Positions 1 to 64,000 of a stretch of 64,000 nucleotides of DNA are shown here, in pieces. Under the pieces are notes generated by a model, which saw only the letters and a list, made by a program, of their open reading frames with translations, was not told where the DNA came from and did not search any database. The position numbers and the translations under genes were made by a program. Positions within the stretch are counted from its first letter, which is position 1. The number at the start of each line of letters is the position of its first letter. The DNA lies in NCBI GenBank assembly GCA_021234155.1, contig JAJEKV010000111.1:1370968-1434967 (forward strand), in the 5' to 3' direction. The DNA comes from Isoetes taiwanensis. Lineage: Eukaryota > Streptophyta > Lycopodiopsida > Isoetales > Isoetaceae.

Positions 1-417
1 CCATCAAAAGCACAGGCCAATATGAAGGCTGCCATGAGCACTACTGCATTTGTTATGCATTATAGACCTGCTCTTCCAATTGTAACCGTTGAAAAGTTGT
101 AGTATTATTCTTTGGGAGTAGTTCCTCCAAATCAGCCTGTTATCTTAGCACAACAGCAGACAGGAACAGGGAATTACTACAATTCCTATCCGTATTATGA
201 TAAATTATATACTTTGTCCTTTCACAACCCAAAGAAGAAGCTCATAGTGGATGTGGAATATGTGGAAGTAAGCTCATATTACAGTGGATATTTCACAGGG
301 AGGGCTCAACGGATAGGATGGGCTGCCATGCCTGAGACCATGGAAAATTTTACCATGTTGATGGCCGGTGATTCATATAAATTATGCATAATGCTTTTTA
401 AAAATTCGTACCTATAG
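1..417 (+). pseudogene. Unrecognised coding remnant with an in-frame stop
   Basis: A frame open from base 1 encodes about 33 residues ending in a TAG at 100-102. The same frame then stays open for another 105 codons to a stop at 415-417. The downstream part is rich in Tyr, Asn and Pro (for example YYNSYPYYDKLYTL) and has no ATG near its start, so the two halves look like one gene broken by a nonsense change, with its 5' end outside the window. I do not recognise the family. It could also be a fortuitous open frame in AT-rich DNA. Confidence 0.3.
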
Positions 418-419
418 AA

Positions 420-964
420 AAGAAATGTTGTTGATGTCAAATTACTCCTCTTCAAGCTTTAGAATCACAAGTCGATGAAGAATCACAAGTCTTTAGAATT
501 TGAAACTGGCAAGCAATAAGTTACAAAATTAAGCATTGCTTATGCAAGAAAACGGTAAGCCTTTTCCATTTGCAAATACATTTTCATTTCATATTGAAAC
601 CTGTAAACCATTTCCATTTGCAAATAGATTTCTATTTCATACTTGTTGGAAAAGCTACGGTTGAGGCCAAGATAGACATTCTTGAAGCTCCGAGATAAAC
701 CTTTGTGAATAGCACTTGTATGGTAAGAGGCGAATCAAGTTCAAAACCGGTAAGAGCTGTAGAAATCTAGGCGAATGGAATGAATCTTGCCATAGTCTTC
801 TTGGCGATTCCAACCTTGGCGGGAGCTTCCACCGTCGAAAGGTTGGCGAACCATTAAAAAAATATTTAATACAGGGCCTATTCAGCATTCGTATTCACTT
901 TTCAAAAAACCCCTAATTATAGCATCTTTGCGAAGATTCGCCCCTTAAGGGAAACCCTGGTGCT
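420..964. other. Non-coding stretch, nothing recognised
   Basis: Short repeated phrases built on 'CATTTCCATTTGCAAATA' occur at about 565-630. I see no gene, RNA or transposon end. Confidence 0.4.
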
Positions 965-1439
965 ATGTCTGTTGTAAGTAATCCGTTTGACGAGAACGGG
1001 CAGAGAAGAATGTATGAAGAGGTTTATGCTAAAGAGCTAGAGAAGTTAGATGAGTTGGATCGTGACGGTAGTGCCATAAATGAGCAGGTTTTGGCAGACT
1101 CCAAAATTAAAGAAAGCAAATCAAGTACTTAGTTCTGCTATTGTTGGTTTGTTAGACAGTTTGCAGATGCCATCGTCTGTTCTTCCATTGTCTTCACCTA
1201 TCAAAATATCTCCAGATCATGTAGTTCAGCCAATTTTGTCTCTTAGTGCAATGGAGTCTGCTGACATACAATTAAACAAAGCTATTGATATGTTGTCTGA
1301 GACCGATCCAATTGTGAGGAAGGCTATGGGTATGCAGGTGAATGTGGCCATATTACAGGTGGTTCCTTTAAAATTGCAATTTTGTCATGCCATGTGTTTC
1401 CCGAGAAGAGCTGATATGATGAGAAACAGGAAGGTTTGA
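965..1439 (+). pseudogene. Unrecognised small protein gene, frameshifted
   Basis: An ATG at 965 opens a 55-codon frame (MSVVSNPFDENGQRR..., rich in Glu, Lys and Leu) that ends with TAG at 1130-1132. A second frame, open until 1439, overlaps it and continues with hydrophilic, helix-prone sequence (SAIVGLLDSLQMPSS, then AIDMLSETDPIVRKAMGM). The two read naturally as one protein of about 150 residues broken by a single-base shift near 1110-1130. There is no signal peptide or membrane segment. I cannot name a family. An ancient transposon-borne gene is an alternative. Confidence 0.3.
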
Positions 1440-1542
1440 TAATACTTTTCGAGTTTCAACATGGTGCAGTTGTGAAACTGATCACTTGGACTTTGATCTG
1501 AACTAATTACTTGAACTTTGATCTGTGGAATAGATGTGAACC

Positions 1543-1640
1543 TGTGTAATTCCATGATGATCTTTGTAATTCCATGATCTTTTAATAATCTTTGTAATTC
1601 CATGATGATCTGTGTAATTGCATGATTTTTTGATGATCTG
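1543..1640. repeat. Degenerate short tandem repeat
   Basis: Four imperfect copies of a roughly 20-30-bp unit built around TGTAATTCCATGATGATCT. Confidence 0.6.
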
Positions 1641-2426
1641 TGTATGTGAACCTCTTTTGATCATTGTAATTTTGTTCAGAATGTAAAGACTGTATAATGT
1701 TCACTTAAAACTATGTACGCTTCATTTTGTAAGTAAATAAGATCAGAATGTTCAGTAAAAAAAATGAAACTTAAGAATGTAACTAACCTAAAAAAATGTA
1801 ACTAAGTTGTAATTCCTTGATAGAATTGTGTACACGTGGCAATATAGGATTGGGAAATAATTCAGAATTGCAACAAGCCAAACTTTACGCTTCAGATCAT
1901 GATTTTGCATATGCTCAACAAATCATTTCCCTGATTGTGAGCTGCAAAGGGGACTGTGTCAAGGATTGCAACCTGTGGCAATGTTCCGAAGAAGAAAAAA
2001 CAGCTCTATCGAGCTTATACTAAGGCCAAGACCAATTTTGTCAGTAGCTTTGAAAGCTCAAAGTACTTCCAGCCCACAGGGCGAAAAGGACCACACAACC
2101 ACCCCACAGAGCAATGAATCATGCTCTTTCTTTCTGGCGATGCAAATCGAGGCCGAATGAAAGGAGAAGGGCGATTGTCAAGGCAGAAAAAAAATGGGAA
2201 ATGCTTCAATTGTGGGCTCGATTCCATAGCCAAAACAGAGGTAAGATTGTCGTTAGTGCCGAGATTTTCATAGCAAATTTGTCTGGCCCCTGAAGGGCGT
2301 ATTCCATGTGTGATGATTAACCATTAGATCTGGAGCGTGTGATTCGGTTTCATCTAAATCATCATGGCCTTTTCGATTAGGATGCACAGCTAAAACTCCA
2401 GAGGTAGTGGGTTCAAGTCCCTTTTA

Positions 2427-2990
2427 GGGCCGCTTCACACTGGCCGTTAAAGTGTTGTTAGATTAAAAAAAAAATTTAACTGTACTTCACATTGGCTTCC
2501 GTTAAAAAATTCCGTTAAGATTATGGGGTTAAAAAATAACAGCACAATTAAGGTAACGGTGCAAGATAACTGGGGTTCACACTGTATTCCGTTAGGTTAA
2601 ATTTTAACGGAGGACTTAACGGGCCATAATTTTTCCCTTCAAATTTAAGGGTAGGGGGACCCCATCCCTTAAGCTCCATTTGCAATTCCGTTTTTAACTT
2701 AGGCATGACAGACAATGTGAAGCAATATTTAACTGTTTCCGTTATGTTAACTCTTAACATAACGGCGTGACAATCAGTGTGAAGTAATATTTAACGGTTT
2801 TCGTTATGTTAATTTTTAACCTAACGGCGTGACCATCAGTGTGAAGCAAGATTTAACGGTTTTTGTTATGTTAAATTTTAATCTAACGGCGAATGTGAAG
2901 TGAAACCTTTATGTTATGTTACCCTAACATAAAGGGCATCCCGTTATGTTAGCAATTTAACCTAACATAACGGCCAGTGTGTAATGGCCC
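2427..2990. mobile_element. PIF/Harbinger-type MITE with 62-bp internal tandem repeats
   Basis: The left end GGGCCGCTTCACACTGGCCG and the inverted right end (read inward GGGCCATTACACACTGGCCG) form an imperfect terminal inverted repeat. Both ends are flanked by TTA (2424-2426 and 2991-2993), a 3-bp target duplication typical of PIF/Harbinger (Tourist-like) elements, whose ends commonly begin GGGCC or similar. There is no transposase. The interior holds a 62-bp unit (about 2699-2890) containing 'AACGGCGTGA' and 'CAGTGTGAAG', copied roughly three times, plus many short inverted TTAACGG/CCGTTAA words. Non-autonomous. Confidence 0.8.
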
Positions 2991-2993
2991 TTA

Positions 2994-3731
2994 GACCCTT
3001 AAATGTGACGCTCTTTAGCTCTGTTTCTCATGCCCTAAATCAAAGCTCTGGCTATGGAGGACATGGCGCTGCCAGTGACATTGGCATCGGATGGGTGTCG
3101 ACCTGGTGGGTCCGGTGACTGGGAGGGGTTTTAGTTTAGGTTGGGCCATAGGGCCCAAATGCCGTAATGACCCATGTAAAAGGGCCACCCCATGGAAGGG
3201 AGTGATGCATTAAGGCTTTACCGTAGACATCCTGGTGTATGAACTGGTTGCAGTAGGCCCACTATACAAGAATCGATACCCACGGAAGCCGACCATGTAC
3301 ATCGGCAGCCACAAGACTATCCGAACCTTTATAATATTTATTTGTTTTTGGATGGTCTCAGGTCTCTAAATTTATTTTTGCATCCACTTTTGAGTCATAT
3401 AACCATATCATTGTGCCTGAAAAATCCTTATAGGCATCAATCATTTATATAATAGCACTGTATTAGTAGATGGGTGCTGCTAGGTGATTCAGAAGCAGTT
3501 TAAGGCAACAGATAATAGCACGATTTGGGCCTTACAATTTAGGCATCCCAATTTTTACACAGGCCATATTTGCAGATTTGCATGACCATTTAATCAAAAC
3601 ATTAAAATTTGTATCAGCACCATGTCGTTTTCGAATCATGACAAGGTCGTTCATAGTATAAGCGGCATATGCATATAGAATATTTTGAAGAAATCCGAAT
3701 ATAGATAATCGAATTCTGGCCAGAGCTTAAA
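2994..3731. other. Non-coding stretch, nothing recognised
   Basis: There is no convincing coding frame. A moderately GC-rich section (about 3050-3300) has the look of old transposon sequence, but I find no terminal repeats. Confidence 0.3.
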
Positions 3732-3761
3732 CCATAGAATATAATAGAATGGAATAGATTT

Positions 3762-4430
3762 TTTATCGTCCACGGAGACCAATTGGCCTATGGGACCCAA
3801 ACAAAAAGAGAGCCGCAAGCATATTACTGTCAGGATTAAAAAACCCCTGCCCCAAAGGGTTTTCAGGGAAAAACCTTAGCAGTAATAAGTATGTTGGTAC
3901 ACTGTACAATTGTATAGGACAGTTCAATACTGTCCCGGAGGACACAATTGAGTCCGTGCATCCATAACCTCCTAGAGGTATGACCCCAACAAGCCCACTG
4001 ACGCCATATTCAATAACTCATGCAAGGGCTGGCCAGGCACTAGTAATCGAACATACTGCGCTCGGATATGGGCAAACGCTGGGCAGATCTAGAGGGCATG
4101 ACATTCATCTTCAATGTCGCCCTGGTGGCAACATTGGCAAAGCCTTTCCTCCCGTGCTTCCCGAGCCCAACGTCCTGTCTCAATGCGGAGACGATGTGCA
4201 CCCGTGCGAATGGAAGCTATAAGTCTGCGCTTCTTCATGGGCAGATGGGTGTACAAGTACTGGTGTGGGCCTCTCGTGAGCCTAGGATTGACTTGCTGCT
4301 GATAGTGTGCCAGCTTAACGTGCATCAGAGCATCTGCATCCCAGAGCTTGCAAAGGAAAGTAGCATCTAGGTACAGCTTAAGTGCATTGTGATCCTTCTT
4401 TGTCCGTACCTGTACGCATCTGTTTGTCTG
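3762..4430 (-). mobile_element. 5'-truncated LINE A fragment (3' end of ORF2)
   Basis: The minus strand encodes the C-terminal part of a LINE ORF2 protein: HLPMKKRRLIASIRTGAHRL followed by a Cys/His cluster (CQCC...DIEDECH). It closely matches the LINE A copy at 10.5-10.9 kb (LPLKKRRLIASIRTGAHHL, CQCC...IEDESH). The element ends at its 3'-terminal hairpin (3768-3796) and ATAAAA tail. Only the last roughly 670 bp are present. Its 5' edge abuts the plus-strand L1 that starts near 4436. Confidence 0.75.
3768..3796 (-). other. LINE A 3'-terminal hairpin
   Basis: In the element's RNA sense (minus) an outer stem GUCC/GGAC encloses an inner stem AGGCC/GGUCU (one G-U pair) with loop AAUU. It sits immediately before the ATAAAA tail, where LINE reverse transcriptases of several clades recognise their template. 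Confidence 0.65.
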
Positions 4431-4435
4431 TACAC

Positions 4436-6824
4436 CCCGGGCCCTGATGGGTTTCCCCCTGAATTTTACATTGCATTCTGGGATACTATCAAATCTGATT
4501 TTGTGCACATGGTTCAGGGATTCTGGAATTCAAATCATCTTCACCCTGCCATATCTGCTGGCTTGATCTCTCTCATTCCCAAATCTGATGATCTCAAACA
4601 ATTCTCGGATTGGAGACCTATATCTTTAACTAATTCCTCCTACAAAGTATGTGCCAAAATCATTGCAAATAGAATTAAAGGGCATCTGCAAGATATCATT
4701 AGTCCTTGCCAATCTGCTTTCCTTCCAAACAGATATATCTTGGATAATTACATTGCTGCCATGGAAGGCCTTCACTGGAATAACACACTAATCAAGGCTG
4801 TATCCTTCTTAAACTTGATTTCTCAAAGGCCTTTGATTCTGTGCATTGGGAATTCATTGATTTTGCTCTATGGAAAATTGGCTTCTCAAATAAAATCATC
4901 CAGCTAATTCTTGGTCTTAATTCCAGATCCCAATCGTCTGTTCTTATTAATGGTTCTCCAGGTACATTCTTTCCTTTAGCTAGAGAAGTGAGGCAAGGCT
5001 GTCCTTTAGCCCCCTACATCTTTATTGCTGTCACTAAAATTTTGACTCGAGTCATTAATCATCAACAGCAAATTGGAAATATCAAGGGTTTAATTTTACC
5101 TGACAATACTTCCAACATGAATATTCTCGCTGATGACTCATTCAGTTTTCTTAAAAATGATCTTCATAACATTAGGAATTACTTAAGTATTATTAGTTGC
5201 TTTGTTGCAGCTTCTGGCATTAACCTGAATCTGGACAAGTGTTCTATCATGGGAAAAACAAATCAACAATCTGTTCTTGGGATTAAATGTTTTCAGACTT
5301 CTCAAGCTATCAATTTGTTGGGAATGCTACTATCTTTAGACTCTAATATTAAGGGTCTCTGGTCTCCTATTCTTTCTCGGATCAAAAGAAAGTTAAATAA
5401 TTATGGTAACTGTTTATCTCTTGCTGGTAGATCCATAATTGCAAATGCTGTGATTGCAAGCTCTCACATCTACTTTTCCTCTGTTTTGCTTGCTCCTAAA
5501 AATGTCCATCTTCAGCTTGAGAGAATTGTCAGGAATTTTATCTGGGGAAAAAAATATTTGGTTAGCTGGAATCACATCACAAGATCTAAATCTCATGGGG
5601 GTCTTGGTTGCAAGAATTTATTTTTGCAAGGAGTGGCTTTAGCTGGCAAGCATGTCTGGAGAGCAATTTTTCATAAAGATAATCCAGCCTCTGTATTCAT
5701 TAAGTACTGGTTTCAAAATGGTGGTATTAAAGGGCATCCCTCTATCAGTCATCAACTTCCCTCCTCTATTTTCTTTGGTATTAATCCAGCTAAAAATATC
5801 TCCCCTCTCATGAGAAATTTGGTATTAGCTTGGAACAGGATCTCAAATTTCATGACACACAATAATCCAGATCAATTCCATTTGACTACATCTCTATTCT
5901 GGAATCCTATCTTATCCAAAGAGAATGACATCCCTCTTGCTATCAATCATCCCAAGATCTATAAAAAATGGTCTCTGTATGGATTTACTTCAATTGGGGA
6001 TCTTAGAATAGATGACAGATGGATCTCGTGGACTGCTCTCAAAAGGAAAATTGGTGAAACCTCTTCTGATAGGAGCCTCTTCAAGCATTTAAAAGCCAAA
6101 TTATTTTCTATCAATATTAACATTTTGAATTCTAATATTGATTGGTCTTGTAAGGGGAAATACATTTATAAAGTTTCCATGATTTATAAAATGTTAGCTT
6201 ACAACAATACTCCTTCAAAAGCTAAAATCTACTGGAGCCTAAATGATGAGGAAGTTTATAGAGTCCACAGGAACACTTGGTTATCCTACTGCCCTCCAAA
6301 AGTTTTTATTTCATCTGGTTTAGCCAACAAAAGCTTATCCAATTTGGAGAGCATTGCAAAGCATTCCATCTAGATTGAAGCATGGCCTTAATCCTATTTC
6401 TGATAATTGTCCTCTTAGATGCAATTGTCATATTTTCCAATGTCCTAAATTAGAATCTCTCTGGATTTGGTGTCAAAATGTCTTATCCATCAACAAGCCA
6501 AATAATTTGATTGATCTTCGGATGAATAATGACAAGTTTGTTAATACCTTATTCTTCACTGTTATATGGAATATATGGAAGCACAGGAATAGATGCATTC
6601 ATGGAGGTCATGCTATTTCTATCTGTTGGATTAAAGTCAATATTATGCATGACCTGCAAACATCTGCAACTGCTCACAGGATTCAAAATGAGGAAAACAG
6701 TTATGACAACAAGTGGAATTACATTGGTTCATTTTGTGGTCAATATAAATTATTTAATTTGTATTGTTCTCAGGCACATACTAATTTATTTTCTGATGTT
6801 GATGCTAGAGTACCTGAGGTTTAG
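4436..6824 (+). pseudogene. L1 ORF2 reverse transcriptase, frameshifted
   Basis: The order of reverse-transcriptase motifs is clear: LIPKSDDLKQFSDWRPISL, SAFLPNRYILDN, FSKAFDSVHWEF (motif A), REVRQGCPLAPYIF (motif B) and NILADDSFSF (motif C). The usual (Y/F)ADD is here LADD. The C-terminal part has SRLKHGLNPISDNCPL..., the zf-RVT-like segment of plant LINEs, followed by IWNIWKHRNRCIH. The frame changes near 4808 (between finger motifs and motif A) and near 6360. With the missing endonuclease this copy is dead. Confidence 0.8.
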
Positions 6825-6873
6825 TGATCGTCTACTGGACACAAGCTTGAGGCTGAAAGAAATCTGAGCAACT

Positions 6874-7173
6874 TTGACACCCAGGTCAATGCTTATGCTG
6901 ATTTTGATTGGAAATCCAAGATTCCAGATAGATTGTTTCCTATGCTTCACGAATTTTCAGTCAGGATGGGCCTATGAGTTCTGCAAGAGCACCTACCAAA
7001 TGAACATCTTATTCTGGTTCTTGAAGATCCACAACATGCAGATGACAGATAGCCAGTTCGAGTTTTACAGAGAATGTTACTATTACCACAGGGGCAAGGC
7101 AGATGCATTTGGAAATTTACTGCTCATCATGGCAACCTCTTGTGTGAATGATCTTCTGGAGGCTCTGGATTAG
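6874..7173 (+). other. Open frame in the L1 3' region
   Basis: A 99-codon open frame lies downstream of the reverse-transcriptase remnant and before the poly(A) tail. It may be a decayed C-terminal ORF2 segment or 3' UTR. I see no RNase H motif. Confidence 0.25.
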
Positions 7174-7799
7174 GGAAGTAATACCAACCACATTTTACAG
7201 CCTGCCTTCACAGACCATTTCACCTACCTAGACCACTGAAAACATCTCACATCATAATTCTCTTGTTTCTCTCACATTTTGGCTCAATTGTGTTTACACA
7301 GGTTTTCTTCAGTTGATCATTTGAACTGATCGGATCAGTTAAAGGAGACTTCAAAAGGAGAATCGAAAATCCAGTTCTATTTTGCTGATGCTACATTCTA
7401 CTCTACCTTGAAAGTGTTTTATGTTAATATTATTTGGGCTGCTTTTGCCTTCAGCTTCTAGTTTAAATAGCTATTAACTTTAGTAGCTTTCATAACACTT
7501 CTAGCAACAACATGTTGCCCTATATGTATTTTTTGATCTTTAATTAATGGAAAAAATATCTCATTCTCTCAAAAAAAAAAAAAAAACTAGCAAAAAAGGC
7601 ACGCCAGATGCCATAGAAAATAAAAGCCCATGAAAATTAGGGCAAAATCCATCTACAAGGCAGGATATTGACTTTATTAAATTTGCATTCTATTATATCG
7701 ACTTCATTGAATTTACGTTCACAATGCCTGCACAACTTTTACAGAATGCATGTCTGCACAACTTTTACGAAATGCATAAATATTTCAGCTTTGTGCTTT

Positions 7800-7875
7800 G
7801 TGTAGTTTGGGTCCCATAGGCCGATTGGCCTCCGCGGACGATAAAAGAACCTTCCTTCCTTCCTTCCTTCCTCCC
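7800..7875 (+). mobile_element. Severely truncated LINE A 3' end with (CTTC)n tail
   Basis: This is the same terminal hairpin as the other LINE A copies but in plus orientation: GTCC (7811-7814), AGGCC, loop GATT, GGCCT, GGAC (7836-7839), then GATAAAA and a (CTTC)n run. Only the last tens of bases of the element are present. Confidence 0.7.
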
Positions 7876-8559
7876 TCTTATTACGCTTATTTTGGAACAA
7901 TTATTATTTCATAGTCTGAGCTTATGCTTTGGAATAAAGCTACAAGTTCATTATGAGCTACTGTTGTTTAATTTAACTCTTTAATAGGTCAAACAATGTT
8001 TTTTGTGTGTTGATGAAGGCCTCACTAGTTCATCAGACTTGTAATGATGGCCTCTAAACAGGCCAGTGTGCAAATAAGGGAATGATCAGCCCATTAGGAT
8101 AAGAGTGTTTTACCTCATAGCTATTATGGTAAAGCTCTCCGCACATATATCCTTGATTGTACATTGTCGAATGACCGAATATACACAATTGAAGCTGAGC
8201 TTCAGAAAGATATATCAAAGTTTAAAAAAATTAATAAAAATTTAATAGAACAGTATAAAAGTCGGAACATTAGAAAGCTTTAAGATAGAATGGTTCTAAT
8301 TCATCTCCTCCTTGTGCTCTTGAGTTGCCTCCATCACTTTTTGCACATTGATTACTTTGCATGTTTCAAGTTTAAAAATGCAACCCGTGCTACTTTGAGA
8401 ACTACTTTGAGAACTGAGTACAACACACTTTCTGAGCAAATTATACATGGCAATGCAGGCGCTTTGTGGAGCAACAGTGTGAGATGTTGTTGCTAACCTT
8501 CATCAATTTACAAAGTTAGATGCTCAGCTTCACGAGATCGCCCTAGAAAACAACAAAAC

Positions 8560-8850
8560 TGTTTTTTCTTTGGATATTCATGGTTATTACCATGCTTTAA
8601 TATCAATGCTGTAGAAATGTGCCATTGGTGCCTTAACGACTGGCTTATATTTTGGATCTCCTTAACAGAATGATTTATAAAGATACAGTTTCCGGGAACA
8701 CACTAATGTTTGGATATGCCCACAATAGATACTTTAAAGAGGCACTAGACGTATTTAGTCAATTGCAACAACATGGTCTGTGCAGCCAGATGACATCACA
8801 TTTGTTGCTCTTTTGACTTCATGCATTGTTGGTCTTAGAAAAAAATCCTA
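8560..8850 (+). pseudogene. PPR protein fragment (PLS-type repeat), decayed
   Basis: Around 8670-8770 the plus strand reads (N)TLMFGYAHNRYFKEALDVF, followed in a shifted frame by VQPDDITFVALLTSC. Together these match one pentatricopeptide repeat plus the start of the next, as in plant organelle RNA-editing factors. The preceding 100 bp are a degraded repeat with stops. No intact frame spans the region and the rest of the gene is absent. PPR proteins bind organellar RNA, but this fragment cannot encode one. Confidence 0.6.
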
Positions 8851-8879
8851 AGAAATTGTGGTCAAGCAAGATCAAACTA

Positions 8880-10259
8880 AAAACTATACTTATAGACTAA
8901 AATTAACATGAAAAATTTCTATGGAACTGATTCTTGAGTGCATGCATGAATTTGGTATCAATGTCATTAATGTCTTCTTCTTCCAAGTTATGAGTCTTGC
9001 TACTTTGTATTATTCACCTTTCTTCTTAAGCTTTTTGCTCAAACATATGGGTAGAATCACTAAATATAAATTTGTCCTTTAAAATAATCATGATGGTGCA
9101 CTGTACATCTAAGTGGAGAGAAAGGCGCTGGGTCTGCCTTAGCTAAGAAACTAAGGTTCATGACAGAAAAAGAAAAACTAAGGTTCATGACAGAAAAAGG
9201 TCTTCTATGCAAACGTTGTTTGCTACTATGGAAAAATGTAGATGTCTTGTGTCTTTATATCAAAGATAAAAAACCCTTAAGACACATCTTGTACAAGAAA
9301 ATCCTATTCCATTTGTATGTTGTATGGCTAATGTGGGGCATATACAATGTAGAGAAGATTCAAAATAGCTATGTTGTTGAAATGTGGTCAACATGTTGAT
9401 GTGTTTGGTCTTATCTTGTGCCACCTCAAATTTTGCTGACACATACTCTGGCTACAGGTCTAAATTAAACTAGTCTAGATAATTTCAACAGTTGGGCTTA
9501 GCCAACTTGCCGTTATATCGCATTAAAGGCATATGCCTAGTTTCAATAATGGGAAGGGGAAATGCAATTTTTTAAAAGTAGAGATGAATTGGTAATTGCA
9601 AGATCAACAATCCCCTGCATAGATAGGAAAAAGCGTGGATAAGGAAATAATTTTGGGCATCCAACAGACCATCACCATAAGATCCGCTATTTGAATGAGC
9701 TGGAAGCAGGACCATAAATTATTATCATATATAATAACAATCAATAGATAGATAGTGCAGGCCAATGCATCCCTTTCGAGAGCAATGCCATGCAGACAGG
9801 CTGCATGATTATCCCTTTTTTATAAACAACATGAATTTACAATAATGTCTGGCAGGCGATCCATGAATTACGGACACGTGATGGCCAAGCTATAATGGCA
9901 CTGCTTTGGAGATGTTGGTTGAAAATAATGTTCTAAGAGCTAAAGGCCAAACAGGATTATACTGCTTTATGAATTTCTATTGATACAGTGCAGGGTATGA
10001 CAAGTTGCAACCCATGATGTGGTGCTCATAATGATCGCCTTATAAGGAATACTGATCTGTTCATTTTATAGGGACTTTTAAGTATCTTCGCAAATCTAAG
10101 GAAGATCATTATGTTATCATTCTGATTTGGGGAGAAGCTTTCTAGACAGCTAGCTTCTGTTAGGAACAGGGCACCAACTGTGGCTTTTAAAAAAATGACT
10201 CCCTTTGAATGAACAAGAACCACCAATTGTTGTGTAAAACAAATCGAGGGTACCATGGA
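8880..10259. other. Non-coding stretch with a short tandem duplication
   Basis: A roughly 26-bp phrase containing 'AAGGTTCATGACAGAAAAAG' is duplicated at about 9150-9200. The stretch 'CATTTTATAGGGACTTTTAA' (about 10064) recurs near 30342, so both places carry the same dispersed repeat. There is no gene. Confidence 0.4.
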
Positions 10260-10296
10260 GAATGTTAAGGAAGGAAGGAAGGAAGGTACTTTTATC

Positions 10297-10326
10297 GTCC
10301 ACAGAGACCAATCGGTCTATGGGGAC
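10297..10326 (-). other. LINE A 3'-terminal hairpin (covariant copy)
   Basis: In RNA sense: outer stem GUCC/GGAC, inner stem AGACC/GGUCU, loop GAUU. Relative to the copy at 7811 (AGGCC/GGCCU) the middle pair has changed on both sides, so pairing is preserved. Confidence 0.7.
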
Positions 10327-10499
10327 CCAGTACAAAAATGCAGCAAGCGGATTACTGCCCGGATTAAAAAAACCCCTCCCCGAAGGGTTTTCGAGGGAAA
10401 AACCGTGGCAGCAATCAGCCTGCTGACAAACTGTCCTAACATATAAAATGCAAGAACACCCAAATATATACAGTCATGCACCGCACCCGTAGTGCCTAA

Positions 10500-11417
10500 T
10501 CAGCGGGTCGCCAGGCGGGGGCAAAGGTGACCACGCAGGTCCAGTACCTCCTGAATGTACGACCCCAGGGCACGTACTGACGGTGTGTTCATCAGCAAAT
10601 GTAAGGGCAAGTCCGGCCGTACTAAGGGAGCGTATCTGGCCCGGATCTGACTGAACGCTGGGCAACTCTGGAAAGTGTGAGACTCATCCTCAATGGCACC
10701 CGTTTGACAGCACTGACAAAGCCTGTCCTGGCGGGGCTCCCCAATCCACCTGCCCGTCTCGATGCGAAGATGGTGGGCACCTGTGCGAATGGAGGCAATG
10801 AGTCTGCGCTTTTTCAGGGGCAGCTGGGAACGCAGGTAGAGCTGTGGCCCCCGGGCTAACATGGGGTTGATGTGCTCCTTGTAATGGGCCGTTTTGACCT
10901 GCTCTAGAGCGCCGGGGTCCTAGAGCTTGCCAAGGAAACAAGCATCTAAGTACTCCCGCAGGCTGTCACGATCGGCCGCTGTGTCCACCTACATGCATCC
11001 GTCCTGCACGTTCCATCTGGCGAACCACTGATCTCTCTTACCCCTCCAACAGGCCCTAAGCCGCTGCGGACCCATTGCCACAGTGTAAGCCAGGTGCGGG
11101 AGCCGAGCATCACCCATAGTAACCACTTTCTGAAAATAGACGATGTGTCTATCAAGGGCTGCCCGCTGAAGCGGCAAGAATCCAGTTTCCTGCAGCAGAA
11201 TCTGTTAGGGGACTGAAGGTTTCACCCCAAGTGCATGTGCCAAAAATGCCTTCTGCACCTGCTCCAAGTCATTCCAGGTCGCCAAAGAGACGACCGGGCC
11301 CCAAACCTCGACCCCGTACAGAAGGACAGGCTCGACCAGTGCCCGGAACAGATGTGACTGATGGCCCCAATCATAGAGCTCTGCCTGGTGACTGTTGTTC
11401 TGCATGGCATAAAGCGC
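10500..11417 (-). pseudogene. LINE A ORF2, C-terminal part
   Basis: Read on minus from the transposon junction: KALYAMQNNSHQ, then VEPVLLYGVEVWGPVV (the conserved 'LLYG.E.WGP' block after the reverse-transcriptase thumb), LPLKKRRLIASIRTGAHHL, and a zinc-binding cluster CQCC...IEDESHTFQSC. Interruptions include an in-frame stop near 10921 and frame changes near 10860 and 11200. The segment continues the protein encoded at 24142-26400 and belongs to the same retrotransposon. Confidence 0.75.
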
Positions 11418-11421
11418 TTTC

Positions 11422-11446
11422 AAGCATAATTTCATTAATTGTGGAC
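11422..11446 (+). repeat. Left terminal inverted repeat of the 12.7-kb transposon
   Basis: 25 bp beginning AAGCATAATTTCATTAATT and ending GTGGAC. It pairs with 24113-24137 and is preceded by the target duplication TTTC. Confidence 0.85.
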
Positions 11447-11815
11447 TTTGGCTGAGTCCATATGACTCCCAAATGGACCCGATTTTTTAGAATATAAGGG
11501 TTTTATTTAGTAGAATGATGCAAATTTTCGAAATGTGTGCAGGTAGGTGAGATGGCAGGCCTTGTATCTATTAAGCCAAAGAAGTGCCAACCGAGTTTGT
11601 GTCTCGCCCAAGCGCCTTTTGTAGACGTGGTCTCGCCACGCGGTAAGCATTCGCAAATCGATAGTGTAGATTCATAGTCGTGCCCCGTCGAGAATGGTCC
11701 CAACCAGTGCACGCCGATGGATTCACAATGAGCGAAATGCGAAGGCCATATCGCCGAGCCAATATTAGCTCATGCGAATCAGCTTCAGTTGAGGTGCGTA
11801 ACGAGATAAACCAAA

Positions 11816-12077
11816 ATGGCACGTAAGAAAAATGAGAAGCCAACTCGTGAAGCTCCTTCGTCGTGGAGAGTTGATGAAAGGATGGCGATGAGCCGGATCA
11901 CCTCAAAGGGTAGAGCTGGAAGGTCGCTTGATTTCCTTGAAACGCCATATTTACAGGGCAGAAGCTCTGAAGAGGTTGCTGAAAATGGAGGATGTTTGGC
12001 TGCACAACACTTTCCGGACGTTGTTTAAGAAGCTTTACATGAAGGAAAAGAGGCAGCGTGTGGCTTTTGGTAACTAA
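11816..12077 (+). pseudogene. Small basic protein gene near the transposon's left end, frameshifted
   Basis: An ATG at 11816 opens MARKKNEKPTREAPSS in one frame. Downstream of about 11905 a different frame carries strongly coding-like, Lys/Arg- and Leu-rich sequence (GRLISLKRHIYRAEALKRLL, then FKKLYMKEKRQRVAFGN) to TAA at 12075-12077. Read together they give a basic protein of about 87 residues broken by one indel at roughly 11880-11907. I do not recognise it. Position inside the inverted repeats makes it cargo of the transposon. Confidence 0.4.
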
Positions 12078-12747
12078 ACTCATCCTCGGCCTCCCTATCC
12101 GATGGGAGAATTGATGACCGGCCGGATCTCAGATCGCCGACAAGCCATAACAGAGTTCCAACCGGGGATCTAATTGCGGTGGAACTGGATATTGACTGAA
12201 ACGTCCATGTTTAATATTATCTATTATTATATATTATCTTTCTGTTCAACTATCTCTTTCGAGGCATGTTGTTTAGTTGATATTATTATCTACGTAATCC
12301 ATCCATGTACTCCATTCCTATATGAATAGAATGTTTTTGTCTACATCGAGAACAGCCCAATGACGTGCAATTTCTGAACAGTAATATCTTGTTTCATCGA
12401 GGCCTCCTCGATTTAAATTGGGCGCCCCCACTTTCCTTCCAGAGGAAATTGGGCGCCCATTTTCCTTTCCTTCGAATAGTCTCCCCGTAAACCGGGCGTC
12501 ACGACTTTGCCCTTCGATGCTTCCGCCGCCAGAAAATTGGGCGCCACCACTTTCCTTCTTGCGTGCAAAAGGAAAACGAAAAACGTGAGATCGAACCAAG
12601 ATAAGAACTCAAACATAACAACCGATTCATGGACAACACAAGTTACATCATCATATCATATAAAGTTATTAAATACATGAGTCATAGATTGTAATTATTG
12701 GTGATTCTATTAATCTCAAAAGCCTCGCGCTCCGGAACCCACACAAT

Positions 12748-13167
12748 ATGGATAGTAACATGATACTCGCCGGGGGAGTCTTTCTTTCGACCAAAGAGCT
12801 ATACCATACAGCCGTGGATCGAGAGAGATCCCTTTCAACTCGCAGCATAAAGATCGCCATAGGTCATAAGGCAAGTAAGGGTGTCAACATGGGGCCTCGT
12901 GAACATGGCGAGACATGGCAAATGAATGTGTTGTCTTCATCGAATGCAGCTATATTTATAGCCAAGGAATTATTGATGACTATCAGAGCAAAGATTATTG
13001 GTTGTATATACGGTGTACATCCAATAATCTTTATGCGCATAATACCTTCAATAATGATTGTAGGTATAAATATATCTCAAACCAATTTTGACCATCAAAT
13101 TTGGCCTTCGCTAGCCATGTGGTCTCATTCTCGATCCTCGAACGTGATTCCATCAACCGCAAGATGA
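12748..13167 (+). CDS. Hypothetical open frame in the transposon
   Basis: A 139-codon ATG-initiated frame containing a hydrophobic stretch (about residues 85-105, rich in Ile). I recognise no domain and codon evidence is weak. It could be non-coding. Confidence 0.2.
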   Translation: MDSNMILAGGVFLSTKELYHTAVDRERSLSTRSIKIAIGHKASKGVNMGPREHGETWQMNVLSSSNAAIFIAKELLMTIRAKIIGCIYGVHPIIFMRIIPSIMIVGINISQTNFDHQIWPSLAMWSHSRSSNVIPSTAR

Positions 13168-13648
13168 ATCACGAAAACTTCAAGCAAAGGCCGCTTGCGC
13201 GAGATACCCATGGAAGACCGATGACCACAATCGCTTCTAAATCCTCGCCATTATCCTGATCCCTTCGACGTTATCATCCATCTGATATGGAATAGAGAGC
13301 ATCAAATGTACATGCTAGAGAAGATCGCTGGGGTGCCTGGTGAAAATGACTCAGAAGAGTCCCCCTAAATGAACGCTTGTCATCTTGTTGTAATCAGACT
13401 GTAATCATCTATGAGATAAAGTATTAGTACAACTTGTCTTCTATATGTGCAACTTGTCCAACATGTCCCGTGAAATTGGGCGCCCGCCCACTTTGCAAAC
13501 TAGAATGGTTCCCCTTGAATGCTCATAGCGAATGATGCGCGAAATTGGGCGGCCGCCCAATTTCGCGTGGCTGTACAGGTATACCTTATACGGTTACCTG
13601 TTGCGCTAGAATGTACGCCAATAATTGACATCAATAATTTCTCACCAC

Positions 13649-13655
13649 TATAAAA
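13649..13655 (+). promoter_or_regulatory. TATA-box-like element
   Basis: TATAAAA in the context CCACTATAAAAGCAGC. The expected transcription start, about 30 bp downstream, falls on or just beside the ATG at 13680. Confidence 0.35.
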
Positions 13656-13679
13656 GCAGCTCCACTGCATTCATCTCTC

Positions 13680-13922
13680 ATGGCTTCCTTGCCGGATCAT
13701 CCGGAGAACATCCGATCCTTCAAGTGCTACTTGAATTACAACGATATTTGCCAGTGCTATATGACTGGTGTTAGTCTTGATCCATGGCTCCAGTCCAAAG
13801 CAGATGGACCTGCGAGTACTTGCAGGAAGCTCACTCGTGTTGTGGTCCACCTGTATTGGCTTCCTGATCAGCAGATCTTTGAGCTGAATGGCATCGGCTT
13901 GGCAGGCGTTGACGACGAGTGA
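13680..13922 (+). CDS. Hypothetical 80-residue protein in the transposon
   Basis: An intact ATG-to-TGA frame begins MASLPDHPENIRSFKCYLNY and ends GIGLAGVDDE. It has four cysteines, no obvious membrane segment and an acidic C-terminus. A good TATA box lies 31 bp upstream of the ATG, too close for a normal 5' leader. Either the leader is nearly absent or the match is fortuitous. No family recognised. It lies between two copies of the dyad motif (13542 and 14190). Confidence 0.4.
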   Translation: MASLPDHPENIRSFKCYLNYNDICQCYMTGVSLDPWLQSKADGPASTCRKLTRVVVHLYWLPDQQIFELNGIGLAGVDDE

Positions 13923-14396
13923 CTCTTTGTACACTCGGATATGTTAATGTACCTGACAAGGATATAATAATGTTGTAAGGATGTAATAAGCATAGTCAAT
14001 ATTATATAATGTAACGTACCTGAGTAATTCCTGAGGGTCTGCTCTTTGATCTCCACTGTTTCTGCACCTCCACTTCACTTCATGTTTGATGGCGCTTATT
14101 TTCGAAAGAAATTGGGCTCCAATTTATCATGGGAGGATAGCTTAAGTCAAATAAATTTATTAAAAGGCTATAGTTTCTAAGGGTTAACCAAATTCGGCGC
14201 CCGCCCAATTTGGTTAGCAAATTGGGCGGGCGCCCAATTTGGTTAGCAAAGTAAACTAGAGAAATTTAAGACAAGGAAATGAGTGCAACGTTATCATTTC
14301 TGAAAAAGAAGTATGAACAATTGTTATTAACATATTTCACGTATTTTCAAATCATAAATTGCTCATTCGTCTGGAGGCACATCTTCCGAATGATCC

Positions 14397-15218
14397 CTAC
14401 CGGTTCTTCATCATGTCAATTTGAGGTTGTTGTGCCGCCTCTTTGATCAATTCCATTCTTTGCCCCGCCTCATTCTCATCATCCGCACCCTGATTGTCTT
14501 CTGTGTTCGCCACCTCTTCCTCTACATCTTGACTGTTCATTGTGTTGGGGACCACATCCTCTCCATCCTGATTGTCCCCTTCCTGTGTTTCCATGACAAC
14601 GACAGACTCAGGCTCCCTAGCAACCTCTTCCTCGAACTTTGAGGTCGCCTCAATCATGTCCTGAGTATTCACCAGGTCCGGGCCCCGCCAAAGGCGTTGA
14701 TGTTGTTTTTCTTCTCCTAAATAGTTCCAAATCCCCGAGAGCCTAGGGCACGCCCTTTTGAGCTCTACTTGAATCGCGCCTTGTCCCTGTCTCGTAATTG
14801 ATTGCACTTCGCTTATGGTTGTAGACGAGACGGACAAGGTGTCTCGAAGGGTGAAGTCGAGGTCGAGGAACATTTTTGGAAGTAGAGGCCTTCTTCTTTC
14901 CCTCTTTTATCTTCTTAGTAGTGCCCGAGCTCTTGATTTTTTTCTCGCCTAACATGACATCGAAGTTGCTCGAATATCCGCATGCTTAATTTCCAGCTTC
15001 TCGCCCGTCTCAAAAGACAATGTTTTATAGCCCTCGCGACACCGCAGCTCGGCTAAAAGCACCACCGGAAAAGAAGTCGAGAACAAAGGCAACCTTCCAA
15101 AGATCAACTTCAGTACTAGATAGGTGCACGCCCTACTTTCCAACCGATTTTGCACCAAGATCCTCCCCACCGCTTTGCACCCTTTGTCACACCAAGGTCG
15201 ATACATGTACCAATAAGT
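14397..15218 (-). CDS. Unrecognised minus-strand transposon gene, 3' exon(s)
   Basis: From the splice acceptor at 15219-15220 the minus strand reads TYWYMYRPWCDKGCKAVGRI..., then changes frame and continues with IFGRLPLFSTSFPVVLLAEL and, in 14873-14397, a long acidic tail (EEEVAREPESVVV..., NTEDNQGADDENEAGQ) ending at a stop at 14397. The Asp/Glu-rich C-terminus is a clear compositional feature. I cannot name the family. Frame changes near 14940 suggest decay or a missed intron. It forms a series with the exons up to 18.26 kb. Confidence 0.4.
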
Positions 15219-15292
15219 CTGCAGGGAAAAACAAATGTTAGAAACATTGATAGTCAACAAGCAAATTGGGGCGCCCAATTTAAAATGCATAC
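15219..15292 (-). other. Intron of the minus-strand transposon gene, containing a dyad motif
   Basis: On minus: donor GTATGC at 15292, pyrimidine-rich acceptor TTTTTCCCTGCAG ending at 15219. It is 74 bp long and holds one copy of the AAATTGGG motif at 15263-15281. Confidence 0.5.
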
Positions 15293-15660
15293 CGCCGCAC
15301 ACACTTATGATCGTGCAAATTCTTTTCGATGTCCCGCTTTTTCTCGTAAATACTTGGGAAACTTAGCATATTGCTTTGATGGTCGGAATTGGCGAAGCAA
15401 ATATTTATTTCTCAGACTTGATGTGCGCGCCGGCTCTCGGCAACATACATTAGCAGGGACAAGACATTGCAACTCTCGAACTCTAGAGGTAGAAGCGCTT
15501 CGCCGGGGGGTCCCGGTAGGAACTAACCCAAACACGGCCGCCACCGCTTATTGTCTTCATGGCGGATAGGCACTCATTGAGGCGGTCCGGGGTAATAAAT
15601 ATAGCTACCCAAGAAAGCCGCTGGGTCCGCCATCATCGTCTTTGCTGGGTCAAGGAATTT
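15293..15660 (-). CDS. Unrecognised minus-strand transposon gene, internal exon
   Basis: The minus strand shows coding-like but frame-shifting sequence, including CNVLSLLMYVAESRRAHQV and FPSIYEKKRDIEKNLHDHKC, just upstream of the donor at 15292. The frame is interrupted more than once. No family recognised. Confidence 0.3.
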
Positions 15661-15813
15661 TTCATAATCTTCCTTTGGCCATTTCTTCATATATCCGGTC
15701 GCATCCAATGAAGCGGGCCGGTGTTTACCACGCCCACGCACAAACCTCGCGGACTAACGTGGAAACACTTGAAAGGTTTGCCACCCTCCTCAACGGCCCA
15801 AGAAGACATTCGC

Positions 15814-16348
15814 CTACTTTGTCAGAGGGACTCCGGAAAAGCTTTCCTTCTCCATCTCTTTAAGGCCCTTCGCCCATCCACCGATGCTACTTGCAAACAT
15901 AAGCATCAGATTCTCCGTGAATATGGGGTGAGCTTGCCTCAAGGCAGCCATGTCTTGAAAAGGAAGTTTCTTCACTTCCTTCATGTATCTGACAAGGGCC
16001 CGCTCCATTGTTCCAATCTTCTTCAGCTCTACGGCTCTGACTTTCATGGTGCGTCTCCCAGTATAATCCTTGCTTCCCTTCAGGAATGTGGTGTCATCCT
16101 TGATCTCCTTCAGCAGCCTTTGCAGATCTAGAGGATGCATGGACTTTAATGGGCGACAGGAATTATTGGTGAAAAGTCTAAGCCTATCCTTCACTTCAAT
16201 TTTTTCTCCCTTCTCGTCCTTCAACCGGTCTTCGTAGAATAACTGGGCAACTTCGGTGCACAAATTCCACGACTCGTCGTCAAGATATACAAAGTAGTCG
16301 TAGTCACGCATAGTTGACTTCTTAATCGTTCGCTACAGCTTTCCAATC
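15814..16348 (-). CDS. Unrecognised minus-strand transposon gene, 165-residue open segment
   Basis: After an acceptor at 16349-16350 the minus strand carries a 165-codon frame (16311-15814) starting MRDYDYFVYLDDESWNLC and containing HPLDLQRLLKEIKDDTTFLK and a basic, helix-rich C-terminal half. It is the longest uninterrupted piece of this gene. Codons just after the acceptor are in another frame with a stop, so a one-base shift near 16312 is likely. No domain recognised; neither transposase nor helicase motifs are seen. Confidence 0.45.
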
Positions 16349-16650
16349 CTGCATGACACACAAGGCACCAGATAAGGCGCATACACATCATCTTAATTTG
16401 CTTGCACTAGCTGACCCAAATTGGGCGCCCACCCAATTTCAGATCATCCGACACTCAGGTGAAACTGGGCGGGCGCCCAATTTCCCTGAACGGTTCCGAA
16501 ATTGGGCGAGCGCCCTATTTGCAGCCGTTCCGGGAAATTGGGCGCCCCCCAATTTGAAAAGAGTGCCAACAATCTGAAATTGGGCGGGCGCCCAATTTCG
16601 AACTAGTGGATAGCACGAACTGTCAGAAGTAATGGTGGTAGTGCACTTAC
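16349..16650 (-). other. 302-bp intron of the minus-strand transposon gene with five dyad motifs
   Basis: On minus: donor GTAAGTGC at 16650, acceptor CATGCAG ending at 16349. Between them lie dyad copies at 16418, 16462, 16499, 16535 and 16577, about 37-44 bp apart. Coding-like sequence resumes on both sides. Confidence 0.5.
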
Positions 16651-17270
16651 AGAATAAGCTCCACCGACGGAGTGCCCGCATTTTCCCTTCTTAGGCTTCC
16701 CATAGAATGCCCACTGGTTACGAAGCTGCTGAATTTCTTCGAAGAATACTTCTTCGTGTATAGTCTTCTTTGTTATGTCATTATTCTCCGGCCGACACCT
16801 AACGTGCTCGATTGTTTGTGGAGATTTCCGCCAGACTCGGCATTTCCTTTTGGCATAGAAAAGAATATCGGGTTACGCCAAGTGCTTCCTTTCAGAGGCC
16901 ATGCCAAAGCTTGTGTGACAAGCGGTTGAGCAACCGTGGTCGTATGGTTGCCATTTACAATCCAAGATTCTCATTTTGCGTGGTCCTCGCCTTTTCCACT
17001 TGATTGCTCGCCTGTCTCTCGGATCGACGGCCGCGACACATCGGCACGGGGAGGGTGCATCTGATGGCTGATAAACGATTCATAGAGAGTGTCCAAGTGC
17101 TCTGGACTTATGACCCTACAAGTCATATTTGTCGGGGCTTTATGCATCTTGAACACATCGACTTCAATCTCGGCCCACCCCCGAGGGTAGATTCTCTCCA
17201 CATGTGCTTGATGCTTGCTATGGCGCTCGTGACAACTCATGTTCCGCTCTCCCGAAAGTGACGCCGCCAC
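16651..17270 (-). CDS. Unrecognised minus-strand transposon gene, internal exons
   Basis: The 3' end of this segment reads EEIQQLRNQWAFYGKPKKGK up to the donor at 16650. The upstream part (17270-16971) reads RHSKHQAHVERIYPRGWAEI followed by VFKMHKAPTNMTCRVISPEH. Both look coding but are joined by stop-containing sequence (about 16800-16970), so an intron or decay lies between. No family recognised. Confidence 0.35.
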
Positions 17271-18263
17271 CAGATGGAGTGAACTTCACGATCTGCCGGC
17301 TACTCTCCCGTTCTTCAGATGAAGAAGCAGATAAGGACTCCCTCTCTGAACTATTTGGGCTCTGTGATAAGATGTCCCGCTTGCGCCTCTTGGACGGACC
17401 ACCTAAATCTTTTCCTCTCAAGGCTTTAGGGGTTCCTCTTCGGACGGCTGGTCCTCTTTCGCACTCACCTCGGGTGACCTTTGATATTCTCTTCATTCCA
17501 ATCGAATACAAGTTTAGTGGCAGCTTTACGGTGAATAGCCGTGAGCAGTGTGTCCTCGCCTTCTTTATCACCAGATCGGTCTCCATGGGCGCCCCCCCTG
17601 CGCTTGGCCGTCTCACCTTTCTTGTATCTAGACTTAAGCCACTTAGTATCGTATACTTTTAGGTTGGTTTTTGCCCCGATACTCGCGGAACGCTGCTTTC
17701 GACCTGTTCGCTTTTTGTGTTCTAATATCCACCGCCGACAAAGATAGTAGCCATCCAAGATATCAGCTTCTTGATTTGATGCCCGAAGCGCTCTAAACTT
17801 TCATATGAGTCTAGCGCCCATCCTTTCGAAAGCAAGAATGTGGGCTTTCCTTTATACTTGCGCCATCATACATGGCTCGTACTTAGAAAGTGGAACTTTA
17901 TAACGGACGAAAGTCCGATCTACGGTGTCTTCAACATCGATGAGGAAGTCATCCTTGTTCTCAGGCGAGACCTCCATGTCGATGACGATACCCGCCGAAT
18001 TCATTTTTCCTGCCCCTATCTTGCCAAAGAAAAGCAAAAGATCCTTGAGGTGGTTTGTCTGGGACCCAGGATGAATATTCCCTATCTCTATGCACCAGAC
18101 CCATTCCTCAGCAACCGTCAAAATTTCATGGGGCACAACCTGGATGCCAAAGAAATGCGTTCTTTCTCTTCTTCGTTCTTGCATCCTCTATTGCAATAGC
18201 CTCTCGCAAATTTGGGTCCGTCACCGAACCCGGCGACCGCTTTGTTCAAGGCCATATTAATTC
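17218..18263 (-). CDS. Unrecognised minus-strand transposon gene, 5' exons
   Basis: A likely acceptor (TTCTGCAG on minus, 18264-18269) opens sequence that includes KNEEEKERIS, then GIVIDMEVSPENKDDFLIDV and YKVPLSKYEP, then WILEHKKRTGRKQRSASIGA and a Ser/Arg/Lys-rich region with KALRGKDLGGPSKRRKRDIL (a nuclear-localisation-like basic cluster). Frames change at about 18120, 17850 and 17600. The product would be a nuclear protein of unknown role encoded opposite the transposase. Degraded. Confidence 0.35.
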
Positions 18264-18298
18264 CTGCAGAACGGAAAGTAGTGTTAGTACCTGGGAGA

Positions 18299-18600
18299 CT
18301 TGGGGCTGAAGAGACTGTTGTATGATGGAGGCAAATTGGGCGCCCGCCCAATTTGGCCGGATCCCTACGCACACCAAATTGGGCGCCCGCCAAATTTGCT
18401 CGGCTCAACTCATGGTGAGCCTTGGGGCTCAGGAGACAACTGCATCACAGGGGCTAAATTGGGCGTCCGCCCAATTTGGATTGTCCCTACACACACCAAA
18501 TTGGGCGCCCGCCCAATTTACTCGGCTGAACTCATGGTGAGCCTTGGGGCTGAGGAGACGATTGCATCATAGGGGCCAAATTGGGCGCCCGCCCAATTTA
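18299..18600. repeat. Tandem repeat, about 122 bp, carrying dyad motifs
   Basis: Phrases such as 'CTCATGGTGAGCCTTGGGGC' recur with a 122-bp period (CTCGGCT at 18399 and 18521). About 2.5 copies, each with two dyad motifs. Confidence 0.7.
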
Positions 18601-18814
18601 CTTATCCCTCACACCAAATTGGGCGGACGCCCAATTTGCCTATCCCCGGAGAGCACGACTTCCTAGGATGTTAGACTTGGGTAGAGTAAATTGGGCTTCA
18701 CCAATTTAGTCTCTACCAAGTCTACCTTCCAAGGAAGTCGTGTTCTCTCGATAGGCAAATTGGGCGCCCACTTTTTGGTGTGAGGGATAAGTAAATTGGG
18801 CGTCCGCCCACTTT
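18578..18814. repeat. Long imperfect inverted repeat (arms about 110 bp)
   Basis: The left arm (18578-18690) contains, in order, a dyad, TATCCCTCACACCAAA, a second dyad, TTTGCCTATC, GAGCACGACTTCCT and GACTTGG. The right arm (about 18705-18814) contains the same blocks in reverse complement: CCAAGTC, AAGGAAGTCGTG, GATAGGCAAA, TTGGTGTGAGGGATA and a final dyad. The centre near 18697 is itself a dyad-like element. It lies between the divergent gene sets of the transposon. Confidence 0.75.
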
Positions 18815-19888
18815 GGTATTAGGGAAAAAGTCCAATGTTTTGCAAAATGAAAGACCCTCAGGGAAGCAATTGGGTGCCCTATTCAGTTCTGCACACAGGT
18901 TTGCATTTGTGGGGACCAGTGAGGCATCTAGAAGATGTTAATATGTCAGCCACAGCCCAATTTCCGAGATGCAATAGCGGGATACTCAATCACTTTAAAG
19001 CCAAGTTTATATTAAGAAAGTAGTCCAAATTACCTTTGCCTCCCCGTGGGGGGGCGAGATGCCATCAACCGCTAAGATTCCTTGGTCGCATGTGGGTACC
19101 CAGCGATAGGACAATGAAGAGAGGAAGGCGCCAACAGGATGGCGACAAGCGGCCGAGAAACACAAGGCGCCAAGTGCGCGATCCGAAGCCGACAGCTGGT
19201 TCGGGAGTATAGTGCGGCGACATGATAGGGATGAGAATGACTTTCGTGGCTAACAAATATGAAGGCGACAGTGTTAAGCGGAGCACAAAGTGCCAAAGAA
19301 GCACAAAATTTTCTAAATCTGCAGTCGAGGAGAATGAGGGGCTTTTAAAGGGTTATGGACCTTTCATGACGCGAAGACAAGTGTCGTGCATGTAAGAGTT
19401 TGGCCTTTTGAAATAAAAATGGACCGTTGATGGGTTCGAGCGTGAGGAATTAATTGTGGACCTTAATAATAAGTGCATGGAGATTTTGAATTTCAAATCT
19501 GTCATTTATAGCCCGCCCAAAATTAATTCGAGTCATGCACGTGTCGCATGTGCTTTAGGCGGGAATTTGTGTTTAAAAGTTCCGGGCCGGACACATTACT
19601 TCGAAATTAGGTGGGACATTTAACTTTCAAAATAGGGGGGAAATTACATTCAAATTTTGGGGGGAATTCCTGTTTAAATGTAAATGCGCTTCAAACCTGT
19701 TGTTTTTCCTCGGCAAAGGCTTTGTTTGGCTACTATCTTTTTCTCGCAAGACGCAAAACATCTTCAAATGATTCATACTCATGGCCATGAGATCTCCAAA
19801 GGTTTGTGCTGCTCCACAGTTAAATTCGCCATACCTCGATGTGTAATTGCTGCAAATGTGATGTGAAGGGATGTAATCAATCACGCCT

Positions 19889-19991
19889 TTCCATTCACGG
19901 CTGTTCATTTGCACCTCTTCAAGCACGCCTGTTCATTCACACCTTTCCATTCACGCCTCTTCATTCACACCTCTTCATTCACGCCTTTTCG
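19889..19991. repeat. 14-bp tandem repeat
   Basis: About seven imperfect copies of CATTCAC(A/G)CCT(N)TT. Confidence 0.7.
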
Positions 19992-20263
19992 ATGGCGCCT
20001 GTTGATTTACTCCTCATCATTCACCTGGTTACTGTCACATTTACATAAACTCTAAGTTTCGATGCAGTCCGTCCTTTTCCTGAAATTGTTGTGCAGGAAT
20101 TGTGTGAGGGCTATTTTCTCCATTAACCCTTGTTTGTAGTCAGGCCCTTCCAATGCTCGATTGTATTTGTTTTGGTAGCTCAATGATAAATTCCAGTTAG
20201 TGTCTGCCTCCTTACTTCTTTTAGTGTCTGCCTCCTTCAGTTTCATCTACAGAAAGGGACCAA

Positions 20264-20840
20264 TTGTCCCTTTGTGTAGATGACCAAATAGGTGAAACTG
20301 GCCGGGTGGGCAAACTGTATCTCGAAAGTGTTTTCTCTTGGTGACAAACTAAATTGGGCGGGCGCCGAGTCTCTGCCTACTTCACAGCTCTTTAACCACC
20401 ACGAACAAATTGGGCGGGCGCCCAATTTGTGCGCGGATATGGCCTGTTCAGAGCGACAACCTTCTTTTGTACCCATTGTGAGACTGACTGCATCAATACT
20501 GCCCTTATATAAACGCCTCATTCGGTTCAAATTGGGCGGCCGCCCAATTTGCAACAAGGGGACAAATTGGGCGGTCGCCCAGATTGTCCCCTTGTGTAGA
20601 TGACCAGATAGGTGAAACTGTCCGGGTGGGCTAACTGTTATCTCGAATGTGTTTTCTCTTGGTGACAGCTAAATTGGGCGGGCGCCGAGTGTCTGCCTAC
20701 TTTACAGCTCTTCACACACCACGAACAAATTGGGCGGGCGCCCAATTTGTGCGCGGATATGGCCTGTTCAGAGCGAGAACCTTCTTTTCTACCCATTGTG
20801 AGACTTACTGCATCCAATACTAACCTTATACAAGGGGAAT
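20264..20840. repeat. 320-bp tandem duplication with dyad motifs
   Basis: TGTGTAGATGACC at 20273 and 20593 starts two copies that share TTTTCTCTTGGTGACA, a half dyad, a full dyad (20407, 20727) and GCGGATATGGCCTGTTCAGA. The first copy has two extra dyads (20529, 20564). The second copy is truncated near 20840. Confidence 0.75.
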
Positions 20841-21463
20841 CTAAAGACCTCATATGTTAAAAAGGGCACCCGCCCAATTTCATTGTCCTTGTAACCATTG
20901 AATGGGAATCCCCCAGTGTCATTTGCATTGCTTTCGTCCTTCCTTAGTCGATTTTAACACTACTGAAATCCTTTGTGCAAAGTTGTGTATCTCTTCCTTA
21001 ATGAACATCTAGTAGCAAAGGGAGTTGTGGGTCAAATGACACAATGCCACTTCAAGGAGATATCGAATGGACTAGTGAGCGTAGGTGTGGAGGAAGTGTT
21101 CAAGGCCACCATACCCTTCCTTGGCCAACCTGCATGCAAGCACAATAGCGTAGCCGGGGCTCATTCGCTCTCCTGGAGAAGTGAAGATGCTCGTGAGTCG
21201 CCTCGCTAATGACGCCCCCAAAGAAAAGACAAATGAAAAGAGGTGGGGAAGGAGACACAACCGCACGACAAGATATACCCTTCTTGAAAAGGATTGTGAG
21301 ATATGGCACTCATGCGACTCCATTATCGCCGGAAAGGGATTCATATCTTTCACCGCCCCGATGATGCGCTTTGTGACCAGTTTCCGGGTTTCAAGTTTGT
21401 GGGAGTATCTCAGAATCGGTTTCCCTCCCTTTCTCAACCAAACATCCGCTGCCGGTTGCTTGC

Positions 21464-23211
21464 TTGCAGGGCGAAGCCGGGATGCTCGTGAGATGGAGCA
21501 ATGACCTCGCCCTGTTAACGAGTAAAGGTCTCGAGATATTGACCGCAGCAAAGACCGCAGGGAAGCGATATTGTGTCCAAACCGGGGGAGCTCGTGAGCA
21601 TCGAAGCACCCAAATTATGAGAAACGACATTACACTTTTCATTCCCCGACAGCCCGTGAAGGTTGTTAGGCCACCAAAGCTTGCTCGCCTCACCACTGCA
21701 ATGCTATCCTCGCCATGTGGAGGACCTTGTGTTGCAAGAATAGGTGTTGCGTCGGGTTCTCTACCAATGAAGTTGTTAACATGCGAAAAGGAATTCCTAG
21801 CCATGAAATCAAGTGATAGGGTTACTTTTGTTTATGACATGTTCGCCAACAACATGAAAGGTCGAAGAGTGGGACGACCGGTGTCAGCAGGGGAATCTCG
21901 CTTGGCGAAAGGGCGTGGTACCTTGGTCTCGGGATCTCAAAGTCGGCCAGATCTGAAATGGAAGGCCCAATTTCTTGAGGGTGCACGCAAGGCCGAACAT
22001 GGTAACGGTGGGCACCTTGAAGCCTCGCCCCCTCGACGCTGGCATGTGAGGCCGTGTTTTCCATGTTCATGAAGGAGAACGGTGAATCCTTGCCCCACCG
22101 CAAAGCCAGAGAAACGAGGAGGGGATAAGAGAGAATGTCAGGAAGTTGCCTGCAATGTTTACGAAGTCCAAAGATTCTAGAAGAGGTTAATGCAGAGGTT
22201 GTGGCATTGACTGGCAAGAAGGTATCACCGACAGGTTTTCATAGAACGTGGAGGCGGAGCTTCCGGGACGTCAGTATCGCAAAGAAAATTGCATTCTCCA
22301 AATGCGATACATGTGAGGTGATCCGTAAGAAGTTACCGAAGACCAAAGATGAAGGAGAGAGGAGGATGTTGCATGATGAAAGAAGAGCGCATAGACTGGA
22401 GCAGGCCTCGTGTCGCGCACACGCATATTGGTCGTGGAGATTATACTCCCACGTATCCCTACCAATATCTTTGTATTATTCACGACAAAATGGATCAAGC
22501 CAAAACAATGATTCCAAAATTGCAACAACTGCGGAAGTCTCTCCGAGACTTGACAAGCTGAAAACAACATTGACCGGGTGCATTGACTCATGGTCATGGG
22601 AATGGATCCTATGGAAACTTTGCCCCTGGACTTATGGCCAGATGACTCTAACTTCCATGTAGGTTCTTTGAATAGCATCTTGAAGAGATTAGAGATGGGG
22701 CACGAGTATGCAGGAGGCCACCCGCCGCTGCCTCGAATCATCTGCTCAAAAATGGGTCTCCTCATTCACGAGACACAACGGCCTTGGAGTCAAAGTTGTC
22801 ACTATCCAATACCAAAGATACCGCTAATTTGCCACAGCACGGGGACCATCATTGAAGCCTCCTCCCAAGATACTTTATTTGCACCGGACAACGATCCGAC
22901 GTAACAAGAATAGGTATGTCTTCTCCTATCTTTCTTACCTAGTATATCTTGGTGTGTTTGAAGAGATTGAGCTAGGGTTCATGATGCCCTCACACACACA
23001 TGATGATATCGATGCCTTGTTTGGTAACTTCTCTACATCTTTAAAGAAGGCAGAGGTGCTCACAATGCCGAACCTCTTGTATGAATTCCACAAATGCAAC
23101 TTGAATACACCCGTGTCCTATGTTGTTGACAAAGTTCCGGATTGGAAGGGTTTTATAGAAGGCTACATACTAGATGGGGATGATAGATTGACAGTCATAC
23201 CACCCCTCTAA
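21464..23211 (+). pseudogene. DDE-type transposase of the 12.7-kb transposon, frameshifted
   Basis: Coding segments in changing frames read in order: EFLAMKSSDRVTFVYDMFAN; VSIAKKIAFSKCDTCEVIRK (zinc-ligand-like C..C); YLCIIHDKMDQAKTMIPKLQ; PDDSNFHVGSLNSILKRLE; LDN-like 'APDNDPT' next to NKNRYVFSYLSYLVYLGVFE; then MMPSHTHDDIDALFGNFSTS. The series D(K)MDQ ... DN..xNKNRYVF ... GHTH/SHTH-DID..FG matches the catalytic-core pattern I associate with proteins annotated DUF7869, transposase-like proteins common in non-seed plants, algae and animals. At least five frame changes (near 22340, 22560, 22650, 22895, 23200) make it non-functional. It would act on the 25-bp ends. Confidence 0.65.
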
Positions 23212-24051
23212 CTTTCAGATTCGCTATGAATGGTGATTGGCCACCATGTATTACAAAACTAGACCCACTTACCCGGATTGGTTGCCTGCTTTGGTGGAAT
23301 AAAGATGTGGAAAGAAAAAGAGGACGGAAGCCCATGATGCCAATTGATATCCTAAGCCGCTTCCTCCCAAGAAATCGGTGAAGGACCTTGGCCTCGCATG
23401 TAAACAAGATCCACAAGCATATATTGCATTGGGTTGCTTGTTCAACGCCTAACAAAGGTGCTCCGTAAACCGCCAACTACTCGGCACGCTTCACGGCCAC
23501 GATTGAATATTGGATGAAACTCCCCAAAGAACTTCGGGAACATCAGCCAGCGATCGAAGGCACTTATAATGACTTCCGCCACGCATTAGGCAAGCACACA
23601 AGCTCCACCTCATGTAGTCAGTAGTGGTGGAGCCAATTGTTACTATCACTCCTCCTTACGCCGGCCCCCGGAAGGACAAACCTGTGCACCAAATTCAACC
23701 CATACAAAGATTTGAAGAAAGGTATGTTTATTATGGCACGATGATGTGTTGTGCCCAACTTGGGTGGGCCTAGCTACCGAGGACCCACAAATGGATGATA
23801 AGAAGGAGAACTTTGAGACTATTCTCGTGACTTGGTGGGAGCCAATCCCAGCTGAGGAACCAAGTCTACCCACTAATTATGCCAATTGCTTGAAGAAGAG
23901 ATGGAGGCCAACGACCGCAAGTGACCGCATAGAAGTGGAGACTATCGACTACGCTTGGGAGCCATCAAACAAGAAGAAGATACCTAATACTATTAAGATA
24001 CCCGTGCATGCTGCTGAGGCATATGCAGCACTCATAGGGGATGTCAACTAG
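23212..24051 (+). pseudogene. Transposase C-terminal region and terminal open segment
   Basis: Beyond the DID block, coding-like but interrupted sequence (FAMNGDWPPCITKLDPLTRI in another frame) leads to a frame open from 23746 to a TAG at 24049-24051. This encodes ENFETILVTWWEPIPAEEPS and YAWEPSNKKKIPNTIKIPVH. It ends 62 bp before the right terminal repeat, as expected for the 3' end of a transposase gene. The exact relation to the core is unclear. Confidence 0.45.
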
Positions 24052-24112
24052 TGTATGAAAATGAGTCATTCATCCAAGTGTACTAAAAAAATGGTCCATA
24101 AATTCAGGTATT

Positions 24113-24137
24113 GTCCATAATTAATGAAATTGTGCTT
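24113..24137 (-). repeat. Right terminal inverted repeat of the 12.7-kb transposon
   Basis: Reverse complement begins AAGCACAATTTCATTAATT and ends ATGGAC, pairing with 11422-11446. It is followed by TTTC at 24138-24141. Confidence 0.85.
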
Positions 24138-24141
24138 TTTC

Positions 24142-26500
24142 CAGCCTGCTGTCACCCGCAAGCGGATAGACGCCTCCCAGCAGAGCGAGGAGGGGAACTC
24201 CACCCCTAGGTACTTGTAGGTGGGCGTGACGCCCACAGCCGTCCCCCGATATGTGAGTGCAGTGAGCATGGGGTGACGGAAGAGGATATGAGAACCACCC
24301 CCGGGTCTTGGCCGATTCACGCCAGCATGTCGTGAGCCCGACAAAATGTGTCTAGGGCATCCGTGTGAGACCGCATAGCTTCGGGGTGTGGGCCAGCAGC
24401 CAACATCGTCCGCATAGATGAGCCGGGCGGATGATCCGGTGCAAAAGATGTATGCCATCCCCCCATGCTCGCGAAGCCGGGGCTCTAACCGATCAATGTA
24501 GAGGCCAAAAGTGTTGGCGAGAGGGGGGCAACCCCGCCGGACCCGATACTACTACCGGTGAATGCTTGGTCCGTCGGGTCATCCCCGCCAAAACAACTCT
24601 CATACAACCCGTATATGGCATTCCTCGCATGTGCAGCGGAGCCCCAGTTGACGCAGCCTAGCCCACGCCTTTTCCCCGGGAACCGTATCAAAAGCCTTCG
24701 CTAAGTCCACAAAGCAAAGAATACAAGTCCCGCCGATGATTCCGGCCGCCTTCAATCGCCCGCAGTGTAAAGATATGGTCAATCGTTGAGTGGCGGGGTC
24801 TAAAGCCCAGCATGTGTGAGGGCTCGCACATCCGCTGCCTCCCGCCCAATCCGGTCAATCCGCCGAGAATGCCGCCCAACAGTTTGGCAAATCGAATCCG
24901 ACCATGATCGTCCTGGTGCATTGGCCTGACAATGTGGGTCGCCGCCTTTGTGAATGGGAACAACCCCGCTTGTGGTCCATTGTCGGGAGACCTTCCCCGC
25001 AATGCTCGCTGGAATGGTGGTAGTGAGGATCGGCACAAGCGGCCGCCCCGCCCATTTGAGTAACTCTTCGGCCGCATACCATCGAGGTCACCGCCTTCCC
25101 ATTAGCTAGCCGCTTCGCGGGCCCTCCTCAACATCCTCCTCCACGAGAACCAATGGGGGCCATCCCGTGGGGGTATGGGCGACGCGTCCCCTCGTGGGTC
25201 ATAGAGCCGCCGCAGTATTTCCCCCCCGCCGGTGTGATGTCCCCCGAGGCTGGGCTGGCCTTCAAGCACTCGCTAGCGAAAAGGTTCGAGGGATGAGTGT
25301 CCAAAGAGGGCGAACATCTCCCCTCGATGCACGGCAAGGTACCGCCGCCTTTGTCTCCTTCCGGATGGGCGCTGCATGCGGTGGTGGCTCGCAAGCGGGT
25401 ACTGGATCCATAATGTGGCGGGCTGAGCCGCCGCTATCTTTTACACTCGCATCAAACCATCGGGTCTGCGGGAATGTTGCTGACCCCGAAGCGGCGATGT
25501 GGGGGTCTGCCAAAGCACCCGGCCCGCTGCATCCCGTAATAGCGGTCGGTGGTTCATCTTTCCCCTAGTGTGGAGGGCCGCAGAATTACCGGGAGGGCGC
25601 CCATGAGCATCTCGGGCGTAGTCCCCCGCCACGCTCATAATCTAGCCTCAACCGAGGGACGGCGAGGGGTCGGCATAGTGGGGGTTGTGGCGGCTTGCCA
25701 AACCAGGTCCAAATAAAGTGAGAGGTGATCTGAATCGACCTCCTCATCCCGACCGCCTGTGCCCACCCTAAACGACCGACGAGATGCATATCTTGGCGCA
25801 ACCACGAGCACATAGTCCACCACACTAGACCCTCCCCCGATTGTCCCCTGCCCGCATGTGCACTTATGGTGAATCGGGCCACCGTGACATGTGCCATTGC
25901 AAATTATCAAGTCAAAAATACCACCTAGCAGAGCAACCGTCACCAAAGCGAAAGTGACCTCGGCAGTCATCCGATCCTCGTGGCGGGTTGTTTCTCAAGG
26001 GCGAAGCCGCAGGACATCGTCGGCCGAGGGGTCAAGTCTTATGGGCTGCTCTACTCCCCGTCCCGGCATTGAAATCTCCAAGAAGGACGACCCTACCCAA
26101 CTCGCCGGTGTCGCCAGATGTCATCATATAGATCGACATAAGGGTCCATCCTATCCGCATCGGGTGGCTGCGATAGAAGGTGCTCTCTCGCATGAGGGAA
26201 ATAACAAAGCCGTAAAAAGAGGGTTGCCACCGGTATTATGCACACGAACCCACAAGTACCGGTTGTGTCTGTCGTCTTCTCGGAGAGTAATCGAATGTGC
26301 CAAGGTTGTCCGGGTAGTAGCAAGCCACTCCACCATGACCCCTCCGCCCCGCATGTGCATTGAAGACCGACAAATGTTGGTAACCCTAAGAGATCAGTAG
26401 CCTCAGGGCTCCCGGATGCTCCCATGTCTCCATGAGAAAGATGAGATCCATATCGGCCGCCACGGAGTTCGACTGTCCCCCTTCTCGCCAAGGGAAGCCT
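24142..26500 (-). pseudogene. LINE A ORF2: AP-endonuclease and reverse transcriptase
   Basis: On minus the endonuclease gives LMETWEH near 26450 and GRVVLLGDFNAGTGS near 26085 (the GDFN motif of APE-type nucleases). Then come reverse-transcriptase blocks FRPRHSTIDHIFTLRAIEG (about 24810), CFVDLAKAFDTVPG (about 24705, motif A with catalytic D), a shortened motif B (APLSPTLL, about 24520), IYADDVG (24401-24420, motif C YADD) and YKYLGVEF (about 24210). Multiple frame changes and apparent deletions, so not functional. It continues across the transposon into 11417-10500. Confidence 0.75.
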
Positions 26501-26849
26501 CGACAATTCCATGAGACCACCCGAGGCACAATTCCTATTTGTCGCTAGGGATGGTATCTGCGCGCAACGAGTCGTGGGGGAGGACGGGAAGCGTAGGCCG
26601 AAAGTAAGAAGTAGATGGAGCGGAGGCAGCATGTGGAGCAGGAGTAGGAGCAGGAGAAGGGGGGGCCGTGGTAGGAGAAGCGTATGGAGGGCCACGCGTG
26701 TAGTTGCGGGTTGGGGCTGCGGGGGGTGCGGCAGCAGAGCGTGTTGTCGGAAAATGTGCATCCCGCCGAACCAATCCCTGCAGCACCCCGGTGGCGAATG
26801 CCTCGACCACGACAAGCTCACAATACATGGCCTCCCGCTGCACGCGGGT

Positions 26850-27831
26850 GTGAGGTCCCGTCCCACGCATGGGATGTGCCCTTCAAAGATCCGCCCCGGG
26901 CGCAATATGGCATCACGCACCTGTGCATCCGCAACCGTGAATATGACAATGCGGTCACGACCCGGGCGCTGAGCCCCATGACGGGCTGCTCGAGAAATGT
27001 GAACTGGCCCCGGGAATGTCATCGATCAAGAATGTGTGTTCAGATGTTGTGGGCGAGAGTCTCCCCTCGTTGCTACGCATGCCTCGAACTACTAGATTGT
27101 GGGCTCTCTGCCAAGGCTCCCGAGTTCTCGCGCCCGCGGGTCAAAAGGTGGGCGAGGGCCGGGTCCTGTGCTAGGGGGGTGGTGGTGGTGGCTGGGATGG
27201 CGTGGGAGTGGCTAGGGTGTGGGGCAGCAAAGTCAGGGGCCTGGCTGCCGGCGGGAGGCCGTGGGCGGGGTAGCGGTCTCCAGCCGCGTTCGCCCCCAGG
27301 AAGTCGGGAGCACAGCTCTTGCGAGGCTCGCTGCCGCCGCTTGGCATCTCCCCCGCCGCTGCTGCGGTGACTATGAACCTCGGTAGGGAGACCACGGCTC
27401 GCTCTATGGATGGTTGCCCGCAACCCCGAGCTCCGTGCTCGAGTAGCGCGAGCGTGCTTCGAGCCCCGCCAGACGGGCGCCGAGGGCGGGCTTGCTGTTT
27501 CGATCTTACTCAAGATCCCGGAAGGCGGTTCCGCCGTCCCCAGAAGAGCGACCAAGCGCTCCCGCCATGGTGGTGGCTGCCTCCACCTCCGACCAAGACG
27601 AGACACCGCGACCATCGCCTCCTCATTGTGCCGGCTCCCTCTCCCCGTGTCATGGTGTCCGTAGTGATGAACACAGAGTCTAGGGCGGCCCGCATGTCGG
27701 GCGACCTCTTGCTCGGCCTCGCTGCCGCCGGCGTGTCGCGAGGCCAAGGCCATCTTCCACATGCAAATAAGTCGGGTCTCCGTGAGTCGTGATGCGGTTC
27801 TTCTCGACCACCATTTGCCTTTTGAGCACAT
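26850..27831 (-). pseudogene. LINE A ORF1 (RNA-binding protein) remnant
   Basis: The minus strand near the element's 5' end encodes a Pro/Arg/Ser-rich N-terminal region and, at about 26985-26860, DRIVIFTVADAQVRDAIL and GRIFEGHIPCVGRDLTPA. This aligns with the ORF1 RRM segment of LINE B3 (RNILVKCASKEAKARVM..., IWINGDLT). That similarity supports ORF1. No single frame is open throughout. Confidence 0.5.
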
Positions 27832-27847
27832 GGGATGCCGAATGTTA

Positions 27848-28770
27848 CATTTTTTAATTTTATAGTTAGGACTAAAGTTTAAGGCTAATTAAAGCTACAA
27901 TAAAATAGAAAAGATACTTCAACGGTCTCCATGCATTAAGAAGCGAAAAGGCAATGTTCCGTTGCATTTAAAAACAAGGTAGATTTATTGCTTCAATTTG
28001 TACATCACTTCAGATTGGAGGCAAGGGGTCTTTAGGTTAAGATTTCACATGTTGAAGTTTCCTTTTTATGGCAGTTAAAGAGTTGAAAAGGGTTATAATA
28101 GAAGTTTAAATGCCAGCATAGCATAGCATGTCACATTGTCCTAATTTGAAAGGTCATAGCTTGAAAGACAGATGGACTAACAAGTTTCGGCATTTTTAAG
28201 CTGGATTTGCAATCATGTGGGGAAACGAAGCTTTGGTAGAAATAAATTCCTAATATTACCTAAAATCTTACGTCTCTATGCATTGCTTCTATATTAGTTT
28301 CGAATTGGAGGAAGAGTCATGAAAGAACCCACAAAGCAAAGGCACGAAGTGCATCACAAAGATTCCAACTAGGCCCAGGTGGTGGCCGACACAAAGTACG
28401 ACATAGGCTATACAAAAGGAAGTCAGACATCCAAGATCCATCAAAACATGCAGCCAAACTCAACATCCAAACACGTCATCCAAATAAAGCATCCAAATGA
28501 AACATGAAGCACACAACTCGAATCATGCACAAAAGACCTAAGACACTCAAGCTCCACCTGGGGACTAGTTGGTCTAAGGGCCTTTGTGGGCTCTACTAAT
28601 CCTTCCCAACACTCCAATTCGGACCCTAATTGGTCCCAAAGAGCCCGGGGGGGCTAGAGGAAGTGGGACCTTCCCCCTCAAAACACAAAAACCAAGGAAA
28701 AACTAACGCATTTCGTTTTTATTTTATTTTAATTTTTAATTTTATTTCAACCCAGGGTGGAGGAGGAGGA
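27848..28770. other. Non-coding stretch
   Basis: AT-rich sequence right of LINE A, then direct CATCCAAA-type short repeats (about 28425-28500). No gene or transposon end recognised. Confidence 0.35.
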
Positions 28771-28774
28771 GGTT

Positions 28775-28866
28775 CAAAAAGCAAAAAAGCATAAAAGCAT
28801 AAAGCAAAAAAGCTAAAAAGCAAAAAGTAATAAAGCTAAAAAGCAAAAAGCTTATAGAGCAAATTC
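28775..28866. repeat. Low-complexity AAAGCATAAA/AAAAAGCTAA tract
   Basis: Repeated 'AGCAAAAAAGC', 'ATAAAGC' and 'CTAAAAAGC' words. Confidence 0.7.
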
Positions 28867-29235
28867 GCATAAAGTGTTTGGCCCTTAGCTCTCCTCATTT
28901 GTGTTTTTGCTTTGGGTTTTCGTGGGGATGTTGTCAATCCGGGGCGTGAGGCCCGTGGGCTGGTTTGCTCGCTCTTGTAGGGCATTGAAGGGGTACCAGG
29001 ATTTAGTAGACTTTTGCAAGCCTTGTCCACCACTTGCCTAAGATGTGCTAGTGCGTCTATCACCTGTCTCCTATCGTGTTTTGAGGTCAAGTGCGGGACC
29101 TCGAATGCTATTGTCACACCATGGACCTTTGGTCTTTCTTGCTCTCTCCTCCCTCCACCTCCCCCCCCCCTCTCTATATTAGTTTCAATTCTATATTGTA
29201 CATCATTAAAAAACTTGTCAGAGCTTGTCGGCTTC

Positions 29236-29393
29236 GTTGCCGAACCCATGTTGGGAATAAACTGAAATGCATCATTGCCGAACCCTTGTTGGGAATAAAC
29301 TGCAATGCTGACATTCCATGAAATTATATTAGGTTTAGCTATTGTATCAAGAATTATATGCCCAATATGTACGCCCCTGCAATTCCCATGCAT
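29236..29393 (-). pseudogene. PPR protein fragment
   Basis: On minus the first residues of an open frame read AKPNIISWNVSIAVYSQQG followed by FGNDAFQFIPNMG. This is the 'P.vvsWn.mI.ay.q.G...eAl..f..M' core of a PLS-class pentatricopeptide repeat. Downstream sequence is a 38-bp direct duplication (29236-29310, 'TTGGGAATAAACTG') and then unrelated Gly/Pro-rich sequence. Only one repeat is recognisable, so this is a relic. Confidence 0.5.
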
Positions 29394-29399
29394 TTTACT

Positions 29400-30535
29400 A
29401 AAGGCTACTTTCTAGAATCAAACAATGCTTCCGCTTTTTAAAACTATTATAAATGTGATCTTACATGTGCTTGACAGCCAAACCAGAATGACCGACAATT
29501 TGCCAAGGGCCTTTGCTATCTGCTATCCTAAGCAGGTTCAAAAGATATCAAGCATGGTGATGCTGTTTGACGACCTGTGTGAAACCAAACTGAGTCATGA
29601 GAGTAGCATAAATGGCCTGGCCCAACAAAGAAAGCAGTGTGTCCATTGAGATAGTCACAGGTTGTTACATTGCTTTAACTTACCATCCTGAGGCCATATG
29701 CCTGAACACAAATCTAGTGCACAAATCTAGTTCATTTACAAACCTGTAAATGAAGTAGCTTGGATGCATGCATATCTTGGATGAACAGTTTGATGAAGAA
29801 CAATCAATCTCATGATATCAATATGCTCATAACTATAATTGTGAAACAGTTAGACATACAGATTGTCAAAGAAAATGTTCTTAGAAGAGTAGCAACTTGT
29901 CCAATGTGCTGTTGACTTCCTGTAACAAAATACAAATGCGAAAACCTTCCACTACTTATCAAAACTGATGCAAGACACCATAGATGTCCTAGCCTGTGAT
30001 GGTCATCAGCCCTGCCATACAACTTCATGTCTAGGAAGAAAAGGAACTTTACTTCTAAGCTGACTGTGGACCTCGGAAAGTTTGACTGTGGACAGTCCCC
30101 AGTGACTTGTTTTTTGACAGAAACATCACTATAAGAATCAATGCCCAGATTTCAAAGCTTGTTGCATAGTTCTAATTCTAATGCCTCTCAATCTTCCTCT
30201 TCAGCAACAAAATAAGCAATGCAGTTTCTGGTGCGTGAGTTTTATCTTCCATGTTTCCTAATGTATCTCGCCTATGCTACTGCTACAGGTCAGAACGTTG
30301 TTATCTTCTCACTATATGATGAGTTCTGATGCATCTTGTCATTTTATAGGGACTTTTAAGTATTTTCACAAATTCAGCCATAAAAATCTGGTATCTTGCC
30401 CTACAGATACAGAGCTGCCTGACGACTCACTGCAGTGAATGTGCAACATCATCATAGGTCATGACGAATACTCCTGTTTCACGAGTTTTCTGGGCTCTCT
30501 ATACGTCGTTATTTTTTATCACGAAAATTCATTTA
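29400..30535. other. Non-coding stretch
   Basis: No gene recognised. 'CATTTTATAGGGACTTTTAA' near 30342 is shared with about 10064, marking an old dispersed repeat. Confidence 0.35.
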
Positions 30536-30543
30536 TGTTTGTG

Positions 30544-31032
30544 CAGGGAAAAAATTAAGGAACTTTTATATTCAAAGTGGAGAAATAGACTTGGCTAAAT
30601 TATGCCAAATATTGAGGTGAAAGCTTCTAATGTTTAGCTAAACTTTCTAAATTTTGCCACCTGTACTTTCTTACGTTTGGCTAAACTTTTATTAAAAAAA
30701 AAAAAATCTTCTATCTTTAGACTATTTTTCACTAATTCAAGACCTAAATATTAACTGACCATAATAAATATAAAGGCTATAGGATAATTTGGCTAAAGTA
30801 CACTAAAATTTGACGTAAAAGCTTCTAAGCTTTGGCTAAACTTTCCAAATTTTGGCAGTTACACTTTCTTGGGATTAGCTAAAGTCGGACAAAATGGAGG
30901 TGGGGCGTGAAATAGACTTGGCTAAAATTTTGTTTTTTTTAGCCCAAAAAGGGCCATAGTTTAGCCAATTTTTTTCCAAACAAGGCCAAAATTTCGCCAT
31001 TTAGCTAAGTTTAGCCACTAATTTTTTCCATG
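30544..31032. mobile_element. hAT-type MITE
   Basis: Ends are CAGGGAAAAAATTA and, read inward from the right, CATGGAAAAAATTA (one mismatch in 14). They are flanked by the exact 8-bp direct repeat TGTTTGTG (30536-30543 and 31033-31040). An 8-bp duplication and CAGGG-type ends are diagnostic of the hAT superfamily. The 489-bp interior has no gene but repeats TTGGCTAAA/TTTAGCCA words in both orientations. Confidence 0.85.
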
Positions 31033-31040
31033 TGTTTGTG

Positions 31041-33499
31041 GACAAGAATGGACAATAGCAATAGAGAAAGAAGTACCTGAAGCTATGAATCATGTAGATT
31101 GTGTGAGAATGCAAACCTTGCCTGCAACTCAAACAATATTGAATGTTGTAAGCCTCTTGATTTCATAGCTTTATACAACTTTTTATCCAAGCTATTTTTA
31201 TACCTCATAATTGATTCCAACATATCATGGTTTGAAAGACTCTGACTAATTGTATAATGCATTGAATAGAAAAGAACGTTTAGCGGGTGTGACATTTGGC
31301 CCACAGCATCTTCTGCACTTGCTGGTTATTCGATGAGCAGGCAACAGCTATCAGGATGTTCTATACACACGGACACATGCCAAGGAAGTAATTATCTGCT
31401 AAACCATGTTTTGAGGCCAAGGGAATCACTAAAAACAATGAAAAGTTGAACCAGCCAAATTCTGCAACTATTTCAGATGTTTCTCATATTCCTCCTGAAC
31501 AAGGATTCACTCCTCCTAAGGTCTTAAGCCATTACTACAAGCAACTTTGTTCTGTCTTTCCTTTTCAAGTACATGCAAGTAATGCAGAAAGATATTCAAA
31601 TTCCATGAATCTAGAGATAGGAGCTAGAAACGGAGATATTAGAGGAAAAATAAAAAATGGTAGAACCGTTTGAGACCACCACTAATAGACTTTGTGTTCT
31701 TCTGCAAGGCTTCTGGCGCTTTCAAATCCTTGGACTCTCTGGTGTTAGATTTTTATGGCGAGGTAAGCCATAAAAAACATTGAAACATCTTAATCGATCT
31801 AAAAGCTTAAAATAGAGCTTGATAGCCGGAGCAAAAATGATGAAAGCCCCATATCGAACAAGAATGCTCAAACCGTAAATGTCCAAGGAAAAATAGTGAT
31901 GAAAAAGTAGATTGAAGGAAGACCGAGAAAAGGAGAAGACTTTTGATGTTTTGATGCTAGGTTGTCAACATAGGCACGAAGAAACAAATCCAAAGAAATC
32001 CAGGAATGGATATGGACAGATCCTTGAAAATCCTTGAAAGTAAAATACTAACCTGCCTCTAGATTGCCGGAAGAATATCAGGTGTTTGCAAGAAAGTCGG
32101 AAGAATATGAGGTGGTTGCAAGATCGGTGTAATCAGATCGGTGTAGGAACGCACCTTCGAACGTCCTTCCAATTCTCCGGGCCAAATTTTAGCCATTTCA
32201 AATTTCCATGGCCGTCGATTTAAGAAAATACAAATCAACGGCTTAATGTCATGCCACCTAAGGTTTGGCTGATTTGGAACTGCTACGTGGATAGCCTAGA
32301 ATTGCAAGGAGGGTTGCACGCTTGGTTAGGCTGGCGTGCTAAAAAAAAAAAAAAAAAAAAGAGAGAGAGAACCACTGAGCTTGCTTGTCTTTAAGAAAAC
32401 CTAAGTTTTTTGGTTAAGTATTCCAAAGACCACGATCTCATGGTTCACCATGATTTCATGGTTCACCATGATACCCAGCCAGAGATATAAACCATCAGAT
32501 AGTATGACAGCCATTTGAGCATGATGCAGTGTCATGGACAACATTTTTATGCTCAACATTATTACCCTCTCAAATGTTTTGCGATAGATACAACCATGCT
32601 GCTTTTGATATTGGTAATTAGTTGCCAGGAAACCACTAAAATATGATTGAAGGATAAACAAGCAAAGTTATGAACCTCAGGTTCTTTACATTCCATTTAT
32701 AACTACTAAGATTTTCTTATATATTTGCAAGAGTTGACCCCATGTGGCCAAGTCATGTTCTAGAACACAATCCGTTCTGTATTATGCTTAATTGATGATT
32801 GTAACTTTTTCTACCTAACATCTCTAGCAATTTGTGTTGAATCTAGAGCTAGATCAACTGTAGATAGTTGGAGGTCCACTAATTGGGCAATGTTTTGACT
32901 GCAACATGGAGTATATGCAAAATATATGACATGAGTCTCGTTAGAATTGTTTTCGTTATTTTTGCTAGATCCATATGCATGCTCTTAGATTGGATACCCC
33001 ATAATAGACTCGTACAATGCTAGCACACATCACTAGGACCTCATATTATAGAAACATGAAGTCTCACATTTTAAAAACATCTTTTGCACTACCCAAAGTT
33101 ACAGAAATCTCCCCTGCAGGAGTGAGTTGACGAAGAGAAATGTCTGCCACGATAAATTTCTTGTATATGATTAACATTAAAACCGGTGAATCTAAGACGT
33201 GCATTCAAAAAAACAAAAGATGCATTTTTCTAGCCATCTCGGTGGGAAGCATATTCACATTTTTTATTTCCAATCTCTTTTAGAATAAGTGTATATAATC
33301 TGATGGACGTTCACGAATTTCGATCTCCTTTTTATTTTTTAATTTTGGGCATTAGTTATTAGTATAATGTCCTATCTATTAAGTCATAAATTAGGAATAG
33401 CCTTGAGGAATGTCAAAGCAACAGAGGAAAGGAGAGGGGAATTTAAATTAGATTTGAAGATGCAGGCATCAAATCATGTACGAATATTTAGTAAAGTAC
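31041..33499. other. Non-coding stretch with a possible poly(A)-tailed retrosequence
   Basis: A run of 20 A followed by GAGAGAGAGA at 32341-32370 could be the tail of a SINE or truncated LINE inserted in plus orientation. I could not define its 5' end or a target duplication. No protein gene recognised. Confidence 0.3.
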
Positions 33500-33701
33500 T
33501 GTTAGGCTGCATTCAGTCTTATCTTCGAATGCCACATTGTATATTTTTCTTTTTGTGGATTTCACCTACGGTGCTTGCTGGTCTACATTCTGACTTTCTT
33601 ACTCTACATTCTGAAATTTATTCGCCCACTGCTCGACATTCTGCGCAAACATGATCTCTTCCTCCACGTGGCAGCAATCTACGGCTGAATGCAGCCTAAC
33701 A
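33500..33701. mobile_element. 202-bp MITE with 17-bp perfect terminal inverted repeats
   Basis: TGTTAGGCTGCATTCAG at 33500-33516 is exactly inverted at 33685-33701. If the ends are taken as GGCTGCATTC, TA flanks both sides, compatible with a TA-duplicating (Tc1/mariner-like) or TWA (PIF) element. The superfamily is unresolved. Confidence 0.65.
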
Positions 33702-33729
33702 GAAATTCACGTTAATGGAATGGCCCACT

Positions 33730-33804
33730 GGGCTTGATTCTAGCGAAGTCAAACCAGCCTCTGCCTCCAGCGTCGGCCGATTTTCCTGCGCTGGAATCAA
33801 GCCC
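33730..33804. repeat. 75-bp hairpin with 16-bp arms
   Basis: GGGCTTGATTCTAGCG at 33730 is inverted as CGCTGGAATCAAGCCC at 33789-33804 (one mismatch). Imperfect pairing extends outward (GGAATGG/CCATTCC). A short foldback element is likely. Confidence 0.6.
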
Positions 33805-33926
33805 CCATTCCCTTATACAATTAGATTTGAAGGTGCAAAGATAGTGTTGTTTAGAGCATTTTACAACATAATTGTCATCAACGCTTTTGATTCCGACCTA
33901 TTTCTAACTAAGTACATTCGAGAGAA

Positions 33927-35191
33927 AAAAAAAAAAAAAACCAATACTTCTAAAACATTCTGCACTCTAAATGGCCGACATATGACTTTAGATTCAAGAG
34001 AATATTCCCAGCCTCCCTCAAACTATGACCTGAGAATTAAGGGAATATTCTCAGCCCCTAAACAAGGGTTTGCCCCCTTGGGCAACCCAAAAGAGGATCA
34101 CTTCAAAGCAATGATTCTGTAAGTTGGATCTGAATTCTAAGCTCATGCCTTGATTTCTGTCATATTATACATGTACTAAGATATTTCAGTACTAATGCTA
34201 AGCGGGTTTGCCTCTTGATTTCATGTTGTATTATCCATGTGCTATGATATTCCTGCATTAGGCAACTGGGCATGAGAAACCATAGATTCGGGAAACATGA
34301 AATTCGTTTTCCATAGGTGGCCATATTGTTAAGAATTACATAACTTGCATTGAATGCATGCCATCATATGTCCAGACATAAATTACAGTGCAGCTGCAGT
34401 TATGGAATTATACAAGGCTGCTAACTGAAGTTCAATGCTTGTCTGCTAGAAGATGTAGCTTACAAGCTATCAAAAGGATAGCGCTGAGATAGACTTGCAT
34501 TCCTTTCTTAAACTACAACATCATCAACAGCTGGTGCCAGAATGAAACAATAACCTTTCCATATGCATGAAACCTGTTCCACCAACATAGCACAAGTAAA
34601 ACCGTAGCTTCCCACAAAAGCCATCTACATGATCTAGTAGTTTGCAGGTTCAAGATCATCATCCACTTGCATGTTTTTAACAAAACTTCTATTTGTTTTT
34701 AGGGATTGGAATCCATTTTTAGCAAGAATCTCAGGGCATGAAATACCTAAAAGAACAAAGCATGTTCACACTGCATGTTGCAACTTTTGAGATCTTCTAA
34801 GCATCTAGTTGTAAATTGGGTCAATGCATGATAAATACATAGGTGCAACAATGACCGGCAACGCATGCTGGATAGAAGCAAGCTCCAAGATTCATTTAGA
34901 TGCAATGCCAGGGCCAGAAAATCAGATCATACCAGTTTTTCTTTTGAGGCATGAATCGCCAATAACTTCCAAGACCTGCACATTAATCCAATCCCAAAAG
35001 GAACATCGAGGATGCAACAATATCACATCTTAGAGCAACAATACCAAAATCTAACAAAATGTCGTAGCCTGTTGACGGATTTGAATTATGGCATCTCGCA
35101 AAGGTGAACCTAAAAGGTCCAATACCTATATGGCATTGTTAAGAGAACATATAAAGGAATAACTACATGCCAGAGTGATCGTGGCAATACA
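33927..35191. other. Non-coding stretch
   Basis: An oligo(A) run at 33927-33941, an inverted pair GGGAATATTCTC/GAGAATATTCCC (about 34000-34055) and a degenerate duplication of 'CTTGATTTC..GT.ATTAT.CATGT' near 34150-34250. No gene. Confidence 0.3.
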
Positions 35192-36516
35192 ATGGACATC
35201 TTTGCATTTTGGTTAAAAATCTATTCTATTCTATTCTATTCATGATGGTAATTGGACAAGTAGCGAAGGCTGATGTTTATAAACTAGTATTGCATCATGT
35301 GGATGCAGGTAAGTCCATACCTGAGAAGCTGACTCTTGGAGCCCTGAGAAGCAAGGAGAGATTGGAAGCCCTTATGGTTAGAACAAAGAGGCCACATGAT
35401 ATATATCCGAGCAAAATTTATACTGGTCCACACGGCTATCGCATGGGTTTGCAACTGGGTACTCCACCGAGAAACCATCGATACAGCAAGTGACATAGTC
35501 TTGGTGCGATGCAGCAATGAGCATAGGAAATGTAGCCAGTGCTCTTCTTCTGTATTAAACCCTTCCCAATCCACTTCCTTTTCCTCTGTCTCTTGCAATA
35601 CTGAAAAGTGTTCGTCTTTTCCAGAGTCCTCTTGCCCTAATAGTGACAATAAAGATTACAATATGTCTTATAACTCTTGCATATATAAGTATGACTACGC
35701 AGACGGGACTTATACTACTAGGGAATATGCCAGGGAAGCACTCACCCTCGTTTCCTCCTCGGCTTTAGCTAGAACTCCAAGATATACATTGGATGTGCAC
35801 ATAAACTAGGAGGAGAATTTCAAAAGGGTGATGGCGTGGTTGGATTAGACCTTACCCCGACTTCTCTCATTTCACAACTTCCGTTTCTCGATGGAAAATT
35901 CTCCTATTGCCTCACTCATTATTCCAAGGATGCACATAGCACTTTGTTCCTTGGAGGATTCTTACCCTTCTCAATGGCCAAAAGTCAGTCCACTCCTATC
36001 ATTGACACTGCAAATCAAGCCTATTCAGTCCACGTTCAAAGTATAACTGTTGGTAATACTGTGATTTCAAGATGTAATGCTGCTTTAGAGCTTAATGCTG
36101 GAGAATTGGGAGGAGATGGCACCATCTTTGACTCGGGTACCGAGTTTACTCTAGTTAGTCCTTCTGTATTCTATGCTATAGTAGATGCATTTATTGATGA
36201 GTTGCCAGACTCAGTTGTAAGCCATGTGAAAAGTTTGGATTACTATTCCCATGGTGGTGACAAAGCATGTTTTGAGGTTTCAAACACACCTAATGTAAAG
36301 GTGCCATCCTTGACTTTTCAATTTCAAGGGGCTTCATTTCACCCTTCACCAGAGAATTATGTCCGATTTGAAGGTTCTCAAATGTGCTTGCTAATACTTC
36401 CTGGCGAGCAGAATTATGGTGTCATCGGAAACATTATGCAACAAAATCATCTTTTCACGTTTGATGTTAAAGAGATGAAAATCTCTTTTATAAAGACAGA
36501 TTGTAACAAATTGTAA
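35192..36516 (+). pseudogene. Nepenthesin-like aspartic protease (peptidase A1), frameshifted
   Basis: A single-exon-like gene with N-terminal hydrophobic segment (FYSILFMMVIGQVAKAD, a signal-peptide remnant), LGTPPR, first active-site motif DTASDIVLVRC (aspartate codon 35480-35482; family norm DTGS), the Cys-rich insert typical of plant nepenthesin-like enzymes (CSQCSSSVLNPSQSTSFSSV), YKYDYADGTYTTREYAREAL, FSYCLTH, and second active site IFDSGTEFTLVS (aspartate 36130-36132). It ends GNIMQQNHLFTFDVKEMKIS and TAA near 36516. Two apparent one-base losses, near 35470 (after LGTPPR) and near 35790 (before GCAHKLGG), shift the frame. The normal enzyme would be a secreted endopeptidase. Confidence 0.8.
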
Positions 36517-36624
36517 CATTATAACAAGTCGTATCATTGTACCCATGGCACTATATTTTCTTTAACAAATCTCATCCGTGCGTTCTTCTATTCTATGTTT
36601 TAGATTGATGTTTTTCGATTGCTC

Positions 36625-36746
36625 AATATCTAGCATTATAACAGGGGTTTTTTTTTGTGATTTTATATGCTTTTTGGCATGGTTTTCATATGATTTCATG
36701 GGCGTATTGCACGAGGCATACTAATCAGTACATCTAGAGTGCACCA
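36625..36746. repeat. Dispersed repeat shared with 60392-60512
   Basis: 'TAACAGGGG(T)TTT', 'TTTTCATATGATTT(C)ATG' and 'GTACATCTAGAGTGCACCA' occur in the same order at both places. Confidence 0.6.
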
Positions 36747-37019
36747 AATTTTTGCATGCAATTTGTGCAATTTTTGTTTCATCCTCCTCAATGGTTACGA
36801 TCAGAGGGTTACAAAGAAAGCCCTCTTTTTAATTCAGAAAGATCCAAGGGCTTATAATGAAAGCCCTTTTCTCATGAAATTAGAGACAGCCGGAATTAGG
36901 GCAGGGTTATTTGGAGACATGCATAGCCGATGGAGGGAGAGATTTGAGGCAAAGCTTTTACCCAAGTAACAAATTTTGTGCGGTTGTGCTAAAGGGAATC
37001 GGTTTTTGATAGGATGGTC

Positions 37020-37503
37020 GTATTGTAGCATCTGACGTTGAAATTACTGCTGGGAAGAAGCCTACCGTTTCTTCAGCTGTAGCTGAATCTCCTAAGGATC
37101 TGGTCCCTGCTGCTTCAGCAGTTTTAGCAAAAGCAGGATGTAAGGTTGTGTCTTCAGATGGTGCCCTTATTGCCCTTATTTTTGTGTGTAGGTTTTGCCT
37201 GAACCTGCTGGCCGCAGGGAATGGGACGAGCCTGCAAAAGGAGCTCGGGAGCATTTTTTAGATCCACAGTTACTCTGGATTAGCTTAGCTGCAAAGGATG
37301 AAATAGATCTTCATAACTGGAAGGGCTGGGTACAGTCACGTCTCAGGCAGCTAGTTGCAAAAATCGAGATGGCCTCCAATTGTCTCCTTTTGTGTCATCA
37401 ACATCTGCATGATATTGTTGATCCATCGAGGAAAGAAGCTCACTGTTACTTTTTTGTGGGTTTAAGGGCAGACTCCAGGAATATCAGATTACTTGAGTCT
37501 TGA
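37020..37503 (+). pseudogene. Fragment resembling nuclear poly(A) polymerase RNA-binding domain
   Basis: The frame open from 37195 to 37503 contains DLHNWKGWVQSRLRQLVAKI, then LLCHQHLHDIVDPSRKEAHC and YFFVGLR. In plant nuclear poly(A) polymerases the C-terminal RNA-binding domain has the same order: a 'W.GWVESRLRQL..KIE' helix, 'CHPHP.....D.S.P' and 'C..FMGL'. Upstream frame-open sequence (SAVAESPKDLVPAASAV) and VLPEPAGRREWDEPAKGARE are not poly(A)-polymerase-like and might be a fused or captured segment. Catalytic nucleotidyltransferase domains are absent, so this is a relic or captured exon. Confidence 0.5.
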
Positions 37504-37509
37504 GTAGGT

Positions 37510-40150
37510 CAGCTGCTCCAAAAAGGAAATTTGTAGAGAAGTTTTGTCCTTCCACTGGTTAGGCAGATTTTGGCTTTGTGCTGCTGAATTGGAATCGCTG
37601 CATACATCTTTATGGGTATGTTAATATCAGTTCATTGCCATCCCCATTATAAGATTGGCAACCAAACATTTTTTTTGTTTCCAAGATGGATATAGCCCTG
37701 CAACGTTGAATGCTATGCTATCTGACTTACGGGAAATAGAAAAAAAAAGAAGACAAAAAGATGCCAAAGGTTGGAAAGTAAGGCAATAATTCCTTTATAC
37801 AGGAGAAATTTAGAAAAGGTTAACAATTAGGGCGCCTAGGTATCTCTATATAACGAGGTGGCATTGCACTTTCTCTCATTGAGGGATGTGGCCGATGTGT
37901 AAGGAGATGGTTGTTCCGTACTGATCAAAGTCCATGCATGGATAGGTATGTACATGTGCGCTGTTGTGCATCTATTTATGTTGGCGTATGTAAACATATG
38001 TTATACTGTTATGTGGATAGGGCTTTACATGATGTGGAAAGTAAGGAGACAATTGTATGCTCTTCTTGTTATCTTTAGGTCCTTTCCATGTTCTATTGCA
38101 GGGGACATGATGCCACAATATTCTTCTTATCTTCATGATTGCAATCACATTATTTGTACTTTTCAAAGGCTGGCCAGTGCTGGTAATTGAAGCAGAAATG
38201 GAAGGTGTAAGATCCACAGGTGCAAGATCCGTATAGTATCTGGCGTTTGTATCTTCTTCTGAAGGAGTCGGGCTTGGCAAGTCACTCATGAAGAGGGCAG
38301 AGGCACATTATATTATATTATGAAATGCTGGATTAGAAGGTCTATTCTGTAATTCTATTATCTCATTTATGGTGCTAGATATAGTATTTGTAATATCTTT
38401 TTCCTACTACCTCCATATGGTTCTAGCTTTGCATATTTCTAGTGATGGTAGACACATGCCCTTTATTTTTAGTAAGGTCATTGCAATTACTTAAATTGTC
38501 TATATCTACACCCCTACACCATCCTTAAGGCCCCGAAGGGGCCAAAAAAAATTTTAGTTAACACAAACTATTAACACACAATTAACATTATTAACACAAA
38601 CCATTGTATTTGACACATTTAAATTAAAATCCCTCTTAAACCCCCTTTGGTTTGGGTGCATATTCACACGGGGGGTTATGTAGGGCCATCCTCAATTTGT
38701 TGTGGTAAGAATAGAATTTGTTGTGGATCTTAAAATATAGCTAGACATCTTAGAATCTAGCTAACGGGGATTGGTTAATGATCTTCGTATTTTAGACAAT
38801 TATAGTAGCATGTTTGACTTTAGGCTTCTTGTTTTTGTTTTGCTCATCTGATTGATTACGGATTTTCAATCACTTTTATTTATATCTCTACTTGTTTCTA
38901 GTGTATTAATGGGTGCAATAGCTTCTATTTATCTCTACTTATTCCTAGTCTAATTTTGTAATTGTAACTACAGTAGCAATGGGATTGGGTGTTGCCAGAC
39001 TTTTGCAGTCCTAGTTAGTCTATCTCGGATGCATTTAGTTGGGTACTTATATGATAATTTGTACAAAGTTCTGCGATCCTCGTTAATCTACCTTGGATGC
39101 ATTTACTCTGGGTATCTTGTGTTTGTATGAGTTATATGATGGTTTTGTACAAAGTTTTGGATACATTGATTTGGGAACTTGTGAGTACGAGTTACTTATT
39201 GTTTTGTAACGTGGTTATGTACATAGAACTTTACATCCAAGAGTGCAATATCATGTTTTCTATTGGGTAGCAAATCTATTTACAATAGTAAGAAAAGGAT
39301 AATAGAAGAGATAAAGATACTAGCATGGCTCAAAATAAATTCTTCATATTCTTCAAGGTAGCTGGAAAAGAAAGAGGGATTGTCATCAAGTAATAATCCT
39401 GACAAAGAGTTTTTCTTTTGATTAACTCTGATTTACATTCCCCTTTACTTAATCATGTGACAAACATGTATAATGTTGTTGTTGTGATGATTGATGGTTA
39501 TTTATAGATTTAAAAATAGCATACTAATATGCCAAGAAAATATAAATGTGATTAAATGCTAGCCATATTGTTGTGTTTTAGTTGCAAACTTGCCATATTC
39601 AGGCATAATCTATTAATGTAAAAGTGGAATTCATGAAAACTAGTTATGGTGCCCGGCATAGCCGGGATTAGTAACAATGTGAAGACGTGGTTGTTTCATT
39701 GTTGGCTAGAATAGACAGTATGGCTTGGGGGGAAGGGTAACATAGAGAAATTTAAGATTAATTGACATAGAGTATAATATATAGATTCTGTGTATGTGGT
39801 GTTTGGGAATTGGAACTTGATTATATTATATTGGACCAAGTAAATACTCACAACCTAGTGTTGAACCTGAATGTACTATATAATTGCTTCAGATAGTTGA
39901 TCCTCAATGTCTCCTACAGACAACAATATAAGATGAAGATTCTTAGAAAGATATTTTGAAAATTGCAATAAGGAGGATAGTAAAGCAAATTAAACATTAT
40001 AGGTAAGTATGAAATGTCCAAATAATCTTCTCTAACATTGGTTTAGAGTATGCTAACTCTATCACTTTGTTTCTTCCTCAAATAAGTGATATTTTTCAAA
40101 TCTATCTAGATGATATTTTTCAAATCTATCTCGATTATCAATACAAGAAA
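37510..40150. other. Non-coding AT-rich stretch
   Basis: Degenerate repeats of 'GGATGCATTTA..TGGGTA.CTT' and 'TTGTACAAAGTT' at about 39020-39200. A small hairpin CCCGGCATAGCCGGG at about 39653. No gene seen. Confidence 0.35.
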
Positions 40151-40156
40151 TTTATC

Positions 40157-40176
40157 GCGGCGGCCAAGGCCGCCGC
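40157..40176. repeat. Perfect 20-bp GC hairpin
   Basis: GCGGCGGCC, spacer AA, GGCCGCCGC, in AT-rich surroundings. Confidence 0.7.
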
Positions 40177-40619
40177 AAACATTTCTCTTTTTCAAAACTG
40201 TGCAGTTGGACCCCGGTTAACGTCCAACATTCTCTTCTGCAATGGCCAAGTGATTCTAGATTGATGTGAAGCAACTTCGTAAGATCTTACATTCTAACTC
40301 TAATTTAGAAATTACAAAATGGGAGAATATTTACCTTGCATGCAATTAGTGAAGCAGAAGAGAAGCGCTCACAATAGCTCTTCAAGTGCGCTCAATGCGT
40401 CGAGACAATAAGAAGGCCTTCTATTTATAAGATGGAGTTTTGTTGGATGATCGACACACATGACTAATCTAGGGCTATATTTATGCCAAGTGCCTATATC
40501 ACAACTCGCATGTAATCATTAATATCATTCGATATATATTTCATATCCATAATTATCCTAAAATGGATATCATTAAGATTCTATATATATTGGGATTGAT
40601 ATCTTCTAACAAATTTGCC

Positions 40620-41090
40620 AATGGTCGCAATAAATGCAAAGTGCACACATGTCGTGCTTTGATAATTCACAATAAATGCAAAACGTATTAATGGCCGCAA
40701 TAAATGCAAAGTGCACACATGTCGTGCTTTGATAATTTGCAATAAATGCAAAGCGTATTAATGGCCGCAATAAATGCAAAGCATATTAATGGCCGCAATA
40801 AATGCAAAGGGTATTAATAGCCGCAATAAATGCAAAGTGCACACATGTCGTGCTTTGATAATTCGGAATAAATGCAAAGCGTATTAATGGCCGCAATAAA
40901 TGCAAAGCGTATTAATGGCCGCAATAAATGCAAAAGGTATTAATGGCTACAATAAATGCAAAATGCACACATGTCGTGCTTTGATAATTTGCAATAAATT
41001 CAAAGCATATTAATGGCCACAAAAAAATGCAAAGTGTATTAATGGCCGCAATAAATGCAAAGTGCACAAATCTGCCATAAATGCGATGAA
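40620..41090. repeat. Tandem satellite, 28-bp unit with higher-order structure
   Basis: Unit 'AATAAATGCAAAGCGTATTA' + 'ATGGCCGC' (28 bp) repeats many times. Several units are replaced by a longer variant containing 'GTGCACACATGTCGTGCTTT' + 'GATAATT', giving an irregular higher-order pattern. Confidence 0.8.
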
Positions 41091-41431
41091 TGCAACGTGT
41101 CATTCTATGGTAATGCTCATATCTTCCTCCGCCATAAATGCTCATAAATGCCTCAAATCTGAAATTAATGTCATAAATGCCTCAATGCAACATGTCATGC
41201 TCTCCTAAATTGTAAGGAAGAAATTACGTGCGAACACAAAAATGTAACTGCTTTATATAGGAAGGATTGTTGCTTGGCATGAAGGTAGTTCTTAGAGTTG
41301 GCCCTTCTACCCAATGTGTTGAAATAATAAAGATGTTTTGATGATTCTAGTAATTAACATTGATTTAGGATATGCTACACTAATATCAAAGTGTCTTACA
41401 TTGCTCAATTTTGTTCCACTTTAGGAGAGCC
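41091..41431. other. Non-coding stretch right of the satellite
   Basis: Decayed satellite words (CATAAATGC) to about 41190, then unrelated AT-rich DNA. Confidence 0.4.
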
Positions 41432-41444
41432 CCATGAGCGAGTC

Positions 41445-41707
41445 TTTTTTTTTTTTTTTTTTTGATGGACGGCAAACTTTATTGAAACTCCAAGCCAAAA
41501 GCCAGATACAAATGCACATGCGGGAATAAAATCTCAGAGGATAATCATGATCTACTGAGTAGAACCACCAGCCTATGCATAAGACAACACACTCAAATGG
41601 AACTCAAATATCAACTGCCGCTTGGCAGGAGCAAGCGAAGAGCAATGATAGGCCTTAGCAATTCTAGCTTGTGCGTCCTGGAGGACAACTGCAGGAGGAA
41701 TATCCAA
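41445..41707 (-). mobile_element. 5'-truncated LINE insertion, 263 bp
   Basis: CCATGAGCGAGTC is duplicated exactly at 41432-41444 and 41708-41720. The minus strand ends with AATAAAGTTTGCCGTCCATC and a poly(A) tail (T run at 41445-41463). Coding remnant on minus (LDIPPAVVLQDAQARIAKAY, to a stop) is the C-terminus of a LINE ORF2. A 13-bp duplication and 5' truncation are classic target-primed reverse transcription. Confidence 0.85.
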
Positions 41708-41720
41708 CCATGAGCGAGTC

Positions 41721-43560
41721 ATTTGATGAGTAGAGCCTTTATATGTGAAGAGATGACCATTTCTCATTGATTTAGACAATCATGGCTTGATACCATGACA
41801 ATACTGCAACTAAGAAATGAGGCACCAAGAAGAAATAGTCCACGGAGAAATGATCTATGGAGAGTTCTTAGAAATGATGTATAGATAAATAATTCAATAG
41901 ATGTGCATCATTGTCAATCTTTAGCAACCATTCATAATGTTACAACCCATATCAATTTGTGGATGGTAAAACGTGAAAAGTGAAAACGTTTGCTTATTAG
42001 AAAATTATAGAAAGCTCAAGTTTTTTATAGTTGTCATTAAATACTATAATACTATAAAGAACAAAGGCATTGTGTTGCAACGAATATCTTTCATTTCCTA
42101 AATGCTATGTCCAAGCAAAGGGACCAACCAATTGGGAAATCTAATACATGGTCCCTGATACCTGGTCCTTAGCAATTGAGGACTGAGGGGCAGAAAGACT
42201 TCAGTCCCTAATCCTGTGTTGCCTCCATTTCCTGATCTGCCTTTGCTTCCTCTTAAACCTCCAGTCAAGAACAGTAAAGGCAATTCCACCTTATTGTATA
42301 GCCAATCTGAAAGTAATGCCTTGAGAGGGAAGAGGATCAGATCAATGGAAAGGTGTAGTTGGACCATGGATGCCATGTAACCTAGCACTAATTGATGTTG
42401 CCCAATTTTTGATCGATTCGAGTCGTCTTACCTCAAATCTCTGCTTCTCTTCATCAATCTGGCATAAAAAAGACATACAAAGCAATTGTGATGCTTTTTA
42501 AAGCAGATCAAGCAGGCCATGGAGTAGAAAGAACCACTCAATTGCCATTTTAAACGATGTGGCCACCAATTTTATTTTACTTTTTTGAGTTTTTGAGTTT
42601 CAATGTTTTCTTGTCTATGATTAAGTGGTCTACTACTGGTACACCCCTAGCACTTATACAGAGTATCTTCTTTAACGGAATTGGCTTACAGAATATGTTC
42701 AACAAGATTGGCTATTGAACTCAACTGAATATTAGAATCAACTGGTTACTTCAGTTAGCATCAACCATTTAAGAATTCAACATGTTATTTCGATTACACT
42801 AAAAGCGAAGGGGCATTTGTTTTTGCTCAAAATAAGTCAATTTTTTATTAATACTTATGTGTTAATACTTGGCTATTAAACTCAACCGGTTCTAAAATTT
42901 AAGAATTTCAACACTGGATTATTTCATTCATACTTAAAGGTAGAGGACTTTCCTTTGTGCTCAGAAGAAGTCTATTTCAAATGAACTGGTATTTCGTAAT
43001 ACCTATGTTAGAGGCCTCTTCTTTTTGGATATAGGTGCATATCAACAGATATTTAAGTTGTCCATTGCCTTAATTTATGCCATCACATGCAAGAGAAATG
43101 TAAATGAATGTCTGCAAAGGATAAGAATTAATGAGCCTACAAAACAATTAGAGTTTACCTTTTGCTCCTCCATTTCTTAAATAAAAAGGATAAATACATG
43201 TAAAATCGAAACCAATTCTCCCTTCACACTACAGCTCTATGCATCACTTTGCAAATAAGATATAGAGCTTGAGTTGTTCAGTTCTATACATAGGGAAAGC
43301 ATATGTACAAAGAGTAATGAAATAACCAGCTTACTTTTATATTTGCCAAAACAGACAGGTCCAGGAAGCTTATGATTTGCATAGAACCGATTTGTAGGAA
43401 ACTGTATGGATTCTGTAATCTGTTATCCCATCTGGTTTAATGTTATATGAATACAAATTTTGTTGCTTTCATATTTACCCATATTGCAGATTCTTTTGGT
43501 GTTCTTGGTAGTTAATTAAGTGTGTTAGTTTTCATATTTTCTCAGATACTAAGAGATTAT
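41721..43560. other. Non-coding stretch
   Basis: AT-rich, with two similar copies around 42700-42800 and 42840-42930 ('CTATT..ACTCAAC', 'AAGAATT.CAACA'). No gene recognised. Confidence 0.35.
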
Positions 43561-43564
43561 CTGT

Positions 43565-44600
43565 CATTCTAGGGAAAGGTCCTTTGCAACGCAATAACAT
43601 CGAAGTGAAGTGGAGTTCCATTGAGCTGAATGAATGAAAATACAATGACACATAGGGGTACCCACAATGAGGCTCCAACATGAGTGAATATGAGTGAAAA
43701 AATTCAACAATGAACTCAGCCACATAACTAGCTCAAAACATATAATTAGGCCCATGACCCACAAAGTTCCCGAACCCAAAACCGCATCCAAAGCCCGTCA
43801 CGTCAGAATTGACCAGATCAAAGCTGCACCTCGGCCCGCAACCCCGAAATATCGACTCCCAACCCCCACCCCATCAAGAAGGGGTAGAAGCGAAAACTGC
43901 AACCGCAACCACCTCGGAACTGCTGAAAATTGGCTACCACCTCAGTGTCAAGAAAGAGGATCACGCCGGACTGCGAAACACAATCATACAAATAGTTAAC
44001 GTGAAAAGGTTAGGAGCCCTATGGCCAAGCATACATCATGCTCGAAAAAGTAAGTAGAGCACAAGAATCTAGCGAGAAAAAATAGCAAAATAGAGAAATT
44101 ATAAAGAATCTTCGGAAGCAACATTGCTACGCCGAGAGAGAAAATATATAGATACACTAGGCCCGACCGCGGGGGTCTTCCCCTCAGTGCCCTCTGGAAG
44201 CCACAAAGCTACGCCAGGAAGAGAAAATAGGCACATCCAATAGAAGAACCGTTTGGAGCCTATCCAGAAGCGACAAGTGCTACGCCGGGGGAGAGAGAGT
44301 AAAAGCACGACCAATGACCAACTAAGAATCAACCCAATAGTAAACAAATAGTTAATGGCCAGCACAAGCAACCAAGCACAATAGCACAATATCAAGAATT
44401 GAAAAGGCGATCCATCGCGTGCTAGCTGTAAATAAACAGACCACATGGAAGTTTAAGACAAGGGGTTAGACGTCCACACGGGCCAAGCATCAGAACGCCA
44501 ACCGAATTAGAACACACATGAGCGGGACGGAAAAAGAATTCCAGAGATAATGACCCAAGAAATGAGAATACTCGAAAGCCACCAAGCTACGCCGAGAGAG
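43565..44600. repeat. Left part of a degenerate repeat locus hosting the LINE B insertions
   Basis: It begins with CATTCTAGGGAAAGGTCCTT, which recurs at 59353 on the other side of the LINE block. The phrase 'GCTACGCCGAGAGAGA' occurs at about 44128 and 44588, and 'GCTACGCCGGGGGAGAGAGA' at about 44280. 'GCCCGACCG.GGGG' follows at about 44162 and again directly after the (GA) tract at 58989. The locus therefore contained short (GA) tracts inside a repeated unit before the LINEs arrived. Confidence 0.6.
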
Positions 44601-44625
44601 AAATGAAATGAAATGAAATGTATTA

Positions 44626-44658
44626 CGTCTATGGGAGGCCTCACAGGCCTATTAGACG
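44626..44658 (-). other. LINE B1 3'-terminal hairpin
   Basis: RNA sense: CGUCU...AGACG outer stem, AGGCCU/AGGCCU inner stem, loop GUG. Confidence 0.65.
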
Positions 44659-44665
44659 ACAAGTT

Positions 44666-46692
<2,027 letters not shown>

Positions 46693-46705
46693 GTGAAGTG
46701 TATTA

Positions 46706-46739
46706 CGTCTTTTGGGAGGCCTCCCAGGCCTATAAGACG
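46706..46739 (-). other. LINE B2 3'-terminal hairpin
   Basis: CGUCU/AGACG outer stem, AGGCCU/AGGCCU inner stem, loop GGG (RNA sense). Confidence 0.65.
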
Positions 46740-46745
46740 ACATTA

Positions 46746-49439
<2,694 letters not shown>

Positions 49440-49459
49440 TGAAATGAAATTTATTATTA

Positions 49460-49489
49460 CGTCTTCGAGACCGCCAGGTCTATGAGACG
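49460..49489 (-). other. LINE B3 3'-terminal hairpin (covariant copy)
   Basis: RNA sense: CGUCU/AGACG outer stem, inner stem AGACC/GGUCU, loop UGGC. The inner stem differs from B1/B2 (AGGCC/GGCCU) by changes on both strands. Confidence 0.7.
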
Positions 49490-50871
49490 ATTACATTGCA
49501 CTCAAAATTATAAAATAAGTCATCCAGTGCGTCCTCGGAGAACAACACACTGGGCTCCTCTACCTCAATCTCTGCCACCCTTTGTTGCTTCATCAGGACC
49601 TCTCTATGGTTAAGAATGTCCACAATACAACCTCCAATGCATGAGCCTACCTGTCGAAAGAAATCAACAAGCGAAATAGCACTGATCCCATGCTTGATCC
49701 AAATATCCGAATAAGCGCGACAAAAAAGCAGGACATGGGCCTCATCTTCTACTACTCCCGCATCACATAGCTGACAATGTCTAAGATCATGCGCAATGTC
49801 TGCCCATCTCCCGATCTCCACACCAAGTCGGTGTGAGCTCAACCGTATTCTTGCGATTGCATGCCTAAGTTTCACTGATATGGGTTCCCTAAGATACTGC
49901 GCCTCTTGCAGAGATGGATTTATGTGAGCCTTATAATACTCTTTCTTCACAGCTGGCACGCTCCATGACTTACTCAAAAAGCTATCTCGAACCCAACCAC
50001 TAATGTCCTCTTTGTGCATCTCCAAATCCTGTACATTCATCCCCCACTTCACAAGCCATCTGTCTATATCTGCATACCAGCCTTTATTTCTGGTTTCCTC
50101 TAAGGCAAGTCTAGGCAAGCTATTACTCGGCATATCATATAGGACTTTGCACATATAGCGCAGTAGTCTACAAAGAGCCTCGGCTTCGAGTGGCATCATT
50201 CCACTTTCAACTAGCATCATGTCATATGGTGTTTGCATCTTTGTGCCCAACTCCGTATGAAAAAATTTCTTCTGTATCTTTTCCACTTTTTGCCAGCTAT
50301 CATTAGCAAGGCCTGGTCCCCAGACTTCACAGCCATATAGCACAACCGTCTGGACAAGCACCTTGTAGAGCATACGCTTCATCTCAAAACTTCCTTTGCA
50401 TAGCATACAACTCTTTTAGACCCGCATTCACCCTATGTTCCACTGCTTGATTCCAGTTAGGACTTTTATCTACGGTTAGGCCCAAATATTTGTAATTCTC
50501 TACCACTTCCACTTGTTTATCCTTATAGTGGAATCGAACATGTTCCGTCTTTTTTGCCCCAAACACCACTGCCTTGGTCTTATCTAGATTCACCCGCATG
50601 CCCTTATCCTCGCAGAATGCTTCAAGCACATCCAAATGCTTTTGCATCCCTTGTATACTCCGGGACAACAATACTACATCATCAGCATATAATAAAAGCA
50701 TGAATACATACTCCCTCAAAGCAGTACCATCTCCTCCATGTGCTCGTACCCACCCTTCAAGTTGGTCTATGAATAAGCCGAAAAGAGTAGGTGATAGGGG
50801 ACACCCTTGCTTTACTCCCATATTGCTTTCTACCATCTCATCACATAACTCTACAAAGGGGAATGATAGTT
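49480..50871 (-). pseudogene. LINE B3 ORF2, reverse transcriptase C-terminal half
   Basis: The minus strand continues the protein from 55746 with LSFPFVELCDEMVESNMGVK (motif B follows: QGCPLSPTLFGLFIDQLEGW), LLLYADDVVLLS (motif C), NYKYLGLTV, then after a frameshift near 50395 TVVLYGCEVWGPGL, SVKLRHAIARIRLSSHRLGV and CQLCDAGVVEDEAHVLLFC (zinc cluster). It ends at a stop near 49480. Confidence 0.85.
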
Positions 50872-50894
50872 GGGTCCAAGCGTGGAGTTGGGGG
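50872..50894 (+). repeat. Left terminal inverted repeat of the Sola-like element
   Basis: 23 bp, perfect partner of 55719-55741. A subterminal GTGCTTTATGGGTGCTT (about 50920) has a direct-orientation counterpart GTGCTTCATGGGTGCTT at about 55686. Confidence 0.85.
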
Positions 50895-52631
50895 CCAATT
50901 TTCGTGTCCTGGACATATAGTGCTTTATGGGTGCTTTACTTGAGTTCAATGAAAATTTTAACCCGTCAAGAAAAAAATTATGACGAGCCTTTTTGGTTCA
51001 GAGAGCGCGAAATCAAAATCTCCCAATTAGCAAGTTCGTTGGCCATGTCATCGATCCGAAACTATGGGATGGTTCTCCCGCTTTCTGGCAGATTCTACCA
51101 GCTCCAAAACATTTTCAAAAATTTGGATGGAAAATTTCCTTGTTTTGGAAATTTCCAGAGCTCTTGGCCTGGAATTCAATGGAATTTGTTTCCCTCTATG
51201 CAGCTGAATTCACATCTCGGTTTGGAGGCCAAGATCCAGATGAGCTTGCTTCTGCTCTAGGAATTCACATCCAACATTCCATTCGAAAATTAGATGTAGA
51301 AGATGGCATTCCCAATGACAATGACATGCAGACTCAAATTTCCACTGATTTGAAGGCTTCTGAGGTAATATCATCTCCAGTTTTGAATGATAAAATTAAT
51401 GGCACCTGTGCAACAAACAGTGGTTGCAGCAAGGTCTGCAATTGTATATCTCCTAACACTGCATGTAGAAGAATATTAGCTGCCAAAAAGAAATTGCAGA
51501 GGAAGAAGAAAAGGGATTCTATAAAAGCTGGCCTTCAATCAGACAATAGCACGGAAGGATTGACCACTAGGAAGAAACAAAAGCTTTCGAAGGTTATTGT
51601 GGATTTCATCAATGAGGTATGCTTGAATTTGGATTCTGATGATAGAAAGGAAGTCATATCCAGGGCTGCTGAACAGTTACCTGAATTTGATATCATTGGG
51701 AATAAGGCACTTAATGTATACAAGCATGTTGTTGAGAACGTGAAAGAGACTCTTCAAAGCCAAAAACGTGGCAGGACTATAGATGTTAATCAAGCGAGGT
51801 CATCTACTTTGATGATGGCAGTCAATTCATGCAGCAATCGATCAGCGGTTGCAAAGGCCTTGAACATGAAGAGAAGGGCTGTCTATGCTGCGTTGGACAA
51901 AAGGAAACGCGCTGAATTTGGAGGACCTTGGTCCATGTTCAAGAGGAAGAGCAGATCTGATAGGCTTTCTGATTCGGACCGTGAAAAGGTACACAACTTT
52001 TGGATTTCTGAAACTAGAGTCTCTCCAAATAAAAGGCAGGTGATTAAGTTGAGGAGACATAGTAATGGTCAAAAGATAGCAAAGCCGTATAATCTACATC
52101 CCATTCACTTACTAGAAGAGACACAGGTATCTAATTGTTTGTCTTTTGCTAGAAATAACATTTCGTGACTTACCTTCTATTCTTTGAATTGCAGATCATG
52201 TTCTATAGAAGATTCAAAACGTCAATATCCGGACATGAAGATAGGGCTTAGATTGTTTGAAGCTTTGAAGCCTAAGTTTGTCAAAAGGCTTAAGGAAAGG
52301 GAAACGTGTTGCTGCATTTACCATATGAGAATGGAGTTTGTCAGGCAAGCAATTAATAAAGTAAGACGTGATCCTAACATACACGGTCCAAATTGTACAT
52401 GCAAGTGTTCTATTTGTGGTCCAGGCCCAACTTAGTGCAGCAAGCGAACACACCTTCAACAATGTTAGTGATATGTGGAGGTCTATGGTGTGTCCTAAGC
52501 AAGAGACTACAGATTGGCATAACTCTAAGTGTTTGACTATGGAGTGTGTTGATTGTGGGCTGAAATTATTCCAGAAATGTCCGAAAGAAAAGAGGAAGAC
52601 AATAAAGCTAGAATGGAAGAACTTTGAGAAG

Positions 52632-52838
52632 GTAACTACTCTATCATTTCATTGATAGTCTTTAAAAATTTGTAATCAATTTTCTTTTTTGCATTGAATA
52701 GTTAATTCTGTTTTGTTTGTATATTTGTCCTGTAATTCCAGCCTATGTTTTTGTGGAATGATGTAGGATTGATCTATTGACGAACTATATATTTTGGTTA
52801 ATGCATGCATTGGCTGACTAGTCTAGATTATGTTGCAG
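52632..52838 (+). other. Intron of the Sola-like transposase gene
   Basis: Donor GAAG|GTAACT, acceptor TGTTGCAG|GTCAAA. It is 207 bp, phase 0, joining FEK to VKETYVKD. Confidence 0.75.
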
Positions 52839-53620
52839 GTCAAAGAGACTTATGTGAAGGATGTAGGCAGCAAAGCGGGAAAACCAATTGTTAAAAGCAA
52901 GGATGTGATGAAGTTGGGTTACAAGAACACTTCCTTGCATGAGTTTGTGGAACATGCAGATGCAGTCACAAAGCAATTCATTCCTCACAATCATACGGCA
53001 CGGTGGCAGGCCTCTCAGTTCAAGGAATGTTTACAAACATTCCCAAAAGACACGGCCGTGTCTGTCATTGACTTCGCCGAGAATTATACATTCAAAATTC
53101 AGCAAGAGATCCAAACAATGCATTGGAGGAACGAACAATGTTCAATACTTGTGCACATCTCTTACAGACATACAAACGAAGGTGAAGATCCTAATCTTAT
53201 CGTAGGTAATCGCAAACTTGTGAAAGAAAGTCATTTTTACATGTCAGACGATCGAGAGCATGACACTTTATTCATACAACATTGCCTCCAAAAGCATGCT
53301 GATTATTTGATAAGTAAAGGTGTAAAATATTCAAAACATGTTTTTTGGTCCGACGGATATGCATCACAGTTCAAATCTTCGAGGGCCTTTTACTATTTAG
53401 GTAGGTTTTATCAAGCTAATGATGTCAAGATTGGCTGGAATTTTTTTGCATCATGCCATGGCAAAGGGGAACATGATGGCGCTGGGGCTGTCATAAAGAG
53501 GATATTAACGAGTGAGATGTTGAAGCATAGTACACCTCTTAGGAATGCTGAGGATGCAGTTCATTTCTTAGTTTGGTATTTCAGAGTGAAGAGAGGCACC
53601 AAAGACAACAACATCATCAG

Positions 53621-54002
53621 GTACGCACACTAATTCATGCACATTCATGTAGTACATATATTCACAGGTTATTTAGTGTTGATGTAGTCTATGTTGCACT
53701 TTTGAGCATAACCTGTTTAGAATGCTAGGTTGAGAAGTAGGATTGGCAAGGGCAATGCATTGAATTATTTCTTATGCATGCTGAAAATTTTTCATTTGCT
53801 ATGTGTGCTTAAGTGCTACGTACAGGCATGGCTATCGGAGTAAACAAAAGGCCATTATGCCCACTTGAACATAATCTGTCGGACTGCAGCACCATATGCA
53901 ATTCCTTGCAGCTGCCAAAAGCAGTTTAACGTTCAATAATAGATGCATGAAGAATGTCTATGTTGTCTATGTTGCTAATGTAGTCTTTGTGTGTTTGCAT
54001 AG
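53621..54002 (+). other. Intron of the Sola-like transposase gene
   Basis: Donor ATCAG|GTACGC, acceptor TTTGCATAG|GGTATT. It splits an Arg codon (AG|G) and joins NNII-R-VFWLVK in frame. Confidence 0.75.
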
Positions 54003-54711
54003 GGTATTTTGGCTTGTAAAGGTAGGTGATGTTTGCAGGAGGATAAAGTATGATTGTGATGCTTTGAAGGGGACCCAAAACATCCATTCTATCAGACCAA
54101 TTTGTCAAGATAGGCCTACTATGGTGGCTCACAGAGCTTTGTCTTGCTTTTGTACAAACTGTTGGAAGGAGTTATGGAATAGGTGTAAGCATTCGAAGAA
54201 ACTTTGTCGGTATACATATTCAACTTTGAAGCCTGAGATCATGCAAAAAGAGGCAACTGTGACTCATGTCCAATACGAAGGGGACAACCAGTGGAAAGCA
54301 GAACTAGTGGAAGTTGGTGACAATTTTATCATAAATGCGGAAGAAAATAATGAAGAAAATGTTGATTTCTGGATTGTGAAGTGTACTGAACCGAAACATG
54401 TGGTAGACAATGCATTCGAAGATTACTGGGGTTCAAAATTTAGCAGGCAAGAGGTAATTCTAACAGGTAAATATTACAAGTTCCTGGGCGAAGATAGATA
54501 CAAGCTGTTAAGTAATATACCTGATGTTAATTGTTATTCACACCTCGTCATAAGCGCAAAGGTAGATTTGATTGCTGATGCAAATGAAGACAATGTATAC
54601 CATTTACCTTTGGAAGCACACGAGCATATCATTGACTCTTTACCACCGCCTGATTCTAAAACACTGGCAAGCGCCCATTGCGTAGCCAAGAAGAAGACAC
54701 GAAGGAAATAA

Positions 54712-54870
54712 GACATCTTAAGGGCAGTTAGAAAGAAGGTAGTGGCCAGAAATAAGAAGGCTTGCAAGCAGAATAAACGAAGGAAGGCTTGCAAGCAGAA
54801 TAAACGAAGGAAGGTTTGCAAGCAGAAGGTTTGCAAGCAGAATAAACCAAGGAAAAAGACAAAGGTTTAA
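54712..54870 (+). other. In-frame basic extension after the transposase stop
   Basis: Past TAA at 54709-54711 the same frame stays open to TAA at 54868-54870. It encodes a Lys/Arg-rich tail with 9-residue repeats of KACKQNKRR/KVCKQ type (27-bp DNA unit, about 54757-54860). The stop may be a nonsense mutation that removed a basic tail. Confidence 0.5.
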
Positions 54871-55718
54871 GGTTTTATCAAAAGGAAGAGTTTTGTATCC
54901 AATATCATTGAATAATAAAGAACATTTTTGAATTTTCTTTCTCACTTGGATAATTTCTGTGAATGTTTCATATACTTCAGATTTGCAGGCTTGGTGCAGG
55001 TAACTAATCATTATGTGTTGATTTGCTTTCTCTTCATTCTGTTCTGGTGTATCCATGAAATCTGGTCGAAGTCCATCTTCGAGTAGTTGCCCTTTGAGTT
55101 TAATTCTTGACAAGAGATGACCAATATATTCACAATTACCTTCTTCTAGCTGTAGCCTATGACTGGAAAGACTAACGTACAAGTACCTTTGATGGACCTG
55201 CAGGGGTCAATTCTCTAGTTGTGCAGGAAAAGATGTTTCAGATGCATGCCCATTAGGAAGAGATGTAGGTGTATAGAGAATAACAAGAGATAGAGGACAG
55301 ACTTTAATTGCATGCAGTAGATATCCATCCTTACAGGTTTACAGGCTTGCAGGTGGATAAAAACAAACATCGAGGTTTTAAGTTTTAAAATATGGTAAAT
55401 GCATTCTGTTCTTTCTTAAGTTCTTATCTGATGGTTTTTGACCTGTAAGTAACATGTGGAAACGTTGTTTAATGTTTTCACTGGAGGAAGTATTCCGCAG
55501 CTTTCTCCTAAATTGAAGTTCGTCTGCATGCCCACCTCTGCTTTTGAAAAAAAGTTATAGGGATGATTGGAAATCATGAACGGAGGACGGAATGAGCTCA
55601 GCGGGTCCGACATGCCCGACATGAAAAATGATGACGGCTCGTCATCGACCTTCAATTTTTTTTTTTTTTAAAAATGGCATATTGGTGCTTCATGGGTGCT
55701 TACCTAGCGCGAAATTGC
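54871..55718. other. 3' non-coding part of the Sola-like element
   Basis: AT-rich, with an oligo(T) run at about 55657-55670. No second gene is evident on either strand. Confidence 0.5.
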
Positions 55719-55741
55719 CCCCCAACTCCACGCTTGGACCC
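55719..55741 (-). repeat. Right terminal inverted repeat of the Sola-like element
   Basis: Inverted copy of 50872-50894, followed by the duplicated AGTT. Confidence 0.85.
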
Positions 55742-55745
55742 AGTT

Positions 55746-57600
55746 GCACTAGAACCTTGCCATAAAGCACACCTACCGCATGTCTGAGCTCAATCGGGAT
55801 GTTCAAGTCTACCATTCTCTGCCACAAATTCCGCCTATTAACCATGTCGAAAGCTTTGCTAAAGTCTACAAAAGTAGCGTATAGTGGTTTCTTCTTGCCG
55901 ACTACTGAGTCCATCATAGCATGGAGGGTAACCAAATGGTCAATTGTAGACTTTTTAGGTCTAAAGCCCGCTTGCCCAATGGCTCTAGCATTGTTATCCT
56001 CTGCCCAAGCACTTATCTTGCGTTTAAGGATAGAAGCGAATAATTTTGCATATAGACTACCAACCATAATAGTGCGGTAGTTACTCGGATTGGATACTTC
56101 CCCTGATTTATGTAACGGTACCACCCTATTCATCTGCCAGGATGTTGGAAAGCCATCTCTCAGTGCCATATTAAACATATCTACCAGCTTAATTGCTACT
56201 TCTTCCCCTGCCCATTTAAGCATTTCAGCCATAAGGCCACAAGCGTCTGCAGCCTTGCCATTGGCAAGCCTTTTAAGCCCATCTTGCACATCAGCTAGAG
56301 TGAAAGCAAGCGTATCTGATATAGCATATGTGTCTTCATTTGCATCCATCATAGCTTCTGCCCCAGGAACATTATATAGCTTACGTACATGCGCCATAAG
56401 TGCCTCTACATGTAACCCATCCGTTCCATATTTCATGGGTTTGAGTCTTCTCCAGAACTTCTTCGGATCTACCAGCAATTCCTCCATCATTTTCTTATGT
56501 TTCTTGTATAGGTATGCCTTCTTTTTATTTTTTATCAATCTAATGTATATCCTTCGTTCACATGCTCTCTCTGCCCCCTTCGCCGCTCTAAATTTTGCCC
56601 TCTGATGCTTGCACTGCGCATCGAACCAGCTATCGAACCAGCTATTGCAAGGCAGCCCCATCCTTTGACGATATGACACAAAGCAACTATCCGCTGATTG
56701 CAACAAAATCTCGGACAATGCATCACTTTTTCCTTGTAATGTGTCAGGCCATACAATAGAAGTCACTTTCTGTTCACATATATCACCATATTTATCTGCT
56801 TTGTCGTATTTCAAATATATTCGTTTGCTTTTATGTAGCGCTTCACCTTTACAGCTCCATTGCACCTTAATCTTTATAGAGATGGGCACATGATCTGAAT
56901 TTTCATTTTCATCTCCAATTGACATACCAACAAGATGTTCGGCAAAAGAGGGTTTAACAATGACATAATCTACCACACTAATCCTGGGTATCTAGCAGTG
57001 CCATTAAAGATCACCATCTCAAAGCCACTACACAAATGCAGCACATGACGCCCCTGCGGTGTTGGCCATTTCACACCATCATCTGATAACCTGTTTCAGC
57101 CTGACTTTTTTAGTTCGTCATTATCCATCATCTCCAACCACTCTGTTTCTCCATCTGGGCTAACTATAGCTGCCTGTTGGTTTCCTGTTCGGCCATTAAA
57201 ATCCCCTAACAATACTACTTCCCCTGCCATGCTCAGTGTTAGTATATCCTGCTCCAGATGAAAAAATGGGTCATCTTTATCCAAATCCCCTTTGTTATAT
57301 ATAGGCGACTCTCTTGGCGGAAAATAACACCCGGCCACGTAGATCTTACCAATTCTACCTGGTAGCTCAATCCAGATGTGCTGTGCTGATGCTTTCTGTT
57401 CCAACACACAGACTGCATGGGCAATTTCATTCCTAGCATAACATGCAATCCCTCCAGACCCCTTAAGATTCCACCCTTTATTATTCCATACCGAATGCAG
57501 CATTGTGAATCCAAAAATATCCGGGAGACCTTTCTCTTCATGTTCACATGTTTCCAAGAAAAAAATTACATCTACATCATTTAACAGATCTACCATAGTG
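55746..57600 (-). pseudogene. LINE B3 ORF2: AP-endonuclease and reverse transcriptase N-terminal half
   Basis: On minus: VDLLNDVDVIFFLETCEHEE, SGGIACYARNEIAHAV, IYVAGCYFPPRESP and VVLLGDFNGRTG (GDFN block) in 57596-57096. After a frame break near 57000-57095 come VDYVIVKPSF and NSDHVPISI (the SDH.P motif ending APE-type nucleases). Then follow NGKAADACGLMAEMLKWAGE, NRVVPLHKSGEVSNPSNYRT, AGFRPKKSTIDHLVTLHAM and TFVDFSKAFDMVNRRNLWQR (motif A), ending at VLYGKVLVQL where the DNA transposon interrupts. The endonuclease would nick the target to prime reverse transcription. Confidence 0.85.
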
Positions 57601-57757
57601 CATACTTTGCTATGTTTTAAGGTATTTACATTCCAGCATACTAACCTGGCGGTCGCTATTTCCTATGCATCTTCTATCACCGCTTTTCCTCCTCTCCAGT
57701 AAGTACGTCTTCCTGCTGCCCTAGCCTCCTTCATTTTCCAATGTCTTCTTTCCTCTA

Positions 57758-60512
<2,755 letters not shown>

Positions 60513-60519
60513 TTTTTGA

Positions 60520-60715
60520 GCCATTGATTTTAGCCTTTTTTTTTTCAATGGTCAACAATCAATGGCTCACAACAAAAGCCCTTTTTTTTTGCGTGGTGCA
60601 TAATGGGCACATGAAGGGCCATTGATTTTAGCCTTTTTTTCCAATGGTCAACAACCAATGGCTCACAACAAAAGCCCTCTTTTGTGTGTGTGGTGCATAA
60701 TGGGCACATGAAGGG
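60520..60715. repeat. 98-bp tandem duplication
   Basis: GCCATTGATTTTAGCC starts at 60520 and 60618. Both copies contain CAATGGCTCACAACAAAAGCCC and end TGGTGCATAATGGGCACATG. Confidence 0.85.
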
Positions 60716-61198
60716 CTTGAAGGGCGCATGTAGTGCAGTTTCCCCGCCGACAACACATTTCTTATCATAACGTTTGATCCAGAGCTCTGTTTGAGATGAT
60801 TTTTATTGCGTTGGAAAGCTCTCTCCGAGATCTTTTTGATAGTGTATGATATAAATATGTTTGGTTAAGTTATCTATGCTAAAACAGCAAATTTTCGGCC
60901 GGGTTTGGTAGGCTTTCACATTCTACCAGCTGATTAATACAGGATTGCACTATTGGATATTGTTTTATGGCTCATTCCGAATGAAGCTTGCAAAAAATTA
61001 CCATGCATTTTTAGATTTTGAGGCAGTTATTAAGCAAATTCCAAGGCTTCTAGATCCTTGTGCTAACAAGCAGAAAAGTTTCCCACTTTGGTTTCTCACC
61101 ACAAGAATCCATGGAGGCCAAAGGCTGCTGTTAAATTCCAGTTGAAAAATGTTTGTGTATGGGTGTTGTAAACTTTATGACTTTCAGAATAATGGGAT
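60716..61198. other. Non-coding stretch
   Basis: No gene or transposon end recognised. Confidence 0.35.
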
Positions 61199-62324
61199 TG
61201 TTGAACCTGGTTCCCCATCCAGGCCAACACTCATAAAGCTCATCTCAAGAAAAGATCAATAGAATATCAATATGATAAGACAACAAAATTTGCACAGTAA
61301 GAAATCTTTTCTTCAATAAACATCAACAAAGCATGATCTTGATACAACAGAAAAAACCCCTTGCAAGGGCCTTCAACATAAGCATGAGGAGGCTGCCACC
61401 CTCCTCATATGAGCATTGCCACTATGCTCTCTTTGTAAACGTGAAGGAAGAGGAGGAGAGAGATACCACTATGCTCTCTTTGTAAACGTGAAGGAAGAGG
61501 AGGAGAGAGTATCTGCTCAAATTATTTATGCTTTACACTGTTAATCTCCACCATTGTTTTCCACCTCTTCATCACAACCATCAGTTTTGCCTCTACATCT
61601 TAACCATCGATCCACTTCCACCACTTAATCCCAACCCTTAAAATCAACCATTGCAATATGCCCCAAATATATTGGCCTACAAAAACATGTTGAACCACTT
61701 GTGGTTCAACATTATGCCCCAAAAAGATGTGGGCCGGTCCCCTCGGCCCAACACATAATATAGCACTTAAAGATACATTATGAAGTACATAGAAATGAGC
61801 TGGGCACATCCACACGCCCGCACTGGCTACTTTGGCTCTGGACCACGTGTGGATAACCATACTCAACAAGTCCAAAAAAGGTACTCCCAACGTCCGCACT
61901 GGCTACTGTGGCTCTGGTCCACGCGGAAGTAACACTCCTTGGCAAAATAATAATGTAATAAAGTCCTATAAAATAGCATCATTAGTGCATGTCACACATT
62001 GGCAAAACCTTAGGGTGTCCCAACAAGAACCATGGGGTGCCCAACAAAACCACGGGAAATATCCGCAATAGCAAACAAAGGGTCAGTCAGGGCAATGGTC
62101 GAAGTGTTAGACAAAACCTTGGGGTGCCCCAAAATAAATTGGCTCTAAAATAATGTTTCTGCAATGGTAAGATAGAAAAAAGAGGAAAATAAAACTCTTA
62201 GGGTTAGGGCATGCGATTGGAATGCATCAGGAAGGCATGCGGTGGATCTAGGGTGGATCGGAAGAGGCAAAAATAGAATGAGGTATGGCGGAGTAAACAG
62301 TGGCGATGCATGTGTAAGGTTTGG
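61199..62324 (+). repeat. Long direct repeat, copy 1 (LTR candidate)
   Basis: It starts TGTTGAACCTGGTTCCCCAT and matches 62924-64000 nearly base for base. It differs by an extra tandem copy of a roughly 47-bp segment ('CCACTATGCTCTCTTTGTAA...', about 61420-61510). A TG start and >1-kb length suit a retrotransposon LTR, but I see no primer-binding site or polypurine tract. Its true right end cannot be fixed because copy 2 leaves the window. Confidence 0.75.
61687..61712. repeat. Perfect 12-bp-arm hairpin in the direct repeat
   Basis: ATGTTGAACCAC, spacer TT, GTGGTTCAACAT. It is also present in copy 2 near 63366. The arm shares ATGTTGAACC with the start of copy 2. Confidence 0.75.
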
Positions 62325-62923
62325 CTATGGCGTCAAATGATTTCATAGCTGCTTCAATACAGTGGTCTGGCAGAGCAGAAAGCGATTACGGTGGAGATGG
62401 ATTCCGGCAAAGAGCTCAGCACTGGCAGAGTAGACGAGGCATGCAAGAAGAAAAAACTCATTTCTCACTTTTCTTTTTGCTTCTTGTGCAGATCCGACAA
62501 AGGAAATGATTGTATGATTGTATCAGAGATAGAAACGGCAATGCTGCAGAATATGTGGCAAGAAAAAGTCTTCTGGAACAGGGAATAGGAATAAGACGCA
62601 TCCTTCATAGATTCTGCATTTGGACAAATCCTCTGGCAGGAAGAAACGGTCCAGAACACAGGTAAAGCTTATTGCAGATAATTAAACCAGCCCTCCATTT
62701 CCATTTCCATTGCTTACTGGATAATCCTTTTTTGGAGTCCAATCATTCTGAGATTAACAACTGTTACAACAAGCCTAAGCTTTGATAAAAATATCTTCAT
62801 AAGACACCTATTACAATTTCCTGCATCCACGAGCCTTCAAATTAACTGCGACTGCAACTGAGCTTTTGTTTGGGGAAAAACTCTTGCTCATAAGAAAGCA
62901 GAGTCCCACCGGGAGTGCCATAA
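62325..62923. other. Spacer between the two long direct repeats
   Basis: About 600 bp with no recognisable gag, pol or protease. A splice-acceptor-like TTCTTTTTGCTTCTTGTGCAG occurs near 62470-62490. It could be the internal region of a non-autonomous (TRIM/LARD-like) element or flanking DNA of a tandem duplication. Confidence 0.35.
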
Positions 62924-64000
62924 TGTTGAACCTGGTTCCCCATCCAAGGCCAACACTCATAAAGCTCATCTCAAGAAAAGATCAATAGAATATCAATATG
63001 ATAAGACAACAAAATTTGCACAGTAAGAAATCTTTTCTTCAATAAACATCAACAAAGCATGATCTTGATGCAACAGAAAAAACCCCTTGCAAGGGCCTTC
63101 AACATAAGCATGAGGAGGCTGCCACCCTCCTCATATGAGCATTGCCACTATGCTCTCTTTGTAAACGTGAAGGAAGAGGAGGAGAGAGTATCTGCTCAAA
63201 TTATTTATGCTTTACACTGTTAATCTCCACCATTGTTTTCCACCTCTTCATCACAACCATCAGTTTTGCCTCTTCATCTTAACCATCGATCCACTTCCAG
63301 CACTTAATCCCAACCCTTAAAATCAACCATTGCAATATGCCCCAAATATATTGGCCTACAAAAACATGTTGAACCACTTGTGGTTCAACATTATGCCAAA
63401 AGATGCGGGTCGGTCCCCTCGGCCCAACACATAATATAGCACTTAAAGATACATTATGAAGTACATAGAAATGAGCTGGGCACATCCACACGCCCACACT
63501 GGCTACTTTGGCTCTGGACCACGTGTGGATAACCATACTCAACAAGTCCAAAAAAGGTACTCCCAACGTCCGCACTGGCTACTATGGCTCTGGTCCACGC
63601 GGAAGTAACACTCCTTGGCAAAATAATAATGTAATAAAGTCCTATAAAATAGCATCATTAGTGCATGTCACACATTGGCAAAACCTTAGGGTGTCCCAAC
63701 AAGAACCATGGGGTGCCCAACAAAACCACGGGGAATATCCGCAATAGCAAACAAAGAGTCAGTCAGGGCAATGGTCGAAGTGTTAGACAAAACCTTGGGG
63801 TGCCCCAAAATAAATTGGCTCTAAAATAATGTTTCTGCAATAGTAAGATAGAAAAAAGAGGAAAATAAAACTCTTAGGGTTAGGGCATGCGATTGGAATG
63901 CATCAGGAAAACAGGCGGTGGATCTAGGGTGGATCGGAAGAGGCAAAAATAGAATGAGGTATGGCGGAGTAAACAGTGGCGATGCAGGTGTAAGGTTTGG
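62924..64000 (+). repeat. Long direct repeat, copy 2, truncated by the window
   Basis: It starts at TGTTGAACC after GGGAGTGCCATAA. It is collinear with 61199-62324 with few substitutions and lacks the extra 47-bp tandem copy. Confidence 0.75.

Follow-up and report, generated by a model that had tools for sequence, protein, structure and literature searches.

The 22-bp palindromes that recur within a DNA transposon of the lycophyte Isoetes taiwanensis are probably (at a rough estimate, 55%) recognized by a dimeric DNA-binding protein that the transposon itself encodes, most likely the product of its gene 2, and may serve in anti-silencing. The window, i.e., the whole stretch of DNA analysed, comprises 64,000 nucleotides of contig JAJEKV010000111.1. 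Eleven of its sites carry the exact arms AAATTGGGCG/CGCCCAATTT around two central bases (GG in four, CC in three, GC in two, TC and GA in one each), so that both the invariant arms and the copy number given in a preliminary description of this DNA were recovered, as was its variable centre, with five states as written and three when the strands are collapsed. At up to three mismatches, 22 sites were found in the window compared to 0.01 expected (100 dinucleotide shuffles). Together with about eight shortened or decayed forms, picked by eye among the half-sites (12415, 12446, 12534, 14109, 15263, 16535, 18688 and 18757), the total is about 30, where about 28 had been claimed. The half-site AAATTGGGCG occurs 39 times (24 plus, 15 minus), every one in 12415-20880, and its 9-base form is additionally present at 21965 and 42400. 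Some dyads extend past the arms, e.g., that at 13542.

All of the window sites lie within a terminal-inverted-repeat transposon of 12.7 kb (11422-24137), the features of which are collected in the table. A candidate 4-bp target duplication, TTTC, was checked in the window copy and flanks it at 11418-11421 and 24138-24141. Judged by its sequence, the element is a DNA transposon with terminal inverted repeats, a target duplication and a DUF7869 protein; DUF7869 was the sole family above cut-off when 20 ORF pieces were compared with Pfam, and an open-literature search found no paper on it. Compared with the window copy, the 172-aa exon of gene 2 shows 70%, 66% and 57% identity in subfamilies B, C and D, respectively.

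Table. Features of the transposon and its palindromes (window coordinates; shortened or decayed palindromes in brackets within groups).
Feature	Position	Strand	Basis
Left terminal inverted repeat, 28 bp, imperfect	11422..11449	+	matches left ends of L046, L047, L048, L049, L050 and L056 with 0-6 mismatches to the 28-base query
Gene 1 remnants	11719..12278	+	tblastn with L047/L049 ORFs
Three shortened or decayed palindromes (12415, 12446, 12534)	12415..12553	.	half-site listing
Palindromes 13473, 13542, 14190, 14219; gene 1-gene 2 interval	13473..14240	.	motif search
Gene 2 exons; coding-like 14421-15218, 15298-16332, 16645-17204, 17224-18157; C-terminal exon putatively amino-methyltransferase-like	14421..18157	-	sibling ORF comparison; fold hints
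Palindromes 16418, 16462, 16499, (16535), 16577; gene 2 intron, alignable in siblings	16418..16598	.	motif search and sibling alignment
Palindromes 18333, 18376, 18456, 18498, 18578, 18616, (18688), (18757), 18793; directly upstream of gene 2 start	18333..18814	.	motif and half-site search
Palindromes 20351, 20407, 20529, 20564, 20671, 20727, 20859; upstream of gene 3	20351..20880	.	motif search
Gene 3, DUF7869 protein, probable transposase; conserved domain in ORF 22828-23211	21274..23037	+	PF25273 E 4.5e-25
Right terminal inverted repeat	24110..24137	-	element end comparison

The motif had been described as present only inside the transposon, which holds within the window, but it is not private to this copy: the genome-wide count that had been proposed found the exact motif 2,720 times in the 1.66-Gb genome, compared to 0 for a reversed-pattern control. 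The spacing is rigid, since 2,720 of the 2,782 facing half-site pairs found genome-wide at gaps of 0-12 have a gap of exactly 2 bp. Of eight further places, a small sample chosen among the first ones listed, seven adjoin genes that belong to this element family; the eighth (L053) has no such gene within 6 kb. On the first two contigs listed, all seven loci tested likewise adjoin genes of the family.

As had been reported, the sites avoid the longer coding segments: none of the 22 window sites, and none of 129 sites in six elements from four subfamilies, falls in coding-like DNA. All six elements use the same three non-coding compartments, and the stretch from the gene 2 start to the gene 3 start holds 78 of the 129 sites. 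Two readings other than binding by the gene 2 product bear on this placement. One, which we consider unlikely, is that the palindromes are transposase (gene 3) sites with a role in synapsis or cutting, like the subterminal repeats of En/Spm or hAT; a single motif is common to the whole element and the family also carries gene 3, but the sites are internal and fill introns, beginning (with a decayed copy) 993 bp in from the left end and stopping 3.3 kb short of the right end. In addition, the DUF7869 search gave 9,903 first-look candidates compared to 1,863 for gene 2, itself a large family (150 scored), in searches that differ in reach. The other, of similarly low probability, is that the element captured binding sites of a host factor, a transcription or insulator protein, to drive or shield its genes; insulators had been among the options of the preliminary description. 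The concentration between the gene 2 and gene 3 starts would suit such a host factor, but sites beside host genes would then be expected too, and those sampled lie predominantly beside the genes of the element.

In subfamilies B, C and D, a search that presupposed no motif recovered the same arms. They are identical in subfamilies A-D, while the centre shifts, being AC/GT in 12 of the 16 sites of L050. Neither intron 2 nor the gene 2-gene 3 interval gave a blastn match between subfamilies among alignments of more than 100 bases. The subfamilies are not wholly independent, since L047 (B) and L048 (C) agree at 90% across their left 2 kb. Among 201 changed arm pairs, only 2 were compensated and 199 were not; arm changes are thus almost never compensated, and it is the base sequence that is kept, not pairing. 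This count argues strongly against RNA or cruciform pairing, a very improbable reading in which hairpins (intronic RNA structures or cruciforms) would matter over sequence. The dyads are indeed perfect and in part longer than the arms, but the arm sequence is constant across subfamilies and a 2-nt loop is poor for an RNA hairpin. Among the options raised in the preliminary description, a dimeric DNA-binding protein of the element itself is the best supported, given the fixed 2-bp spacing, the constant arms with a free centre, the absence from coding-like DNA and the uncompensated changes.

We further analyzed the sites in sibling elements. Aligned in siblings, the sites of one intron (the 16418..16598 cluster) are ancestral and stand at matching positions, the conservation among related transposons that had been proposed as a check. 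In 27 sibling introns, 124 of the 152 ungapped cells in palindromes retained CpG, compared to 86 of 189 in spacers. Across 17 collinear siblings, identity was 0.884 for palindromes, 0.854 for spacers and 0.880 for exons, and gaps were 0.045 in palindromes compared to 0.028 in spacers; since palindrome identity is barely above that of spacer and gaps are more frequent, many sites appear to be decaying in close siblings.

Within the arrays, tandem units of near 73, 67 and 52 bp were found, and at 14190-14240 the palindromes are 29 bp apart and have repeated flanks. In three L047 arrays identity is 0.96-1.00 for the arms and 0.64-0.72 for the 14-15 bp bordering them on either side, with units located by the motif, which favours the arms. 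On this sequence pattern, the arrays show tandem spread, unlike micro-MITE insertion. Helical phasing was rejected as an account of the spacing, 73 and 52 bp being whole turns and 66-70, 60 and 80 bp not. The least probable reading, repeated insertion of a parasitic micro-MITE or foldback (an option in the preliminary description) or neutral tandem duplication alone, agrees with the tandem units but not with arms that stay while flanks diverge, nor with the empty coding-like DNA, and the alignment of one sibling intron speaks against a micro-MITE, as its sites match in position and no empty sites with duplications were seen there.

The gene 2 product, our preferred binder, opens in intact copies with MARTKQTAR, the histone H3 tail, so that several subfamilies have H3-like ARTKQTAR at the N-terminus of a protein that is not a histone. 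Twelve gene 2 starts were taken blind to the tail: 7 had exact MARTKQTAR, 3 had lost it and 2 were altered; synonymous differences among the MARTKQTAR starts affect 7 of the 8 codons after ATG. In the window copy the start codon has decayed near 18255, where siblings read MARTKQTAR, and the tail is lost. The same tail also begins other, non-histone reading frames of this genome, so H3-tail mimicry is possibly a general transposon trick in this plant. No title on a transposon-encoded H3 tail was found among the open-literature matches listed (titles and abstract starts), and a narrower search on H3 mimicry gave only unrelated work.

Over the motif X/I region, the C-terminus of gene 2 aligns with phage and bacterial beta-class amino-methyltransferases (hhalign probability 91.7, E 7.8e-7, 59 columns, against three phage enzymes preselected by tblastn match; other scores were weak). 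The catalytic DPPY-type motif, (D/N/S)PP(Y/F/W), is absent from the four-sequence gene 2 alignment, in which an invariant DP lacks the aromatic residue, and the C-terminus is predicted to be degenerate and amino-methyltransferase-like, putatively resembling enzymes such as RsrI in the motif X/I region and differing from them in the DPPY-type motif. For a DNA-binding domain, gene 2 gave no Pfam family above cut-off, with sub-threshold matches only, e.g., bPH_9 (E 0.0014). A ParB-like (ParB/Srx) domain, read by eye, was rejected because no ParB came from Pfam, PDB profiles or phage tblastn; no title on a combination of ParB, methyltransferase and transposon was found in the open literature (titles and abstract starts). 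Given binding by an element protein, gene 2 is the somewhat favoured binder. Its place could be taken by the gene 1 or gene 3 product, or by a host protein.

The closest likeness is to VANC and VANDAL21 of Arabidopsis. There, tandemly repeated VANC motifs occupy introns and upstream regions (PMC5735166). The motif is short and crowds the non-coding DNA of a single DNA-transposon family, its introns and upstream regions included, with tandem multiplication and accessory genes (PMC5735166, PMC10398659). The motif of the window is likewise dense in non-coding DNA and spread in tandem. It differs in being a 22-bp palindrome of fixed spacing, whereas the VANC motif has 9 bp and one orientation; the latter changes between families with its protein, whereas here the arms are the same in A-D and the centre alone shifts. 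The accessory protein here has an H3-like tail and a putative methyltransferase-like region, and DUF7869 stands in place of the VANDAL transposase, which is of the MULE type. Profiles set the element apart from VANC, as neither a VANC-like domain nor a MULE transposase was among the Pfam matches of the 20 ORF pieces, sub-threshold included. TNPA of En/Spm is also an element-encoded protein with many short-motif copies in its element, but these are subterminal, whereas the present sites lie in the interior and in introns. SNAG-domain proteins are H3-tail mimics that bind LSD1; they resemble gene 2 in having such a mimic at the N-terminus of a (here putative) DNA-binding protein. In gene 2 the mimicry extends to every residue of ARTKQTAR, and the protein is that of a transposon.

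If the gene 2 product is the binder, one subunit of the dimer would read each 10-bp arm, and the 2-bp spacer would set the dimer geometry. Tandem multiplication of sites would allow the protein to coat the promoter region (the gene 2-gene 3 interval), the introns and the 3' flank. The result may be local protection against host silencing, as VANC provides for VANDAL; an anti-silencing effect, argued by analogy, is plausible at somewhat under even odds. The MARTKQTAR tail may present, or titrate, histone-H3-tail binders at the element. More speculatively, the lineage may carry its own epigenetic shield, in which a retired DNA methyltransferase with an N-terminal H3 tail is loaded on palindrome arrays in promoters and introns, and its tails serve chromatin readers, writers or erasers as decoys or as artificial docking sites of the H3 K4/K9 type.

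Open-literature searches of titles and abstract starts returned nothing related on palindromes, anti-silencing and Isoetes, and the 13-base core GGGCGCCCAATTT of the motif did not occur in the matches listed. To our knowledge, VANC/VANDAL is the sole transposon system in which motif arrays and the element's own protein escape silencing. If the proposed function is true, this element would be a second such system against silencing, in a different transposon class and a lycophyte host. It would offer a defined candidate site with 20 bases specified, occurring naturally in 2,720 exact copies, and, in histone-tail mimicry, a hypothesis for its effector.

The exact 22-bp dyad, two invariant 10-bp arms around two variable central bases, occurs in 11 copies in the window, within 13473-20880. 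When up to three mismatches were allowed, 22 dyads were found in this range compared to 0.01 expected from 100 shuffles, so the motif noticed in the preliminary description is real; eight shorter or decayed forms, picked by eye, stretch the range to 12415. The copies lie in a transposon with TTTC on either flank. Translations of these flanks, read by eye, are LINE-like in appearance, and the transposon seems to have landed inside LINE-like sequence. More LINE-like reverse-transcriptase ORFs were seen by eye at 4371-6370 and 44669-50935. A 14-bp-period tandem array (TCATTCACGCCTTT-like) at 19877-20030, likewise upstream of gene 3, is unrelated to the palindrome.

Features of the transposon and its flanks (window positions)
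Feature	Position	Strand	Remark
Transposon	11422-24137		12.7 kb, terminal inverted repeats
Left terminal inverted repeat	11422-11449		28 bp, imperfect
Right terminal inverted repeat	24110-24137		28 bp, imperfect
Gene 1		plus	remnants
Gene 2	14421-18157	minus	
Gene 3	21274-23037	plus	
LINE-like sequence	about 10150-11417 and 24142-28000	minus	both sides of transposon; by eye

A genome-wide count against a control had been proposed: the 1.66-Gb Isoetes taiwanensis assembly holds 2,720 exact matches, and none to the reversed pattern. Facing arm pairs with gaps of 0-12 bases number 2,782, and exactly two central bases separate the arms in 2,720 of these. The centre, with strands collapsed, was CC in 78, GA in 9, AC in 9, AG in 7 and GC in 5 of 108 distinct-context exact sites from the fetched loci, and the base adjoining the arm was G or C in 95 on the left and 91 on the right. 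Such fixed spacing combined with variable central bases would be expected if a protein dimer bound the arms. One 6-kb locus with no element gene (L053, G000:C32:149000-155000) carries two exact palindromes and 10 half-sites, and is possibly a non-autonomous family member.

The window element belongs to subfamily A, and five 10-kb loci were fetched from the others (two of B, two of C and one of D), in which the 172-aa gene 2 exon is 70% (B), 66% (C) and 57% (D) identical to that of the window. A motif-free palindrome scan recovered the window motif in 20/20 palindromes of L046, 28/29 of L047 (B), 5/5 of L048 (C), 5/7 of L049 and 8/8 of L050; eight Markov shuffles of each sequence yielded 0.4 to 1.6 palindromes on average, and the L048 count alone is unremarkable because single L048 shuffles reached 4. 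Consistent with the earlier impression that the sites avoid coding segments, none of the 129 sites with up to three mismatches in the six elements fell in coding-like DNA, as defined by tblastn with exons trimmed by eye. Three site-bearing compartments are common to all six, i.e., the interval between the gene 2 and gene 3 starts (78 of 129 sites), the second intron of gene 2 (27) and the gene 1 side (19); the next gene 2 intron holds 5, from three elements. Among the blastn alignments of >100 bases listed between subfamilies, none covers intron 2 or the interval separating genes 2 and 3. On the gene 1 side, the left 2 kb of L047 and L048 are 90% alike, and the B and C copies have in common a block (window 12656-13370) that is 75-82% alike, so the sites there are not independent between B and C. 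This block lies between genes 1 and 2, outside the coding set, is more alike than the exons compared between subfamilies, and may be either an additional gene or a segment that was exchanged recently.

With the 172-aa exon of minus-strand gene 2 as query, 1,863 first-look candidates and 150 scored relatives were obtained; 30 loci were returned, including the window itself (L016), and 28 could be anchored at one gene 2 intron. Here the palindromes align in 17 collinear siblings, which at this intron answers the proposed check on whether related copies keep the motif at matching positions, and 10 further siblings are rearranged. Site 16418 has at most one arm mismatch in 13 of the 17. Across all 27 siblings, ungapped identity was 0.873 in the palindrome, 0.795 in the spacer and 0.883 in the exon, with a higher gap fraction in the palindrome (0.115) than in the spacer (0.080); the margin was smaller in the 17 collinear siblings (0.884 vs 0.854, exon 0.880). 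CpG was kept in 124/152 ungapped palindrome cells, 86/189 spacer cells and 95/134 exon cells.

In three arrays of L047, arm identity was 1.00, 1.00 and 0.96 vs 0.72, 0.65 and 0.64 for adjoining bases, and in L046 1.00, 0.94 and 0.91 vs 0.76, 0.73 and 0.42, a comparison biased somewhat toward the arms because the units were located by the motif. The tandem units, near 73, 67 and 52 bp, and the positions shared by siblings at the one intron aligned both argue against a tiny MITE having inserted repeatedly, the parasitic micro-foldback offered in the preliminary description. Hairpin pairing as the conserved feature was likewise rejected: among 217 distinct sites with up to three mismatches, changed position pairs were compensated in 2 cases and uncompensated in 199, and the constraint acts on base sequence, not on the hairpin. 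None of the palindrome's six reading frames contains a stop codon, and arrays can therefore pass for long ORFs and mislead gene finders; those at L047 2565-3173 can read as long open frames with GARPI-, WAPAQF- and IGRPPNL-like repeats.

Gene 3 carries DUF7869 (PF25273; E 4.5e-25 in the window, 1.6e-31 in L049), a domain with 9,903 first-look genomic candidates, 150 of them scored, and is probably the transposase. Gene 2 matched no Pfam family above cut-off; among the matches below it are bPH_9 (E 0.0014) and a NUP210 domain (E 0.0025). The C-terminal exon of the gene is weakly similar to amino-methyltransferases near the SAM motif (phrog_498, E 0.008; phrog_3008, E 0.006; PF01555, E 0.2; RsrI, E 0.42, ranked below unrelated ClpB chains matching another part). 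There were also 57 weak phage records (E 0.3 to 10), 48 from Gordonia phages, and among those listed 14 of 15 are annotated as methyltransferase or methylase and one is unannotated. Profile-profile comparison of gene 2 with three of these phage enzymes gave a probability of 91.7 (E 7.8e-7, 59 columns). Each match is weak by itself; all agree. No catalytic DPPY motif was seen in the four-sequence alignment examined.

In intact copies gene 2 begins with an H3-like tail, MARTKQTAR-x-PG. Among 12 starts chosen solely by the downstream domain, seven are exactly MARTKQTAR, with synonymous differences in 7 of the 8 codons after ATG; the others read MARTK*TAQ (one) or MAQTKQTAR (one) or have lost the tail (three). 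A larger set of 13 starts has synonymous changes across all codons 2-9, and its amino-acid constancy proves nothing because the set was picked by requiring MARTK[QS]TAR. The tail reads MARTKSTARKPG in subfamily D and MARTKQTARMPG in two C-like copies (L064, L065), and is decayed in L048 (MARTKSIAK) and in the window. A degenerate MARTKQTAR pattern gave 1,888 genome matches, a total that may include true H3 genes, and its reversed control gave none. In six sampled from the matches listed (L071-L076, 100 bases each), histone H3 continuation was found in none; four stay open for 33 codons, e.g., MARTKQTARKPRRSG, and two meet a stop. On the bases read, these are other reading frames beginning with the H3 tail, not H3 genes.

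The DNA evidence points to the palindromes being an element-borne array of putative binding sites. The gene 2 product is favoured as candidate binder because it is the family's accessory gene and its tail looks directed at chromatin; the products of genes 1 and 3 are also candidates. The nearest known system is the Arabidopsis anti-silencing system VANC/VANDAL, whose motifs are arranged as tandem repeats within introns and in upstream regions; the protein that binds them induces loss of DNA methylation (PMC5735166; PMC10398659). Identity with VANC is not supported, because Pfam searches showed no VANC- or MULE-like domain in the Isoetes element and its palindrome arms, unlike the VANDAL case, do not diverge between subfamilies. 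By analogy, it is plausible that the element's system works like VANC.
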